Positions 1-57,402 of a DNA stretch of 57,402 nucleotides are shown one piece after another; the first letter of the stretch is position 1, and every line of letters starts with the position of its first letter. This stretch comes from Actinotalea alkalitolerans (GTDB lineage: Bacteria > Actinomycetota > Actinomycetes > Actinomycetales > Cellulomonadaceae). The notes under the pieces are model-generated. The model ran no database searches. It was not told where the DNA came from and worked only from the letters and a program-made list of their open reading frames with translations. A program made the translations under genes and the position numbers. The stretch is taken from assembly GCF_023369855.1 (NCBI RefSeq), contig NZ_JAMBPP010000020.1:8069-65470 (forward strand), read 5' to 3'.

Positions 1-226
1 TCGCACCACTGAACCCCTCGCGAACAGGCGGCACCGTCCGCGCCGAGCGCAGCGTCTTCGACACCGCCGCCTGTGAGATCCCCAGCACGTCGGCCAACTG
101 CCGCTGCGCCACCCCGGGCGCTGCCGCAGCAAGACTGCGCAGGTAGTCCAAGTGCGCGATCTGCTCCCGCAACCGGTTGCGCTGAACCGCCCGCATCTGC
201 GGCGACAGATCCGTCGGCACGGCCAT
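1..226 (-). CDS. HTH DNA-binding protein, C-terminus cut by window edge
   Basis: The gene runs off the left edge, so only the first 75 codons are seen. The start is an ATG at 226, eight bases after a strong AGGAGG ribosome site (235-240 on the other strand). Residues about 42-60 form a helix-turn-helix (RQLADVLGISQAAVSKTL), like small XRE-type regulators or antitoxins. It is probably a transcriptional regulator that controls itself, because a perfect palindrome lies over its promoter. The protein is too short here to assign a family. Confidence 0.6.
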   Translation of the reverse strand, partial: MAVPTDLSPQMRAVQRNRLREQIAHLDYLRSLAAAAPGVAQRQLADVLGISQAAVSKTLRSARTVPPVREGFSGA

Positions 227-242
227 CGGAACCACCTCCTAC

Positions 243-252
243 AACCTAGGTT
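243..252. promoter_or_regulatory. Palindromic operator over the HTH gene promoter
   Basis: AACCTAGGTT is a perfect 10-bp palindrome upstream of the leftward HTH gene. Read leftward it contains TAGGTT, a good actinobacterial -10 hexamer, 16 bases before the start codon. A regulator binding here would block its own promoter. This is inferred from position; no binding data exist. Confidence 0.45.
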
Positions 253-394
253 ATCGACATCGGACACGCGATCGCGGTCACGACCGGAAACGGTCCTGCC
301 GCGGTACCGGACCTTGCGAATTCGGTCGTGCGTTCCGGTCGGGCCACCACGCATGGCTCCGGATCGAGTCCCGCCGGCGATGGGCGCCGACGCA

Positions 395-428
395 AAACGA
401 CGGCGGTCTCAACCGGTCAACGCACCAC
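395..428 (+). repeat. Left terminal inverted repeat of the IS30-type transposon
   Basis: Core sequence is AAACG, two variable bases, GGCGGTCTCAA, one variable base, then CGGTCAACGCACCAC. The reverse complement at 13043-13076 differs only at positions 400, 401 and 413 of this copy. It lies directly upstream of the transposase ribosome site, as expected for a transposon end. Confidence 0.8.
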
Positions 429-455
429 GGAAGGATCCGTGCGGGAGGTTGAGCG

Positions 456-1637
456 GTGGCGCTGGTGGAGTCGGTCGAGGATCGCGTGTGGGCGGGTTGG
501 CGCGCCGGGGACTCGCTGCGGTCGATCGTGAGGGCGACCGGGTCCCCTCGGGAGGCGGTGCGCCGGGTGCTGCAGGCGCACGGCGGCGTCCGGCCGGCTC
601 CTCGCCGGCGTGATCCACGGCGGTTGAGCGTGCAGGACCGGGAGGGGATCTCGCGGGGGCTGGCGGCGGGCCGTTCCTGTCGTGAGATCGCCGTAGAGCT
701 CGGGCGGTCTGCCTCGACGATCTCCCGAGAGGTCACGCGCAACGGCGGGCGAGCGGCGTATCGCGCTGTCGATGCAGAGGCCGCGGCGCTCGTGCGCGCG
801 CAGCGCCCGAAGGCGACGAAGCTGGCGCTGGACCCGGAGCTCGCTCAGGAGGTTCGAGGGCGCCTCGAGCTGGACTGGTCTCCGCAGCAGATCGCGGCCT
901 GGTTGGCCCGCACCCGGCCCGACCCCGCGCAGCGGGTTAGCCACGAGACGATCTACCGCACCCTCTACACGGCGGATCGCAGGGAGCTCGGCGAGCGGCC
1001 GACTAGGCATCTGCGCACCGGGCGGTCGATGCGTCAGCCGCGGATGGCGCGCCGTCCCGATGGGCGGGGGCGCCTGCGGAACATGACGTCCATCCATGCC
1101 CGCCCCGACGAGGTCGCGGCGCGCTCGGTCCCCGGGCACTGGGAGGGGGACCTGGTGATGGGCCGCCGGCCAAGTGCGGTAGCAACCCTCGTTGAGCGTC
1201 AGACCCGGTTCCTCCGACTGGTGCGCCTGCCTGAGGGGTACCGGTCAGGACACGTCCGCGAGCAGCTGACCTTCGAGCTCGAGCAGATCCCGGCGTGGCT
1301 GCGGTTGTCGTTGACCTGGGACCGTGGCCGGGAGATGGCCGAGCATCAGGAGCTGGCAGCCGCGTCCGGGGCGACGGTGTACTTCTGCGACCCGCGCAGC
1401 CCGTGGCAGCGCGGGACGAACGAGAACACCAACCGGTTGCTGCGGCAGTACCTGGGAAAGGGCGCGGACCTGCGCGCGCTGAGCCAGCGCGACCTCGACG
1501 ACATCGCGACCCGCATCAACGACCGCCCTCGTCGCGTCCTGGGCTGGGACAGCGCCACCGACCGCTACCAGCAACTCATCACCGACCGGTACGACGACCA
1601 TCGCGGTGAGGGATCCCCGATCGAGACACGCGCCTAG
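456..1637 (+). CDS. IS30 family transposase
   Basis: This 393-aa protein cuts and joins DNA at the transposon ends. An N-terminal HTH of the IS30 type (about residues 58-90, with the motif GRSASTISREVTRNGG) recognises the repeats. The DDE catalytic residues are visible: D232 (HWEGDLV), D289 (LTWDRG) and E323 (GTNENTNRLLRQYL), with the D-x33-E spacing typical of IS30. The length is normal for the family and the frame is intact, so it is probably active. It starts at a GTG after a GGGAGG ribosome site. A strong bidirectional hairpin follows its stop. Confidence 0.95.
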   Translation: MALVESVEDRVWAGWRAGDSLRSIVRATGSPREAVRRVLQAHGGVRPAPRRRDPRRLSVQDREGISRGLAAGRSCREIAVELGRSASTISREVTRNGGRAAYRAVDAEAAALVRAQRPKATKLALDPELAQEVRGRLELDWSPQQIAAWLARTRPDPAQRVSHETIYRTLYTADRRELGERPTRHLRTGRSMRQPRMARRPDGRGRLRNMTSIHARPDEVAARSVPGHWEGDLVMGRRPSAVATLVERQTRFLRLVRLPEGYRSGHVREQLTFELEQIPAWLRLSLTWDRGREMAEHQELAAASGATVYFCDPRSPWQRGTNENTNRLLRQYLGKGADLRALSQRDLDDIATRINDRPRRVLGWDSATDRYQQLITDRYDDHRGEGSPIETRA

Positions 1638-1642
1638 CGTGC

Positions 1643-1676
1643 TGTCGGGCCAGGTTGTGCGCAGCCTGGCCCGACA
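1643..1676. terminator. Bidirectional terminator hairpin
   Basis: A perfect 12-bp stem (TGTCGGGCCAGG paired with CCTGGCCCGACA) encloses a 10-base loop. It lies between the converging transposase and cadD-like genes and can end both transcripts. There is no clear U-tract on either side. Confidence 0.75.
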
Positions 1677-1682
1677 TGACAT

Positions 1683-2282
1683 CTACAGACCGAAGGCCCC
1701 GCCCTCGACGAGGATGACGACGCCCAGGCCGATGAGGACGAGGGGGAACAGGACGCTTTCCCAGCGTTCGAGGACTTCGGCGACGGGGCGGCGGGTGGCG
1801 ACGTACCGGGCGGCGAGGACCAGGACGGCGACCAGGGCGAGGAACACGACGGCGTAGGCGGCGATCGCTGCCGGTCCGACCGTGAGAAAGACGGGGACGT
1901 AGACGCCGATGTTGTCCCCGCCGTTGGCGAAGGTGACGGCGGCGACGGTCCAGACACCGACGGCCTTGCCGGGGTCGTCGTCGTCATCGTCGTCATGGCG
2001 GTTGCGCCATGCCTGCCAGGCGGCGTAGAGGCCTAGGAGCAGGGGGATGAGCCCGAAGTAGGGGATGGCGTCCTCGGGTAGGAACGCGTCGGCGCCGATC
2101 GCGACCAGGACCGAGGCGACCAGGATGGCGCCGAAGCCGATGTACTGCCCCGCGATGATCTTCGCGGTGACGCCGGGTGCGCCGGCGCCGCGGGCGAAGA
2201 ACAAGGACAGAACGATGATGTCGTCGATGTTGGTCACGAGGAACAGTCCGACGGCTTGCAGGGCGGCTACTGCCAGGTCCAC
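1683..2282 (-). CDS. cadD: CadD-family cadmium resistance transporter
   Basis: This 199-aa membrane protein has about six hydrophobic segments and fits the CadD/cadmium resistance transporter family, which lowers cytoplasmic Cd2+. The N-terminus contains LVTNIDDIIVL, and the second half contains a matching FANGGDNIGVYVPVF motif; these paired acidic motifs are family hallmarks. Between them lies NRH followed by seven consecutive aspartates, an unusually acidic cytoplasmic loop that could bind metal. It starts at GTG after GGAAGG. It is the last gene of a leftward three-gene unit with two methyltransferases, divergent from the Cd/Pb sensor gene. Confidence 0.85.
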   Translation of the reverse strand: MDLAVAALQAVGLFLVTNIDDIIVLSLFFARGAGAPGVTAKIIAGQYIGFGAILVASVLVAIGADAFLPEDAIPYFGLIPLLLGLYAAWQAWRNRHDDDDDDDPGKAVGVWTVAAVTFANGGDNIGVYVPVFLTVGPAAIAAYAVVFLALVAVLVLAARYVATRRPVAEVLERWESVLFPLVLIGLGVVILVEGGAFGL

Positions 2283-2328
2283 GGGGGCCTTCCGGGTCGA
2301 GAGGGGCGGTAGGGCGGAACGGGGACTA

Positions 2329-2958
2329 TCAGCTGTGCGGCGGGTGGAGGCGGCCGATGGTGGGCAGGAAGCGCCCTACGCGGGCGGCGTAGTCGGCGTA
2401 GTCCCGCCCGTGCGTGGTGAGCAGGTGTGGTTCCTCGACGAGGCGGACCTGCATCTGGATGCCCGCGAAGACCGCCGCCAGGCCGGCCAGCGCCACGAGG
2501 TTGGGGGTGGTGAAGGCGAGCCCGGTGAAGGTGATCAGCGCTGCGGTGAAGATGGGGTTGCGCACGAGCGCGAAGGGTCCGGAGGTCACGAGGTCGGTGC
2601 GTTCGGCCGGGTCGACGCCGATCCGCCAGGCGTTCCCCATGGCCATCTGCGCCGCGTACGTTGCCCCGATGCCCGCTGCGGCCACCACGGCCGCGGCGGT
2701 GCGCAGGACCGGTGAGCTCAGCGCCGGCACCACATGGCCGAGCCCGAGAAGGTCCGCGGCCGGTGCGGCGATGCCGACCGCGACCGAACCGGCACCGTTG
2801 ATGCGATTGGCCCACCACTGCCTGTCCCCTCGCGCAGCGGCGGCGAACCGGAACCCGCTGTCACCTGTGCGTCGCCGCTGGACGGCCATCCGGCCCACCC
2901 CGGCCAGCAAGCCCCACACGAGGAACAGGACCAGACCGAGGATCGCGTGGCCGCTCAC
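2329..2958 (-). CDS. Isoprenylcysteine carboxyl methyltransferase-like membrane methyltransferase
   Basis: This 209-aa protein has about four or five membrane helices. Its C-terminal half carries the ICMT/phospholipid methyltransferase signature: SGPFALVRNPIF around residues 125-136, a tail with RLVEEPHLL, then HGRDYADYAARVGRFLP. Such enzymes methylate a membrane substrate with SAM, but the substrate is unknown here. The GTG start at 2958 overlaps the upstream methyltransferase stop (GTGA), so the two are translationally coupled. Related proteins often sit in actinobacterial metal-resistance clusters; a role in resistance is inferred from context only. Confidence 0.75.
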   Translation of the reverse strand: MSGHAILGLVLFLVWGLLAGVGRMAVQRRRTGDSGFRFAAAARGDRQWWANRINGAGSVAVGIAAPAADLLGLGHVVPALSSPVLRTAAAVVAAAGIGATYAAQMAMGNAWRIGVDPAERTDLVTSGPFALVRNPIFTAALITFTGLAFTTPNLVALAGLAAVFAGIQMQVRLVEEPHLLTTHGRDYADYAARVGRFLPTIGRLHPPHS

Positions 2959-3578
2959 AGCGGGCCGCGGACCGTGGTCGCGGGTTTGACCGCGACGCCG
3001 ATCACGAAGTCCCCGAAGAACCGGGTGACAGCCGGCTCGGGCAGCACGAACCCGTGCCGCTCGACCTCGGCGACGAACTCCGGCGCGCTGAACCGGTCGT
3101 GCTCGGGGTGCTCGAGGAAGGTGCGGTAGGACCAGCGCTCCAGCGCGTGGCGGGTCACTTCCTCGAAGACGAGCTGTCCCCCGGGCCGGATGACCCGCGC
3201 GGCCTCGGTGACCGCGTCGCGCCACGCGGGCACATGGTGGATCACCCCGAAGTCGACCACCGCGTCGATGCTCGCGGCCGCGAACGGCAGATCGGAGGCG
3301 TCGCCGACCCGGACGTCGACCCGCGCCCCGTACCGGGCCAGGCGACGCCGGGCACGCTCGACCATCGCCGGATCTAGGTCGAGCGCGGTGACGTGGGCCA
3401 CGCCGAACCGTTCCAGGAGCAGCTCGGTCCCGACTCCCCGGCCGCACCCGATCTCGACCACGGCACCGCCCGCGAACCGGGCACCGAGCCGCTGAAGCAG
3501 AGGTGCCTCGTAGGATCGCTGCAGCCAGGCGCGGGCCGGGTTGTTCATCAGCAACGTCTCGGCGCGGTTCATCAGCAC
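2955..3578 (-). CDS. Class I SAM-dependent methyltransferase
   Basis: This 207-aa soluble protein has a Rossmann-type SAM-binding core. Motif I is VVEIGCGRGVGTELL (about 40-54), the acidic motif II is VTALDLDP, and motif III is VGDASDLPFA followed by DAVVDFGVIHHV. These are typical of the UbiE/Methyltransf_11 group. The substrate cannot be read from sequence. It is the first gene of the leftward operon and diverges from the sensor gene, so the same operator may control both directions. The start could be 3578 or 3572 (second ATG). Confidence 0.8.
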   Translation of the reverse strand: MLMNRAETLLMNNPARAWLQRSYEAPLLQRLGARFAGGAVVEIGCGRGVGTELLLERFGVAHVTALDLDPAMVERARRRLARYGARVDVRVGDASDLPFAAASIDAVVDFGVIHHVPAWRDAVTEAARVIRPGGQLVFEEVTRHALERWSYRTFLEHPEHDRFSAPEFVAEVERHGFVLPEPAVTRFFGDFVIGVAVKPATTVRGPL

Positions 3579-3595
3579 GACTCGGCTCCAGTTCG

Positions 3596-3631
3596 TTGGC
3601 GATCATCACATCGGTGACGTATCATCAGCAC
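3596..3631 (+). promoter_or_regulatory. Promoter/operator of the Cd/Pb sensor operon
   Basis: TTGGCG (3596-3601), 18 bases, then TATCAT (3620-3625) form a promoter. The -10 ends six bases before the ATG at 3632, so the transcript would be leaderless. The sequence between carries ATCATCACATC and ATCATCAG half-sites, plausible binding sites for the ArsR-type repressor encoded just downstream. Confidence 0.55.
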
Positions 3632-4045
3632 ATGCCGATGATCTCCGCAAGTCCCGATGTGCTGAGTCGCGAGGCGCTGGCCCCGGCCGTCGCCCTGTTC
3701 CGGAGCCTGAGTGACCCCACCCGGTTGGCGATCGTGCGTCAGCTGGCGACGGGCGAGGCGCGGGTCGTGGACCTGTGCGCCGCCTTGGGGTTGGGCCAGT
3801 CGTCCGTCTCCACCCATCTGGCGTGCCTGCGCGACTGCGGCCTGGTCGACTACCGCCCGCAGGGGCGTGCGTCGGTGTACCACCTGACCCACCCCGAGCT
3901 GATGGACCTGCTCGCTGCGGGCGAAGGCCTGCTCGCTGCCACGGGCAACGCCGTGGCGCTCTGCCCGACCTACACGACGCCAGCGCCGACCACCCCCGGC
4001 CTGACACCGGGCGCGACGACGACACCAGGAGCCCGCGATGAGTGA
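3632..4045 (+). CDS. ArsR/SmtB-family Cd(II)/Pb(II) sensor, CmtR-like
   Basis: This 137-aa repressor has a winged helix (about residues 20-90) with recognition helix LGQSSVSTHLACLRDCGLV. The Cys-x3-Cys pair in LACLRDCGL matches the position and spacing of Cys57/Cys61 of Mycobacterium tuberculosis CmtR, and a third cysteine (VALCP) lies in the tail where CmtR has Cys102. These three thiolates bind Cd/Pb in CmtR, so the same ligand is inferred here. The gene overlaps the P-type ATPase start by eight bases (ATGAGTGA). Metal binding should release it from the divergent promoter region. Confidence 0.85.
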   Translation: MPMISASPDVLSREALAPAVALFRSLSDPTRLAIVRQLATGEARVVDLCAALGLGQSSVSTHLACLRDCGLVDYRPQGRASVYHLTHPELMDLLAAGEGLLAATGNAVALCPTYTTPAPTTPGLTPGATTTPGARDE

Positions 4046-5996
4046 CGCCTGCGGTTGCAGCGACGACGAGACCACGCCCGCCGGCAAGGAGGCCGAAGAG
4101 CACGAGGCCGAACGCTTCTGGCAGGTCAAGGAGCTGCAGTTCGCCGCCGTCGCGGGTGTCCTGCTGCTCGGTGGCCTGATCGCCGGGGCGCAGGACCAGC
4201 CGACCGTCGAGCTGATCCTGAACTGGGCGGCCCTGCTCGTCGGCGCGTGGACGTTCGTCCCGTCCACCATCCGGCGCCTCGCGAAGGGCAAGATCGGCGT
4301 CGGCACGCTGATGACGATCGCCGCGATCGGCGCGGTGCTCCTGGGCGAGGTCGCCGAGGCCGCCGCGCTGGCCTTCCTGTACTCGATCAGCGAAGGCCTG
4401 GAGGAGTACTCCCTGGCCCGCACCCGACGCGGCCTGCGGGCGCTGCTGAGCCTGGTCCCAGCCCAGGCGACCGTCCTTCGAGAGGGCACCGAGACGGTCG
4501 TGTCCCCCGAGGAGCTGCGTATCGGTGACGTGATGCTGGTCCGGCCCGGGGAGCGGGTCGCGACCGACGGGGTCATCCGCACCGGCAGGACGGCTCTGGA
4601 CGTCTCGGCGATCACGGGTGAGTCGGTGCCGGTCGAGGCCGGGCCCGGCGCCCCGGTGTACGCCGGGTCGATCAACGGCAGCGGCGCGCTGGAGCTCGAG
4701 GTCACCACCACAGCGGAGAACAACTCTCTGGCCCGGATCGTCGCGATCGTGGAGGCCGAGCAGTCCCGCAAGGGTGAGGCCCAGCGCCTCGCCGACCGGA
4801 TCGCCAAGCCCCTGGTCCCGGGGGTGATGATCGCCGCGACGCTGATCGCGGTTGTCGGCAGCATCTTCGGTGACCCCGCCACCTGGTTCGAGCGCGCCCT
4901 GGTCGTGCTCGTCGCGGCGTCCCCGTGCGCCCTGGCGATCGCCGTCCCCGTCTCGGTCGTCGCCGCCGTCGGCGCCGCCAGCAAGATGGGCGTCCTGGTC
5001 AAGGGCGGCGCCGCGCTGGAGGCCCTGGGCACGATCCGCGGTGTCGCCCTGGACAAGACCGGCACCCTGACCCGCAACCAGCCCACCGTCATCGACGTGG
5101 TCGCGACTCCCGGGACGTCGACCGAGCGGGTCCTGGAGGTCGCCGCGGCGCTCGAGGCGCGCAGCGAGCACCCCCTGGCCCGGGCGATCCTTGCCGCCGT
5201 CGCGGCCGTCACCCCGGCCACCGACGTCGAGGCGGTGACCGGCGCGGGCCTGGTCGGGCAGATCGACGGGCGCCCGGTACGGCTGGGGCGCCCCGGTTGG
5301 CTCGACGCCGGCGTCCTCGCTGGTGACGTCGAACGCCTGCAGTCCGCCGGCGCGACCGCCGTACTGGTCGAGGAGGACGGGCACCTCCTCGGTGTCGTCG
5401 CTGTCCGCGACGAGCTGCGCCCCGAAGCCGTTGAGGTCGTTGCCGAGCTGCGCCGCCAGGGCTACACCGTCTCCATGCTCACCGGCGACAACACCCTGAC
5501 CGCCCAGGCCCTGGCCCGCGAGGTCGGGATCACCGACGTCCACGCCGACCTGCGCCCCGAGGACAAGGCAGCGCTGATCACCCAGCTGCGCACCCAACGA
5601 CGCACCGCGATGGTCGGCGACGGCGTCAACGACGCCCCAGCCCTGGCCACCGCCGACCTGGGCATCGCGATGGGCGCCATGGGAGCCGACGTCGCCATCG
5701 AGACCGCCGACGTCGCCCTCATGGGTGAAGACCTGCGTCACCTGCCCCAGGCCCTGACCCACGCCCGGCGAGCCCGGCGGATCATGCTGCAGAGCGTCGG
5801 CCTGTCCCTGGCCATCATCGTCGCGCTCATGCCCCTCGCGCTCCTGGGAGTGCTCGGCCTGGCCGCGGTCGTCCTGATCCACGAGATCGCCGAGGTCTTC
5901 GTCATCGCCAACGGCGTACGCGCCGGTCGCCTCAGCCCCCTCGCGCAGCGCCCCGCGAATGCTCCGGCGACCACCGAACTGGCCCCGGCGCGGTGA
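4038..5996 (+). CDS. P1B-type heavy-metal exporting ATPase with an SPC metal motif
   Basis: This 652-aa ATPase pumps a divalent metal out of the cell. The actuator motif TGES lies near 193, the phosphorylated aspartate is D339 in DKTGTLT, and GDGVNDAP lies near 527. The transmembrane metal motif is SPC (295-297), not CPC, and the last helix carries HEIAEV at about 615-620. SPC plus a histidine helix resembles the P1B-4 group (CtpD/CoaT type: Co, Fe, Zn, Cd). There is no N-terminal HMA domain, but the protein begins with a CGC motif and an acidic stretch. Pairing with a CmtR-like sensor and LspA argues for Cd or Pb. Confidence 0.9.
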   Translation: MSDACGCSDDETTPAGKEAEEHEAERFWQVKELQFAAVAGVLLLGGLIAGAQDQPTVELILNWAALLVGAWTFVPSTIRRLAKGKIGVGTLMTIAAIGAVLLGEVAEAAALAFLYSISEGLEEYSLARTRRGLRALLSLVPAQATVLREGTETVVSPEELRIGDVMLVRPGERVATDGVIRTGRTALDVSAITGESVPVEAGPGAPVYAGSINGSGALELEVTTTAENNSLARIVAIVEAEQSRKGEAQRLADRIAKPLVPGVMIAATLIAVVGSIFGDPATWFERALVVLVAASPCALAIAVPVSVVAAVGAASKMGVLVKGGAALEALGTIRGVALDKTGTLTRNQPTVIDVVATPGTSTERVLEVAAALEARSEHPLARAILAAVAAVTPATDVEAVTGAGLVGQIDGRPVRLGRPGWLDAGVLAGDVERLQSAGATAVLVEEDGHLLGVVAVRDELRPEAVEVVAELRRQGYTVSMLTGDNTLTAQALAREVGITDVHADLRPEDKAALITQLRTQRRTAMVGDGVNDAPALATADLGIAMGAMGADVAIETADVALMGEDLRHLPQALTHARRARRIMLQSVGLSLAIIVALMPLALLGVLGLAAVVLIHEIAEVFVIANGVRAGRLSPLAQRPANAPATTELAPAR

Positions 5997-6538
5997 CCGC
6001 ACTGGACGCGGCAATGACCCCGGCGACCAGGACGTCGACCATCCGCCGGCGCATCGCCCTGGCTGCGGGAGCTGTGGCGGTCGCCGCGATCGACCTCAGC
6101 GCCAAGGCTTGGGCCGAGAACTACCTGGACGCACCGATACCGCTCGGCCCGATTGACCTGCGCCTGGCCTACAACCCTGGCGTGGCGTTCTCGATGGGAA
6201 CAGGCGCCCCGACCTGGCTGATCATCGCCGTGACGGCAACAATCACCGTCGTGGTGGCAGCGGTCGCCTGGCGGGCCGCAGCTGCACCGGCCCGGCTGCG
6301 GCTCACCGCGCTGACGCTCGTCCTCGGAGGCGCCGCAGCCAACCTGATCGACCGGGCCCGCGACGGAGTCGTCACCGACTACCTCCACAGCGGCTGGTTC
6401 CCGACCTTCAACCTCGCCGACACCACCATCGTCACCGGCGCCGGGCTGCTGGTCCTGGCCGCCGCACGCCACCGCGCGCCGGACACTGATGTCGCACCGG
6501 GGCCGGCCCCCGGGGCCTTCGAAACGGAGCCGACATGA
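5993..6538 (+). CDS. lspA: Lipoprotein signal peptidase (signal peptidase II)
   Basis: This 181-aa membrane aspartyl protease removes signal peptides from prolipoproteins. Four hydrophobic segments are visible. Conserved motifs are YNPGVAFS, GGAAANLIDR (first catalytic Asp) and FNLADTTI (second catalytic Asp). The GTG start overlaps the ATPase stop. LspA homologues travel with metal ATPases in other operons, such as PbrC of the Cupriavidus pbr lead operon. Here it precedes two lipoprotein genes, so it may process them. Confidence 0.9.
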   Translation: MTALDAAMTPATRTSTIRRRIALAAGAVAVAAIDLSAKAWAENYLDAPIPLGPIDLRLAYNPGVAFSMGTGAPTWLIIAVTATITVVVAAVAWRAAAAPARLRLTALTLVLGGAAANLIDRARDGVVTDYLHSGWFPTFNLADTTIVTGAGLLVLAAARHRAPDTDVAPGPAPGAFETEPT

Positions 6539-7194
6539 ACAGAGTCGACGCATGGACGGTCCCGGACCCGGATCGGCGTCCCGTGAGGAGACCGGTCACC
6601 ACCCAGCGCGGCCGGGCGGCCCGTGCCCTGCTGGCAGGCGTCGTCGCCGCAGTCTTGCTTGTGGGGTGCACGTCGGCAGTCACCGGCGGGCGGACCGACG
6701 ATGGCGCGGAGGCGGGGTACGTGTCGGGTGATGGCACCGTCTCCAGCTGGGAAGCCGCAGATCGCGGTGAGCCCGTCCGCCTGGTCGGCAAGGACTTCGC
6801 CGGCGCCGACGTGGACACCGGGGCCTGGGTCGGGGACGTCGTGGTGATCAACACCTGGTACGCGGCGTGCCCGCCGTGCCGGGTCGAGTCACCAGACCTG
6901 GTCGCCGCCGCCCAGGACTACGCCGCGGAGGGAGTCCACTTTATCGGGGTCAACGGGACCGACGACGCCGGCGCAGCGCAGCCGTTCGAGCGCAACTTCG
7001 AGATCCCCTACCCCAGCATCCACGATGCTGACGGGACCGCGATCGCTGCGTTGCAGGGACGGGTGCCCGTCGAGGCGGTCCCCACGACGGTGGTCCTGGA
7101 CCGGCAGGGTCGGGTGTTGGGACGCATCATCGGGCGTCTGGACCCCACCACCTTGCGTGAGCTGATCGACACCGCGCTGGCTGAGGCTCCGTGA
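6535..7194 (+). CDS. TlpA/ResA-like thiol-disulfide lipoprotein
   Basis: This 219-aa exported lipoprotein has a lipobox (LLVGC, cysteine near residue 45) and a thioredoxin fold. Its active site is ACPPCRVES, and a cis-proline motif EAVPTTVV lies before the last strand. Family members keep haem-binding or metal-exposed thiols reduced outside the membrane, using electrons passed through CcdA, which is the next gene. It is coupled to both neighbours by ATGA and GTGA overlaps. Confidence 0.85.
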   Translation: MNRVDAWTVPDPDRRPVRRPVTTQRGRAARALLAGVVAAVLLVGCTSAVTGGRTDDGAEAGYVSGDGTVSSWEAADRGEPVRLVGKDFAGADVDTGAWVGDVVVINTWYAACPPCRVESPDLVAAAQDYAAEGVHFIGVNGTDDAGAAQPFERNFEIPYPSIHDADGTAIAALQGRVPVEAVPTTVVLDRQGRVLGRIIGRLDPTTLRELIDTALAEAP

Positions 7195-7961
7195 GCGCTG
7201 GGTTCTGGCAGGACCTGGCCAGCGCGTTCCAGGAGACGGCGTTCTCCGGGCCGATGCTCCTGGCGGTGCCCGTGGCGATCCTCGCCGGGATCGTCTCGTT
7301 CGCCTCTCCCTGCGTCATCCCGCTCCTGCCCGGGTACTTCGCGTTTGTCACCGGGATGAGTGGTGCCTCCACGGGGGAAAGGTCCAAAGCGGTCCTGCTC
7401 ACCGGAGTGGGCCTGTTCGTCCTGGGGTTCTCCGTGGTCTTCGTCCTGCTTGGAGTCGCCTTCGGCTCCCTCGGCGTCGCGATACGGCCATGGTTGGCCG
7501 TCGTCATGCCCGTGATGGGTGCCGTGGTCGTCCTCATGGGACTGTCGTTCCTCGGCTGGATCCCCGGCCTGCAGCGCGAGAGGCGGATCCATCTCGCCCC
7601 CCGCCAAGGGCTGCTCGGTGCGCCCCTGCTTGGGATCGTCTTCGGCTTCGGATGGGCGCCCTGCATCGGACCCACCCTCGCGACCGTCCTGTCCCTGTCG
7701 CTGAACGAGGCAAGCGCCCTACGCGGGGCACTCCTGGCCGCGGCCTACGCCGCTGGCCTCGGCCTCCCGTTCCTCCTGATCGCCCTGGGAGCGCACCGGT
7801 CGACCGCCGCTGTGACGTTCCTGCGCGAGCACCGGGTCGCGATCATGCGGACCGGTGGAGCGATGCTGGTCCTGATCGGCCTGGCGCTGATGACGGGTCT
7901 GTGGACCACCTGGACCCAGAGCCTGCAAGGGTTCATCGGAGGATTCGTGACCGTCATCTGA
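7191..7961 (+). CDS. ccdA: CcdA-type thiol-disulfide interchange membrane protein
   Basis: This 256-aa membrane protein has about six helices. It carries the two conserved redox cysteines of the CcdA/DsbD family: FASPCVIPLLPGYF near residue 42 and FGWAPCIGPTLA near residue 165. It moves reducing power from cytoplasmic thioredoxin to exported thiol proteins, most likely the TlpA-like lipoprotein upstream. GTG start, overlapping the upstream stop. Confidence 0.9.
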   Translation: MSAGFWQDLASAFQETAFSGPMLLAVPVAILAGIVSFASPCVIPLLPGYFAFVTGMSGASTGERSKAVLLTGVGLFVLGFSVVFVLLGVAFGSLGVAIRPWLAVVMPVMGAVVVLMGLSFLGWIPGLQRERRIHLAPRQGLLGAPLLGIVFGFGWAPCIGPTLATVLSLSLNEASALRGALLAAAYAAGLGLPFLLIALGAHRSTAAVTFLREHRVAIMRTGGAMLVLIGLALMTGLWTTWTQSLQGFIGGFVTVI

Positions 7962-8015
7962 CCATCAACCCCGCCACGCAGCGCCCCCGCCGAAGGAAAC
8001 GGACCACCCACTGCC

Positions 8016-8894
8016 ATGCCGCCCTCCACGACGACCCGCCGCACCGCCCGCGCGACTCTGTCCGCCGCTGTAATGGCGCTGGTCCTGGCCAGCTGCTCAG
8101 CGACCACGGACACCGGGACCAACCAGACCCCGAGCCCGGCAGAGGCCGCGAGGAGCGAAGGCCTTCCCAGTGACCACGTCCACGGCGTCGCCTTCAACCC
8201 CGCCGACGACAAGGTCTACCTAGCCACTCACGACGGCCTCTTCCGCTACGACGAGACCGGGCCGGTCCGCGTCGGCCCGGTCATCGACCTGATGGGGTTC
8301 ACCGCCGCCGGACCCGACCACTTCTACTCCTCCGGTCACCCCGGAGCGGGCGTCGACCTACCCAACCCCGTCGGGCTGATCGAGTCCACGGACGCAGGAC
8401 AGACCTGGACGCCCCTGTCCCGCCAGGGGCAGACCGACTTCCACACGCTGAGCGCCTCACAGGCAGGGGTGGTCGGCCTCGACGGAACCACCGTGATCGC
8501 CTCCGCTGACGGGCAGAGCTGGTCCACCCTCGATCCCGGTGTCGCCACCCACGCCCTGGCGGCATCGCCCGACGGAACCACCCTGCTGGCCACGAGCGCG
8601 TCCGGGCCCGCGCGCTCCACGGACAGCGGCATCACCTGGACCGTCGAGCCGGAGGCACCGCTCCTGCAGCTGGCGCACTTCGCCGACGACCTGACCGTTG
8701 CCGGTGTCGCGCCCGACGGTGGTGTGTTCCTCAGCACCGACGCCGGGGCGACCTGGGAGCTGCGCGGGACCGTCGGGGAGGCACCCCAAGCCATCACCAC
8801 CCGGCTACAAGCCCAGGGCGACATCGAGATCCTCGTCGTCGTCGCCGACGCGCTCCTACGATCCGCCGACGGCGGATCGTCGTTCACACGCTAA
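8016..8894 (+). CDS. Exported beta-propeller lipoprotein (BNR/Asp-box repeats)
   Basis: This 292-aa lipoprotein has a lipobox ending LASC near residue 27. The mature part has repeated blades with Asp-box motifs such as STDAGQTW, STDSGITW and STDAGATW. Such proteins are usually labelled F510_1955-family glycosylhydrolase, but no catalytic residues of a glycosidase can be assigned. Its role in the metal cluster is unknown. Binding or assembling an envelope partner is one possibility. It follows ccdA by 54 bases. Confidence 0.7.
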   Translation: MPPSTTTRRTARATLSAAVMALVLASCSATTDTGTNQTPSPAEAARSEGLPSDHVHGVAFNPADDKVYLATHDGLFRYDETGPVRVGPVIDLMGFTAAGPDHFYSSGHPGAGVDLPNPVGLIESTDAGQTWTPLSRQGQTDFHTLSASQAGVVGLDGTTVIASADGQSWSTLDPGVATHALAASPDGTTLLATSASGPARSTDSGITWTVEPEAPLLQLAHFADDLTVAGVAPDGGVFLSTDAGATWELRGTVGEAPQAITTRLQAQGDIEILVVVADALLRSADGGSSFTR

Positions 8895-8952
8895 CGCCGA
8901 ACCCCTCGCCGAACCCCGCCCCCACGCACACCCCACCATCGACCGAGGAACC

Positions 8953-9027
8953 ATGCACACCACTGAACCCGCGCATTGGCCAGGACCTCTGCCGATTCCT
9001 TCGCCGCCGATGGGGTGGTCGAGGTGA
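8953..9027 (+). CDS. 24-residue upstream reading frame coupled to the cytochrome assembly gene
   Basis: ATG at 8953 follows a GAGGAA ribosome site and encodes 24 residues. Its TGA overlaps the GTG start of the ccsA-like gene (GGTGAG). The peptide (starting MHTTEPAHWP) has no membrane or enzyme features. It most likely serves to bring ribosomes to the next gene, which lacks its own good ribosome site. It could also be a remnant of a deleted gene. Confidence 0.4.
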   Translation: MHTTEPAHWPGPLPIPSPPMGWSR

Positions 9028-10034
9028 GCCCCGGGGAAATCAGCCACGTGCTGGTCTGGGGAGCGACGTCGGCCTACGCCGTCGCGCTCATCTGCTTCGC
9101 CGTCGACCTCGCGCAGCTGGCCGACCGACCCGACTCACGGCCTGCGGGCACTCCGGCAGCCGCACGACCCTCGGGACGCCCAACCTCGCAGGCCCCGCGC
9201 CGGGCGGCTGCCATCGCGATGTCCGTGACCACCGTCGGGGCGCTGCTGCACCTCGCTGGGACGATCACGCGCGGTGTGGCCGCGGGGCGGGTGCCGTGGT
9301 CGAACATGTACGAGTTCGCACTCGTCGGGACCGGCGTCGCGGTCCTGACGTTCCTGGTGCTCTGCCGCCGGCAGGACGCGCGGTTCCTCGGAACGATCAT
9401 CATGGGCTTGACCGTCATCGCCCTCGGCGTCGCACTGGTGAACTTCTACGTACCGGTCGACGGCCTCGTCCCAGCACTGCAAAGTCCCTGGCTGGTGATC
9501 CACGTCTCGATCGCGACCATCGCGACCGGCCTGTTCACCGTCGCGTTCGCCGCCAGCGCACTGCAGCTGCTGAAGGACTACCGCGCCCGAGACATCGCTC
9601 GGACCTCGGCCCCACAGCCGGCCCTGGTCAGCACCGGCCCCGGTCGACCCGACGGTCGCAGCCCCCTGGCGCAGGAGCGCGGGATGGCTCACCGTCGCTG
9701 GCGTGTCCTGGACCAGCTGCCGTCCACGCGAAACCTCGAGGGCCTTGCCTTTCGGATCAACGCCGTCGGCTTCGTGCTGTGGACCTTCACGGTCATGGCC
9801 GGCGCCGTCTGGGCGGAGCACGCCTGGGGCCGGTACTGGGGCTGGGACCCCAAGGAGGTGTGGAGCTTCATCGTCTGGGTGGTCTACGCGGCCTACCTCC
9901 ACGCACGCACAACCCGCGGATGGTCCGGGCGGCGAGCAGCGTGGTTCGTCGTAGCGGGATACGCAACAGTGATCTTCAACTTCACCGGCGTAAACCTCTT
10001 CTTCCTCGGGCTGCACAGCTACAGCGGCCTCTGA
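9024..10034 (+). CDS. ccsA: CcsA/ResC-type cytochrome c assembly protein
   Basis: This 336-aa membrane protein has about eight helices. The haem-handling WWD signature WGRYWGWDPKEVWS lies at about 268-281, and flanking histidines occur in LLHLAG, VIHVS, EHAWG and LHARTTRG. It attaches haem to c-type cytochromes, normally together with ResB/CcsB. No ResB gene is present in this operon, which is unusual. The start at GTG 9024 is chosen because the helix-rich N-terminus (VLVWGATSAYAV) begins there and the preceding short frame overlaps it. Confidence 0.85.
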   Translation: MSPGEISHVLVWGATSAYAVALICFAVDLAQLADRPDSRPAGTPAAARPSGRPTSQAPRRAAAIAMSVTTVGALLHLAGTITRGVAAGRVPWSNMYEFALVGTGVAVLTFLVLCRRQDARFLGTIIMGLTVIALGVALVNFYVPVDGLVPALQSPWLVIHVSIATIATGLFTVAFAASALQLLKDYRARDIARTSAPQPALVSTGPGRPDGRSPLAQERGMAHRRWRVLDQLPSTRNLEGLAFRINAVGFVLWTFTVMAGAVWAEHAWGRYWGWDPKEVWSFIVWVVYAAYLHARTTRGWSGRRAAWFVVAGYATVIFNFTGVNLFFLGLHSYSGL

Positions 10035-10067
10035 CCACACGGCCCCTGCTCGGTCGCCCGTCTCCGC

Positions 10068-10091
10068 GTCCCACTTCCTTGGAAGTGGGAC
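10068..10091. terminator. Hairpin after the cytochrome assembly gene
   Basis: An 11-bp perfect stem (GTCCCACTTCC paired with GGAAGTGGGAC) has a two-base tip and lies 34 bases after the ccsA stop. It probably ends the long metal/cytochrome operon. Its position just upstream of the resolvase gene also allows it to be part of a recombination site. Confidence 0.5.
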
Positions 10092-10197
10092 ACCCCCTCG
10101 ACGCGTGGCCGAACCGAAACCCGCTCGGCCGACGCGCCGTGCCAGAGGTTGGTCCCGAAACACCGTCCCGCTGACTCCGTACGGAAGCAACCTCCGG

Positions 10198-10203
10198 TAC
10201 GTT
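10198..10203 (+). promoter_or_regulatory. -10 element of a leaderless resolvase transcript
   Basis: TACGTT ends six bases before the ATG at 10210. An imperfect dyad (CGTACGGAAG around to CTCCGGTACG, 10178-10201) overlaps it. Serine resolvases often bind sites that cover their own promoter, so this may be both promoter and resolution site. Confidence 0.45.
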
Positions 10204-10209
10204 CGCCCG

Positions 10210-10836
10210 ATGGATCTCGGCTACGCGCGGGTCTCGACCGCAAAGCAGGACCTCGACCGGCAGGTCGAGGCGCTCGTGGTCGCCGGCGTCGCACGAGACA
10301 AGATCTTCCTCGACAAAAAGTCCGGCGCGACCACTGACCGGCCCGGGCTCCGCGCGGCGCTCGAGTACGCCCGCGACGGCGACGTGATCGTGGTGCACAC
10401 CCTGGACCGGCTCGGCCGGACCGTGCGCGACACCCTCAACCTGATCCACGACCTCACCGACCGCGGCGTCGGGGTGCGCAACCTCGCCGACCCCATCAAG
10501 GTCGACTCGGCCAACCCGAGAGATCCGATGGGCCAGCTCGCCGTCGTCTTGCTCGCGCTCTTCGCGCAGATGGAGCGGACGTACACGGTCGAGCGCGCAG
10601 CCCACGCGCGCGCGGTTGCGACGGCCAAGGGCCGGCGAATCGGCCGACCGGTGGTGGTCGACGCGGACAAGATCGCCTACGCCGCCCACCTTCGCGAGAC
10701 GGGGCACTCGATCGCCGACATCGTCGCCAAGACCGGCATAGCCCGCACCAGCCTGTACCGCCACCTCCCGCCCCGGGCGGTAGAGCACCACACGGCCGCG
10801 CCGGGGACTGCGCGGGCCGCAGAGGAGCACACCTGA
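10210..10836 (+). CDS. Serine recombinase (resolvase/invertase family)
   Basis: This 208-aa enzyme resolves DNA cointegrates or inverts segments through a serine-linked intermediate. The N-terminus MDLGYARVSTAKQDLDRQ contains the nucleophile (ARVS, S at about 8), and VVHTLDRLGRTVRDTLNL is the conserved arginine-rich helix. A C-terminal HTH follows (SIADIVAKTGIARTSLYRH, about 168-187). The tail is alanine-rich. A longer upstream reading exists, but family alignment places the start at MDLGYARV. A resolvase is unexpected in an IS30-type element, which normally moves through circles. Confidence 0.9.
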   Translation: MDLGYARVSTAKQDLDRQVEALVVAGVARDKIFLDKKSGATTDRPGLRAALEYARDGDVIVVHTLDRLGRTVRDTLNLIHDLTDRGVGVRNLADPIKVDSANPRDPMGQLAVVLLALFAQMERTYTVERAAHARAVATAKGRRIGRPVVVDADKIAYAAHLRETGHSIADIVAKTGIARTSLYRHLPPRAVEHHTAAPGTARAAEEHT

Positions 10837-10902
10837 CCGCCGTTCTCCCATGGCGAATAGGTGCCGGTCGGCTCGCTACGTTTTCTGCGCCCGCCGCCCG
10901 CC

Positions 10903-11085
10903 TCAGTGCCTCGAGCGGCCGGCGAACCGGCTCGCGAGTGAGCGGCGTGCGGCCCAGAGTGCGCAGCCGGCGCAGATGTACACCCCGGGCGTGCTGCCGA
11001 GCTCGACGGCGTGCGGCCGGACCCGTCCGCAGCAGCCGCACGTCTTGGTCGCGCTGGACGGAGGTCGGCTTGCCGTGGATGCCAT
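10903..11085 (-). CDS. Small ClpX-type zinc-finger protein
   Basis: This 60-aa protein contains CGCC, then GSTPGVYICAGCALW, i.e. a C-x2-C plus C-x2-C pattern. The spacing and the GVYIC core resemble the N-terminal C4 zinc finger of ClpX. The rest of ClpX is absent. It lies 46 bases after merA on the same strand and may be co-transcribed. It might bind metal or act as an adaptor; the function is unknown. The ribosome site is weak. Confidence 0.5.
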   Translation of the reverse strand: MASTASRPPSSATKTCGCCGRVRPHAVELGSTPGVYICAGCALWAARRSLASRFAGRSRH

Positions 11086-11131
11086 GGCCCAGGGTGGCTC
11101 ATCGACACCGGCGGCGTCGATGGTGGGCGGG

Positions 11132-12523
11132 TCAGGCGCAGCAGGATGTCGGCATCTCGTTGCGGAACAGGCCGGCCGCGATGCGCAGGCTCTCCGCCAT
11201 CGTCAGGTAGGGCGCCCAGGTGTCGGCGACGTCGTCGACGGTCATGCCTGCCCGGATGGCGTAGGTGGCGGCGAGCATGATCTCTCCCGCGCCGCCGGCC
11301 AGGGCGTGCGCACCCAGGACCCGACCCGTGGTGGCGTCGGCGACCACCTTGACCACCCCACGGGTGTCGCGGTTGACCAGGGCACGCGGGACGTCGGACA
11401 GGTCCAGCACCCGGCACGCGCAGGTGTAGCCCTGCCCGAGCGCTTCCTGTTCGCTCATCCCTGCCGAGGCCAGCTGAGGGCTGGTGAAAACCACGGCGGG
11501 CAGGCCGGTGTAGTCGACCTGCGCGTCGGGCGCGCCTGCGGTCCGGGCCAGCGCGTTGCGCGCGGCGACCCGGCCGGTTGCGGCGGCGACGTAGACGTAC
11601 TGCGGGGCCCCTGACACGTCACCTGCGGCGTAGACGCGGTGGTTGGTCGTGCGCTGGAACGCATCGGTGCGGATGAAGCCTCGCTCGTCGAGGTCGATGC
11701 CCGCGGCTGCGAGCCCCAGTCCGTCGGTCCTGGCCGACCGACCCACGGCGATCAGCAGCCGCGCGCCGCGGGCCACCGCACCTGAAGCCGTCCGCACCAC
11801 GACCTGGCCCCCTTCCGCCGCGACGGAGACGGCGTGCTCTTCGATCACGTCGATGCCGTCCTCGGAGAACACCCGGCGCAGTCCCTCGGCCAGCTCAGGC
11901 TCGGCGTGGGGTGCCACGCGCCCGACCAGGGAGACCTTGGCCCCGAGGTGGGCGAAGAGCTGCGCTTGCTCGAGGCCGACGTAGCCACCGCCGATCACTA
12001 CGATCGACTCGGGCACCTCGTCGAGCTCCATGGCTGTCGTCGACGTCAACCAGTCCACCGAATCCAGACCCGGCAGTGCCGGTACCACCGGTTCGGAGCC
12101 GGTCGCCACGACGTACGCCCGGGCGCGCAGGGCCTGCCCGTCGACGGCGAGCGTGTCCCGGTCGAGGAAGCTCCCCTGCCCCGAGATCACCTCGAACCCG
12201 TAGGCCGTGGCCACGGCGGCGTACTTCGCCCCTCTGAGCCGTTCGATCAGCTCGTCCTTCTGGCGCACCAACGCGCCCAGGTCCACCGTGCCGGCCGAGG
12301 TAGGTGCTCCGTCGAACGGGTTGTTCAGCGCACCGTGTCGGGTGCCGGCCGCGGCGAGGAGCGTCTTGGACGGGACGCAGCCGATGTTCACGCACGTCCC
12401 ACCCAGAACGCCCCGCTCGATCAGGACGACACTGCGCCCCGCCTGCCTCGCGGTGATGGCTGCGGCCATCGCCGCGCCCCCCGAGCCGACCACGGCCAGG
12501 TCCACGTCAGAGTCGTCATTCAT
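11132..12523 (-). CDS. merA: Mercury(II) reductase
   Basis: This 463-aa flavoenzyme reduces Hg(II) to volatile Hg(0) with NADPH. The FAD site is VVGSGGAAMAAA (about 12-23), the redox cysteines are C44 and C49 in GTCVNIGCVPSK, the NADPH site is VVIGGGYVGLEQ, and the second FAD motif is VYAAGDVSG. The C-terminal cysteine pair TSCCA (461-462), which loads Hg into the active site, is intact. There is no N-terminal HMA domain, as in many actinobacterial MerA proteins. The start at 12523 has a GAGGAGAGGG ribosome site. Divergent from merR. Confidence 0.95.
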   Translation of the reverse strand: MNDDSDVDLAVVGSGGAAMAAAITARQAGRSVVLIERGVLGGTCVNIGCVPSKTLLAAAGTRHGALNNPFDGAPTSAGTVDLGALVRQKDELIERLRGAKYAAVATAYGFEVISGQGSFLDRDTLAVDGQALRARAYVVATGSEPVVPALPGLDSVDWLTSTTAMELDEVPESIVVIGGGYVGLEQAQLFAHLGAKVSLVGRVAPHAEPELAEGLRRVFSEDGIDVIEEHAVSVAAEGGQVVVRTASGAVARGARLLIAVGRSARTDGLGLAAAGIDLDERGFIRTDAFQRTTNHRVYAAGDVSGAPQYVYVAAATGRVAARNALARTAGAPDAQVDYTGLPAVVFTSPQLASAGMSEQEALGQGYTCACRVLDLSDVPRALVNRDTRGVVKVVADATTGRVLGAHALAGGAGEIMLAATYAIRAGMTVDDVADTWAPYLTMAESLRIAAGLFRNEMPTSCCA

Positions 12524-12564
12524 GTCGCACCCTCTCCTCACCCAACGTTGCTCACGCCAGGGTG

Positions 12565-12590
12565 GACCTTCCCCCACACTGGAAGGTCAA
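12565..12590 (-). promoter_or_regulatory. MerR operator within the merA promoter
   Basis: An eight-base dyad (GACCTTCC, 8-base spacer, GGAAGGTC; 12565-12588) overlaps a leftward -35 TTGACC (12590-12585). MerR-family activators bind such dyads inside an over-long spacer. No clear -10 could be assigned. The site lies between merA and merR, so it probably serves both. Confidence 0.65.
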
Positions 12591-12613
12591 GTGACCGGCG
12601 AGAGGAGCCAAGA

Positions 12614-13003
12614 GTGCGCATCGGAGAACTCGCCCGGGCGAGCGGCACCACGACGAAGACGCTGCGCTACTACGAGGCAGTGGCACTCCTCCCAGCGCCC
12701 GAGCGGACCGCCGGCGGGTACCGGGACTACGACCCCAAGACCGTGGCCCGACTGGACTTCATCCGCCGCAGCCAAGCCGCCGGCCTGACTCTTGCCCAGA
12801 TTCGCGAAGTCCTACAGGTCCGCGACGCCGGCACGGCGCCCTGCCACCATGTCCACGACCTCCTCGACCGGCGCGTCCACGAGCTCGACCGCCAGATCGC
12901 AGACCTCCACGCACTCCGCCTCACCGTCGCAGAGCTGCGCGACTCCGCCACCGAGGCAGACCCCGAATCGTGCAACCCCTCAACCGTCTGCCGGTACCTC
13001 TGA
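12614..13003 (+). CDS. merR: MerR-family metal-responsive regulator
   Basis: This 129-aa regulator has the MerR winged helix at its N-terminus (RIGELARASGTTTKTLRYYE) and a dimerisation coiled coil (about 80-105). Cysteines in APCHHVHDLL and in the tail ESCNPSTVC give three ligands at roughly the MerR positions (82, 117, 126 in Tn501), though the last two are closer together than in classical MerR. Next to merA, Hg(II) is the likely inducer. GTG start after GAGAGGAG. It ends just inside the right transposon repeat. Confidence 0.85.
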   Translation: MRIGELARASGTTTKTLRYYEAVALLPAPERTAGGYRDYDPKTVARLDFIRRSQAAGLTLAQIREVLQVRDAGTAPCHHVHDLLDRRVHELDRQIADLHALRLTVAELRDSATEADPESCNPSTVCRYL

Positions 13004-13042
13004 GCGTCGGCATCGCGAACCTGGCTACGGTGCAAGCCGAAG

Positions 13043-13076
13043 GTGGTGCGTTGACCGCTTGAGACCGCCACCGTTT
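13043..13076 (-). repeat. Right terminal inverted repeat of the IS30-type transposon
   Basis: This is the reverse complement of the left end with three mismatches in 34 bases. It lies 39 bases after merR. The sequence outside it (from 13077) leads into an unrelated AbiTii gene, consistent with a transposon boundary. Confidence 0.8.
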
Positions 13077-13108
13077 ACGGGCCGCCGCGCGAGCGAGCCT
13101 GGTAGCAG

Positions 13109-14023
13109 TCAGGTCCCGAGGAAGCTCATCGCGAACTTGAGGAGCTGGTCGGCGGCGACGTTGCTCGCGATACCGCCAGCGACCGAGAGGCCGCCCGACT
13201 TGACCGCCTCCAGGAACTTCGAGAGCTTGCTCCGCTCCGGGTCGTCCTGCGCCGCCTCAACCGCCTCGACGTAGGTCGCGACGTCTGCCTGACCCAGGCC
13301 GAGGGCGAGGGCAGCGCGCGCGAGGGAATCGACGTCGCCGACGTTCACGGTCAGCTTGTCGATCCAGCCGGCCTGGGTGATCGCCGCCCCTGGGCCGTAG
13401 ACGTTCGTAACGAACGTCGTGACGGCCGCCCGGACCGGCGGGTCGTCTACGGTCGGCCCGCCAACTTCCCCTGTCTGGGCGCCGGCGCTCTCGAGGTCGA
13501 GCGCGAGGTTCATGACCTGCGTGCGGACCGCGTCGAGCACCGAGACGAGGAGCTGCCTCGGCACCTCGGTGCGCATAGAGAAGAGATACATACCCGAGAC
13601 GTGAACCGCCTTCTCCTCATCGATGAGCCGGTTCCACCAGCTCACGGCAGCCGCTGGCCATGGGATGGCGAGGCCATCCTCAGACACAGCCAGCGACTCC
13701 AACTCCGAGACCGGCTGGCGAGCCGCAATCTCGAACAGCGGGGCGAACTGCGATGGAGCATCGGACACCCGTAGATGGGTGGTCGCCGACGAGCCACCGA
13801 ACCCCGTCCACTGAGCCTTGGCGATCGAGACTTGCGCGCATCGGTAGATCGGCAACTCTTCCTCGACGACGTCGACGTATCCGCGCAGCTCGTGCTCCGC
13901 CCAGGTCTTCACCTGGTCGGCGCGGAGGCGATGCGCGACGGCTACCGCCCGCCGGAGCAGGTCGGCCGTCGACACGGACGGGTCGGACGCGCCGTCGATG
14001 ATCCGTTCGAGAGCGGTCGGCAT
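13109..14023 (-). CDS. AbiTii domain protein (abortive-infection related)
   Basis: This 304-aa protein has an N-terminal AbiTii-type segment: LLRRAVAVAHRLRADQVKTW, then EHELRGY and ELPIYR (about 23-62). Proteins with this domain occur in phage-defence loci, and the lactococcal AbiTii gives abortive infection. The middle is unassigned. The C-terminus (GGLSVAGGIASNVAADQLLKF) is a glycine-alanine helix that could insert in membranes. The start at 14023 is chosen by domain position. CACACT seven bases upstream could be a leaderless -10. It borders the transposon right end. Confidence 0.7.
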   Translation of the reverse strand: MPTALERIIDGASDPSVSTADLLRRAVAVAHRLRADQVKTWAEHELRGYVDVVEEELPIYRCAQVSIAKAQWTGFGGSSATTHLRVSDAPSQFAPLFEIAARQPVSELESLAVSEDGLAIPWPAAAVSWWNRLIDEEKAVHVSGMYLFSMRTEVPRQLLVSVLDAVRTQVMNLALDLESAGAQTGEVGGPTVDDPPVRAAVTTFVTNVYGPGAAITQAGWIDKLTVNVGDVDSLARAALALGLGQADVATYVEAVEAAQDDPERSKLSKFLEAVKSGGLSVAGGIASNVAADQLLKFAMSFLGT

Positions 14024-14413
14024 GGGCAGGAGTGTGCCACCGGCACGCCACAAACGGTCGTTCCAGAGGGAAGGGGGCCAGGCCAGGAGTGTCCCCATAC
14101 GCGGTATCAGCAGAACTGATGGACCACTCGTCTACGAGCGTCACAGCCGATCGTTCGGCTGGGAGAGCTCGCGCTCTGGACCGGCAGCACCGGGTCCAGG
14201 TGGACGGTAGTCCGCTGCCTGTCCCGCATGAGGCCCCGTCACTGGGCCACTTCTCGGGGCGGGCACTGCGGGTCACAGCCGCGTGCGGCAGGCGTAACTG
14301 AGGGCGCCCCGTCGCGGATGTCGTTGAGGGATCCCTGAGTGGGACACGGCCGCACGCGCGGTTACCGCTCGTCGTCGCTCACGCGGCTAGGCGTCTCGGC
14401 TTGAAAGTACGTC
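14024..14413. other. Intergenic stretch without a supported gene
   Basis: It lies between the leftward AbiTii gene and the rightward zinc-finger gene. It should hold the AbiTii promoter at its left end. I see no RNA gene, repeat or conserved reading frame in the remainder. Confidence 0.5.
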
Positions 14414-14441
14414 TTGACACGCCTTCTTGTCGTATTACCTT
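14414..14441 (+). promoter_or_regulatory. Promoter of the zinc-finger gene pair
   Basis: TTGACA (14414-14419), 16 bases, TACCTT (14436-14441). The -10 ends six bases before the ATG at 14448, so the transcript should be leaderless, although a TTGGAGA ribosome-like sequence also precedes the ATG. Confidence 0.65.
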
Positions 14442-14447
14442 GGAGAT

Positions 14448-14753
14448 ATGGCACTCGACGCTCTCCCCCGCTTGATCCCCACCGGCACATGCTGGTGTGG
14501 CTGTGGCCGCCAGGTCGGCCTGGGCTCCTTCTTCGCCCAGGGTCACGACAAGGTCGCCGAAGGAGCCTTGCTCGCTGCCCGGTACGGCGGCTCGGTCGCG
14601 CAGCTCCTACACGCACACGGCTACGGCGCGGGGCACTCCGTGACGGCGGCAGCCGTCTCCGAGGGGGCGTGGGACGAGTGTTCACACTCGGGCTGCGACT
14701 ACGTCGGTACCCCGACCAGCGTGCGTACGCACCAGAAGCGCGCGGGCCACTGA
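14448..14753 (+). CDS. Small protein with CxCGCG motif and C2H2-like zinc finger
   Basis: This 101-aa protein has two metal-binding-looking parts. Near the N-terminus is CWCGCGRQVGLGSFFAQGHD (about 14-33), a motif found in phage and plasmid hypothetical proteins. At the C-terminus is a C-x4-C ... H-x5-H finger (CSHSGC to HQKRAGH). It is probably a DNA- or RNA-binding accessory protein. Its stop overlaps the next start (TGATG). Confidence 0.6.
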   Translation: MALDALPRLIPTGTCWCGCGRQVGLGSFFAQGHDKVAEGALLAARYGGSVAQLLHAHGYGAGHSVTAAAVSEGAWDECSHSGCDYVGTPTSVRTHQKRAGH

Positions 14754-15049
14754 TGAGCGCACAACAGCGATTCACGCTCGCCCCGTTCGAGCGCACACGG
14801 TCCTGGCCAGCGGTGCGGTTCGGCGATCCGTGGAACGGCTTTGCGACGCCAGTCGTCCTGCGCGCCACCTTTGAGGACCTTCTGCTGGCGATCGGTGACG
14901 GTCACCGATGGGAGGGCGCCGACGCCATCGTGTGGCCGGCGATTGACCTCGATCCCGACGACCCTCCCGAGTACGAAGACCGGATCGCGCCGGACGCGGA
15001 GGGCCTGTACGACCTGGGCCAGCTTGGGTGGACGTTCGAGCAGATCTAG
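14753..15049 (+). CDS. Hypothetical acidic protein
   Basis: This 98-aa protein starts at ATG 14753, overlapping the previous stop by one base, so it is translated with the zinc-finger gene. It is acidic (WPAIDLDPDDPPEYEDRIAP) and has no membrane segment. I do not recognise the family. Confidence 0.55.
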   Translation: MSAQQRFTLAPFERTRSWPAVRFGDPWNGFATPVVLRATFEDLLLAIGDGHRWEGADAIVWPAIDLDPDDPPEYEDRIAPDAEGLYDLGQLGWTFEQI

Positions 15050-15175
15050 CCCACCCAGCCGATGCCGGCCGCCGGACGATCCTGCCGAACGGCGGTCATC
15101 GCCCACTCGACCTCACGCTGGTCACACGTTCTGAAGTCGCATGCCACGTACCCATGCCGGGTCGTACGTAGCGCA

Positions 15176-15204
15176 TTGACAATCACACGTACCGCACGTA
15201 CCTT
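15176..15204 (+). promoter_or_regulatory. Promoter of the DndB/DGQHR-like gene
   Basis: TTGACA (15176-15181), 17 bases, TACCTT (15199-15204) is close to consensus. It leaves an untranslated leader of about 70 bases. That leader ends in an AAGGAG ribosome site before the GTG start at 15281. Confidence 0.7.
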
Positions 15205-15280
15205 CTCTCTTGTCGCCAGACCGGCGGCACCGGTCGAGTAGCCCGCCCGCCCGGTTTAGCACCATCAAGGAGCAGGCGAC

Positions 15281-16444
15281 GTGACCGCGATCCAGAACAA
15301 GACCAACACCAAGACCCTGACCAGCCCGCTGCTGGAGATCATCGACGTGCACGAGGTCGACGACGCCGGCGGCGTGCACTACGAGACGGTGATGACGGCC
15401 GGCTTCCTCGTCGACCTCGTCGAGCGCGACCTGCTGAAGCTGACCGGAAACATCCGGCCGGCGCACGCGGGCGGCCAGGCCCTGCGGGGCAAGACACGGG
15501 CCAAGGTCGAGAAGTGGGCCCGAGAGCTGCTGGCGAACAACGCAGTGATCGGAAACATCAGCGTCCGCCTCAACCCCGAGACGTCCATGTTCGACGTGGT
15601 CACCGACGACGAGGGCGTGGAGATCCTGCTCCTGGACCGCGGCGAGCTCGACTGCGCCGTGGACTCCCTGTCGCGGATCAAGTCGATCCTGCTCGCGGCT
15701 GCCAGCCCGGCGCAGACCTTCGACCTCGCCACCCGGTTCCAGGTCCGAATCTGGATCGCCAACGACGAGGAGGCCAAGCGCGTGGCCGCCGTCTACAACA
15801 CCCGCGGCGACAAGGTCAACGACTCGGCGGCCAAGTTCGCCTACTCCGAGACCCCCGAGCAGCGCGTGGCGAACCTGCTCATGAAGTCCAGCCGACACCT
15901 CGGCCAGGACAACATCGAGGTCCTCACCAACACCGTCTCCGCCTCGAGCCACAAGCTCGCGGCCTACAACACGCTCTCGCAGGCGATCGAGACGTTCTGG
16001 CAGGCCGAGCCCGTCACGGAGGAGGACGTCCGGGAGCACGCCGAGTGGCTCAAGGAAGCGTGGGACGCCCTGGTCGCGGTCCGGCCGGAGTTCGGCCGGC
16101 TGACCAAGGCCAAGCGTCAGGAGCTGCGCGGGCAGTCGATGGCCGGGACCGCCGTCAGCATCCACGGGATCGTGGCGGTCATGTACGCGATGTGGCGCGA
16201 CGGGGTCGACCCCGCCACCGCCTTCAAGGCCCTGGACGCCACTGAGACCGTCGACGTCGACCTGGATGGCAAGGCCTACACCCAGGAGGTGGACTACTTC
16301 TCCTACGAGAACCCCGTCTGGCAGCGCATCGGCATTCTGATCCCCTCTCCGGACAAGGAGGGCAACGAGCGGCTGACGCTGCGGATGAGCTTCCAGACCC
16401 GCACGGCGATGGGCAAGGAGCTCAAGACCAAGATGGGCCTGTGA
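15281..16444 (+). CDS. DndB/DGQHR-like protein with degenerate signature
   Basis: This 387-aa protein is intact and strongly expressed-looking (near-consensus promoter, good ribosome site, terminator). The stretch LDRGELDCAVDSLSRIKSIL (about 108-127) sits where DGQHR-family proteins have DGQHR. It is followed by FQVRIWIANDEEAKRV and VYNTRGDKVNDSAAKF, which resemble the AA-xx-F-xx-INS-x-GK-xVN part of DndB-like proteins. DndB regulates DNA phosphorothioation genes. No other dnd gene is visible. The assignment is tentative; a plasmid maintenance protein is possible. Confidence 0.4.
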   Translation: MTAIQNKTNTKTLTSPLLEIIDVHEVDDAGGVHYETVMTAGFLVDLVERDLLKLTGNIRPAHAGGQALRGKTRAKVEKWARELLANNAVIGNISVRLNPETSMFDVVTDDEGVEILLLDRGELDCAVDSLSRIKSILLAAASPAQTFDLATRFQVRIWIANDEEAKRVAAVYNTRGDKVNDSAAKFAYSETPEQRVANLLMKSSRHLGQDNIEVLTNTVSASSHKLAAYNTLSQAIETFWQAEPVTEEDVREHAEWLKEAWDALVAVRPEFGRLTKAKRQELRGQSMAGTAVSIHGIVAVMYAMWRDGVDPATAFKALDATETVDVDLDGKAYTQEVDYFSYENPVWQRIGILIPSPDKEGNERLTLRMSFQTRTAMGKELKTKMGL

Positions 16445-16455
16445 CAGCCCCGGTC

Positions 16456-16488
16456 GGGGAGGGTGCGCAACGCATGCGCACCCTCCCC
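16456..16488 (+). terminator. Strong intrinsic-type hairpin
   Basis: A perfect 13-bp stem (GGGGAGGGTGCGC paired with GCGCACCCTCCCC) with a seven-base loop lies 11 bases after the DndB-like stop. It separates that gene from the methyltransferase. No U-tract is seen. Confidence 0.8.
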
Positions 16489-16531
16489 GGCGCGCCTGGC
16501 GCGTCGTCCGCGCACACTTCAACGACAGCTG

Positions 16532-16537
16532 TAGGTT
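16532..16537 (+). promoter_or_regulatory. -10 element of a leaderless methyltransferase transcript
   Basis: TAGGTT ends six bases before the GTG at 16544. The block GTAGGTTGCTC is identical to the one preceding the small gene at 49770. No clear -35 is seen. The ArsR-type domain of the encoded protein could regulate this site. Confidence 0.5.
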
Positions 16538-16543
16538 GCTCGG

Positions 16544-18019
16544 GTGACCAACACGAGCAGCGACGCACTCGAGACGCTGGCCCCCTTGGCCCAGGCGCTG
16601 GCCGAGCCGACCCGACGGCGGGTACTCGCTGTCCTGGCCCGCGACGGCCACGCCTACCCCGGTGAGCTGGCCGTCGAGCTGGGCCTGGCGCCCACCGCGC
16701 TGTCGCACCACCTCACCTGGCTGCGCCGCGCCGGCCTCACCGTAGCCGTCCTAGAAGGACGACGCCGTCGACATCTCCTCAGCTCCGACGATCTGCAGGC
16801 GATGCTCCGCGAGCTGAGCCCGGCGGCGACCGGCGGCGGATCAGAGACCCGGTACGCGCCATCACGGATCCCCAGCTCCCACCCCCATCACCAACCGCGA
16901 GACCTCACCGCGCAGCAGCGGGAGGCGTTCCGCCGCACCGCGACGCTGTCACGGCTGGCGAAAACCGCGGCGCTGGCCGGCGAGGGCCCCGAGCCGATCC
17001 ACGACGTCAACGTGCCCAAGCTCTCCGCGCACGACCTCATGCCTGAACGATCCCCCAACGGCCTGCGCGCACTCTCGTTGTTCTCGGGAGGTGGCGGGCT
17101 GGACCTCGGGTTCGCCCGGGCAGGCATGGCCCACGTCGCCTCCTTCGAGCTGATGCAGGACGCCGCCAACACCCTGCAGAAGGCGCACCCGGACTGGCAG
17201 GTCTTCGGCGGCCCCGAGGGTGACGTCGGACGGGTCAATTGGAAGGCCTGGCGCGACCAGGTCGAGGTCCTCCACGGTGGGCCCCCGTGCCAGCCGTTCT
17301 CGGTCGCGGGCAGACAGCGCGGCCAGCTAGACCCCCGGGACGGATGGCCGGCCTACGTACGCGCCGTGCGGGCCGTGCGGCCGCTCGCATTCGTGGCCGA
17401 GAACGTCCCCGCCCTGGCGTCGAAGAAGTTCGCCGACTACGTCGAGCAGACGATCACGGGGCCGCTGGGGCGCGACTACACCATCGTCCGACTGCTGCTG
17501 CGAGCCGAAGAGTTCGGCGTTCCGCAAACCCGCCGCCGGGTGGTGTGGGTGGGCTTCCGCCGGCGCCGCGACGCCGCGCGGTACGAGCCGCCCGCCCCGA
17601 CCCATGCCTGGGTCCCGGACGGTGAGCCGCCGGTCGGCCTGCCTCGCACGCTCGGCGTCCGCGAAGCGCTGGGACTACCGGACATCGGCTTTGACGCCCT
17701 GTCCCCGACGATCCGCAGCACCCTGACCGGACCCCGCCACACGACCTCGATCCTCAACAGCACGGCAGCCCAGCGGGTCTTCGCCCAGCTTCAGATCTGG
17801 CCAAACGGGGTTGCACCCACCCGGGAGCGCGCCCGTGCATTCGTGGCCGCCAACGGCCACTTTCGGCTCTCCGTGCCGGATGTCGCGCTTCTGCAGGGGT
17901 TCCCGGACGACTGGCCGTTCCAAGGAGCCACCTATATGCAGCTTGGACAGATCGGGAACGCCGTACCCCCGCCGATGGCCTACGCCGTCGCGTCTTCGGT
18001 CGCCGCCGCCTTGGCCTGA
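16544..18019 (+). CDS. C5-cytosine DNA methyltransferase fused to an ArsR-type HTH
   Basis: This 491-aa protein joins two parts. Residues about 1-95 are an ArsR-like winged helix (LAEPTRRRVLAVLARDG, ALSHHLTWLRRAGL). Residues about 170-491 are a Dcm-type enzyme: motif I SLFSGGGGLDLGF, motif IV GGPPCQPFS with the catalytic Cys near 249, ENVPAL, QTRRRVVWVGF, and motif X GNAVPPPMA. It methylates cytosine at C5 in an unknown target and would protect against the nuclease encoded opposite. The fused HTH suggests it also represses its own promoter, as HTH-bearing methyltransferases like M.SsoII do, though with a different HTH type. Confidence 0.9.
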   Translation: MTNTSSDALETLAPLAQALAEPTRRRVLAVLARDGHAYPGELAVELGLAPTALSHHLTWLRRAGLTVAVLEGRRRRHLLSSDDLQAMLRELSPAATGGGSETRYAPSRIPSSHPHHQPRDLTAQQREAFRRTATLSRLAKTAALAGEGPEPIHDVNVPKLSAHDLMPERSPNGLRALSLFSGGGGLDLGFARAGMAHVASFELMQDAANTLQKAHPDWQVFGGPEGDVGRVNWKAWRDQVEVLHGGPPCQPFSVAGRQRGQLDPRDGWPAYVRAVRAVRPLAFVAENVPALASKKFADYVEQTITGPLGRDYTIVRLLLRAEEFGVPQTRRRVVWVGFRRRRDAARYEPPAPTHAWVPDGEPPVGLPRTLGVREALGLPDIGFDALSPTIRSTLTGPRHTTSILNSTAAQRVFAQLQIWPNGVAPTRERARAFVAANGHFRLSVPDVALLQGFPDDWPFQGATYMQLGQIGNAVPPPMAYAVASSVAAALA

Positions 18020-18747
18020 TCCATCACCACCGGGTCGACGTCGGCCCGCACGTTCCCGCCGGCGGCCTCTGCCGTCCGCTTCTCTGCGAGGTACGCGCGG
18101 ACCAGAACCCGGAGCCTTGCCGCATGGTCCTTCTCGATCACGGGCAGCCCGTCGAGGTAGGGGCCCGGGATGTGCGGGTTGTTGAGCGTTGCGCCACGAC
18201 GGATCACATACCCGCATCGCTCCCGCAGGAGCTCCACCATGCGGGCCTTGGAGTAGCCCGAGCTGTCCAGGTCCGCGTTGTCCACGTACTGCGCAGCGCT
18301 CCACTGGTTCTTCATGATGGAACGGGCCTCGGCGATCTCGTATCGCGCCCGGTCCCCCAGCACCTGCACCAGGACCTCGTCGGTGACCAGCTGCGGTGCA
18401 CGCTGGGCGAGGATCAGGTCGGGGAGCACGTAGCGCTCCTTCTCCGCGATCCAGGGAGCCATGTCGGCTGGCGAGGCGTAGCGGCAGCTCAGCAGACGGC
18501 TGCCGGCCTTGTCGTAGAAAGCGAACAGCCAGTGCATGTCACGCCACTTGGCGATGTGCTGCGGGCCGAAGTCACGCACCGTCGAGACCGACTTGCTGGT
18601 GGTCGACTTCAGCTCGAACGGCAGCGGCTCCTCGAGCTCCTCGAGCTCGAGGACGGCATCCACGTCCGAGCGGCCCCGGCCGGCGGCCACGACCAGGTTG
18701 AACTTGTCGATCATCTGCTGCTCGCGGGCGTCATCCTGGACTGGCAT
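17980..18747 (-). CDS. Probable type II restriction endonuclease
   Basis: This 255-aa protein shows a PD-(D/E)xK-like core: SDVDAVLEL, then PFELKSTTSKSVSTVRDFG (about 27-60), followed by HIAKWRDMHWLFAFY. The acidic residue plus E-x-K spacing fits restriction nucleases that act on DNA. The gene converges on the methyltransferase gene and overlaps its end by 40 bases, the usual partner arrangement. The start at 18747 is chosen because the sequence upstream is low-complexity. CAGGGT six bases upstream could be a leaderless -10. Specificity is unknown. Confidence 0.7.
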   Translation of the reverse strand: MPVQDDAREQQMIDKFNLVVAAGRGRSDVDAVLELEELEEPLPFELKSTTSKSVSTVRDFGPQHIAKWRDMHWLFAFYDKAGSRLLSCRYASPADMAPWIAEKERYVLPDLILAQRAPQLVTDEVLVQVLGDRARYEIAEARSIMKNQWSAAQYVDNADLDSSGYSKARMVELLRERCGYVIRRGATLNNPHIPGPYLDGLPVIEKDHAARLRVLVRAYLAEKRTAEAAGGNVRADVDPVVMDQAKAAATEDATA

Positions 18748-18930
18748 GTCCACACCCTGCCCGGTTGCCTGACCGTCGGCTCGCAGCGACCCGCCGATGC
18801 CGCCTGCCCTGTTGCTGCTCAACCGGGCTGCCGGGCTGCGGAGGGCACTGTCCTCCTCACAGGCCGTGGGGCAGGTCACGGTGTCAACCAGCCCTGCAGC
18901 AGTCCCCCGTGACGCGAATCCGATCCAGGG

Positions 18931-19341
18931 TCAGAGCGGGCCACGCTCGACGTCGACCGTCCCGTCATCGCCGGCCGGGTCGCTTCCGTGGGTGGCGATT
19001 AGTGGCAGCCAGTTGAGGACCTGCCCGGCGAGGGTGAGTAGCTGGGGGTCGGGGGCGCCGGTGCGGCGGGCATTGATCCCGGCGGCCGCAGTGAACCGCT
19101 CGGGGTGGTCCACCTGCTCCTGGCGCAGCCTTTGGGCATGGGCGGCGATGCTCAAGACGCGCTCAGTGCCTTCCGCAGGTGCGTCGGGGTTGCGTCGGTC
19201 GTGGTCGTCGACGACTGCGGCGACGGCGGCGTAGCCGCCGAACGCACTGGGCGTCACCCACCGCAGGGTCCGCCGTGCGCGTGACCGGGACCAGACGATC
19301 TCACGCAGCAGCTCGTCGGTGGTGGTCTCCTCGTCGCTCAT
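18931..19341 (-). CDS. Plasmid-borne hypothetical protein
   Basis: This 136-aa soluble protein starts with MSDEETTTDELLREIVWSRS. It is likely all-helical and has no recognisable domain. The ATG at 19341 overlaps the stop of the upstream gene (ATGA), so the two are coupled. It is the last gene of a leftward four-gene unit headed by the DUF6573 gene. Confidence 0.6.
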   Translation of the reverse strand: MSDEETTTDELLREIVWSRSRARRTLRWVTPSAFGGYAAVAAVVDDHDRRNPDAPAEGTERVLSIAAHAQRLRQEQVDHPERFTAAAGINARRTGAPDPQLLTLAGQVLNWLPLIATHGSDPAGDDGTVDVERGPL

Positions 19342-19622
19342 GCTGCGCCCCTCCCCCGCTGCAGGCGGTGCCCGTGGGTAGCGTGCCAGGCGCCCGTGAG
19401 GTGGTCGACGTCGATGCCGGGGTGGGCCAGGACGTACGCGGCGAGCCGTCCGGTGTTCTCCACGACCGCGGCGCCGGCGGTGGTGAGCAGCCAGTCCGCG
19501 ATGAGCAGGGCCGGCACGGGGTCGGTCCCGATGATGTCCTGCCCTGCGGCGGTGAGGAGCCGGTGCGCGCCTCGAGCGCGGATAGCCGGTGCCCAGGTGG
19601 TCAGAGCGGCCTTCTCCTGCAC
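19338..19622 (-). CDS. Plasmid-borne hypothetical protein
   Basis: This 94-aa protein contains a hydrophobic middle (PVPALLIADWLLTTAGAAVV) and many histidines near the end (HLTGAWHATHGHRLQ). It is coupled to the following gene by an ATGA overlap. I do not recognise the family. Confidence 0.55.
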   Translation of the reverse strand: MQEKAALTTWAPAIRARGAHRLLTAAGQDIIGTDPVPALLIADWLLTTAGAAVVENTGRLAAYVLAHPGIDVDHLTGAWHATHGHRLQRGRGAA

Positions 19623-19634
19623 GAGCTGGTGTAC

Positions 19635-19892
19635 CTAGCTGGGGGCCTGGCCATTCGCGATCGCGGCCGCGGCGTGCATGCGTAGGGCGTGGGCGGCGTA
19701 CTGGCCGGCCGAGGCGGTGCGCCTGGCGGCCTTGTACCCGGTGCGCAGGACGGTCTGGCCGGCTTCGGCGGCGGCCCACGGTTCGGGGTCGACACCGGTT
19801 GGGGTGGTGGCGGCACGGGTGAAGTGAACGAGGGTCAGGATCGGCTCGGCCCACGGTGCGGGCAGTGGGCGCAGGCGGCGGGTGGTGGTCAT
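19635..19892 (-). CDS. Plasmid-borne hypothetical protein
   Basis: This 85-aa protein is small and basic at the N-terminus (MTTTRRLRPLPAPWAEP), with an alanine-rich tail. The start is the ATG that begins the MTTTRR run; the sequence upstream loses coding character. The stop lies 12 bases before the next start, consistent with one transcript. Confidence 0.55.
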   Translation of the reverse strand: MTTTRRLRPLPAPWAEPILTLVHFTRAATTPTGVDPEPWAAAEAGQTVLRTGYKAARRTASAGQYAAHALRMHAAAAIANGQAPS

Positions 19893-19987
19893 CTCGAGCT
19901 CCTCGCTGGTCGGTGCGGTGCTGGCGGATGGAGCGCAGGGGCCGGCGGTGTCAGTGGTCACGCCAACCCTCCGCGGTCTGGGTGGGT

Positions 19988-20389
19988 TCAGTCCTCGGTG
20001 GGGGTCATGACGGTCAGGACGGGCTCGCCGTCGTCGCCGGGGCCGATGTGGATCACGAGGCTGGTCAGCCGGGGGCGAGTGGCTCGGGGTGTGTTGGGGA
20101 TCCGCAGGACGCGGAACTCGACCCGGTCGGTGTCGGTGGTGCCAGTCCCACGGATGGTGACGCGGGCCATCGTCAGGACGTCCCACAGCCGCCCGGCTTC
20201 GTCCTGGTACTCGTCGTTGTCGCGGGTCCAGGCGACGGCCTCGGCCCAGGCGTTGGCGGTGAGGGCGACGGGGTGGACGAACCCTGCTTCGCGGGCGGTG
20301 GGGGTGACGTCGATGAGGGCGCCGTCGGCGATGGCCTGGGCGCGGGTGTAGCGGTGGATGACGGGTCCGAAGAGCTCGGTGAGGTCCAC
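19988..20389 (-). CDS. DUF6573 family protein
   Basis: This 133-aa protein matches the DUF6573 pattern: FGPVIHRYTRAQAIADGALIDVTP at the N-terminus, then AREAGFVHPVALTANAW and a middle WDVLTMA. The family is common on actinobacterial plasmids and conjugative elements. Its function is unknown. GTG start. It heads the leftward unit and lies directly below leader-repeat copy 1. Confidence 0.75.
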   Translation of the reverse strand: MDLTELFGPVIHRYTRAQAIADGALIDVTPTAREAGFVHPVALTANAWAEAVAWTRDNDEYQDEAGRLWDVLTMARVTIRGTGTTDTDRVEFRVLRIPNTPRATRPRLTSLVIHIGPGDDGEPVLTVMTPTED

Positions 20390-20416
20390 GGGTGGTCCCC
20401 TTCCTGCGCAGGTGGT

Positions 20417-20650
20417 GGGTGGTCTGCGGTGCCGACCGTTTTTCGCCCCCTCCTGGCGCTGTGAATCACCGCCGGCATGAGCGGGTGGAGCGGCAACCCG
20501 TAGGGCGGCGAGGAAGGCGAGTTCGGCCGGGCTCAGTGAGCGCAGCGAACGCAGGTCGGGCTCGTCGACGAAGACGGCCCGGCCGTAGGCCGGGCTTGCG
20601 CGTAGGCCGCGCCGGCGATGATGGGAAGCCAGGAGGGGAAAGAGAGACGA
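20417..20650 (-). repeat. Leader repeat, copy 1 (upstream of DUF6573 gene)
   Basis: This is non-coding DNA homologous to copies at 23713-24115 and 27261-27665. The best-conserved part starts at 20430 (TGCCGACCGTTTTTCGCC on the + strand). It includes CCCCTCCTGGCGC and CACCGCCGGCATGAGCG. Blocks with GAGTTCGGCCGGGCTCA, CAGGTCGGGCTCGTC and CGCCGGCGATGATG follow. Small insertions break any shared reading frame, so the signal is at the DNA or RNA level. Confidence 0.75.
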
Positions 20651-20745
20651 GTGCTTGTGCGGCCGGTCCCGTAGGGACCGTCCGCCGCCGCGCGCTCCGT
20701 CGCGTGGCGCAGCTGGGGGTGCGGGGGCGGCCGAGTCACCCCGCC

Positions 20746-20777
20746 GCGGTGCGCCCGGCTCGATGCCGGCGCACCGC
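20746..20777 (-). terminator. 3' hairpin A, downstream of the 20840-21772 gene
   Basis: A 13-bp stem with one bulge (GCGGTGCGC-CGGC paired with GCCGGCGCACCGC) has the loop TCGAT. It recurs with the same loop at 22137-22168 and 26103-26137, each time just downstream of a leftward gene. It probably ends or processes the transcript. Confidence 0.65.
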
Positions 20778-20839
20778 GCCCGCCGGCCCCGGGCCCGGCG
20801 GGCGGACCCGCAGGGTCCGGCGCGGCGCCGGTCGCTGCC

Positions 20840-21772
20840 TCACCGCTCGTCGCGGTCGTGCAGGCGCATCGGCCCGGTGATGCCGGTGATGGGCTCGTGG
20901 CCGGTGACGGTGGCCCCGTTGAACTTCCACCCGCCGGTCCTGACCTGTCCGGGGGTGTAGGGCTCGGCGTAGACGGTGGTGCGGGTCTCGGAGAAGAACG
21001 GGTAGGTGCGCCGCACGATCGCCAGCCCTTCCCCCGGCTCGCCGGTCAGGGTCTCGACGCGCACGGTCCCGGCGACGTCGTTCCGGTCGACCAGCGCCAC
21101 GACCGGTGCCGTGGTGGTGGTGCCGTCGGTGTGGTGGACGGTCACGGTCAGCCCGTCCGGGGCGTCCCACGGCGGGCCGTCCTGCTCGGCGGCCGCGTTC
21201 ACGGTGTAGGTCGCGAGCAGCCGCAGGACCTCGGTGACCACTGCGGGGATGCTGTGGGCGGTGCGCTCGTGACCCGGGGCCTCGTGCTCGCGGTCCTCGT
21301 ACGCGGCCAGGTAGAACACCGGGGCGCCGTCCCAGACCTCGACCCCGACCATGATCCGGTCGTTGCCGGACGGCCAGGTGAGGACCACGGCGACGTTGGT
21401 CCCGCCGGTCGTGGACGCCAGCGGCCCGGGGACCCCGGCGTGGCGCAGCGTCTCGGCCAGGGCGGTCGCGACCTGCCCAGCCGGGGTGTGGGCCTCCTCG
21501 AGCGTCAGGACGGAGGTGGACGGCTCGACGTACCGGTTGGCGTCGACTCCGGCGGCGTTCACGCGCACGTCGCGGGTCAGGTCCTCGCTGATGCGGTAGG
21601 TGATCGTCCACGGGTAGTCGGCCCGCTCGTCGGTGCGCCGCACCGCGACCACGCGCGCCGCGCGTGCCAGGCACGTGCCGTGCTGGGGGTCGCCGTACAG
21701 GGCTGAGATGTGGTCGCCGACCTGGTACGGGGCGCGAGCGGTTCGGGCCGGGCGGGTGCGGGTGGTGGTCAT
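20840..21772 (-). CDS. Plasmid-borne hypothetical protein
   Basis: This 310-aa soluble protein starts at an ATG with a GAAGGAG ribosome site. The N-terminus (YQVGDHISALYGD) looks like a small beta-barrel, and there are further beta-rich parts (WTITYRISEDLTRDVRV, TVTVHHTDGTTTTAPV). I recognise no enzyme motif. It lies in the backbone between the ParB-like and DUF6573 genes. A long structured leader precedes it. Confidence 0.6.
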   Translation of the reverse strand: MTTTRTRPARTARAPYQVGDHISALYGDPQHGTCLARAARVVAVRRTDERADYPWTITYRISEDLTRDVRVNAAGVDANRYVEPSTSVLTLEEAHTPAGQVATALAETLRHAGVPGPLASTTGGTNVAVVLTWPSGNDRIMVGVEVWDGAPVFYLAAYEDREHEAPGHERTAHSIPAVVTEVLRLLATYTVNAAAEQDGPPWDAPDGLTVTVHHTDGTTTTAPVVALVDRNDVAGTVRVETLTGEPGEGLAIVRRTYPFFSETRTTVYAEPYTPGQVRTGGWKFNGATVTGHEPITGITGPMRLHDRDER

Positions 21773-21804
21773 GGTCTTGGCTCCTTCGGTGTCCGGGTGG
21801 TCTG

Positions 21805-21976
21805 GCCGGTGAGCGCCCGATTCCTTTCGGGCCTCACCGGCAGGCGCGAGGCAGCGCCCCGGTCGCAGAGGCTCCGAGCAAGCCCACCCCCGCCGCCCGA
21901 CTTCCCCGGCTCGAGCTCCTTGGTGCGGAGCACCGTCCCTGGCCACCTACGCGAGCTGCGGTGGGGGTGGGCTTGC
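21805..21976 (-). promoter_or_regulatory. Structured 5' leader with nested inverted repeats
   Basis: Two strong structures lie upstream of the 20840-21772 gene. The first is a hairpin at 21805-21841 (GCCGGTGAG with CTCACCGGC, plus an inner GCCCGA/TCGGGC stem), 33 bases before the start codon. The second is a 19-base inverted repeat, GCAAGCCCACCCCC at 21878-21896 against GGGGGTGGGCTTGC at 21958-21976, one mismatch, enclosing a smaller GGTGC/GCACC hairpin. No uORF explains them. They may form an RNA switch or a protein-binding leader. Confidence 0.55.
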
Positions 21977-22136
21977 TTGGAGGGGCAGGGGTGCTACCGG
22001 CCAGGTGAGCCCGACGTGTCCCCGGCCCCGTGACCGTCGTCGCGGCTGGCGCGGAGCGCCCACGAGCTCGGGCCGCGCAGCGGCCACGTCCCGGGGCTGT
22101 TCAGCCCGGGGGGGTGCGGGGGCGGCGGCCCCCGCC

Positions 22137-22168
22137 GTGGTGGGCCGGCTCGATGCCGGCCCCGCCAC
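22137..22168 (-). terminator. 3' hairpin B, downstream of the ParB-like gene
   Basis: A stem of GTGGTGGGCCGGC against GCCGGCCCCGCCAC has one bulge and the loop TCGAT. It belongs to the same family as the hairpins at 20746 and 26103. The flanking GGACCCGCAGG is shared with hairpin A. Confidence 0.6.
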
Positions 22169-22224
22169 GCCCGCCGGGTGACCGACCTGGCCGGACCCGC
22201 AGGCCCGGCCAGGCGGTGCGGAGG

Positions 22225-23685
22225 TCACTCCCCGTTGTCGTAGCCCTTGGCGGCGTCCTGGTCGTCGTCGCCCTCGGCGTCGCTCGGGTAGGTCGGGGCG
22301 GCGGTCGCCAGGGCCTCGACCTCGGACAGGGCGTAGCCCCATCCGGCCAGGGCGGTGAAGTAGGCGCGGTCCTGCTCGCTGACGTTGCGCCAGGTGTGGG
22401 TGCCGGTGCCGTCCTCGATCGCTGCGAGCACCAGCACCAGGGCGATGTGCTGGGCGCGGGCCGGGGTCGCGGTCGCGACCAGGTCCGCCAGCGGGTCCGG
22501 TGCGCCGTAGCCGACGTGCTCGGGCAGACCCAGCAGAGTCCGCGCGAGGCGGTGGCGGGTCTGCGTCGAGGCCTTGTCCAGCGCGTACGTCCCGGCGACC
22601 AGCCGACCGGCGAGGAACCCGGCCGCGTCCTTCGGGGCGGTCTTGCGGGCGGCGAAGCCAGCCAGCCACTCGCGGCGGACCGTCTCGGCGGACTTCCACG
22701 CCTTGTTGTTGGCGATGAGCGCGCGACGCTCGGCCTTCTGCTCCTCGCTCATCGGACCGGACTGCCGCTCGGTGCCGCCGGTGTAGGCGTACCGGTCGAC
22801 GTGACCGTTGCCCTTGGGGTCGGTGCACACGTGGATGGCCTGAACGCCCTTCCAGCCGTTGTCGATCCACGCTGCCCGGCCCGGGCACTCGGCGTGCGTC
22901 TCCGGGGTCAGCGGGGTGCGCTCGTCGCCGTCGAGCGTCGCCAGCTCCACCAGCCGCTTGATCGTCTTGTCGTCGTAGGCCGGGCGGTCGATCACCGGGG
23001 TCCCGGCCTCGGTCAGCGTCGCGGTCAGGTCCGCGACGGCCTGAGCCTCGTCGCGGTCGTCGCGCAGCCGCTGGGCGACGTGCGCGAACTGCTCCGGTTC
23101 GTCCACGGCGGCGACGGTCAGGGCCTTCACGGCCTCGGCGTTCCCGTCGAACTCCGCGACGACGGCGGCCTGGTCGAGGGTCAGGTCGTACTTCGCGGTG
23201 ACGGCGGCGGCGACCTCGGACCCTGCGACCGTCAGGGCGGTGGTGACCTGGTCCTTCTTGGTGTGGGTGCGCTTGGCGATCTGCGCCGCCGACAGGCCGA
23301 GCAGGGAGAGCTGCTGGAACGCGGCGACCCGGTCACGGTCGGCTAGGGCTGCGCGGTGGTCGTTCTCGGCCATCTGCTCGATGATCCGGCGGGCCTCGTC
23401 GGTGTCTCCGTCCACGACGTAGGCGGGGATCGCGGTCAGCCCGGCCTCGATGCTCGCGAGGGTGCGGCGCTGACCTGCCCGGACGTGCAGGGCGTCGGCG
23501 GTGCGCTGGACCAGGATCGGGGTCAGCACGCCGTGGGTCTTGATCGACCCGACGAACTCCGGCGTCAGGGCAGCGTCGGCGCGGACGTTGACCTCAAGGA
23601 CGAGGGTGCGGGGGTCGACCTGGACGATCTGCCCGGTCGTGGTGGTGGCCTCGGCGGCCGTGGTCTGGGACTCGGTGACGGTCAT
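22225..23685 (-). CDS. ParB/RepB/Spo0J-family protein
   Basis: This 486-aa protein has an N-terminal ParB domain: VDPRTLVLEVNVR, ILVQR and HVRAGQRRTLAS (about 23-78). A helix-turn-helix follows (LGLSAAQIAKRTHTKKDQV, about 129-147). The long C-terminal part (about 230-486) is not typical of partition ParB. It resembles accessory ParB-like proteins of actinobacterial plasmids. CTP binding and DNA sliding are known for the family, but the exact role here is unclear, since a second partition pair exists at 29497-30962. The ribosome site GGAGGG precedes the ATG. Confidence 0.8.
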   Translation of the reverse strand: MTVTESQTTAAEATTTTGQIVQVDPRTLVLEVNVRADAALTPEFVGSIKTHGVLTPILVQRTADALHVRAGQRRTLASIEAGLTAIPAYVVDGDTDEARRIIEQMAENDHRAALADRDRVAAFQQLSLLGLSAAQIAKRTHTKKDQVTTALTVAGSEVAAAVTAKYDLTLDQAAVVAEFDGNAEAVKALTVAAVDEPEQFAHVAQRLRDDRDEAQAVADLTATLTEAGTPVIDRPAYDDKTIKRLVELATLDGDERTPLTPETHAECPGRAAWIDNGWKGVQAIHVCTDPKGNGHVDRYAYTGGTERQSGPMSEEQKAERRALIANNKAWKSAETVRREWLAGFAARKTAPKDAAGFLAGRLVAGTYALDKASTQTRHRLARTLLGLPEHVGYGAPDPLADLVATATPARAQHIALVLVLAAIEDGTGTHTWRNVSEQDRAYFTALAGWGYALSEVEALATAAPTYPSDAEGDDDQDAAKGYDNGE

Positions 23686-23712
23686 GGTGAGCCGCCCTCC
23701 TGCCAGGAGCCT

Positions 23713-24115
23713 GGGTGGTCTGCTGGTGCCGACCGTTTTTCGCCCCCTCCTGGCGCCGTAATCACCGCCGGCATGAGCGGCCGGAACGACAACCCGTAGG
23801 GCAGCGCCGGGCACGAGTTCGTCCGGGCTCAGCGACGTAGGAGCGCAGGCCGGGCTCGTGCCCGGAGGCTGGCGGCGCAGCCGCTTGCGTGCAGGTCGCG
23901 CCGGCGATGATGTAGCGACAGGAGGGGAAGAAAGAAGACGTCTCTGCTGCCGGCGGCCGCGCAGCGGTCGACGACCGACAGCCGCCGGCGCAGCCGACGG
24001 CCTAGTCGTGAACCCCCTCCCCCACCGCCCCGGGCCAGCTGAGCAGCTAGGAGGCGGAGCCGAGTCGCTGCGATGGACGTCCAGGGCGGCAGCCGCGACG
24101 TCGCGTAGACGATCT
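23713..24115. repeat. Leader repeat, copy 2 (between ParB-like gene and 24127 gene)
   Basis: It is homologous to copy 3 across almost the whole intergenic stretch. The shared region runs from the TGCCGACCGTTTTTCGCC core at 23727 to an identical AGCAGCTAGGAGGCGGAGCC block and the palindrome GCGACGTCGC (24095-24104). It separates two divergent genes. On the minus strand, an ATG in the core opens a 30-codon frame whose TGA overlaps the parB-like ATG. That frame is not preserved in the other copies. Confidence 0.8.
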
Positions 24116-24120
24116 ACTGT
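24115..24120 (+). promoter_or_regulatory. -10 element of a leaderless transcript
   Basis: TACTGT ends six bases before the ATG at 24127. The palindrome GCGACGTCGC lies ten bases upstream and is a candidate operator. Confidence 0.45.
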
Positions 24121-24126
24121 GCCCGC

Positions 24127-25248
24127 ATGGGAGTGCGTGTTGAGGACTTGCAGCTCGTGTGGCCGCGGGATCTGTTTGCCAGCGAGTTGCGGGGCATTAC
24201 GTCAGCCCGCCCTGTCCCTGGTTCGTTCGGATCCGTCGGGCCTGGCCCGTTGATGGTTCGCGGGGTCACCGATGAGGACGCCGCTCGGCTCCTGTTCGAG
24301 GAGGCCTTCTACGCTGACACGGGCCTTCAGTGGTGCAACGCGGCGCTGGCCGACGGGACCTTCGACGCCTTGGCGACGCAGATGGCCGCCGACCCGTTGC
24401 GGGTGCCGCTGTACTCGCGCCCGGTCCTGTACCGCGATCGCAAGGCCGGCGGAGTGCGGCGGGATAGGCCGATGCTCACCGAAGTGGCGTTCATCGTCGC
24501 GGTGGGTGAGTTGATCACCGAGCTCGACGCAGCCGGGTACTTCGACTTCGCGTTCGGTGAGGACTGCGTGGACTCGGATAACGACCACGCAGGGCGGGCG
24601 CGTGAGGCGCTCTCCGACCTGATGGCTTCGGATGAGGACTGGCCGCCTCAGCTCGAGGTGGTGCTCGGCCCCGACCATGCGTACACAGTGATCGAAGCGG
24701 CACATCACTTCGTGGCGCGCCCGCGGAAGCGGTCGTACCACTCATACGGTCGCGAGTGGCACTACGGCGATTTCGATCGACGCGCTGGGCAGGGGGTCTT
24801 CCGGTGGCGGATCAACGCGTTGCTCGAGCGGTCTGACTCGCTGTTGCGTCTCGATCCGAGCGGCGTCTTGGTCGAGACGACGGGCGATCCCCGAGATGAG
24901 CTCGTGGAGAGCCTCGTTCATGATGCGGCTGCACCCTCTCCCGATGCGCTCTCGCACGCGATCGAGCAGTTCCGTCGACGTGGGGCCACCCGCGTCGAGA
25001 AGCGGACGGCGGTCGTCGCGCTGGCCGGCATCCTCGAGGAAAACCGTGACCTGTTGAAGGCAGAGATGCTGCAGGGCGATGAGGGATCGCTGTTCCAGAT
25101 CGCGAACAAGTTCGCCATCCGGCACCAACGGGCTGACCAGCAACCGAACTACGCCGACGCCTACCTGGACTGGATCTTCTGGTGGTACCTCGCCACGGTC
25201 GACCTCGTGAGGCAGCTTCTGGCAAGAGACAGTGCGGTTCCTGGGTGA
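24127..25248 (+). CDS. Hypothetical protein, possible HEPN-like C-terminus
   Basis: I do not recognise the family of this 373-aa protein. The N-terminal two thirds carry FEEAFYADTGLQWCNAALADG and FVARPRKRSYHSYGREWHYG. The C-terminal third is helical (RVEKRTAVVALAGILEENRD, ANKFAIRHQRADQQ, then WIFWWYLATVDLVRQLL). An arginine-histidine motif before a hydrophobic helix is reminiscent of HEPN ribonuclease domains in abortive-infection proteins. The motif is not clear enough to call. It sits alone between backbone genes with a leaderless promoter, as a cargo gene would. Confidence 0.55.
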   Translation: MGVRVEDLQLVWPRDLFASELRGITSARPVPGSFGSVGPGPLMVRGVTDEDAARLLFEEAFYADTGLQWCNAALADGTFDALATQMAADPLRVPLYSRPVLYRDRKAGGVRRDRPMLTEVAFIVAVGELITELDAAGYFDFAFGEDCVDSDNDHAGRAREALSDLMASDEDWPPQLEVVLGPDHAYTVIEAAHHFVARPRKRSYHSYGREWHYGDFDRRAGQGVFRWRINALLERSDSLLRLDPSGVLVETTGDPRDELVESLVHDAAAPSPDALSHAIEQFRRRGATRVEKRTAVVALAGILEENRDLLKAEMLQGDEGSLFQIANKFAIRHQRADQQPNYADAYLDWIFWWYLATVDLVRQLLARDSAVPG

Positions 25249-25281
25249 CGATGCGCCCGCGGCCCCAGCCAAGTAGGCCGC

Positions 25282-26028
25282 TCAGCGCTCCCTCTTGCGA
25301 CCCTTCCCGGCGGCCCAGGTCCATAACGCAGCGTCAAGCACTCGTAGCCGCCCGCTGTCGGCGCGCACGTCGTGCTCGGCGCGTAGCTGCTCGCGGAGTG
25401 CGTCGATCGCTTCGATGATCTGCCGGTCGCCGATGAGGGCGCGGTACACCTGGTAGTCGATCTGGTAGTTGCCTTTCGCACCCTTGGCGGTGGGGATGAG
25501 CCCGAGGTAGTTGCAGACGAGGTTGTCGCGGACGGGGAACAGGTCGGGCCGCTTACGGGCGCACAGCTTGCTGGCGGTGACCCAGGCGTTCGGGTCCTTT
25601 GTGCTCGGGTCGGACAGGGCGGCCTTGACGGCGGCGTAGAGCTTCTCCATCGCCAGGAGATCGGCCGGTCCCGCGACCAGCAGATCTTTGTGCTCGACGC
25701 CGGCCAGGGCCTCGAGGATCGCAGGGCGGTGGGTGTTGCCTCCCAGGAGCCGGCGGGTTGCGCCGGGCCCGATCTCTACGGACATGAGCGTCACGGCGTG
25801 CAGGTCGACAGCGGTGATGTCGTTCGGCGTGTTCGGGAAGAGTTCGACGAAGGTCGCGCCGACGAAGTTGCGTGTCCGGTCGTAGTAGCGGGCCAGTCGG
25901 CTGATCGCCGTTCGGTCGGTGTCGTTGCTCAGCGCGTCCAGGGACCTGTTCGTCGCGTTCGCGATGAGTGCGGGGTCTGCCACCGGCCAGCCGTCAGGGA
26001 TCTGCTGCCACAGCTCGGGGTCGCTCAT
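25282..26028 (-). CDS. DUF6308 family protein
   Basis: This 248-aa protein matches DUF6308: ARYYDRTRNFVGATFVELF, then TAVDLHAVTLMSVEIGPGA and a C-terminal segment with ARKRPDLFPVRDNLVCNYLG. The family is widespread in actinobacteria and has no known activity; the order of motifs resembles HhH-type DNA-interacting proteins. It converges on the 24127 gene with a 33-base gap. Confidence 0.75.
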   Translation of the reverse strand: MSDPELWQQIPDGWPVADPALIANATNRSLDALSNDTDRTAISRLARYYDRTRNFVGATFVELFPNTPNDITAVDLHAVTLMSVEIGPGATRRLLGGNTHRPAILEALAGVEHKDLLVAGPADLLAMEKLYAAVKAALSDPSTKDPNAWVTASKLCARKRPDLFPVRDNLVCNYLGLIPTAKGAKGNYQIDYQVYRALIGDRQIIEAIDALREQLRAEHDVRADSGRLRVLDAALWTWAAGKGRKRER

Positions 26029-26102
26029 GGCCGTGATCGTTGCACGTCAGACCGACACTCCTTCGGGCCAGCTGGGGGTACGGGGGACGGCAGCCTCCCG
26101 CC

Positions 26103-26137
26103 GCGCGGTGGGTCGGCTCGATGCCGGCGCACCGCGC
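26103..26137 (-). terminator. 3' hairpin C, downstream of the DUF4192 gene
   Basis: GCGCGGTGGGTCGGC pairs with GCCGGCGCACCGCGC apart from one mismatch, with the loop TCGAT. It is the third member of the hairpin family. Its upstream flank (CCAGCTGGGGG) also matches hairpin A. Confidence 0.65.
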
Positions 26138-26212
26138 CCCCGCCGAGCAGGATGGGCGGTGGGGCGGCCCGGGGGTGCTTACCTCACTCCCGGGCCGCCC
26201 TGCGCGGCGTGC

Positions 26213-27235
26213 TCAGCGGGTGCGGAGCCAGCCTGGTGCCATGCCGGCACCGAGGGCGTCGCTGACCAGGGCGGCGAGCCGGTAGTCCGCGTCGATCCGG
26301 TGCGCGGCCTCGACGTACACGCTGGCGCGGGCACCGTCCCCGCCCCACCACGCCAGGACGGCGAGCAGGGTCAGCGCGGCGGCACTGGTGGTGTGCGCTG
26401 CGACGTAGGTCAGCAGGTCCGTCGCGGGGCCGGTGACCTCCGGGTCGGGCGCGACGCCGGTGGCCGGGTCGACGACCTTGGCGAGGGTGGTGCCGACCCC
26501 GGCGGACGTGGTGCCCACGGCGACGGCGGTGGCCACGTCCGGGTCCCCGATCACGTCGCACAGGACCGCGTCGCGCACGAGGACGTCGGTCAGGGCGGCT
26601 GCGAGCCGCCCGGCGACCTGCGGGGTCCGCTCGGTGGTCAGGGCCTCGCGCCACAGCCCCAGCCCGGTCGCGCGCCCGGAGGGGGTCGGGTCGACGGTCC
26701 ACGCCTCGCCCGCCTGCGCCGCGAGGGCACGGGCTGCCTGCGGCGCTGCGGTGATGCCGATGCTGTCACGGGAGGACGCTGCGGCGTGGCCGAGGGTGAC
26801 CATCGTCGCGGCGACGATGGTGGTGTCCAGGTCCAGCGGCTGGCCGGTCTGCGGGCACTGGCGGGGCCGCCGCGGGTTGATCGCCCGGTAGTCGGTGCTG
26901 GTGACCCACCACACGCCCACAGGGGCAATCCCCGCGACGTTGAGCGCGTCGTCGAGGAACACGGTGGCGTCGTGCGCCCGGTTGGCGTCGTCGGTGTAGG
27001 CCACGACCAGCGCGGCGTCCGCACCGTCGGTGACCAGGTGCCCGGCCAGCGTGCTCGCGGCCTGGTCGGCATCGAGCAGGTCGATGCGGGCAACGAGGCC
27101 CAGGGCTCGACGCGGTCCCCGCAGGGACACCACGACCACGGACTCGGCGGGGTGGAACCCGAGCCGGTAGGCGATCGCGGCCAGGACCTCGCGCGGGTCG
27201 TTGACCCGCAGGGTCTGGGTGATGGTGCTGCTCAT
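26213..27235 (-). CDS. DUF4192 family protein
   Basis: This 340-aa protein fits DUF4192. Near the N-terminus are VNDPREVLAAIAYRLGFHP, SVVVVSLRG and LVARIDL, later LVVAYTDD and VGVWWVTSTDYRAI, and near the end LTLLAVLAWWGGDGARASV. The family is found in actinobacterial chromosomes and plasmids and has no established function. The start at 27235 has a GGAGGG ribosome site; an upstream in-frame extension falls in the repeated non-coding leader and is rejected. Confidence 0.85.
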   Translation of the reverse strand: MSSTITQTLRVNDPREVLAAIAYRLGFHPAESVVVVSLRGPRRALGLVARIDLLDADQAASTLAGHLVTDGADAALVVAYTDDANRAHDATVFLDDALNVAGIAPVGVWWVTSTDYRAINPRRPRQCPQTGQPLDLDTTIVAATMVTLGHAAASSRDSIGITAAPQAARALAAQAGEAWTVDPTPSGRATGLGLWREALTTERTPQVAGRLAAALTDVLVRDAVLCDVIGDPDVATAVAVGTTSAGVGTTLAKVVDPATGVAPDPEVTGPATDLLTYVAAHTTSAAALTLLAVLAWWGGDGARASVYVEAAHRIDADYRLAALVSDALGAGMAPGWLRTR

Positions 27236-27260
27236 GGTGAGCCGCCCTCCTGCCGGGAGT

Positions 27261-27665
27261 GGGTGGTCGACCTCTGCCGACCGTTTTTCGCCCCCTCCTG
27301 GCGCCGTAATCACCGCCGGCATGAGCGCGCGGGAGTGACAACCCGCAGGGCAGTGGAGGAGACGAGTTCGGCCGGGCTCAACGAACGAAGCGAGTGCAGG
27401 TCGGGCTCGTCGGGGGAGCTGGCGGCGCAGCCGCTTGCACGCAGCGCGCGCCGGCGATGATGGAGAGACAGGAGGGGAAGAGAACAAGCGCCGTTCACAG
27501 CCGGAGACCGCCCCCGGCGGTCGACGACCGGAAGCCGGCGGCGCAGCCGACGGCCAGCTGTGCACCCCCTCCCCCACTGCTCGAGGTGCGGCGAGCAGCT
27601 AGGAGGCGGAGCCGAGTCGCTGCGAGGGATACGGCGGGCGGTAGGCGCGACGTCGCGTAGATCGT
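27261..27665. repeat. Leader repeat, copy 3 (between DUF4192 gene and 27692 gene)
   Basis: It contains the same core (from 27275), the same middle blocks (GGCGGCGCAGCCGCTTGC, GACAGGAGGGGAAG), the same AGCAGCTAGGAGGCGGAGCC block and the same palindrome GCGACGTCGC (27647-27656) as copy 2. It also separates divergent genes. The conservation runs over about 400 bases that encode no shared protein. Confidence 0.8.
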
Positions 27666-27679
27666 GTCGTTGTCGTCGT

Positions 27680-27685
27680 TAGGGT
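27680..27685 (+). promoter_or_regulatory. -10 element of a leaderless transcript
   Basis: TAGGGT ends six bases before the ATG at 27692. It lies 23 bases downstream of the palindrome in leader repeat copy 3. Confidence 0.45.
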
Positions 27686-27691
27686 CTGGTC

Positions 27692-27970
27692 ATGGCGTTC
27701 GAGACGCACACGGACATGGCGATGCACCCGGCGATCGTGAAGGCGGGCAGCGCTGGCACGGGGTTGTGGTTGCGGTGTGGTGCGTGGACGGCGAGCAACG
27801 GTGAGACAGGGGTCGTGCCGGTTGAGGTCGCGCGCGAGTACGGCGATCCGCAGCTGATCGACGAGGTCGTGGCTGCGGGGCTGTGGACGGTGGTCGAGGG
27901 CGGGTACCGGATGGAGTTCGGGCCGTCGTCGGACTGGCCGTTGCCGATCTGGCGGTACAGCTCGGACTGA
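27692..27970 (+). CDS. Small protein like the N-terminal domain of phage replication proteins
   Basis: This 92-aa protein contains AMHPAIVKAGSAGTGLWLRC, GAWTASN, GVVPVEVAREYG and LVAAGLW-like features (EVVAAGLWTVVEGGYRM). This resembles the winged-helix start of actinophage replisome-organiser proteins, which compare a cell feature then continue into a DNA-binding part. Only the N-terminal domain is here. It could be a stand-alone DNA-binding protein or a remnant. Confidence 0.5.
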   Translation: MAFETHTDMAMHPAIVKAGSAGTGLWLRCGAWTASNGETGVVPVEVAREYGDPQLIDEVVAAGLWTVVEGGYRMEFGPSSDWPLPIWRYSSD

Positions 27971-28004
27971 CCAATGTGAGTACCGGAGTCCTCGGAGGGC
28001 TGAG

Positions 28005-28492
28005 ATGGTGAGGTACCGCGTTACAGGTGGGTCGATCGGCCCGGTGGGCGGAGTGCAGTGGGAGCGCAAGGACGATGATCGGGAGATCGCTCGGCGGGTG
28101 CTCAATCTGCTCTCGGATCGGCGCATGTTGTGGAGGGACTTCTCGGTGGAGATCGAGGAGCACTGCGTTCAGTCCGCCATGAGCGTCCGGGAGCACCTGG
28201 GTGTGCACCTCGACAACCCCGAGGTCAGCGTGGACCTTGCCCGGCGCATCGGGTTGCTGCAGCGGCTGTTCCGGGACTTCGTCGATGAGGTCGGGCCGGG
28301 CGGGGGTGAGTGGGACCGCCATTGGAGACCTGCGGGCACCGATCCTCTGTCGGTCGCTCTTGGTCGCCTCGAGGTTTGGTCGGCGTACAGGTCGGCCAGC
28401 TTGCGGCCGACTTCGACCTTGAGGTCACCGACGAGCTCGCGACGATCGTGCCAGGTCAAGCGGGTTGGTTCTTCGAGCGCTTCGACGAGTGA
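28005..28492 (+). pseudogene. DUF6650 family gene with a frameshift
   Basis: The first frame (from ATG 28005, ribosome site GGAGGG) encodes RVTGGSIGPVGGVQWER, EIARRVLNLLSDRRML and EEHCVQSAMSVREHLG. These are the conserved start of DUF6650 proteins. At about 28370 the family signal moves to another frame: GVQVGQLAADFDLEVTDELA, then IVPGQAGWFF, ending at 28492. One indel rejoins both halves into a family-length protein. The gene is either inactivated or a base was misread. Function unknown. Confidence 0.7.
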
Positions 28493-28616
28493 CCTGACGG
28501 CCCGCATAGACCGTCGTGGGCTGCGAACGTCGCCGCGGGCCCCCCTGCTCAGCCAAAGGTCCAGGCGATCTCTTGGTCAGCGAGTAGGCCATGTTGACGA
28601 CGCGTGCAGGGATGGC

Positions 28617-28657
28617 AGAAGCCCCGTTGCGCAGGGGGGGCAGGCAGCGGGGCTTCT
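28617..28657. terminator. Bidirectional terminator hairpin
   Basis: A 14-bp stem with one mismatch (AGAAGCCCCGTTGC against GCAGCGGGGCTTCT) encloses a G-rich loop. It lies between the converging DUF6650 and DUF6225 genes. Confidence 0.75.
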
Positions 28658-28685
28658 GAGTCGAATCTAGACCTGTGCGGGCTCC

Positions 28686-28997
28686 TCAGTCGTCGTCCGT
28701 CGGGGTGACGCCCCGGTCGGTGCTCGGCCAAGTCATGTCTGGCCGGCTGGGCGTCGCGGGCTCGTCGTTGATCGCTCGGTAGCTGGCGAGCAGGGGGAAC
28801 TCCTGGCCGGTGAAGATCTCTTCGGTGGGGTCGATCCCGGGCCCGTATCCGGCTCCGATGAGGGGTCGGCGGGTTCGGCCCATGCCAGCGGCGTCGGTGC
28901 AGATGTCGATCGCCAGGGGCGTGTCGTCGGGCAGGCCTATGAGTTCGGCGCGCAGCTGTCCGACGGTCCACTGCACCGGCTCTGACGGGAGGGTCAT
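28686..28997 (-). CDS. DUF6225 family protein
   Basis: This 103-aa protein has WTVGQLRAELIGLPDDTPL near the start, the hallmark of DUF6225, followed by GYGPGIDP and an acidic tail. Function unknown. The ATG at 28997 overlaps the upstream gene's stop (ATGA), so the two are coupled. Confidence 0.65.
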   Translation of the reverse strand: MTLPSEPVQWTVGQLRAELIGLPDDTPLAIDICTDAAGMGRTRRPLIGAGYGPGIDPTEEIFTGQEFPLLASYRAINDEPATPSRPDMTWPSTDRGVTPTDDD

Positions 28998-29467
28998 GCC
29001 TGCTGCTCCGGCCACGGGTACAGCGACCCGAGGGGGGTGCCGGCGAGCATGGATCGGTCTAGGGGCAGCCCAGCTGCCGCGGCGTTCTCCAGAGCGCTGG
29101 TGTCGTGGTGCTCGTGGGAGCCGCCGGCGTGTGCGACGGCGGCAAGGACGAGCGCGAGGTGCTTGCGGTCCAGCCCGGGCAGCGCGTCGGCAAGCCGGAA
29201 CCCCTCGGGGCTGTGCCCGCCGAGGGACGCGGCGATGGACAGCAGTCGTCGCTCCCCACCGGAGTGGGCTGTGCCGGCGTTGAGGGCACGGGTGAGCTCC
29301 TCGAAGTTGATCCACCACCAGCCCGGGTCGTCTCCGGGCTGCACCCAGGGTTGCTCGGTACTGACCATTGCGGTGCGGATGAGCAGCTCGGTGGCGGCCT
29401 CGGTGGGGTAGATGCCGCGCGCCCAGGCGCGCAGGGCCTCGTGGACCTCGCTGGTGGTGTTCGTCAT
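28994..29467 (-). CDS. Plasmid-borne hypothetical protein
   Basis: This 157-aa protein starts MTNTTSEVHEALRAWARGIY and contains AATELLIRTA, then GWWWINFEELTRAL, LLSIAASLGG and LDRKHLALVLAAVAHAGGS. It is helical and soluble. The same general type (small, helical, with an LxxIAASL motif) is often seen on actinobacterial plasmids. Function unknown. It is transcribed with the parA/parB pair upstream. Confidence 0.6.
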   Translation of the reverse strand: MTNTTSEVHEALRAWARGIYPTEAATELLIRTAMVSTEQPWVQPGDDPGWWWINFEELTRALNAGTAHSGGERRLLSIAASLGGHSPEGFRLADALPGLDRKHLALVLAAVAHAGGSHEHHDTSALENAAAAGLPLDRSMLAGTPLGSLYPWPEQQA

Positions 29468-29496
29468 GGGGTGATCCTGTCGGTGGGGTCTGACGT

Positions 29497-30072
29497 TCAC
29501 TGCTGGGTCAGGGTGCGAAAGTGCAGGCCGAGGACGGTGGCGATGAATGCGCTGCGTGAGGGTGCGTCGTAGGCGCGGACTTGCTCGTCGAGCCAGTCGC
29601 GTTGTTCGGCGGTGAGCCGGAATTGGCGTTGGATGCCTGCTGCTCCGCGGGCCCGGACCGCGCGCCGTGGCATCCCTGCCCCGCTGCTTGTCGCTGGCTG
29701 CGGGGCGAATGTTGCGCGCAGTGCCTGCTCGTCGACGTCGTCGAAGGCACGGGCGAGCAGGTCGGCGTACTGCTCCCCCGTTGCCTGCTTCTCGCGCTGG
29801 GCGGCGGCGAGGGTGGCGGGGGGCAGGTAGGCGGCGACGTTCAGGGCTTGTCCACTGCTTGCCTGGGTGGTGTTGCCTGCGGCCCTTCGGGTGCGCTTGT
29901 TTCGCTCAAGCGGGGTGTCCGCGGCTGCGGGCTCCCCCATCACCTCCCCCGGCTCGGGGGCGGTGGGCGTGGTCTGGGTGGCGCGGCGTGGTTGGAGGAG
30001 TCCTTCGAGGCCGGCTCCGCGGCCGCTGGGGGCGAAGGCGTCTTCGAGGTTGGGGTGTCGGGCGGTGCTCAT
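29497..30072 (-). CDS. Partition-associated DNA-binding protein (ParB role)
   Basis: This 191-aa protein has a basic, disordered N-terminal half and a C-terminal helical part (RQFRLTAEQRDWLDEQVRAY, SRSAFIATVLGLH) that resembles a ribbon-helix-helix fold. It directly follows parA with an ATGA overlap, so it most likely serves as the centromere-binding partner. It is unrelated to the large ParB-like protein at 22225-23685. Confidence 0.6.
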   Translation of the reverse strand: MSTARHPNLEDAFAPSGRGAGLEGLLQPRRATQTTPTAPEPGEVMGEPAAADTPLERNKRTRRAAGNTTQASSGQALNVAAYLPPATLAAAQREKQATGEQYADLLARAFDDVDEQALRATFAPQPATSSGAGMPRRAVRARGAAGIQRQFRLTAEQRDWLDEQVRAYDAPSRSAFIATVLGLHFRTLTQQ

Positions 30073-30962
30073 GCTGCACCGACCTCTTCCTCGATCTGGG
30101 CGAGGCGTGTCAGGAGCTCGCGGGTGACGGCTTCGTAGTCTGAGGCCAGGCCTTCGGCGTTGCGCACGAGCAGCCCGTCGGCGGGTGCTTTGCCGGCGCG
30201 CAGCGCCGCGAGGCGGGCGCGCCGGTCCTCGATCGCTGCGCCCTCGAGCTCGTGGGCGAGCATCCCTGCTCGCCGGGAGTCGACGGCGGCGCTCTCCAGG
30301 TGCCGTACGCGGGCTTCGAAGATGGGTGCGGCGTTGCCGACGATGCTCTGGATGGAGCGTCGGACGGAGGACTCCAGGCGGCGTGAGCGGGCTCCGACGG
30401 CGAACAGCAGGACTCCAGCGAGGCGCAGTTCGGGGTTGGTCTCGCGGGCGACGACGAAGCGTTCGGCGACGCGGGCGAGTCCGTCGAGGCTGGCGTCGTC
30501 GGCGCGGGTGGGGATTAGGACGGCGGCTGCGACACCGAGGGCGGCTTCGACGAGGACCTTCTCCCCCGGTGGGGTGTCGATGAGGATCAGGTCGTAGTCG
30601 TCCGCGACGGCGGCCAGCGAGGCGTGCAGGGACTGGGCGAGGTTGCCTCCGCCGCGCGCTGAGCGGGCGTACATGAGCCCTGAGAGGTCAGCGACCTCCG
30701 GTCCGCCTTCGACGACGTCCAGGCCGGCGCGGACGGCCCGGGTGATGGGTAGTGGTGAGCCGGAGACGAGGGCTGAGAGCAGCGGGCTGCCGGTGCCTGG
30801 CTCGAGGCCGAGGTCTCGTGCGACGTTGCCCTGGGGGTCGCAGTCGACGACCAGGGTGCGTAGGCCGGCGAGGGCCGCGAGGCCGGCGACGTTGGTGGTG
30901 ACGGAGGTCTTGCCGACTCCGCCCTTTCCTTGGGCTACGGCCACCGTGCGGGTGATCGCCAT
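30069..30962 (-). CDS. parA: ParA-family partition ATPase
   Basis: This 297-aa ATPase drives plasmid segregation. It has the deviant Walker A QGKGGVGKTSVTTN (about 10-23), VDCDPQGN, and the Walker B-like LILIDTPPG. Length and motifs fit type Ib ParA without an N-terminal HTH. The start at 30962 follows an AAAGGTG ribosome site; an upstream extension falls in the promoter region. It is coupled to the small DNA-binding gene downstream. Both should be repressed from the region to the right. Confidence 0.9.
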   Translation of the reverse strand: MAITRTVAVAQGKGGVGKTSVTTNVAGLAALAGLRTLVVDCDPQGNVARDLGLEPGTGSPLLSALVSGSPLPITRAVRAGLDVVEGGPEVADLSGLMYARSARGGGNLAQSLHASLAAVADDYDLILIDTPPGEKVLVEAALGVAAAVLIPTRADDASLDGLARVAERFVVARETNPELRLAGVLLFAVGARSRRLESSVRRSIQSIVGNAAPIFEARVRHLESAAVDSRRAGMLAHELEGAAIEDRRARLAALRAGKAPADGLLVRNAEGLASDYEAVTRELLTRLAQIEEEVGAA

Positions 30963-31165
30963 CGTGTGCACCTTTCGTTGTGCCTGCTTGACGGTAGGCC
31001 GATGAACGTGGCATCGGGTTGAACGACACGCGATACATGCAGCACAGTCCGCAACGTTTCTTAGTGTTGCTGGTTCCACCATACACGCTACGTTGCCTCA
31101 TGCCATAAGCGAGGCCATATCGAGTGTGTGAAGCGATGTCGGTGCGGGGCAATACCCTCCGGCAC
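30963..31165. promoter_or_regulatory. parA promoter region and candidate centromere
   Basis: This stretch is clearly more AT-rich than its surroundings. It holds GCAACG (31051-31056) and CGTTGC (31091-31096) as an inverted pair, and GCAAC...GTTGC over 31051-31070. Such repeats next to parA often form parS. No longer direct repeats are visible. For the rightward gene, TACCCT (31153-31158) lies seven bases before the ATG at 31166. Confidence 0.4.
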
Positions 31166-31447
31166 ATGCGGGCGTCCGGAGATGTGTGGGACCGGTGGCG
31201 TCACACCGCCACGGGCTACGAGCTCGTGCCGCCCCGAGCGTGCCCGTCCTGTGGCGTCGGCTGGAATCGGCGTGTGACACGGCCACGGGAGACCACGGTC
31301 TCTTGCACGTGTACGCCCGCGCGCCGCCATATGGCGTGGAGGTGCCAGTGCGGCGCCCTTGTCGCGGAGGGCTGTGCCGATCCGGCGCTATGGGGAGCCG
31401 GCACCGTCCCGGTCGACCTGACCCATGCTCAACGGTTCCGCTTGTAG
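31166..31447 (+). CDS. Small zinc-ribbon protein
   Basis: This 93-aa protein has ACPSCGVGW, then VSCTCTPAR and WRCQCGALVAEGC, giving four Cys pairs suited to one or two zinc ribbons. The start at 31166 is chosen because TACCCT seven bases upstream would make a leaderless transcript; in-frame starts at 31136 and 31124 are possible. Divergent from parA. Function unknown, perhaps DNA or RNA binding. Confidence 0.5.
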   Translation: MRASGDVWDRWRHTATGYELVPPRACPSCGVGWNRRVTRPRETTVSCTCTPARRHMAWRCQCGALVAEGCADPALWGAGTVPVDLTHAQRFRL

Positions 31448-31693
31448 AGAGCTTGAGCATGGAGCGGATCTGGGCCAGTGCGGCGGCCGCGACGGGGGAG
31501 TCTGGGGCGGAGCGAATCGCCATCAGCTCGGCGTGCGCGGCGCGCAGCCGGCTGCAAGAGCTCGAGCGTGCACGGCATCGGCGGCGCAGCGCTGGCTGGG
31601 GGAGCGAAGCACGGTGCCGTGTGGGTCGCGCCAGGCAGCCACGCGGTGCGTGCGCCACCGACCGACCTGCTGGCCACCTTGGGCTTGGCGTCC

Positions 31694-33664
31694 TCACGCT
31701 GCGAGGGAGTCGAGGAGTGTCCATCCGACGTCTTCCTCTGGTGGCCACCAGTAGTCCTCGGCGGGGTCGCCGGGCGCCTGGTGGGGTTCGTGGCGGGCGA
31801 GGTAGGCGTGCCAGCGGGCGCGGTCCTGTGCGTATCGACGCAGCTGGGTCACGACGTCCTCCAGGACGCCGAGCTGTTCGGCGGCGCGCAGCAGGTTGTG
31901 GGGGAGTGGGACCAAGCGTCCGTCTTGGCGCTCCACGAGGCCGTGAGCGGCCAAGGTGTCGACGGCCAGGTGGACTGACGAGCGTGCAATGCCTGTAGCG
32001 CTGACCAGGGAGGTCACGGTATGGGCTCGGTCGTTCTCGATCGCCTCGAACACCAGGGCTGCCACAGGGCCCAGTGTGCGGAACACGGGGCGCAGTGCGT
32101 GGGCCTTCCCCTTGTCCCATCGCAGGTCAGGGGCGTTCTCGGCGAGGTCCTTGGGCAGGGTCAGCTCGTAGAGGTCGGCGTTCTCTCCTCGAGCTGGGTT
32201 GACCAGGTCGATCCAGCCGCCGGGTTCAGCTGCCAGTGCTCGCAGGACGCCTGCCACGGTGGAGTGGTCTGCGCCGGTGGCGACCGCCAGGGACCGGGTG
32301 CCGAACGCGACGTACCGGCTACCGGACTTGTGGGCCGCTTCTCCCAGTGCTCGCAGGACGAAGCGCTTGAGGTAGCCGGCTCGTCCGGGGAAGCGTCCCT
32401 GTTCCACGACCCGCAGTGCGGTACGCCAGGTGCGGATGTGCTCATGCTCGGACTGCGCGCTGGAGGCCGCAGGTGGCCCCCCGTGTGTCTTAGGAGCGCT
32501 TGTGTGGGATATACGGACAGCACTCTTGCCGGTCGCTGGGCGGGGGTGTTCTCGAGCCGTGGTGATGAACCGCTGGGCGCCGTGCCAGTCACGTGCCAGG
32601 GCACGGTGGCGCTGGGTGGGGGAGTAGCGGGCATACAGGGATGCCAGGCCCGGCCAGCGGCCGTCTGCCAGCCGTGCGGCGACGTCGGCCAACGTCCATC
32701 CGGCGGCCACGGCCCCGGCGATGACTGCTTGGCGGGCCTCGGAGGGCGAGGTGTACCGGCTGGGGTCGATGAGCCCTGTCTCGGCCAGCAGGCGCAGCCG
32801 GGTCGAGAGCTGGCCCAGCCGCCGGTTGGGGTTCTCCTCGAGCGCCGCGCTCTGCGGGGCGACCTGGGCCGTGCGCCATGCTGCGATCGCGGCCTTCAGG
32901 TCGCCGCGGAGGGCTGTGAGGACCTGTGGTGGGTTGGATCGACGCAGGACGTCGTAGGCGGCCCCCAGGGGCATCGTGAGCTCCTGGTGACCGCCGGCCT
33001 TGTGCGCTGATCCTGGTGGGCGGATGCAGCCGGTCTTGAGCGAGCGGTGGGGTCCGGCGTCCAGGGTGGGATGGGAGGCCGCGAGGGCCTCGACGACCTC
33101 ACGGGCGGTGTCGTAGGGGATGCGCCCGGCGATGGGGACGTAGATGTGCACACCGCCGCTGGGGGAGACGTCGGTGACGTGTCGGGCTCCGTGGCGGGTC
33201 AGCCAGGCGCTCAGTCGCTGGGCGTCGCTTTGAACGGCGCCGGGGCCACCGCGGGAGGCATCCAGGTCCAGGCACAGGGCCGCGCAGCATCCGTCAGGGC
33301 CGTAGACGCGCACGGCCGCGGGTGCGCTGGGTAGCGCCTGGGACAGGGGTCTCTCATCGCGTGTGCGGTACTCCAGCAGGCCACGCGCGGTCCGCACACC
33401 CAGCCGCACGCGGGGCGTGCCGGCGATCAGGGGAGCCAGTGCCCTCCACTGCGCCCGGGCCTGCTCGAGGGCTTCGGTGGGCCGGAGGGTCGCCGGATCT
33501 CCGGACAAACCGGACGGCTGTTCGGGTGAATCGACAACGACACGCCGAGACTCGGTCGTGTGCGCTAGGGGTAGCGCCAGTTCGTGGGTTACCTTGGCTC
33601 CAAGCGTTAGGACACACCGAAGGGTGTGTTGACCGGAGCTCTTCACCGCCCAGCCGCCAAGCAT
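31694..33664 (-). CDS. Primase-polymerase-like plasmid replication protein
   Basis: This protein of up to 656 aa carries an archaeo-eukaryotic primase-like core: CLDLDASRGG (two aspartates, about 133 and 135), SPSGGVHIYVP (His about 173), then TGCIRPPGSAHKAGGHQEL. This is the D-x-D, S-x-H, R/K pattern of AEP enzymes found in actinobacterial plasmid Rep proteins. C-terminally there is a winged-helix region (TSLVSATGIARSSVHLAVD). It probably primes or starts plasmid replication. The start is uncertain: ATG 33664 gives a poor N-terminus and a hairpin lies inside it, so a later start is possible. Confidence 0.65.
   Translation of the reverse strand: MLGGWAVKSSGQHTLRCVLTLGAKVTHELALPLAHTTESRRVVVDSPEQPSGLSGDPATLRPTEALEQARAQWRALAPLIAGTPRVRLGVRTARGLLEYRTRDERPLSQALPSAPAAVRVYGPDGCCAALCLDLDASRGGPGAVQSDAQRLSAWLTRHGARHVTDVSPSGGVHIYVPIAGRIPYDTAREVVEALAASHPTLDAGPHRSLKTGCIRPPGSAHKAGGHQELTMPLGAAYDVLRRSNPPQVLTALRGDLKAAIAAWRTAQVAPQSAALEENPNRRLGQLSTRLRLLAETGLIDPSRYTSPSEARQAVIAGAVAAGWTLADVAARLADGRWPGLASLYARYSPTQRHRALARDWHGAQRFITTAREHPRPATGKSAVRISHTSAPKTHGGPPAASSAQSEHEHIRTWRTALRVVEQGRFPGRAGYLKRFVLRALGEAAHKSGSRYVAFGTRSLAVATGADHSTVAGVLRALAAEPGGWIDLVNPARGENADLYELTLPKDLAENAPDLRWDKGKAHALRPVFRTLGPVAALVFEAIENDRAHTVTSLVSATGIARSSVHLAVDTLAAHGLVERQDGRLVPLPHNLLRAAEQLGVLEDVVTQLRRYAQDRARWHAYLARHEPHQAPGDPAEDYWWPPEEDVGWTLLDSLAA
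33612..33629 (-). other. Small hairpin near the replication gene start
   Basis: ACACACC pairs with GGTGTGT around a four-base CTTC loop on the minus strand, close to the expected 5' end of the replication gene. It could attenuate the rep transcript or lie in its leader if translation starts downstream. Confidence 0.4.
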
Positions 33665-33687
33665 CGGGTGAAGAACTTCTAGGGTTT

Positions 33688-33715
33688 GGCCCGTCCCCCG
33701 CAAGGGGGGCGGGCC
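33688..33715 (-). terminator. Terminator hairpin after the RHH gene
   Basis: A 12-bp stem (GGCCCGTCCCCC against GGGGGGCGGGCC, one G-T pair) has a GCAA loop. It lies between the leftward RHH gene and the replication gene, so it should end the RHH transcript. Confidence 0.7.
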
Positions 33716-33731
33716 ATCGCTTTGTCTGCGG

Positions 33732-33980
33732 TTATGCGGTCCTTTGGAGGCGCACACCACCTTCCTGGATCGGAAGCAGACCCTGGGCGGACTCCGCCGG
33801 GGGAGCAGGGGCAAGCTCGGGACGCGCGTGTGCGAGCGCGAGCTGCCAGGCCACATAGTCGCTGACGCTCATCCCCAGACGATGCGCGGCATCGCGGACG
33901 AGGGCATCGAGCTCGGTGTGGGGACGGGTCACCAGGTGACCGCGCGGACCCTTGGAGGGTCGACCTCGACGAGTTGCCAT
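33732..33980 (-). CDS. Small ribbon-helix-helix-like DNA-binding protein
   Basis: This 82-aa protein starts with a basic tail (MATRRGRPSKGPRGHLVTR), then LDALVRDAAHRLGMSVSDYVAWQLA, the helix-turn-helix of a CopG/MetJ-type fold. Its position upstream of the replication gene suggests copy-number or rep control. The start at 33980 gives the typical MATRRGRP-type N-terminus. Confidence 0.6.
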   Translation of the reverse strand: MATRRGRPSKGPRGHLVTRPHTELDALVRDAAHRLGMSVSDYVAWQLALAHARPELAPAPPAESAQGLLPIQEGGVRLQRTA

Positions 33981-34089
33981 GCGGGGATCATTTCGGTTCC
34001 GGGAACGGGTGTACGGGAGGCTCACCGGTGTGTCGCCGCCCAAAGATCGACGAAGCGCCCAACCGGCCAGCGGGAGGCGCGACGTATCG

Positions 34090-34407
34090 CTACTTCCCGG
34101 CGAGGTACCTGGCGAACTCTTCGGTGAGCAGCAGGACCTGATCAGCCTGGACGGACCAGCGAACCGTCCGCCCGTGGCGCCGGCCAGCGGGTTCGTCGGC
34201 CACGACGAGTGCAGCCGCTTCGAGCGTGACGAGGTGCTGGTAGACGATCTCTCGTCGCGCGTTGATCGCCTGAGCGATCTCTGGTGCGGTGCGAGGCCCG
34301 GCCACGGCGAGCTCTCGCACGATCCGGGCTCGTACCCGGTTGCCGATGATCTCAATCGCTCTTGCCACCCCTTCTGGCAGATCCGGGGGGGTGGTCAGGC
34401 GCGGCAT
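34090..34407 (-). CDS. Winged-helix transcriptional regulator
   Basis: This 105-aa protein has an ArsR/GntR-like winged helix: VARAIEIIGNRVRARIVREL, then RTAPEIAQAINARREIVYQH and a wing with GRTVRWSV. No metal-binding cysteines are present. It probably regulates neighbouring plasmid genes. The start at 34407 (MPRLTTPP) is chosen over a longer frame because the extension lies in promoter-like sequence. Confidence 0.7.
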   Translation of the reverse strand: MPRLTTPPDLPEGVARAIEIIGNRVRARIVRELAVAGPRTAPEIAQAINARREIVYQHLVTLEAAALVVADEPAGRRHGRTVRWSVQADQVLLLTEEFARYLAGK

Positions 34408-34520
34408 GCGCCCATCCTGCCCGATCCCCCCTGTGCCGACTCGGCGTCGACTCAGCAAAGATAGCCTTAGCCACACTTAAGAGCGTACAGTGCCGTCGTT
34501 GACACCTGCACAGTGATCAG

Positions 34521-35654
34521 TCAGTACGTGATGCCTCGGGATGCGAGGTAGGCCATGGGTTCTACGGGCTGTCCGTTGACGCGGACCTCGAAGTGCAGGT
34601 GGGGGCCGGTGGACCGCCCGGACGAGCCGACCAGGGCGATGCTCTGGCCGCCGGTGACGGGTTGGCCGGGACGCACGAGGATGCCGTGGTCCTCGGAGTG
34701 CAGGTAGTAGGTGTGCACGCCGCCTCCGTGGTCCACGATCACCCAGTTGAGGTCACTGCTGGGCCCGGCGCGGCCGGCCTTGACCACGGTGCCGTCTGCG
34801 GCGGCGTAGATGGGTGTGCCGTTGTCGGCCGAGAAGTCCTGGCCGTTGTGCATGCGCCAGATGCCCAGGGTGGGGTGCAGTCGCATCCCGAATGCCGAGC
34901 TCATGCGCTTGTAGGTGGTGATGGGCTTGGTCCACCCGTGGGCGCTGATGGCTTCGCCTGAGGTCGCGCCGCAGTCCAGGGTGACGCCGGCGAGGGCTTC
35001 GTACAGCTCACCGGATGCGGCCCAGTGGCGCGCGTAGGCGTGGGGGAACGCGGATCGTTGGACTGCTTGGGCGGCCAGGGTCGGCTCGAGGTCCTGCCAG
35101 TCCTGGACGCTCTCGAGGCTGTCGTAGAAGCGGCCGGTGGTGTAGCTGGGGTCCAGGAGGTTGCGGACTTGCTCATCGAGCGTCCCCGTCCCGCCCCACC
35201 CTGCTGAGAGCCGGCCTTGGAACAGCCCGATGGAGTCCCAGTCGCCGGGGGCGACCCCGTCGTTGGGTAGGTCCAGGGAGAGCCTGACCTGGTCGCGCAG
35301 GACTGCCCACTGGGAGGCGCTCATGACCGAGCTGCCTCGCGCGGGATAGGTGAACGCTCCGGCGTTGGCCAGGTTGCGCAGGCCGGACTCCTGGATGGCG
35401 GTGATCAGGCCGATCCGCGCGCCTCGATCGCCTAGCCCGCGGTCGGTCGCGGTGTTGATGACCACGGCTGCGTTGCGCAGCTGGACGCCGGTGAACCCCG
35501 CGATCTCCTGCACGACGTCGCCGGTCGCGGTGGTGACCTCGCCGACGACCTGGCAGGCGTCGATCGCCGGTGCCTCCTTGGGGTCGTCCAGGAGCAAGAT
35601 CCCGGCGACCAGGGCCAGGGCTGTCAACGGGACTGCGGTGGCGAAGGCCTTCAC
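34521..35654 (-). CDS. M23 peptidase with transglycosylase-like domain (VirB1 role)
   Basis: This 377-aa exported or membrane-anchored protein begins with a hydrophobic segment. The middle has a transglycosylase-like region (GLITAIQESGLRNLANAG, DSIGLFQGR). The C-terminus is an M23/LytM metallopeptidase: HNGQDFSADNG, VIVDHGGGVHTYYLH and GRSTGPHLHFEV hold the zinc ligands. It should open the cell wall for the conjugation channel. The GTG start overlaps the lipoprotein stop (GTGA). Confidence 0.85.
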   Translation of the reverse strand: MKAFATAVPLTALALVAGILLLDDPKEAPAIDACQVVGEVTTATGDVVQEIAGFTGVQLRNAAVVINTATDRGLGDRGARIGLITAIQESGLRNLANAGAFTYPARGSSVMSASQWAVLRDQVRLSLDLPNDGVAPGDWDSIGLFQGRLSAGWGGTGTLDEQVRNLLDPSYTTGRFYDSLESVQDWQDLEPTLAAQAVQRSAFPHAYARHWAASGELYEALAGVTLDCGATSGEAISAHGWTKPITTYKRMSSAFGMRLHPTLGIWRMHNGQDFSADNGTPIYAAADGTVVKAGRAGPSSDLNWVIVDHGGGVHTYYLHSEDHGILVRPGQPVTGGQSIALVGSSGRSTGPHLHFEVRVNGQPVEPMAYLASRGITY

Positions 35655-36199
35655 GTGGTTCCGGGGTTGATCTGCTCGGCTTCCCAGCCTCCACCGGCCT
35701 GGGCCGTGGCACGGGTGAGCAGCACGTCGAGGTCGCCGATGCTGGTCGGCACGCGCACGGTCGCGAGCATCCCGTCGCCGGCGGTTTGCAGGACGACGGG
35801 GTCGCCGGTGACCTGACCGGCCGGGATGACTGCCGGGTCGACTAGCGAGTAGACGGTCACGGCCTGCGGGGAAAGCAGCGCCGACAGATCGGCCCACCAG
35901 GTCGCTGATGCCGGGTCGAGGTAGACGGCTACGACGGCGGCCGCGGTGTCGAGCGCGTCGCCACCTGCCACCGCCCACGGCTGGACGTCGAGCTCGGGGT
36001 ACTCCTCGAGCACCTCCTCGATCGCGTCGTCGCTCCCGTCGACGCCCGGCGGGGGTGCGGACAGGGTGGGGGAGGGGGAGATGGTCGGTGGCGCCATGGT
36101 CGTCTCACCCCCGTGCACCCCGGGGTCCTGGTCACCGGAGGTCGCACATCCCGCCAGCGCCATCAGCCCAAGGCCCAGCGCTAAGGTTCGGCGGTTCAC
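35651..36199 (-). CDS. Conjugation-associated lipoprotein
   Basis: This 182-aa protein has a lipobox (LMALAGCATSG, Cys near 18), a Pro/Ser/Thr-rich linker, and a C-terminal domain of about 110 residues (AVAGGDALDTAAAVVAVYL) without recognised motifs. It is coupled by overlaps to the excisionase-like gene before it and the M23 gene after it. It probably sits in the envelope as part of the transfer machine. Confidence 0.65.
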   Translation of the reverse strand: MNRRTLALGLGLMALAGCATSGDQDPGVHGGETTMAPPTISPSPTLSAPPPGVDGSDDAIEEVLEEYPELDVQPWAVAGGDALDTAAAVVAVYLDPASATWWADLSALLSPQAVTVYSLVDPAVIPAGQVTGDPVVLQTAGDGMLATVRVPTSIGDLDVLLTRATAQAGGGWEAEQINPGTT

Positions 36200-36444
36200 A
36201 GGTCGCGCGTCTTGCGCTGCTCGCCGCGGGCTCGATAGTCCTCGGCGACCCGGTGTCGGTGGTGTGCGATATCCATGATCAGGTCAGCGCGGGACAGCAC
36301 CCAGGTGCGCCCGATCTGGCGGGCACGCAGCTCGCCCTTGTTGATCAGGACGCGCACGGTCTGAGGGTTCATCCCGACCATCTCGGCCGCCTCCTCGACG
36401 CTGAGGAGGCTCGGCCACCGGCGTCGCGACTGGATCTCTGTCAT
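36196..36444 (-). CDS. Excisionase-family helix-turn-helix protein
   Basis: This 82-aa protein has LLSVEEAAEMVGMNPQTVRV and GRTWVLSRADL, the MerR-like fold of excisionases and small regulators. The ribosome site GGAGAA precedes the ATG. It heads the leftward lipoprotein/M23 unit and is divergent from the main transfer operon, so it could regulate both, or help excision if the element is integrative. Confidence 0.7.
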   Translation of the reverse strand: MTEIQSRRRWPSLLSVEEAAEMVGMNPQTVRVLINKGELRARQIGRTWVLSRADLIMDIAHHRHRVAEDYRARGEQRKTRDL

Positions 36445-36486
36445 TTCTCCGCTTTCAGATAGTGACGAACTGTCGTCTGCTCCTAG

Positions 36487-36515
36487 TAGACACCGACTAT
36501 GACTACTGTGACAAT
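36487..36515 (+). promoter_or_regulatory. Promoter of the conjugation operon
   Basis: TAGACA (36487-36492), 17 bases, GACAAT (36510-36515). The -10 ends six bases before the ATG at 36522, giving a leaderless transcript for the first gene of a nine-gene coupled chain. Confidence 0.6.
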
Positions 36516-36521
36516 AGGGGC

Positions 36522-37829
36522 ATGACAGGACAAACATGGGCAGGGGCCGCGTATGTCGCGGGGGGGACGCAGGGCGAGGTGCGGGAGGGGGTCGATGTGA
36601 CACCTCCGCCACCGGAGGTGGTCGTGGCCGAGGTGCAGGAGCGCCGCAGCGAGCCGGTGATGTCGCCGCTGCCACCGGCGCTGGAAGACACGGTCAGCCA
36701 TCCGCCGAGCCATCGTGCGAGGTCGAGGGAGGCTGAGGCCGACCGGGGGGATCCTGAGTCAGCGGTGAGCACGGCGAGCCAGCACGGCTGGGCGGGTGGT
36801 GGCGAGCTTGATCGGGGCGCATCTGAGGCTGCGGCGGTGGTCCGGTCCTCGAGCGAGCTGATGCCCGGTCGGGTGCGCCCGGACCGGCGGGCCGCGACGC
36901 GTGGCTGGCGTGGGGTGGTGCGTCGGGTGACGTTCGGGGCGATCGCGCCTCGTGCCGGCCAGGCGGAGGTGCAGGAGGCCGTGGACAGGGCTGCGGTCAA
37001 CGTGCAGTTCTCCACCGGCAAGACGGTCGTGGTGGCCAACTCCAAGGGAGGCTCTGGCAAGAGCCCGACCGTTGTGGGGATCGCCGGGACCTTCGGTGAG
37101 GTCCGCGGCGGTGGGGCAACCGTGGCGTGGGACAACAACGAGACCCTGGGCACCCTGGGGATCCGCACCGAGCCCGGCCGGCTACCCACCACCGCAGTGG
37201 ACCTGCTGGCCAACCTCGATGCGTTCGAGCAGGTCGATGCGCGACGCGGAGACCTGGGTCGGTTCCTGCGCCACCAGGAGTCCGGGCAGTTCGACGTGCT
37301 GGTCTCCGATGAGGACCCCAAGCGGATGAGTGAGATCGGGGACATCGAGTACGACCGCATCCACCGGGTTCTGCGGCGCTGGAACGACGTCATCGTCGTG
37401 GACACCGGCAACAACCCCCGGTCCCCGAACTTCCTGGCCGCGATCGAGTCCGCCGACCTGCTCGTCATCCCCGTGCGCTGGGCCGCCGACGTGGTGGTCT
37501 CGGCAGGACGGTTGATCGACCAGCTACGGGCCAACGGTCACGGCGACCTGGTCTCTCGCGCGGTGACCGTGGTCACCGGCGCCTCGGCACCCCGCGCCGA
37601 CCTGGCCGGGCAGGTCGCCCAGTGGCGGGACTGGTTCACCGCACAGACCGCTGCGGTCCTTGAGGTCCCCTACGACCGGCACCTGGCGGTGGGGGAGTCG
37701 ATCGTCTACGGCGACCTGGACCCCTCCACCCGCCGGGCCTACCTGCGCGTGGCCGCCGCGATCGCCCGTGGCTTCGCCGACCTGGATACCGCCACCGAAT
37801 ACGCCCGCATCAAGGAGACGCACCGATGA
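36522..37829 (+). CDS. ParA/MinD-like ATPase of the conjugation cluster
   Basis: This 435-aa protein has a long disordered, acidic and basic N-terminal part (about 1-165) and a ParA-type ATPase domain. The deviant Walker A is ANSKGGSGKSPTVVG, and VIVVDTGNNPRSPN is Walker B-like. It is unlike the partition ParA at 30069 and lies first in the transfer operon, so it may position the transfer machinery rather than segregate DNA. It starts at ATG 36522. The stop overlaps the next start (ATGA). Confidence 0.7.
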   Translation: MTGQTWAGAAYVAGGTQGEVREGVDVTPPPPEVVVAEVQERRSEPVMSPLPPALEDTVSHPPSHRARSREAEADRGDPESAVSTASQHGWAGGGELDRGASEAAAVVRSSSELMPGRVRPDRRAATRGWRGVVRRVTFGAIAPRAGQAEVQEAVDRAAVNVQFSTGKTVVVANSKGGSGKSPTVVGIAGTFGEVRGGGATVAWDNNETLGTLGIRTEPGRLPTTAVDLLANLDAFEQVDARRGDLGRFLRHQESGQFDVLVSDEDPKRMSEIGDIEYDRIHRVLRRWNDVIVVDTGNNPRSPNFLAAIESADLLVIPVRWAADVVVSAGRLIDQLRANGHGDLVSRAVTVVTGASAPRADLAGQVAQWRDWFTAQTAAVLEVPYDRHLAVGESIVYGDLDPSTRRAYLRVAAAIARGFADLDTATEYARIKETHR

Positions 37830-38152
37830 ACGCACTGACCCTGGCCCTGAACGTGGTGGGCAGCGTGAGCAACCCGATGGACGGCGTGACGCCCAGCCTG
37901 GCCGTCTGGGGCGTGGAGTTCTCCGGGCGGGTCCAGATCATCCTGGGTGGGCTGTGGGCGCTGGTCCTGATCGCCACCGCCGGAGCGGTGATCCTTGGCG
38001 GCGGCAAGTGGGCATGGGCCAGCCGGGTCACCCACTCCTCCGACGGTGTGATGGAGGCCGCCGGACAATTCAAGACCGCACTGGTGGCGTTCGGGTGTGT
38101 CGCGGGGGTCAGCCTGATCCTCGGCGCGGTGATCTGGCTGGTGCAGGGCTGA
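37826..38152 (+). CDS. Small two-helix membrane protein, pilin-like
   Basis: This 108-aa protein has two hydrophobic segments (IILGGLWALVLIATAGAVIL and LVAFGCVAGVSLILGAVIWL) separated by a short charged loop. Size and position fit the VirB2-type pore/pilin slot in actinobacterial conjugation clusters. It is coupled to both neighbours. Confidence 0.65.
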   Translation: MNALTLALNVVGSVSNPMDGVTPSLAVWGVEFSGRVQIILGGLWALVLIATAGAVILGGGKWAWASRVTHSSDGVMEAAGQFKTALVAFGCVAGVSLILGAVIWLVQG

Positions 38153-38928
38153 TGAGTTCGGACGCCCCTGCTCGGCCGCCCCGACGGCGGACCGGGCTGC
38201 TCGTCGGTGCGGGGGTGGTGGTCGCTGTCCTGGCCGGTGGCATCTACGCCGCGACGAACCGTGACCAGCCGCCGCCTGCCCCTGCGGCGACCTCGCCAGC
38301 ACCCACGACCTCGCTGCCGGTCGGTGCCTATGCCGTGGAAGCCGGAGGCGGGGGCAGCGACCTGGCCACCGATGGCAAGACACCGATCGGGTTCGCCGAC
38401 GACTGCACCGGCGCCGCGCACGCCGCCACGGCGTACTACGTCGCGGTCCTGGAAGGTCTCTACCAGGACCAGCTCACCCCTGAGGAGTTCGACACCCTGC
38501 TCGACCAGATCAACGCCGGGCTGGACGCCAACTCCGGCCCCATCCGCGACCTCAAGGCACAGTTCCGCACGATTCGCGAGGAAGCGCAGGAGCTCGATAT
38601 CGAGTTCCACGACCCGGAGTTTCACCCTGAGTGGGGCGCCTTCCGGGTGCACAGCTGCGCCGACCGCGCCTCCGCAACCGTTGAGATCGTCGGCTTCGCT
38701 CAGGACAGCGACGGGGAGGGCGCCAACTACTCATACGAATCTCCCCGCACGGTTCGGGTCTCGTGGTTCGAGGACGACTGGCGGTTGCTTGACCTCGCGG
38801 AGATGGCCGAGAACCCCGCCTCGGGTGTGATCCCGCTCGACTCGCTGGCCCCGCTGCCTGCCGACCAGCGCCGTGCACTCATCGCCGCCAACGGGCCTGG
38901 GTGGACGGAGTACACCAATGCGCCGTAG
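38152..38928 (+). CDS. Single-pass membrane protein, VirB8-like
   Basis: This 258-aa protein has a short basic N-terminus, one membrane helix (GLLVGAGVVVAVLAGGIYAA, about 15-34), a Pro-rich linker, and an external domain of about 190 residues. One N-terminal anchor plus an outer alpha/beta domain is the layout of VirB8/TraM proteins that assemble the channel. No sequence motif confirms it. It overlaps the next gene by 11 bases. Confidence 0.55.
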   Translation: MSSDAPARPPRRRTGLLVGAGVVVAVLAGGIYAATNRDQPPPAPAATSPAPTTSLPVGAYAVEAGGGGSDLATDGKTPIGFADDCTGAAHAATAYYVAVLEGLYQDQLTPEEFDTLLDQINAGLDANSGPIRDLKAQFRTIREEAQELDIEFHDPEFHPEWGAFRVHSCADRASATVEIVGFAQDSDGEGANYSYESPRTVRVSWFEDDWRLLDLAEMAENPASGVIPLDSLAPLPADQRRALIAANGPGWTEYTNAP

Positions 38929-40603
38929 GGCTCGAGTTCTTCTGGTCAGTGCCGTGGCCGCCATGACGATGCTGACAGGCACGGGCGCCGCGGCGGCGAC
39001 CGTGTCGGTGGACGACTCGGGCTACAGCGAGGAGCAGAAGCTCGCCGCCGAGCAGAAGGCCGCCAAGGAGACCGCCGAACGCACCTGCGACCTCTTCGCG
39101 AAGGGCCCCCTCGCCCGATCGAAGGCACGCTGTGTGGAGGCGATGTCGTCTCAGTTCACCAGGACCGCGATGCCAGCCTTGGCCGGAACTGCACTGTGCA
39201 ACGTGCTGACCGGCCCAGTCCTGCTGTTGAAGGCGGTGTGTCTTGGGGTGCTGGCCTCGCAGATGGATCAGGTGCAGGGCTGGTTCTGGGACGCGTACGA
39301 GGTGGCGCTGGGCGCGGCGCAGACGGCTGTGGAGATGCTGGCGTTCGTCGCCAATCCGGCGTCGGCGGTGGAGAGCTGGGCCAACCAGGTCAAGCAGGAC
39401 GCTGTCGGGTTGTTCACCTCCTCGATGACGGTGGCAACGCAGCTGGGTTCGTTTGACGCGACGGCGGAGTGGTGGCGAAGCACCTACGCGGCAACGGCAG
39501 GCATCGGTCTGGCGGTTCTGGCGGTGATGGTCCTGTTGACGTTGTGGCAGGCGAGCACGGGCCGGATCGGCCCGGAGGAGAGCGCACGGACGCTGCTGAT
39601 GTACCTGCCGGTCGGGGCGCTGATGCTGTTCATGGGCCCACCGGTGGCCTGGGCGGTGCAGTGGGTCGCCGATGGGCTCTCAGCAGGAGCCATCGCCTGG
39701 ATGGGTCCAGACACTGTGGAGTTCCTGCAGAAGGCTGGGACGTTCACCTCGATCACCTCGGGGGTGCCGGGCGGCCTGGGGATGGGGCTGCTGCTGTTCG
39801 GCATGCTGTTCCTGGCCGGTGTTGGCGTATTGGGCACGTTCCTCATCCAGACCATCAGCATCTACATCTTGGGAGCGGTGACGGGGATCTCGTGGGGGAT
39901 GCTCGCCAATCCCCGGTGGCGCTCGAAGGCGTTGCGGCTGCCGATGGTGTGGATCGGCCTGGTGCTGGCCAAGCCAGCGATGCTGCTGGTGCTGGGCGTG
40001 GTGATGAAGTTCTCCAACGCTGTCGACCTGGCGCCGACATCCTTGGAGAGCGGGATGCGCGCCGTGGTCCACGCGCTCATGGTGGTGCTGGCGCTGATGT
40101 TCGTGGCCTTCGCCCCCTGGACGCTGCTGAAGTGGTTCCCGCTGCTGCCCGACGGTTCGGAGTCAGCCCGCTCCTCGGGGCCAGTGGCCCTGGGCGCAGC
40201 GGTCGGAGCGGCCGGGTCGATGGCCACGATGATGGCGATGAACCGCGCCCGAGCCGACAGCGCGTCGCCCGGGCGGGGGACCCGGCCAGGCGGCAGCTCG
40301 ACCCCAGCGGCCCCAAACGTGGGCAGCAGACCCGCCGCGGCGATGGCGGCCTCTGCCCCGCAGCGCGGCCCCGGGACGGCCGCCGGCGCACGTGGTGGCG
40401 GTGTGGGGCCGGGCGCGCGGGCCGGTGCTGGGCGCGGCGCGGGCGCGGCCGCGACCGGAGCCGGTAGAGGCGCAGCTGGGGCGGCGACCGGTGGGGCGAT
40501 GCTCGCCGCGATGCTGGCCTCGCAGGCCGCGCAGGCCGCGGTCTCCAAGGCCAGGGAGTCGGCGAACACCTCGGCACCGGACATCCGTGGGGGTGAGGTG
40601 TGA
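38918..40603 (+). CDS. VirB6/TrbL-like polytopic membrane protein
   Basis: This 561-aa protein has a signal-like start (LLVSAVAAMTMLTG), a charged segment, then about six helices, including LAVLAVMVLLTLWQA, LLLFGMLFLAGVGVLGTFLI and HALMVVLALMFVAFAPW. The last 120 residues are a Gly/Ala-rich tail, probably disordered. This is the layout of the inner-membrane channel subunit of type IV secretion in Gram-positive bacteria. The start at 38918 begins the signal-like sequence. Confidence 0.75.
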   Translation: MRRRARVLLVSAVAAMTMLTGTGAAAATVSVDDSGYSEEQKLAAEQKAAKETAERTCDLFAKGPLARSKARCVEAMSSQFTRTAMPALAGTALCNVLTGPVLLLKAVCLGVLASQMDQVQGWFWDAYEVALGAAQTAVEMLAFVANPASAVESWANQVKQDAVGLFTSSMTVATQLGSFDATAEWWRSTYAATAGIGLAVLAVMVLLTLWQASTGRIGPEESARTLLMYLPVGALMLFMGPPVAWAVQWVADGLSAGAIAWMGPDTVEFLQKAGTFTSITSGVPGGLGMGLLLFGMLFLAGVGVLGTFLIQTISIYILGAVTGISWGMLANPRWRSKALRLPMVWIGLVLAKPAMLLVLGVVMKFSNAVDLAPTSLESGMRAVVHALMVVLALMFVAFAPWTLLKWFPLLPDGSESARSSGPVALGAAVGAAGSMATMMAMNRARADSASPGRGTRPGGSSTPAAPNVGSRPAAAMAASAPQRGPGTAAGARGGGVGPGARAGAGRGAGAAATGAGRGAAGAATGGAMLAAMLASQAAQAAVSKARESANTSAPDIRGGEV

Positions 40604-42168
40604 ACGGGCTGCTGATCGACCGGCGTGTGGTGCTGGGTGGGGAGTCCACCGGCCGGGGGATCGTGGGGGGAGTCCGCTCGCGCCTTGAGTGGGCCGGGAT
40701 GGCCGCAACGGGTGTGTGGGTCGTTCCCTTGGTCCTGGGCGGGGTGGCGACGTGGGGCCGGATCGCGGCTGCGGGTGCGGTTCTGGTGGCTGCGTTCGTG
40801 TTCTGGACCCCGTTCGAGGGTCCGCTGCGTGGGCGTTCGGCAGCTGCGTGGACGGCTCACGCAGCGCGCTTTGAGTGGAACCGCCGCAGGGGCGGGGCGG
40901 TCTTCGTCCCGGCCTACGCCCAGCGTGAGGCCGTGCCGGCGACCAGCGGTGAGCAGCCCGCGGTGTCCAGGGCGAAGAAGCCGGCCGGGGTCTTCGATGT
41001 CCCGGTGGTCGTGGGCAACGCCCGGGTGATCGGTACCGTCCAGGTCGCCGGTGGCGCGCTGGCGGTGGTGCGCCACTCCAACCCAGGCCGGACGCACTTC
41101 TTGACCGCTGCGCTGGAGATGCGGGGGGAGCCGACCGGGCAGGAACGCGACCACGACTTCGGGCGGGCCTATGAGGGGTGGGGGGCGTTCTGCGCGACCC
41201 TGGCCGGTGATGCCTCGTTCGTGCGCGGGCTCCAGCAGGTCTCGCGGGTGGTGCCCTACGACACTGCCGATCACAGCATGTGGGTGGGGCGCCACGTCCC
41301 ACCGGGCACCTCGGCGCTGCTGACCGACTCCTACGTCGAGCTGCTGGACACCGCGGCGGCGATGACCGAGCAGCACCGCACGTGGCTGGTCCTGCGGCTG
41401 CCGGTCACGCCACGGTTCGCCCTCGAAGCGCGGCGCCTGGGCGCCGGCGCGCAGGGCGAGCTCGCGCTGGCGCGCCGTGAGGTCGTCGCGGCGATGCACC
41501 GCGCCGCCGGGTATGGGATCGACCTTCGCCCGCTGGACGAGGCACGCCTGGGCGCGGTGCTGCGCTCACTGCAGGACCCCGACCACCCGATCGACATGGT
41601 CGCCGGGATGGACTGGGCGCGCGGGTGGTTGGCGTGGGACGCCCGGGACCGCCGCGACCTGGTGGTCACGGGCACCGAGAGGTCCTGGCATACCCGCACC
41701 GCGGTGATCACCGCCCGGCAGGTCCAGGCCGGGCACTTGGCGCCGAACTTCCTGTCCCCGCTGGTCAGCGGGGTCTCCCCGTCGGTGGTGCGCACCCTGA
41801 GCGTGATGATCGACCTGGTGCCCGCCCACGCGGCCCGGGCCAAGGCCAAGAGCGATGTCACCTTGGACATCGGGCGGGCACGGGAGGCCGCCAGGCAGGT
41901 CTCGGACGGGTCGGCCGAGCAGCAGCTGACCGCCTCCCAGCAACGGTTGGCGGATCTGCGGGTCGGCACGGGGTATCACGGGGCGAACTGGTCGATGACG
42001 GTGACGCTGTGCACCGCGGACCTCGAGGAGCTCGACGCGGCAACCCGGCAGATCGAGGCTGCCGCGGAGGCCTCGCACATCACCGGGCTGCGGTGGTTGG
42101 ACGGTTGGCAGGAAGCGGGGCTGGCTGCCGGCCTGCCCCTGGCGCGGGGGATGGCGGTACGACGATGA
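40600..42168 (+). CDS. SCO6880 family protein of the conjugation cluster
   Basis: This 522-aa protein has two N-terminal helices (about 33-70: WAGMAATGVWVVPLVLGG) and a long soluble part with SNPGRTHFLTAALEMRGE and WLVLRLPVTPRFALEARRLG. It matches the SCO6880-type proteins always found before the VirB4-like ATPase in actinobacterial elements; they act as a VirB3 plus VirB4 N-terminal equivalent. GTG start overlapping the previous stop, and coupled to the next gene by ATGA. Confidence 0.85.
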   Translation: MNGLLIDRRVVLGGESTGRGIVGGVRSRLEWAGMAATGVWVVPLVLGGVATWGRIAAAGAVLVAAFVFWTPFEGPLRGRSAAAWTAHAARFEWNRRRGGAVFVPAYAQREAVPATSGEQPAVSRAKKPAGVFDVPVVVGNARVIGTVQVAGGALAVVRHSNPGRTHFLTAALEMRGEPTGQERDHDFGRAYEGWGAFCATLAGDASFVRGLQQVSRVVPYDTADHSMWVGRHVPPGTSALLTDSYVELLDTAAAMTEQHRTWLVLRLPVTPRFALEARRLGAGAQGELALARREVVAAMHRAAGYGIDLRPLDEARLGAVLRSLQDPDHPIDMVAGMDWARGWLAWDARDRRDLVVTGTERSWHTRTAVITARQVQAGHLAPNFLSPLVSGVSPSVVRTLSVMIDLVPAHAARAKAKSDVTLDIGRAREAARQVSDGSAEQQLTASQQRLADLRVGTGYHGANWSMTVTLCTADLEELDAATRQIEAAAEASHITGLRWLDGWQEAGLAAGLPLARGMAVRR

Positions 42169-43637
42169 GCACCACGACCGACCGGACGAGTACGCCGACG
42201 GTGGCGCGCACACAGGTGCCGCGCACCCGCCAGGCGCCTGCGACCTCCCCGCCTGTGCGGCGCCGCCAGCGGCGCAAGTGGTTGGACCGGCTTGGTTGGT
42301 ATGAGCTGGTCGGCGTCGCCTCGGCGTCCACGACCCGGCAGGTTGCGGGGTTGTTCCTGGGGACCTCGGCCTCCCCGACCTCTCCTGCCGGGGTGTTCAT
42401 CGGCAAGGAGCAGTTCACTGGGTGGCCCTTCTTCCACGACGTCTTCCAGGCCTACCGGGACAAGGTCATCTCCTCGCCGAACGTGCTGGTCGTGGGTGAC
42501 ATCGGGGCCGGCAAGAGCTCGTTCATCAAGACCTGGGCGGTGCTGCGCCAGCTGACCCTTGGTCGCCGCGTGGTGGTGATCGACAAGAAGCGTCAGCAGG
42601 TCGGGACCAGCGTGGGCGGGGCACCGATCGCGGCGGGGGAGTACACCCCGCTGGCCCGGGCGCTGGGCGTGGCACCGATCCGGTTCGTGCTGGGCACCGG
42701 GTCGGCCGGGTGCCGGATCAACGTCCTGGACCCCGCGATCGCCGGCACGAAGGACACCGGTGGTGCCAGTCAGCTCCTGCTGCTGCGAGCGGTGCTGGGG
42801 GAGGCGCTGGGCCGTGAGGTGCGCCCGATGGAGGGCAAGGCGCTTCGGGTGGCCCACAAGGCTGCGGTGAGCACCGCGCGCCAGCAGGGGCGGGTGGCGA
42901 CCATCGTGGACGTCGTCGCCCATCTCGATGACCCGACACCCACGAGCCTTGAGTTCGTGCCCTCACGGGTGAGCCTGCAGATGCTTGCCGAGTGGGGCCA
43001 GGAGGCCGCAGCCGAGCTGGAGCGGATGATCAGCGAGGACCTCGCCGGGCTGATCGACGGGCCGACCTCCCCGGAGGTCTCCCTGACCGGTGGCCTGACG
43101 GTGTTCGACATCTCCGCCCTGCCCGACGACGGTCCGGCGGTCCCGATCGTGATGGCGATCGTGAACTCGTGGTTGCGGGCAGTGCTGGACAACCAGCACT
43201 CCACCGTCCCGACGGTGTTCGTGGCCGAGGAGGGCTGGCACCTGGTCGACGGGACGTTCGCGAAGGTCACTCGCCGCAACCAGAAGATCGCCCGGGGCGA
43301 GGCCCTGATGAACGTGACCGCGCTGCAGCACGTCTCGGACGTGCCCGCCGGGTCCCCGGCGATCGCGACCATCCAGGAGTCCGAGACGGTGGTCCTGTTC
43401 CGCCAGGGCAAGGAGGAGGACGCCGCACGGTGCGTGGAGTGGTTCAACCTTCCGCGCTCGTGCAAGGACACCTTGTTGGACCTGCCCCAGGGCACGGCTC
43501 TGGTCAAGATCGGGACCAAGAAGCCGGTGATCGTCACCCACGTGCGTTCGGCGTGGGAGACGGCGATCACCGACACCGACGAGGCGATGCACTCGGTGGC
43601 CACGGTCGCCCTGCACGCACAGGGGCAGGGGTCGTGA
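42165..43637 (+). CDS. VirB4-like conjugation ATPase
   Basis: This 490-aa ATPase powers the type IV channel. Walker A GDIGAGKSSFIKTW lies at about 111-124 and Walker B TVFVAEEGWHL near 350. It is shorter than full VirB4 because the N-terminal part is supplied by the SCO6880 protein. The first 45 residues are Thr/Pro/Arg-rich. It follows the SCO6880 gene with an ATGA overlap. Confidence 0.85.
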   Translation: MSTTTDRTSTPTVARTQVPRTRQAPATSPPVRRRQRRKWLDRLGWYELVGVASASTTRQVAGLFLGTSASPTSPAGVFIGKEQFTGWPFFHDVFQAYRDKVISSPNVLVVGDIGAGKSSFIKTWAVLRQLTLGRRVVVIDKKRQQVGTSVGGAPIAAGEYTPLARALGVAPIRFVLGTGSAGCRINVLDPAIAGTKDTGGASQLLLLRAVLGEALGREVRPMEGKALRVAHKAAVSTARQQGRVATIVDVVAHLDDPTPTSLEFVPSRVSLQMLAEWGQEAAAELERMISEDLAGLIDGPTSPEVSLTGGLTVFDISALPDDGPAVPIVMAIVNSWLRAVLDNQHSTVPTVFVAEEGWHLVDGTFAKVTRRNQKIARGEALMNVTALQHVSDVPAGSPAIATIQESETVVLFRQGKEEDAARCVEWFNLPRSCKDTLLDLPQGTALVKIGTKKPVIVTHVRSAWETAITDTDEAMHSVATVALHAQGQGS

Positions 43638-45397
43638 GCGTCACCGCACTTGCCCAGCACCGGCCCTACCGGCCGCTGTCGACCTCGCTGCTGATCCTGC
43701 TGGCGTGGGTGGGGCTGGTGGGGATCGTGATCGGGCTGCTGCTGCACGTGGCGGCCGCGGGCACCGCCACACTCACCGGGAACAACGTCCCTGGTCTGCG
43801 CGAGACCCTCGAGGCGTTCCGCTCTTCGCCCACCCACCCCGTGGCCGGCTACGCCGACGCGGTGGGGCCAGCGCCGGTGGTCTACGCCCTGACGGGCGTG
43901 ATGGTCACGGGGCTGGGCGTCGGCGGGTTCTGGGTCGCGATGATCCTGGGTCGCCGGGCGCTGGACTCCCGGACCGGTCGGACCACTCCCAAGCATCTCA
44001 GCGCGATCCACGCCGGCCCGGCCCTCGAGCGCGCCCACCAGGTCATGGGCCCCGCCGGGGGGTCGCACAGCACTGAGGAGCTGTGCGTACCGGTCGGGAC
44101 GTTGCGCGGGGTCGACCTGTACGGCCAGCACGAGGACTCCTACTGCCTGATCGCCCCCGCCCGGTCGGGCAAGACGATGTGCCTGGCAGTGGGGTGGGTT
44201 CTGGGTGCTCCTGGGCCGGTGGTGGCGACCGGCACCAAGAACGACCTGCTGTTCCTGACGGCCACCATGCGGCGGGGGGCCGGCACGGTGCAGGCGATGG
44301 ACCCCGCCGAGGTCGCCGGGTGGCCCGATCGGCTGCGGTGGAACCCCGTGCGCGGATGTCAGGACCCCGACGAGGCGCTCGAGCGCGGGCGCGCGTGGGC
44401 GGCCGGGGACCCCGGCCGATCCGGGGGGAAGAACTCGGAGTGGTTCAACGCCCGGGCGGGGGAGGTGCTCGCGTACTTCCTGCACGCCGCGGCGCTCAAG
44501 CCCGGTGGGTCGATGCGCGACGTCATGCGCTGGGCGGCGGACTTCGAGGACGAGGAACCGATCCGCCTGCTGACCGAGTCTCCTTATGCCGAGCAGGTCG
44601 GGTGGGCCGATCTGCTCAAGGCCCGCACCCGATCCCGGGCGGGGGAGACCACCGACTCCCTGCGCATGACGTTGTCCGGGCTCCTGGCGCCCCTGACCTC
44701 TCCCCGGGTGCTCGAGGCGGTCTGCCCGGTGGCCGAGGACGAGTTCGACGTCGCACAGTTCCTGTCCGGTCCCAACACCATCTACCTGCTGTCCGGGCGT
44801 GGGGCGGGCAACGTCGCACCGCTGCTGACGATGCTCACCGACCACATCGTCCGCGCCGCCCAGCGCTTGTCCCAGCATCAGCCCGGTGGCCGGTTGTGGC
44901 CGCCGCTGCGCCTGGTGCTGGACGAAGCCGCGAACGTCGCCCCGCTGCCCGACCTGCCGGCGCTGATGTCTGACTCCGGTGGGCGAGGCATCACCACGAT
45001 GGTCATCTGCCAGTCCTTCGCGCAGATGGACGACCTGTGGGGCCGCGAGGGGGCCGAGGCGCTGCGCGCCAACGCGACCGTGACCATGTACCTGCCCGGG
45101 ATCAAGGAGGTCGACCGGCTGCGGGCTCTGTCAGAGGCCACCGGCCGGTACCGGGCCAAGCGCGTGTCTTACTCCAGCGGGCAGGACCGAGGGTCGGTTT
45201 CCACCTCGAGTGAGTGGGAGAACGTCATGACCACCGACGACATCCGGACCATGCCCGTGGGCACCGGCCTGCTGTTCTACCGCGGTCTGAAGGCCGCTCA
45301 CGTGACCTTCACCCCGTGGTGGGAACGGCCCGACAGCAAGACGATCGAGGCGGGCAAGGCGGGCGTGGAGGAACTGACCGGGCGGGCGATGCAATGA
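43634..45397 (+). CDS. VirD4/TraG-type coupling protein
   Basis: This 587-aa protein links DNA substrate to the channel. Two N-terminal helices (about 14-40 and 82-106) are followed by Walker A APARSGKTMCLAVG near 174 and Walker B RLVLDEAANVAPLP near 428. The C-terminal TraG part has STSSEWENVMTTDDIRTMP. GTG start overlapping the previous stop. Its presence implies transfer of a relaxase-bound strand, but no relaxase gene is seen in the window. Confidence 0.9.
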   Translation: MSVTALAQHRPYRPLSTSLLILLAWVGLVGIVIGLLLHVAAAGTATLTGNNVPGLRETLEAFRSSPTHPVAGYADAVGPAPVVYALTGVMVTGLGVGGFWVAMILGRRALDSRTGRTTPKHLSAIHAGPALERAHQVMGPAGGSHSTEELCVPVGTLRGVDLYGQHEDSYCLIAPARSGKTMCLAVGWVLGAPGPVVATGTKNDLLFLTATMRRGAGTVQAMDPAEVAGWPDRLRWNPVRGCQDPDEALERGRAWAAGDPGRSGGKNSEWFNARAGEVLAYFLHAAALKPGGSMRDVMRWAADFEDEEPIRLLTESPYAEQVGWADLLKARTRSRAGETTDSLRMTLSGLLAPLTSPRVLEAVCPVAEDEFDVAQFLSGPNTIYLLSGRGAGNVAPLLTMLTDHIVRAAQRLSQHQPGGRLWPPLRLVLDEAANVAPLPDLPALMSDSGGRGITTMVICQSFAQMDDLWGREGAEALRANATVTMYLPGIKEVDRLRALSEATGRYRAKRVSYSSGQDRGSVSTSSEWENVMTTDDIRTMPVGTGLLFYRGLKAAHVTFTPWWERPDSKTIEAGKAGVEELTGRAMQ

Positions 45398-45963
45398 GCG
45401 AGCTGTCCGACTTGATCACCCGTGAGGAGTTCAACGCGGCCCTGCGCACCGCATGGGAGGACATCGACAAGCTCACCGAGGCGATCACCGCCCTGGTCGA
45501 GGTGCACGAGCAGCAGCCGGGCACGGCCGATGCCGCCAGGTCGAACCGGTGGTGCTGGCGCACCGTCACCGGCGCCGACCGTGAACGACTGTGGACCGAC
45601 CTGGCCGCGTGGGTCGACTGGTTCAACGACCGCTACGGCTCGGCCAGCGCCAAGCTCACCGTCCCGCCGTGCTGGCCATCGCACCCCGTAGCCGTCGAGG
45701 AGCTGACCGGGCTGATGTTGGCCTGGCAGGCCGCACACGCCAGCACCGCACCCTCGGATGCGCCCCTGGCCTGGCACGACCGGTGGCTGTGGCCGTGCCT
45801 GGATCGTCTGCACACCCGCCCCGGCACCTTCGAGCACTGCACGGCCAACCGGCACGACCTACGCCACTCCGTGCCGCCCGTGACCACCGACGCCACCGCG
45901 CTGGCGGCGGCCATGGCCACCCAGGGCCGCGGCGAAGTGGCGATGGGAGAGAATCCGGTGTGA
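45394..45963 (+). CDS. DUF4913 family protein
   Basis: This 189-aa soluble protein has W-rich motifs WRTVTGADRERLWTDLAAWV and WHDRWLWPCLDRLHTRPG, typical of DUF4913 proteins that accompany VirD4 genes in actinobacterial elements. Function unknown; perhaps an accessory of the coupling protein. ATGA overlap with the preceding gene. Confidence 0.75.
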   Translation: MSELSDLITREEFNAALRTAWEDIDKLTEAITALVEVHEQQPGTADAARSNRWCWRTVTGADRERLWTDLAAWVDWFNDRYGSASAKLTVPPCWPSHPVAVEELTGLMLAWQAAHASTAPSDAPLAWHDRWLWPCLDRLHTRPGTFEHCTANRHDLRHSVPPVTTDATALAAAMATQGRGEVAMGENPV

Positions 45964-46559
45964 GCGTCCCCTACATCTATCCCCTCAATGAGGTCCGCGC
46001 GCAGATCGGCGTCCTGGTCAAGAACATGGCCGCCGGCGTACACGGGCCGGTCATCATCGGACCCTTCGGCACCCCCAAGGCCACCCTGGTCTCCTGGGAG
46101 CTGTTCGACCACATCCGCGACCTGCTCTCCGAGCTCGAGGTCCTCCAAGCCGTGCCGCACCTACGTGACCGGCTGGCCCACCCAGCCGGCGCCACCACCG
46201 CCGCGCTGAGCACCATCAGTACGACGTCGAGCTCACCGCAGCCTGTGCGGTTCTGGCCCGACGTCGTCGCAGACCTGCGCAGCTCCGCCTCACCCCACCT
46301 CGACGAGGCACTCCAGGGCGCCACCGCCGGGCAGCTCCAGGGCCAGCCGCTCACCGACGAGCGTCTGGAGGGGCGGTGGTCCTGGTTCCTGGTGACCTCA
46401 CCTGTCACTGGGACCGCACCCGCCCCAGCGCACTACGTGATCTGGCGACACCACGACCACACCCTTGAGATCGTTGCCGTCCGTCCCGCCGGCGACGTGA
46501 TCGCCCGCGCCTGGCAGCCCGCACCCGACCCAGAGACCGAAGAATCCGATGCCCAGTGA
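45960..46559 (+). CDS. Phd/YefM-like N-terminal domain protein
   Basis: This 199-aa protein starts with YPLNEVRAQIGVLVKNMAAG and PVIIGPFGTPKATLVSWE, which follows the Phd/YefM antitoxin layout (DNA-binding, then dimer strand). The C-terminal part (about 85-199) has FWPDVVADLRSSASPHLDEA and a beta-rich end, not a classical antitoxin tail, and no toxin gene is next to it. It may regulate the transfer operon. GTG start overlaps the previous stop. Confidence 0.55.
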   Translation: MSVPYIYPLNEVRAQIGVLVKNMAAGVHGPVIIGPFGTPKATLVSWELFDHIRDLLSELEVLQAVPHLRDRLAHPAGATTAALSTISTTSSSPQPVRFWPDVVADLRSSASPHLDEALQGATAGQLQGQPLTDERLEGRWSWFLVTSPVTGTAPAPAHYVIWRHHDHTLEIVAVRPAGDVIARAWQPAPDPETEESDAQ

Positions 46560-46920
46560 GGGTTATCGACGGAGGCAAGTGGTACGCCCGGCTCGACCGG
46601 AGAGCGGGCGAGACCGGCGGGCACCCAACGGCGTACTACAAGGTCATCGCTTGGGAGAGCACCGGGCGGAGGACGGCGAGCCGCTGCTGTTCGCCTGGCT
46701 CAACGGCGCACCCCCGGTACGGTCCGACCGGCTCGCCGACTACGGGCTGGTCACCCACTTTCGTGAACGGGTTCACCGAGGAGCTACCGTCAGGCGCCGC
46801 GACAGCCTCATGTGCATGACGCACCACTGTCGTCAAGGTGCTTTGCAAAGCTTGATAAACGACGCCGGAGCCCTTGAGGCCGGCCCGTGGCGAGGGCAGC
46901 ACTCCCGTGCGGCACGATGA
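46556..46920 (+). pseudogene. Frameshifted remnant at the end of the transfer operon
   Basis: A GTG at 46556 overlaps the previous stop and opens RVIDGGKWYARLDRRAGETG and HPTAYYKVIAWESTG. Coding character then moves to another frame: AEDGEPLLFAWLNGAPPVRS, then RLADYGLVTHFRERVHRG. One indel near 46665 would join them. The gene is probably broken, or a base was misread. The family is not recognised. The true end of the original gene is unclear. Confidence 0.45.
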
Positions 46921-46924
46921 GAGC
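46840..46924 (+). promoter_or_regulatory. Promoter region of the DUF1016 nuclease gene with palindrome
   Basis: GCTTTGCAAAGC (46840-46851) is a perfect 12-bp palindrome and could be an operator. CACGAT (46913-46918) lies six bases before the GTG at 46925 and would give a leaderless transcript. The segment is more AT-rich than its surroundings. Confidence 0.4.
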
Positions 46925-47965
46925 GTGTCTCGTGACCTGACTCTGCCGCCCGACTACGCCGATCTGCTCGCCGACCTCAAGGACCAGGTTCGTTCGGCCC
47001 AGCTCCGGGCTCACCGGGTCGTGAACACCGAGCTGCTCACGCTGTACTGGCGGATCGGTGAGTCGATCCGCAGCCGGCAGGAGGCCGCAGGGTGGGGCGC
47101 CAAGGTCATCGACCAGCTCTCGGCGGATCTGCGAGCGGAGTTCCCGGAGATGACCGGGTTGCGACGGACGAACGTCTACGCGATGCGCGCTTTCGCGACC
47201 GCATGGCCGGCCGAAGCGATCGTCCGACAGCCCATCGGACGATTGCCCTGGGGGCACGTCATCACGTTGCTCGAGAAGCTCGACGACCCACAGACCCGCG
47301 GCTGGTACGCCGAGCAGGCCGACACGCACGGCTGGTCCCGCAACGTGCTGCTCAACCAGATCATGTCCCGTGCGCACGAGCGGGTGGGTGCGGCCCCGTC
47401 CAACTTCGACCGGCACCTGGTGCCCGGGGACTCCGAGTTGGCTCAGCAGCTGGCCAAGGACCCCTACGTGTTCGACTTCCTCGGCCTGAGCAGGGGCATC
47501 GGCGAGCGGGACCTCGAGCAGGCACTCATGGACCGGATCGTCGAGACACTGCGTGAACTCGGGTCCGGGTTCGCCTTCGTCGGGCGGCAGGTGCACTTCG
47601 AGGTCAACGGGGACGACTTCTACATCGACCTGCTGTTCTTCCACGTCACCCAACTGCGCTACGTGGTCGTCGAGCTCAAGATCGGCAAGTTCAAGCCCGA
47701 CTACACCGGTCAGCTCGGGTTCTACATCAACCTGGTCGAGGACCGGCTGCGCCAGGCCCAGCACCAGCCGACGGTCGGCCTGCTCCTGTGCGCCGACCGC
47801 AACGAGAGCACCGTGCGGTACGCGCTCGGCGCCTCACAGGCGCCGATGGCAGTGGCGACCTACACCTACGACACCCTGCCCGCGGCTGAACGCGCTTCGC
47901 TGCCCTCCGACACCCAGGTGATCTCCGCGATCAGCACCTCCTGGTCGGTGACCACCGAGGACTGA
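46925..47965 (+). CDS. DUF1016 (YhcG) PDDEXK nuclease family protein
   Basis: This 346-aa protein has the N-terminal DUF1016 part (NTELLTLYWRIGESIRSRQ, GWGAKVIDQLSADL, GLRRTNVYAMRAF) and a C-terminal PDDEXK nuclease: GDDFYIDLLFFH, YVVVELKIGKFKPDYTGQL, QPTVGLLLC. The Asp and E-x-K residues are intact. YhcG proteins occur in defence islands and restriction loci, where they are thought to cut DNA. It stands alone between broken and defence-like genes. Confidence 0.9.
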   Translation: MSRDLTLPPDYADLLADLKDQVRSAQLRAHRVVNTELLTLYWRIGESIRSRQEAAGWGAKVIDQLSADLRAEFPEMTGLRRTNVYAMRAFATAWPAEAIVRQPIGRLPWGHVITLLEKLDDPQTRGWYAEQADTHGWSRNVLLNQIMSRAHERVGAAPSNFDRHLVPGDSELAQQLAKDPYVFDFLGLSRGIGERDLEQALMDRIVETLRELGSGFAFVGRQVHFEVNGDDFYIDLLFFHVTQLRYVVVELKIGKFKPDYTGQLGFYINLVEDRLRQAQHQPTVGLLLCADRNESTVRYALGASQAPMAVATYTYDTLPAAERASLPSDTQVISAISTSWSVTTED

Positions 47966-48266
47966 CGGCCGCCGCGCAACTCACGACGTAGCAGTAGGTG
48001 CGCGCCTCGTACGGCACCAAGGTTGCCCGAGTCCACTGTGCGGTGTCGTCCCCCGCCCGCACAACTTCCGGGCGTGAGCAGCGTGCCCGCCCCCGTGTGC
48101 AGCAGCCATCTCGGGCGTGATCCTTGAGACGACCGTTCCGAGACGGTGGCTTCAGGAGAACAACCGAGACTGTGCGGCCCGGGGAGTGCTCTCGGCCGCG
48201 TACCGCACGCTGACGACCGTTCCACACCAAGGGGACGAGACGGGCACGGTGGACGACGGGGGTGAG
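47966..48266. other. Intergenic stretch without a supported gene
   Basis: It lies between the DUF1016 and second AbiTii genes. I see no RNA gene, repeat or terminator-like hairpin. Its right end leads into the AbiTii promoter. Confidence 0.45.
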
Positions 48267-48272
48267 TAGCCT
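48267..48272 (+). promoter_or_regulatory. -10 element of the second AbiTii gene
   Basis: TAGCCT lies seven bases before the GTG at 48280, which would give a leaderless transcript. No clear -35 is seen. Confidence 0.35.
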
Positions 48273-48279
48273 CGTACTC

Positions 48280-49263
48280 GTGAACCGGCACGAGGAGGCC
48301 CTCGCCCACGCCGACGAGCTCCTGGCGGACATCGAGCTCTCACGCACCTCGACGGCGAAGCACGTGCTCAAGGCGATGCGAGTCGCCCGTCTCCTCAACG
48401 ATGCTGGCGCTCAGCGTTGGCTCGGGTACGAACTCGACGGCGTGCCGTCCGGGCCCGACGGGCAGGCGTGGATGACTACCACGAAGCGGTGGGCAGACAA
48501 GGACGCGGGCGAGGGCTATTGGGGTTCGTCGGCGTCCCTGGAAGCCGCCAGGGACAACGCCCGGTCGATCATCAAGGCTCACTCCGGCTCGGTAAGCCTG
48601 TCGGGCGACTACGTGACGATCGCGATGCGGGAGCGCTCGGGAACCATCGCACGCACGGCCTCAACAGCGAACGCGCTCGATCGCGTCCTGTCATCGGTCG
48701 AGTCGCATGTCTACCGCTTCGCGGCCGACGTGCATGCCGAGCTCACGTACTCGCAGGTGCAGGCGAACCTCTTCGAGGCTTCCCGGGAGGCGGTCGACGC
48801 GACGCTCGCCTCGATGGCGGGCGATGCGTTGAAGTCCATCGCGAGCATCTCGGAGCGACTGAACTCCGGTGACGAGTCGGCGGTGAGCCAGGCGATGACG
48901 ACGTGCCGACAACTGATCGACGCCGTGGCAGACCATGTGTTCCCGCCGGCCAAGGAGCCCTACAAGATCGGTGAGCAGGACCTGGACGTCACGGCAAACC
49001 GCGTCCTCAACCGGCTTCAGGCGCATCTGCACGAGAGTGGGGTGACGGGCGGACGCGCGACCAGGCTACGGAGGACGCTCGGTGATCTCTACGACCGGGT
49101 CTCCGCCAGCGTGCATCGTCCTGGAGGGGTAGATGTGCATGAAGCGCGGTACCTGTTTCTTGCCGTCTACACGGCGCTCGGTGAGGTCCTCACCTTGGGA
49201 CCCGACGATAGATCCAAGACGGAGAGCAGAGCTGGCGATGCGATCGCCTCCGACGACAGGTGA
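48280..49263 (+). CDS. AbiTii domain protein (second copy)
   Basis: This 327-aa protein has an AbiTii-type N-terminus (LADIELSRTSTAKHVLKAMR, ARLLNDAGAQRWLGYELDG, about 15-55). The C-terminus has a helical domain (RRTLGDLYDRVSASVHRPGG, then EARYLFLAVYTALGEVLTL) with an Arg-x4-His-like motif seen in HEPN folds. It differs from the AbiTii protein at 13109-14023 outside the first domain. Likely a phage-defence effector. The start at 48280 is chosen by promoter spacing; GTG 48262 is an alternative. Confidence 0.7.
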   Translation: MNRHEEALAHADELLADIELSRTSTAKHVLKAMRVARLLNDAGAQRWLGYELDGVPSGPDGQAWMTTTKRWADKDAGEGYWGSSASLEAARDNARSIIKAHSGSVSLSGDYVTIAMRERSGTIARTASTANALDRVLSSVESHVYRFAADVHAELTYSQVQANLFEASREAVDATLASMAGDALKSIASISERLNSGDESAVSQAMTTCRQLIDAVADHVFPPAKEPYKIGEQDLDVTANRVLNRLQAHLHESGVTGGRATRLRRTLGDLYDRVSASVHRPGGVDVHEARYLFLAVYTALGEVLTLGPDDRSKTESRAGDAIASDDR

Positions 49264-49296
49264 CTCCCGTCGGCGGGATCAGCACGTGAACGAGCG

Positions 49297-49584
49297 TTGG
49301 GCTGGCTGGCATGGGGCCTCACCGGCGGGGCGGTTCTTCACCGCCCGCTGGGACCGCGTCACGCCCGCCCCGAGCGCAAGTTCCTCGCTGCCATGGCTGA
49401 GGACGAAGGCGGACCGTCGAGCACCAGCGCCGTAGCCGGTCGCCTGGGCAAGCCCGTCAGCGGGATCGGCCCCACACGCGCCGGACTCATCGCCAAGGGA
49501 CTGATCTACGCAACGGACCACGGGCTCATCGGCTACACCGTGCCGGGCATGGCACCCTTCATCCGCCGCCAGCACCAGACATGA
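49297..49584 (+). pseudogene. C-terminal remnant of an AAA ATPase with winged helix
   Basis: Only the end of a larger protein remains: ERKFLAAMAEDEGG, STSAVAGRLGKPVSGIGPTR, then GLIAKGLIYATDHGLIGYTV and PGMAPFIRRQ. Many actinobacterial ATPases of mobile elements end in this winged-helix pattern. The matching upstream part, FFTARWDRVTP, sits in a different frame near 49335, so a frameshift and a large deletion are both present. No ATPase motifs survive. Confidence 0.6.
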
Positions 49585-49698
49585 GATGACGACCATCGGG
49601 CTACACCGTGGCGAGAGCCGCGAACCCCAGGTTGCCCGGGCGCGCACCTCCCACGCCCCGCTCGCGTCCACGAGCCAGGTCTGCGGCACCCTGGCCGG

Positions 49699-49763
49699 CC
49701 CAATTGAGGGTCCCCACATTGGGCGGGATAATGCACGGAATCCCGTCTGATAGCCCGTAGGTT
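49699..49763 (+). promoter_or_regulatory. Promoter/operator of the SMC-recombinase operon
   Basis: CCCAAT (49699-49704) and ATTGGG (49718-49723) form an inverted pair, a possible operator. TAGGTT (49758-49763) lies six bases before the GTG at 49770, so the operon should be leaderless. The GTAGGTTGCTC block equals that before the ArsR-methyltransferase gene. Confidence 0.5.
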
Positions 49764-49769
49764 GCTCTT

Positions 49770-49937
49770 GTGAGCAACCTACTGCCGAACCTCGACGATC
49801 TCCTCGCAGAGCTGCCGGGATCAACACCGGCCGACCGGGACGCCCGTGCCCTGGCCCAGGCGGCCACCAGCGCCTCGACCGCCGCCGAGCTCGACCACGC
49901 GCTCACGTCTCTTGTGGCGGACTGGCGCACGTCGTGA
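49770..49937 (+). CDS. Small first gene of the SMC-recombinase operon
   Basis: This 55-residue protein starts VSNLLPNLDDLLAELPGSTP and ends TSLVADWRTS. It is acidic, helical and lacks membrane segments. The TGA overlaps the GTG of the ATPase gene (GTGA), and a leaderless promoter precedes it, which argues that it is real. Size and coupling suggest a partner of the ATPase, for instance an inhibitor or adaptor. No family is recognised. Confidence 0.6.
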   Translation: MSNLLPNLDDLLAELPGSTPADRDARALAQAATSASTAAELDHALTSLVADWRTS

Positions 49938-52459
49938 CCGGCCAGGGCGCGCGGCTGCTGTGGGTCGAGATCCGCGGCTTCCGTGCGTTCGGCACCGAGC
50001 CGCGCCGCCTCGAGCTCGACGCACCACTAATAGTGGTGCACGCCGGAAACAGCCAGGGCAAGACCAGCCTGGCCGAGGCGCTGGAGTTCCTGATCACCGG
50101 GCGCAGCAGCCGCCGCGACCTGCTCGGCGGCGCGAAAGCCGAGTACGACGACAGCCTGCGCAACGCTCACCTGCCCGACGGCGACCTCGACGTCTACATC
50201 GAGGCCGGAGTCGCGGCCCCGGGCGGCGTCGTGCACAAGGTCCGCCGCGAGCTCGTGCAGGACTTCGGGCACGGAACCGAGTGCGCCAGCCGACTGCTCA
50301 TCGACGGCCTCCCGGCCGAGGATCTAGCGCCCGTGGGGTTGCCGATGAGCGACCCACCCGTTCGCGCACCGGTGCTCCTCCAACACATCCTGCGCCATGT
50401 GCTGGCCACCGAACCCAAGCAGCGCGTCGGCTACTTCAAGGCCCTCCTGTCACTGACCGACCTTGACCTCCTCCGCGAGCGGGTCACCGCTGCCCGCACG
50501 ACACTGGAGCGCGAGGCCCCCGGAGCCACGCTCACCGAGGTGGCGACTCTGCTCCAGACCCCAGCCGCTCCCGCCGCGGACGCACTTCAGACCGTTGCCG
50601 ATTGCACTCCGGACGCTGAAGCGATCGCGGCGGCCGTCGACGTCGCCCTCCTCACGGCCGGCAGTGCCCTCCTCGGCACGCCCTCCGCGTCACGCCCCGA
50701 ACTTCAGACTGCGCTGGAGGCTGTGATTGCCGAGCAGAACGAGGAGACCTTCCCGCTACGGGCGTTCACCGCTGGCACGGTCGTCGACGCACCTTCCCCT
50801 CCCGACCTCCGCCCGTACGCCCACGTACTGGCCCAGGCCGACCGCGACGCGGCCCGCTTGGCACCCCTGCTCGCAGCTGCCCTGGCAGTCGAGGACCTCG
50901 CCAAGCTCGACCACCCGATGGACTGCCCCATCTGCGCAACTCCGGGGGCACTGACACCAGCCCGCATGGCGACCCTGCGCGACCAGCTGCGCCGCACCAC
51001 AGCGGTCGACACCGCGGCAATCGCCGCAGACGGTGTCGTCCAAAGGGCCCGCCAAGTCCTCGATCACCTGCTCTCGGCACTACCCGGGGCGGTCCCGCTG
51101 GCCGGGGCCTGGTCACCAGAGCAGCTCGCGACAGCCGCCGCGCAACTACGCCACCTCGGCGTCGACGACACGCTGGCGGAGCCCGCGCAAGCAACCGCTG
51201 CGAGCCTCGCCTCCGCCACCGGTGACGTCAGGACCGCCGCAAAGGCGGCTACCGAGATGCTCGATCACACCGCGCTGGACATCAAGACCCGGAACGACCC
51301 CTCGGGCGACCTCGCCGGAAGCTACACCGCGCTGACTGAAGCAGTGGAGGAGCTTCAGCGAGCCAGCCGCGATCACCACGAGACCCTGCAGACACTGCGT
51401 GCTGTTGTGGAACCGGCCGTCCGTCATCGCGCTGCCGGCAGCGGGCTCACTGAACTGCGCAACCTCGTCGCACACGTCGAGCAACTCGTCCACGACCTGG
51501 TAGCCGAAGCCGGACGGAAGCGGACCATCACCCGACTCAAGGCCGCCGAACAAGCACTGAGGAAGGGAGCCGGCCGCGTGCTCGACGCACGCTTCGAGCA
51601 GATGAGCAAGGCCATCGACGAGTGGTGGGCCACCATCCGACCGGAAGAACTCGTTGGCTTCGGCGGAGTCAGACGCCGCGCAGGGGGTTCGCGCTTCGTC
51701 AACCTCGACGCCACGCTACGCAGCGCCCCCACTGAGAAAGTTGTCGTCCGGGACGCCCTGGGGATCTTCAGTGATTCCCAGCTCAACGCGCTCGGACTAG
51801 CCATCTTCCTCGCCCGCGCCGAACTGCTGGGCTCTTCCGTGATCGTGCTCGACGACCCCATCCCAGGTAGCGACGCCGACCACCGGCTCTCCTTCGTCCA
51901 GAACACGCTTGACAGGCTGCTGGACGCTGGAGCACAGGTGGTGCTCACCACGTTCGATACCAGGCTGGCCGAGCTCGCCCAGAGCAACCACAACTACCGC
52001 GACATGCTCGTGTTCGAGCTCAGCCTCGCCGATCCGCTCGCCGGCACTGAGGCCGTTCAGACCTCCGACACCTTCAGCCGACTGATGCAGGACGCCGGGG
52101 TGCACCTCAAGGCAGGCACGATGCGCGGCCGGAAGGACGCATGCAACAGCTACCGGTCGGCTGCGGAACGCCTTGCGAAGCAGATCATCGCCACCGGTCG
52201 CACCTGTGAGGGAAGGCCCTCCACCGTCGCCGAGGTCGACGCTGAAGCTCCACTTCTTGGCGATCTCGTCCCCCTCGTCTGCCACTACGCGGCAGATGAG
52301 GCCGAGAAGGGTCGGTGGCGCAGCTTCGGCCAAGTACTCAACCCAGGCAGCCACGACGACGGGACTCCGTCGAACGGCGACCTTGCCCAGATCAAGGGCA
52401 ACCTCAGCCGCATCGCGAAGAACCACGCCAAGCACTGGCCGGGTGGGCTGCTGTTGTGA
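49934..52459 (+). CDS. SMC/Rad50-like ATPase with single-CxxC hook
   Basis: This 841-aa protein has an ABC-type ATPase head split by a coiled coil. The N-terminus has VEIRGFRAFGTEP and Walker A HAGNSQGKTSLAEAL (K43). A CPIC motif (C331, C334) at mid-coil can form a Rad50-like zinc hook in a dimer. The second head half has SDSQLNALGLAIFLARAEL (signature, near 615), VIVLDDPIPGSD (Walker B, near 638) and LTTFDTR. An extra C-terminal domain of about 150 residues follows, with WRSFGQVLNPGSHDDG. It likely handles DNA ends or structures. It is coupled to the genes on both sides. Confidence 0.8.
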   Translation: MTGQGARLLWVEIRGFRAFGTEPRRLELDAPLIVVHAGNSQGKTSLAEALEFLITGRSSRRDLLGGAKAEYDDSLRNAHLPDGDLDVYIEAGVAAPGGVVHKVRRELVQDFGHGTECASRLLIDGLPAEDLAPVGLPMSDPPVRAPVLLQHILRHVLATEPKQRVGYFKALLSLTDLDLLRERVTAARTTLEREAPGATLTEVATLLQTPAAPAADALQTVADCTPDAEAIAAAVDVALLTAGSALLGTPSASRPELQTALEAVIAEQNEETFPLRAFTAGTVVDAPSPPDLRPYAHVLAQADRDAARLAPLLAAALAVEDLAKLDHPMDCPICATPGALTPARMATLRDQLRRTTAVDTAAIAADGVVQRARQVLDHLLSALPGAVPLAGAWSPEQLATAAAQLRHLGVDDTLAEPAQATAASLASATGDVRTAAKAATEMLDHTALDIKTRNDPSGDLAGSYTALTEAVEELQRASRDHHETLQTLRAVVEPAVRHRAAGSGLTELRNLVAHVEQLVHDLVAEAGRKRTITRLKAAEQALRKGAGRVLDARFEQMSKAIDEWWATIRPEELVGFGGVRRRAGGSRFVNLDATLRSAPTEKVVVRDALGIFSDSQLNALGLAIFLARAELLGSSVIVLDDPIPGSDADHRLSFVQNTLDRLLDAGAQVVLTTFDTRLAELAQSNHNYRDMLVFELSLADPLAGTEAVQTSDTFSRLMQDAGVHLKAGTMRGRKDACNSYRSAAERLAKQIIATGRTCEGRPSTVAEVDAEAPLLGDLVPLVCHYAADEAEKGRWRSFGQVLNPGSHDDGTPSNGDLAQIKGNLSRIAKNHAKHWPGGLLL

Positions 52460-53508
52460 CCGGCCCGACCGACTCCCACCACCCTGCCCGGTCTCATCGA
52501 GGGGGCGGAACCTCCAATCTCGATGCGGCCGCGCTGTTGGACGGCGTTCCGCTCACCTCCAGCGAGACCGAGTACGTCGAGGCTGCCCGGGCGGCCAACA
52601 CGATGCGGGGGTACCGCTCGGACTGGCGCGAGTTCACCACCTGGTGCACCGAGCACGACCTCGAGCCGATGCCAGCGGCGCCGGCCACGGTGACCGGGTA
52701 CCTATCCGATCTGGCCCGGGCCGGCGCGAAGGTCGGCACGATGAGCCGGCGGCTGTCGGCGATCAAGTTCGCCCACCAGCTCCGCAACCATCCCGACCCC
52801 ACCCGCAACGCCCGGGTGGTCGCGGTGTGGGAGGGGATCCGACGCACCCACGGCGCCCCACCGGACCAGGCGACCCCATTGATGCCTCCGGAGCTGTTCG
52901 ACGTCCTGGACGCATGCCCGGTCACCAAGGCCTGGCGCACACCGGGGCGCCAGGACGAGCCGGACCTGGCCGGTGCGCGGGACCGAGCGCTCATCCTGGT
53001 CGGGTTCGTCGCCGCGCTGCGGCGCAGCGAGCTCGCGGCCCTGACCCTCGACCAGGTCGCCGCCCACCCCAACGGCCTGGTCCTAACCCTCGCACGGTCC
53101 AAGACCAACCCCACCGGCGAGCACGTCGAACTGGTCGTGCTGCCCCGCGCGGCCAACCCCGCACGCTGCCCGGTGGTCGCGCTGAATCACTGGATCCAGC
53201 TCGCCGGGATCACCGACGGCCCAGTGTTCCGCGCCGTCGGCAAGAACAACCAGCCGGCCACCCGCGCCCTGCACCCGGAGTCGGTCAACACCCTGGTCCA
53301 GAAGGCCGTCGCCCGCGCCGGCATCGACCCCGGCCCCTACAGCGCGCACAGCCTGCGCGCGGGGTTCGTCACCTACGCCCACCTACGCGGGGCAAGCGAT
53401 CGGGCGATCGCCCACCAAACCCGCCACCGCTCCCTGGCCACCCTGGGAACCTACGTGCGGGTCCACCAGGCGTGGACCGACAACGCCGCCACCATCCTTG
53501 GTCTGTGA
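52456..53508 (+). CDS. Tyrosine recombinase (phage integrase family)
   Basis: This 350-aa recombinase has an N-terminal SAM-like core-binding domain (TMRGYRSDWREFTTWC, about 45-125) and a catalytic domain: Arg in ALRRSELAALT near 189, HSLRAGF near 298-301, HRSLATLGTYVR with the nucleophilic Tyr near 333. All catalytic residues are present. GTG start overlaps the ATPase stop (GTGA), so it is made with the ATPase. It may integrate the element or act with the ATPase on its own target. Confidence 0.9.
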   Translation: MTGPTDSHHPARSHRGGGTSNLDAAALLDGVPLTSSETEYVEAARAANTMRGYRSDWREFTTWCTEHDLEPMPAAPATVTGYLSDLARAGAKVGTMSRRLSAIKFAHQLRNHPDPTRNARVVAVWEGIRRTHGAPPDQATPLMPPELFDVLDACPVTKAWRTPGRQDEPDLAGARDRALILVGFVAALRRSELAALTLDQVAAHPNGLVLTLARSKTNPTGEHVELVVLPRAANPARCPVVALNHWIQLAGITDGPVFRAVGKNNQPATRALHPESVNTLVQKAVARAGIDPGPYSAHSLRAGFVTYAHLRGASDRAIAHQTRHRSLATLGTYVRVHQAWTDNAATILGL

Positions 53509-53695
53509 TGTCGCGCACGGTACGTCGGCGCCGTGCGGAACGAGGACAACGATGAGTTCACCGAGATGCGCTGGAGCATCGACATCTGGGCAGGCGCCGC
53601 GGCACCTGGCTCGACGCGAGGACTGCTGTCCCCAGCGGGGTTGCATCCACGACGAGCCGCCCGCCGCGTTGTCGAGAAGCGCCAGCAATAGAGCA

Positions 53696-53700
53696 CGGGC
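53696..53700. repeat. Target-site duplication of the IS21-family element, left copy
   Basis: CGGGC directly before the left end at 53701 is repeated directly after the right end at 55851-55855. A 5-bp duplication fits IS21-family insertion. Confidence 0.75.
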
Positions 53701-53767
53701 TGTCAACGTCGCCTGAAAGTGAACCCCGGATCGTCGGCTGAAAGTGAACCCCTCTGCGGTGGTTCGG

Positions 53768-54553
53768 TCAGTCGTCGGTCGGGCTGGGTGCCCGGCCGAG
53801 GTCGCGGTTCTTGAGTCGGTAGGAGTCGCCCTTGAGGGCGATGACTTCGGCGTGGTGGACGAGCCGGTCGATCATGGCGGCTGCGACGGTGTCGTCGCCG
53901 AAGACCTCACCCCAGCGACCGAAGGGCTTGTTGGAGGTGACGATCAGGGAGGCTCGTTCGTAGCGGGCTGAGACGAGCTGGAAGAACAGGTTGGCGGCTT
54001 CGGGTTCGAAGGGGATGTAGCCGACCTCGTCGATGACCAGCAGGGGGTAGCGGCCCAGGCGGCGCAGCTCATCCTGCAGGCGCCCGTCGTGGTGAGCGGC
54101 TGCGAGGCGATCGACCCACTCCGAGGCGGTCGCGAACAGGACCCGGTGGCCGGCTTGGCAGGCGCGGATCGCGATGCCGGTGGCCAGGTGGGTCTTGCCG
54201 GTCCCGGGCGGGCCGAGGAAGACCTCGTTCTCCTTGGCGGCCACGAAGTCCAAGGTCCCCAGATGGGCGATGAGCTCACGCTTGAGGCCGCGGGCGTGGT
54301 CGTAGTCGAAGTCCTCCAGGGACTTGCGCCCGGGGAACCGGGCGGCCCGGATGCGACCTTCACCGCCGTGAGTCTCGCGGGCAGAGACCTCGCGTTGCAG
54401 ACACGCGGCGAGGAACTCCTCGTGGGTCCAGGACTCCGCCCGAGCCCGCTCGGCCAGCCGCGCGACCGCCTCGCGCAGGGTTGGAGCCTTCAGCGCTCGG
54501 GTCAGGAACGCCAGCTCGGCGGTGATGTCCCTGGTCTTGATCGCGGTCGCCAT
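53768..54553 (-). CDS. istB: IS21-family helper ATPase IstB
   Basis: This 261-aa AAA+ protein selects target DNA and activates the transposase. The Walker A GPPGTGKTHLATG lies near 115 and Walker B LLVIDEVGYIPFE near 175. The N-terminal helical domain (about 1-75) is typical of IstB. The ATG overlaps the istA stop by one base. Confidence 0.95.
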   Translation of the reverse strand: MATAIKTRDITAELAFLTRALKAPTLREAVARLAERARAESWTHEEFLAACLQREVSARETHGGEGRIRAARFPGRKSLEDFDYDHARGLKRELIAHLGTLDFVAAKENEVFLGPPGTGKTHLATGIAIRACQAGHRVLFATASEWVDRLAAAHHDGRLQDELRRLGRYPLLVIDEVGYIPFEPEAANLFFQLVSARYERASLIVTSNKPFGRWGEVFGDDTVAAAMIDRLVHHAEVIALKGDSYRLKNRDLGRAPSPTDD

Positions 54554-55779
54554 CAGACCATCACCTCGGCCAGCCCGAACACGGCGTCGTAGTCGGCCAG
54601 GTCACGCTGCTCGACCTCCTCGACGGGCGGGGCCGGAGCCCGGTGGGCGGCGGCGAACGACATCGCCAGCGCCGCGGCCCGGTGGGCGGGGTCGGTGATC
54701 GTCTGCTGACGGGCCCAGCACCGCTGGTGGGCCGCGACGACCTTGGTGCCCATGCGGACACTGACCTGCTCCAGGTCGGCGGTGACGGTGACCTTTCGGC
54801 CGACCGCGACCGGGTCCACGGAGTAGTCGTTGGAGTCCAACCGGACGTAGTGATCGCGGGGCAGGCGGACCTGAGTGGACCACCCGATCTGCGGGGCCAG
54901 GGGCGGCAGCACGAGCATCGCGGCGTTGTCCGCGGCCCAGCGGGTCGCCGGGGCGCAGCCCAGCGACCGGTGATGACGGGCGTTGGCCCGGACCAGCCAG
55001 TCGCTGATCTGGGTGTTGAAGTCGCCCGGACCGGCGAACGTGCGCCCGGGCAGGAACGAGGTCTCGAAGTAGCCGTTGACCCGCTCGACCAGACCCTTGG
55101 CCTCCGGGTCGCGGGGCCGGCACTGGTGCACCGATATCCCCAACGTCCCGCGGAACGCCTCGAACTGATCGGCCAGCTTGGGCTTGCCGGCCCGCCAGGA
55201 CCCGACCGCTGGCTCGTTGTCCCAGACCAGCTCCTTGGGGACGGCGCCCATGACCTGCAGGAGCGCCCAGTGCCCGGCGATCAGATCCTCGGCCTGCCGG
55301 GTCGGGACCATCCTGGCGAAGATCATCCGCGAGTAGCCCGACACCATCACCAGCACCGGCGGGGAGTCCGTGTGACCAAAGCCGACCGGGACCGGCGCCG
55401 GCGGGAACCACAGGTCGCACTGGACCCGCTGCCCAGGGTCATAGGCCGTGCGCGTGGCCGGATCGACCGGCAAGTAGTACGGACGCAGCTCGCGGACCCG
55501 GTCCCTGAGCACCGTGATCGACCGGTCCCACCCGATCCGCTCCGCGATCACCGTCGCCGGCATGTCCGGGGTGGTCCGCAACAGCTCACGAACCGCCGGC
55601 TCGACCGCAGCGACGATCGACCCCTTGGGCGCCCGGACATACTTCGGCGGCGCATCACGAGCCAACGCCCGACGCACCGCGTTCCTCGAGACACCCAGCC
55701 GACGCGCGATCGCCTTGATCGCCATCCCCTCGACCCGGTGCAGCCGACGGATCTCTGCCCAGTCCTCCACGCTCATCAC
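54553..55779 (-). CDS. istA: IS21-family transposase IstA
   Basis: This 408-aa DDE transposase has an N-terminal HTH (GMAIKAIARRLGVSRNAVRR, about 18-37). The catalytic residues are D122 (QCDLWF), D187 (VWDNEP) and E232 (GLVERVNGYF). A C-terminal beta-barrel region contains VRLDSNDYSVDP. Intact length for the family. Confidence 0.95.
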   Translation of the reverse strand: MMSVEDWAEIRRLHRVEGMAIKAIARRLGVSRNAVRRALARDAPPKYVRAPKGSIVAAVEPAVRELLRTTPDMPATVIAERIGWDRSITVLRDRVRELRPYYLPVDPATRTAYDPGQRVQCDLWFPPAPVPVGFGHTDSPPVLVMVSGYSRMIFARMVPTRQAEDLIAGHWALLQVMGAVPKELVWDNEPAVGSWRAGKPKLADQFEAFRGTLGISVHQCRPRDPEAKGLVERVNGYFETSFLPGRTFAGPGDFNTQISDWLVRANARHHRSLGCAPATRWAADNAAMLVLPPLAPQIGWSTQVRLPRDHYVRLDSNDYSVDPVAVGRKVTVTADLEQVSVRMGTKVVAAHQRCWARQQTITDPAHRAAALAMSFAAAHRAPAPPVEEVEQRDLADYDAVFGLAEVMV

Positions 55780-55850
55780 CCTCCACAGCGTCGCGCAGGG
55801 GGTTCACTTTCGTCCGACGCCAGGGGGTCAGTCTTCAGCCGTCGTCGACA

Positions 55851-55855
55851 CGGGC
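55851..55855. repeat. Target-site duplication of the IS21-family element, right copy
   Basis: Second copy of CGGGC, directly after the IS21 right end. Confidence 0.75.
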
Positions 55856-55957
55856 GGCCGCCGGCGTCATCATCGTCACGTCACCAGGCTTGGCTTGAGC
55901 CAGCGAGAGCACTCCGCGAGGGGGGCCGCTTTCGGTGCCCTCATCGCAGCGCCGCGG

Positions 55958-55963
55958 CAGGAT
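55958..55963 (+). promoter_or_regulatory. -10 element of the 55970 gene
   Basis: CAGGAT lies six bases before the ATG at 55970, which would give a leaderless transcript. No clear -35 is seen. Confidence 0.35.
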
Positions 55964-55969
55964 GGCGCC

Positions 55970-56719
55970 ATGAGCGAAAAGCAGCCGCAGGACGAGGAGC
56001 CGAAAGCAAGCGAGGAGCAGCCGGCGGAACACGAGGAGCCGCCCTCGGACCCGGGTGAGCCCCAGGACGGGGCCGTCTTCAACCTCGACGACATCGAGCG
56101 CGAACTGACAGGAGACCCGCTCGTCGACCGAGGGATGGAGTTGTCAATCGACGAGCTCCAAGAGGCCGCCGAGGACCCAACCCACCCCGACCATGAGGCG
56201 GCGAAGGCGGCGTCACGCCACCTCGCGGAGTCCCTGAAGCCGATGTTCGCGAACCTGTACGGCGATCAGTTCCGAAGGATCGGCGAGAACCTCGCAGCTG
56301 CGATGAGGCCAAACCTGGATGGCTTGTTCGAGGGCCTTGCGCCGAAGCCACACACGTTCACGCGTCCCACTTCGCCGGGAGCCCTGGTCCGGGGAGCGGA
56401 CGCTGGCGCCCCGCTGCCCGAGATCGCCAGATACGACCCCGAGGACTTCGAGGTCGACGACACCCCACAGAGAACGCTGGACGCCATCGTCGACCTCAGC
56501 GAGCGGATGTCGGAGATGGTTCGGGTCGCCGCTGAGCACCGGGACGTCGCCGAGAAGCACCGCGCATTGGCGGAGACCGAGGCGAAGGCTCAGGCGCAAG
56601 CGACCAAGGACGCCAGCCGACGGGCGAACTTGGCGAACTGGGGCACCTGGCTGGCGATGGCCGGCACTTGGGCGGCGGTGATCGCGACCTTCGTCGTGGC
56701 GTCGCGCGCCGCTGGGTGA
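55970..56719 (+). CDS. Acidic protein with a C-terminal membrane anchor
   Basis: This 249-aa protein has a Glu/Pro-rich N-terminus (about 1-30), a helical middle (ELSIDELQEAAEDPTHPDHE, MFANLYGDQFRRIGENLAAA), a coiled-coil-like stretch near the end, and one membrane helix (WLAMAGTWAAVIATFVVAS) as the last 20 residues. I do not recognise the family. A long coil plus a tail anchor suggests a membrane-attached scaffold. Confidence 0.6.
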   Translation: MSEKQPQDEEPKASEEQPAEHEEPPSDPGEPQDGAVFNLDDIERELTGDPLVDRGMELSIDELQEAAEDPTHPDHEAAKAASRHLAESLKPMFANLYGDQFRRIGENLAAAMRPNLDGLFEGLAPKPHTFTRPTSPGALVRGADAGAPLPEIARYDPEDFEVDDTPQRTLDAIVDLSERMSEMVRVAAEHRDVAEKHRALAETEAKAQAQATKDASRRANLANWGTWLAMAGTWAAVIATFVVASRAAG

Positions 56720-56805
56720 CCCTAGGACGCGTCTCCAACGTTGCGCCTGGAAGTTGATGCAAGCGGGCTGGGCGCGAAGACACTGGTCCCGTAAGGGAGG
56801 TCGGT

Positions 56806-57156
56806 ATGCGAACCGGACCAAGGCGGTGGACTGCGGGCGGGCTCTGGATGATGGTCACTGGCGTCCTGCTTGCTGGATGCGCGCAGGAACGAGCCGCGGA
56901 GGTGCCCGCCACGGGGGCAGATGAGGTCTGGGTCGTCGGGATCGGCTACCCGGAGGGCGAGTGGGCCTCGTGTCTCGAGGACGACTCGATCGCTCAGTCG
57001 CTGATAACTCTCGACATGCCGGCCTCGAGTGCGACGGCCACCTTCACAGCTGAAGCCAGAGAGCAGGATGTGCGCCGCATCCTGGACTGCCTCGACCGCT
57101 CCCTCACAGAGGGTGACGTCAGCGTCAGCGTGACGCCTCAACCCCGCCGTCGTTGA
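56806..57156 (+). CDS. Small exported lipoprotein
   Basis: This 116-aa protein has a lipobox (VTGVLLAGCAQ, Cys near 25). The mature part has two further cysteines (ASCLEDD and ILDCLDR) that could form a disulphide, and ends in VSVTPQPRRR. GGGAGG ribosome site before the ATG. Function unknown. Confidence 0.6.
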   Translation: MRTGPRRWTAGGLWMMVTGVLLAGCAQERAAEVPATGADEVWVVGIGYPEGEWASCLEDDSIAQSLITLDMPASSATATFTAEAREQDVRRILDCLDRSLTEGDVSVSVTPQPRRR

Positions 57157-57402
57157 CACACCCGCTGCCAGGTAGCACCGGGGAACTTGCCCCTACGTTC
57201 GGAGCGAACGTCATGTCTGTGGCCGTGGACGCGGTTTGTGATCGCACCACCGCCGCCCCAGACCTCATCTCGACCGATCGCCATGCAGATAGCCGGGAAC
57301 ATCACCCAGCTGCGAGACGGCGGTGGCCTCAGCCCTGATCCACCGGTTTGAGGTGGGTGGTGGTGCGTGGCGGAGAGCGAGAATGCCCTCCTGAGCAGCG
57401 AG

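Follow-up and report, generated by a model that had tools for sequence, protein, structure and literature searches.

Operon organisation and putative promoter

Three genes on the forward strand of the window, by which we mean the whole 57,402-nt stretch of Actinotalea alkalitolerans DNA analysed here, have the look of a single operon. The first is an open reading frame with a GTG start (49770–49937) that encodes a small protein of 55 amino acids. The second, also with a GTG start (49934–52459), encodes an 841-amino-acid SMC/Rad50-like ABC ATPase with a zinc hook, assigned by its match to Pfam AAA_23, a 44-row alignment and its homologues. The third (52456–53508) encodes a tyrosine recombinase of 350 amino acids when read from the overlapping GTG, and was assigned by Pfam Phage_integrase and a SAM-like N-terminal domain, by plasmid relatives and by a tree. 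Both junctions are 4-nt GTGA overlaps, and a preliminary description that placed three such coupled genes here, at these coordinates and as one transcription unit, is upheld. In alignments with relatives from other three-gene loci, the recombinase is covered from about residue 33 onwards, which leaves its exact start presumptive. The window also contains T4SS genes, for a SCO6880-family protein and a TraG/VirD4-type protein, as well as a ParB-domain gene.

The operon had been described as lying behind a leaderless promoter. A putative −10 box, TAGGTT (49758–49763, forward strand), ends 6 nt 5′ of the first GTG, and TANNNT boxes were read by eye 6–9 nt 5′ of the start in several relatives; on these grounds we, too, infer a leaderless promoter. 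The CCCAAT/ATTGGG inverted pair noted in the same description exists, and a repeat scan places it at 49695–49727 (no strand; CCGGCCCAAT / ATTGGGCGGG), with 10-bp arms (49695–49704 and 49718–49727), one mismatch and a 13-nt loop. No such repeat ranked among the best in the relatives that were scanned, and the inverted pair is probably incidental. It adjoins a palindrome (49725–49744) that is common to relatives and is discussed below.

The ATPase and its C-terminal tail

All the motifs ascribed earlier to the ATPase (Walker A, CPIC hook, signature region and Walker B) were found. They were read from the 44-row alignment, which is the ATPase tree set of 48 without L077, L088, L090 and L091 and includes some near-copies. 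Walker A reads N39-S-Q-G-K-T and the hook C331-P-I-C334. The CxxC of the hook, S613 and Q616 of the signature region, and D640-D641-P642 of Walker B are kept in 44/44 rows. L047 and L049 (duplicates of L032 and L008) and L083 (a short fragment) were removed as rows. A second alignment of 37 rows was made without the near-copies L044, L052 and L054 and without L007, L008, L032 and L033, which came from other sources.

The C-terminal stretch of the ATPase (residues 696–841; 52019–52456, forward strand) is predicted to be a HEPN/anticodon-nuclease-like RNase from R741-x3-E745 and H807, which are invariant in every one of the 44 rows with an E-to-H spacing of 56–62; support from Pfam and profiles is weak or absent. 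The window's own C-terminal domain had no Pfam match, and ten tails scanned singly against Pfam returned no useful family. Over 37 tail members, the commonest Pfam match was Gon7 (three members, best E 0.0055), and one member matched DUF4145 (E 0.0007), which we take to be a HEPN-like family. Compared by hhalign with the tails of five RloC-type proteins, the C-terminal domain gave no significant match (probability 1.8%, E 0.028), and comparison with the separate R-x3-E/HHH proteins of L035, L036, L038 and L039 scored 12.5, against shuffled-column controls of up to 14.1, so homology of the tail to either group was not supported by this method. An RNase activity resting on R741, E745 and H807 is a prediction, as is the fold that would carry it.

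The small gene and the ATPase form a conserved pair

The ATPase has relatives in several phyla. A scan of genome contigs with a five-row alignment found 52 loci, whereas the same kind of scan with the single protein found zero. Scans of viral contigs with the ATPase alignment and with the recombinase found none; the ATPase had no match against phages and matched two records against plasmids. Across several phyla, 53 loci had at least 200 bp of upstream DNA and could be tested, and in 48 of them a profile search placed the small gene immediately 5′ of the ATPase gene (30 of the sequences were profile seeds), which bears out the small gene as a conserved partner. The small-protein profiles matched no other frame of 38–145 amino acids within 3 kb of the ATPase loci, and the 55-amino-acid protein had no Pfam, PADLOC or NCBIfam match. 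The conserved unit is this pair of small protein and SMC/Rad50-like ATPase rather than the trio, and the small protein is possibly an antitoxin or regulator of the ATPase.

An ATPase tree was built from 48 of 55 loci (L006, L069, L072, L073, L074, L079 and L080 had internal stops or fewer than 600 residues). One of its clades (support 100/99) comprises six loci, from several phyla, where type I restriction operons carry the pair between their hsdM and hsdS genes. Neither the first genes downstream of the ATPase loci nor the window operon includes a conserved separate effector gene. A full-text search, with most subscription journals and bioRxiv outside its reach, found no published description of the pair together with a recombinase.

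The recombinase and its sporadic association with the pair

The recombinase carries the catalytic set R189, H298 and R301 (HxxR), H324 and Y333, and the Arg, HxxR and Tyr residues attributed to it previously are thereby confirmed. It lies next to the ATPase in six of the 55 loci, in about three lineages, which upholds an attachment to the pair that is not confined to one lineage. The genes overlap at the window locus and at L043, L044, L045 and L050, and the mycobacterial trios share the gene order and the overlap. The L061 recombinase is split in two and truncated by the contig end, so it is possibly broken. No such recombinase was found beside the ATPase in the other 49 loci (one of which, L077, stops at a contig edge). 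Attachment of the recombinase to the pair is sporadic, and could reflect repeated chance capture.

Relatives of the recombinase were also sought on plasmids, where 13 loci were inspected among the 25 matches listed of 2562 records. In 4/13 of them, AbrB/MazE and VapC/PIN genes lie upstream on the same strand: directly adjacent in only two (L110 and L111), with one gene between in L029 and with three between in L030. In three others (L114, L115 and L117), the recombinase is followed by a hypothetical gene and then by ScpA. Plasmid relatives of the recombinase also occur alone. The neighbours and sites of these relatives suggest that the recombinase is of an Xer-like plasmid-maintenance type.

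A palindrome in the putative promoter

The 20-bp palindrome GGGAT-N10-ATCCC (49725–49744, no strand), recognised by comparison with relatives, covers the presumed −35 region of the operon. It is present upstream in all five recombinase-linked trio loci with upstream DNA, which span three lineages, being identical in L043 and differing by one mismatch in L044, L045 and L061. The solo recombinase L028 has the same half-sites and spacing upstream, and in each of these five loci and L028 the palindrome lies 12–13 nt from the −10 box. Two loci that lack such a recombinase carry similar sequences: L040 shows a palindrome in the corresponding position, and in L008 the half-sites span the start codon. 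In its own genome the palindrome is single-copy at up to three mismatches. A second copy downstream of the recombinase gene was not found, and a mobile cassette held between two copies of the site was rejected on that basis.

The site expected of an Xer-like recombinase is a palindrome close to its gene, with arms of about 11 bp and a centre of 6–11 bp. Among 16 recombinase operons examined, ten have a clear dif-like palindrome upstream that at most 3 of 200 shuffles equalled (L043, L061, L028, L029, L110, L111, L112, L114, L115 and L118). That of L118 is perfect, with a 16-7-16 layout. The window's own site retains the core only and is degraded outside it, and 77 of 200 shuffles match its general palindrome score; in L030, L113, L116 and L117 the palindrome is weak or absent and did not beat shuffles. 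Single-recombinase Xer systems (XerS/difSL and XerH/difH) are described as having a central region of 6–11 bp (PMC5357621). The recombinases compared here are likewise tyrosine recombinases, with a candidate palindromic site close to the gene or operon, as for XerS, and a centre within that range. They differ from the systems described there in their location on plasmids or a conjugative element and in sharing a transcript with a toxin-like pair, and recombination by them is a prediction. The palindrome at 49725–49744 is a candidate recombinase binding and crossover site, at which both recombination and repression may take place.

Proposed mechanism and alternative explanations

Our preferred interpretation, offered tentatively, is that the operon is a composite, in which an RloC-like abortive-infection or addiction pair has been captured by an Xer-like maintenance cassette. 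RloC is an ABC ATPase with a zinc hook and a C-terminal RNase, 658–897 amino acids long, whose Arg-X3-Glu-X36-52-His triad has mutational proof (Davidov and Kaufmann, 2008; PMC2610378). The window ATPase, at 841 amino acids, falls inside this range and shares with RloC a split ABC ATPase with a CXXC hook (recognised here by motifs in all 44 rows), a C-terminal R-x3-E...H pattern, a Walker B DDP (found in four of five RloC-type proteins inspected) and an occasional linkage to type I restriction. Pfam AAA_13, taken here as a profile sign of likeness to RloC, reached its cutoff in the Nitrosospira homologue (42.2 vs 36 bits); of the proteins P0005, P0002 and P0009, it did so in P0005 and has no entry for the other two. 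The window ATPase differs from RloC in an E-to-H spacing of 56–62 as opposed to 36–52, in the lack of a significant profile match between tails, and in its constant small upstream gene, none being mentioned for RloC in the part of PMC2610378 drawn on here. PrrC, an ABC-HEPN RNase of 341–416 amino acids in the type I restriction operon EcoprrI, is described without a hook insert (PMC2610378; PMC3710099). The triad pattern and the clade within hsd operons recall PrrC, while the hook insert and the lack of hsd genes beside the window locus set the operon apart from what is described there.

Under the composite interpretation, the core would be a two-gene abortive-infection or addiction module working like RloC or PrrC. 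The Rad50-like, zinc-hooked ATPase would sense abnormal DNA, such as ends or damaged or replicating foreign DNA, and an ATP-driven rearrangement would then release the C-terminal RNase, so that translation stops. The 55-amino-acid protein, produced just ahead of the ATPase, would keep it silent or couple it to its signal; such silencing is suggested by gene order and conservation. The recombinase would be an Xer-like plasmid-maintenance enzyme that resolves multimers at a core site within the promoter, and the pair would fill the slot held in some related plasmids by an AbrB-PIN toxin-antitoxin pair. By binding the palindrome over the −35 region, the recombinase could repress the whole operon, so that the pair would be freed if the element, and the recombinase with it, were lost; alternatively, resolution and toxin dosage could be tied together. 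With the likely recombinase site in the operon's promoter, plasmid maintenance and defence of the cell may share one switch. The RK2 par cassette is a plasmid maintenance cassette that joins toxin-antitoxin genes and a recombinase. The operon would resemble it in setting addiction alongside multimer resolution, and differ in that an ATPase with a zinc hook and a predicted RNase tail takes the toxin slot.

A bolder form of this interpretation, which we regard as doubtful, is that a recombinase at a dif-like site acts as the repressor of a killing pair, reading plasmid copy state or loss into abortive death, with exchangeable partners (AbrB-PIN, ScpA or the small protein-ATPase pair).

The recombinase might instead be the integrase of a conjugative element, or a relic of one, sharing a transcript with a cargo defence pair through an accident of insertion, in which case the palindrome would be half an att site. 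The T4SS genes in the window favour this, as does the finding that, of the 12 Phage_integrase matches in the genome, this recombinase is the only one on its contig. We consider it unlikely, since the window contains no tRNA gene, the palindrome core is single-copy in the genome with no copy downstream of the gene, order and overlap are constant in the mycobacterial trios, and several recombinase relatives lie beside plasmid-maintenance genes. A role in plasmid segregation rather than defence appears quite unlikely: here the ATPase would condense or pair the replicon, the recombinase would resolve multimers and the small protein would be a kleisin/KITE-like adaptor. Such a role would accord with the ScpA genes, which follow the recombinase relatives on plasmids of Gluconobacter and Roseomonas (the two Gluconobacter cases also have ScpB upstream), with the ParA-like genes that were recognised from translations close to the pair at L042 and L044, and with the ParB-domain gene of the window. 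It leaves unexplained, however, the Rad50-type hook, the invariant R/E/H tail and a whole clade inside type I restriction operons.

That the pair is a Lamassu-type system, in which LmuB carries the effector as a fusion and LmuC is reduced to the small protein, seems improbable. Of the PADLOC models, LmuB gave the best score across the ATPase part, at 1.9e-10 in the window protein and 9.8e-26 in protein P0005, and the pair shares with LmuABC an SMC/Rad50-like ATPase, a small protein and a phage or plasmid defence context (PMC10586767). LmuB is, however, about 650 amino acids long and generally carries a Glu-to-Gln change in Walker B, as described in the same source, whereas DDP is invariant here, the C-terminal domain is fused and no conserved separate effector is seen among the first downstream genes. 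The dedicated three-protein machine suggested by the preliminary description, a recombinase guided by a DNA-sensing ATPase, is highly improbable, and the trio as an obligate machine was rejected: the genes do overlap in the window and four other loci, yet ATPase homologues regularly occur without the recombinase (49 of 55 loci) and recombinase relatives exist on plasmids without the ATPase.

The pair defines a two-gene module across several phyla, composed of a very small, nearly constant protein and an ATPase that has both a zinc hook and a predicted RNase tail. A cognate silencing partner was one open possibility for the quieting of RloC in the 2008 account (PMC2610378), and the pair would make this idea directly testable for RloC-like enzymes. 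The comparisons also suggest that recombinases of plasmid type, acting through a promoter site, can lead cassettes whose partners are exchangeable, which, if true, would link replicon upkeep to population-level defence. Upstream of the operon, and given as context only, lie a YhcG-type PDDEXK nuclease gene (46874–47965), a PDC-S02 candidate defence gene, and an AbiTii-domain gene (48262–49263), both on the forward strand and both recognised by domain and PADLOC matches.

Distribution of the ATPase and its small partner

Three forward-strand genes in the window are joined by GTGA overlaps at both junctions, at the place given in the preliminary description. They encode a small protein of 55 aa (49770–49937), which has no Pfam match, an SMC/Rad50-like ATPase (49934–52459; Pfam AAA_23), and a tyrosine recombinase (52456–53508; Pfam Phage_integrase with a SAM-like N-terminal domain).

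The conserved unit is the pair formed by the small gene and the ATPase. ATPase homologues are rare, occurring in 2 of the 221 genomes of the window's family (its own genome counted), in 2 of 301 in the family of genome G545 (one partial), and, across the phylum (E ≤ 1e-20), in 9 of 396, three of which match over most of the length. A five-row ATPase alignment searched against genome contigs yielded 52 loci in Actinomycetota, Pseudomonadota, Nitrospirota, Bacteroidota, Bacillota, Myxococcota, and other phyla. The window, earlier loci and contig-scan loci, less duplicates and one fragment, gave a set of 55. Four sets of small proteins encoded upstream served to build profiles, which were applied to loci with 200 bp or more of upstream sequence; 30 of the sequences counted were themselves seeds. 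A homologue search had been proposed in the preliminary description, and the small gene's adjacency held in it: a small-protein homologue lies directly upstream of the ATPase in 48 of 53 loci (47, plus L055 with a larger overlap). The profiles found none upstream in L067, L072, L073, L081, and L088; the ATPase frame is incomplete in three of these five. L055 excepted, the profiles match no other frame of 38–145 aa within 3 kb. The tiny gene is therefore a real, old partner of the ATPase. The homologue on a Bradyrhizobium plasmid (L006, 8998–11429) is split over two reading frames.

Some pairs are embedded in type I restriction operons. In L033 (genome G384), hsdM is followed by the small gene, the ATPase, and hsdS, with overlaps at all three junctions. 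L059, L063, and L064 share these flanks, with hsdS split in two in L059; L060 and L065 do so too, with only part of hsdM at the contig edge. These six loci form one clade (support 100/99). The L074 small protein, from a locus outside the tree, fits the hsd-group profile best; its 4.4-kb contig has no hsd match. Genes embedded in such operons proved to be defence genes in the case described for TgvAB (PMC11411939).

Linkage of the recombinase to the pair

Recombinase homologues of about 71–73% identity overlap the 3′-end of the ATPase gene in L043, L044, L045, and L050. In L061, a copy 22 nt downstream of the ATPase is in two pieces, cut by the contig end, and may be broken; in L046, the recombinase lies 2.3 kb upstream of the pair, not downstream. 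L044 is identical to L045, and L043 is 97% similar to both, so the linkage amounts to about three lineages. All recombinase-linked pairs fall inside a 13-row actinobacterial ATPase clade. The preliminary description had suggested one machine of three proteins, perhaps a recombinase directed by the ATPase. An obligate trio is not supported: six other members of this clade, the nearest kin of L061 among them, lack the recombinase. Close recombinase relatives (E ≤ 1e-80) were found in none of the 301 genomes in the family of G545, and in one of 296 in the class besides the window's own genome, as a copy with stops.

A YhcG-type gene lies beside the recombinase, upstream of the pair, in L046 (Nakamurella, 2887–5628), and the window trio also has YhcG upstream. 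In L041, the ATPase is followed after 56 nt by a different gene of 381 aa (10595–11740) that resembles another tyrosine recombinase; the observation extends to the same region of L054 and L079.

The ATPase tail

No row of a 44-row ATPase alignment, which includes some near-copies, departs from R741, E745, and H807 of the C-terminal tail (residues 696–841), from the two cysteines of the hook, or from D640-D641-P642; R733 is conserved in 39 rows and P804 in 40. The catalytic pattern described for PrrC/RloC is Arg-X3-Glu with a distant His, often after Ser, and has mutational support in RloC (PMC2610378). The PrrC and RloC domains have been classed with the HEPN RNases joined to ABC ATPases, which frequently show restriction linkage (PMC3710099). 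The tail shares R-x3-E...H with them as a pattern match, short of proven homology, but the spacing from E to H is 56–62 in the window ATPase family versus 36–52 described for RloC. Comparison with five RloC-type tails by hhalign was not significant. The window's own tail has no Pfam match; across 37 family tails, DUF4145 was matched in one (E 0.0007) and Gon7 in three (best E 0.0055). Against solved structures, the best match was a ribosomal protein (E 0.04), with the HEPN enzyme Csm6 only at 1.7.

In L035 (7490–7915), L036 (5557–6213), L038 (6769–7110), and L039 (8222–8581), a separate small gene follows a weakly related SMC-like ATPase. Its product (113–141 aa in three of the four) has R-x3-E and HH-type motifs, and is perhaps an RNase subunit encoded apart.

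A palindromic site that accompanies the recombinase

A candidate recombinase site, the palindrome GGGATAATGCACGGAATCCC (49725–49744), overlies the inferred −35 region of the window operon. L043 carries the identical sequence, and L044, L045, and L061 carry it with a single mismatch each; with a search pattern taken from the window itself, it was found at that promoter place in no other pair locus within four mismatches. In the window the site is present a single time, where 0.01 would be expected by chance; allowing up to three mismatches, the whole genome also has one copy. Its outer arms vary among lineages yet remain largely complementary (12 bp in L043 and 14 bp in L061, one mismatch each). 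Upstream of the solo recombinase in L028, GGGAT-N10-ATCCC lies at −52 inside 13-8-13 arms with one mismatch; a further 13 nt lead to TAGGCT and then the start, as in the window. A search of 1.17 Mb of loci for this motif gave 14 rows, against an average of 0.6 and at most 2 for shuffled half-sites. They represent eight distinct places: six promoters (window, L043, L044, L045, L061, L028), the start codon of L008, and one in L064.

By a general palindrome score, the repeats of 10 out of 16 recombinase operons were equalled by at most 3 of 200 shuffles (L043, L061, L029, L110, L111, L028, L112, L118, L114, L115; L114 and L115 carry the same repeat). The score failed in the window, L030, L113, L116, and L117, and in L044 it chose another repeat although the site is present. 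Of 14 actinobacterial pairs that have no recombinase beside them, L040 alone passed. In this locus, whose ATPase is the closest relative of the window's, a perfect 9-7-9 palindrome around 600–625 occupies the same place in the promoter, about −54 relative to the small gene. No such recombinase is present, and the palindrome is possibly a relic site. Single-recombinase Xer systems include XerS, whose site, as described, lies beside its own gene and has an 11-bp centre (PMC5357621).

Plasmid relatives and a proposed model of capture

Among the matches listed, the nearest plasmid relatives of the recombinase are from Pseudonocardia (about 59% identity), with no ATPase nearby. The recombinase matched 2562 plasmid records; of the 25 loci listed from these, we inspected 13. 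Four of them carry same-strand AbrB/MazE and VapC/PIN genes ahead of the recombinase. These genes directly border it in L110 and L111; a single gene intervenes in L029, and three do so in L030, two of them encoding transposases. L030 also has a near-match of the site 155 bp upstream of AbrB (three mismatches to shared positions). On three other plasmids, from Acetobacteraceae, a hypothetical gene and then ScpA come after the recombinase (L114, 1329–4542; L115, 1331–4566; L117, 1929–4476), and ScpB lies upstream of a dif-like palindrome in L114 and L115. Neither arrangement was seen in the other six (L028, L031, L112, L113, L116, L118).

The simplest account, which we hold tentatively and at somewhat below even odds, is that an RloC-type defence or addiction pair was taken up between a plasmid-maintenance recombinase gene and that recombinase's promoter-site. 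The pair would occupy the slot held by AbrB-PIN pairs in some recombinase relatives, and the recombinase would act as regulator and resolvase rather than as the pair's weapon. The data show the motif, the conservation of the pair, the clade within restriction operons, and the joint occurrence of palindrome and recombinase; the activities we infer are RNase action, silencing, repression, and recombination. Because no more than 2 of the 13 plasmid loci have toxin-antitoxin genes immediately next to the recombinase, and because the L061 recombinase is possibly broken, we rated this capture model slightly lower and two rivals slightly higher.

The window belongs to a genome of 4.37 Mb in 35 contigs. 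A YhcG-type nuclease gene and an AbiTii-domain gene lie upstream of the trio, with conjugation genes beyond them, and an IS21-like pair, read from translations, lies downstream. A ParB-domain gene (22228–23814, reverse strand) within the conjugative region hints at a plasmid or plasmid-like element. One frame at 16544–18019 reads a C5 DNA methylase domain together with an ArsR-type helix-turn-helix.
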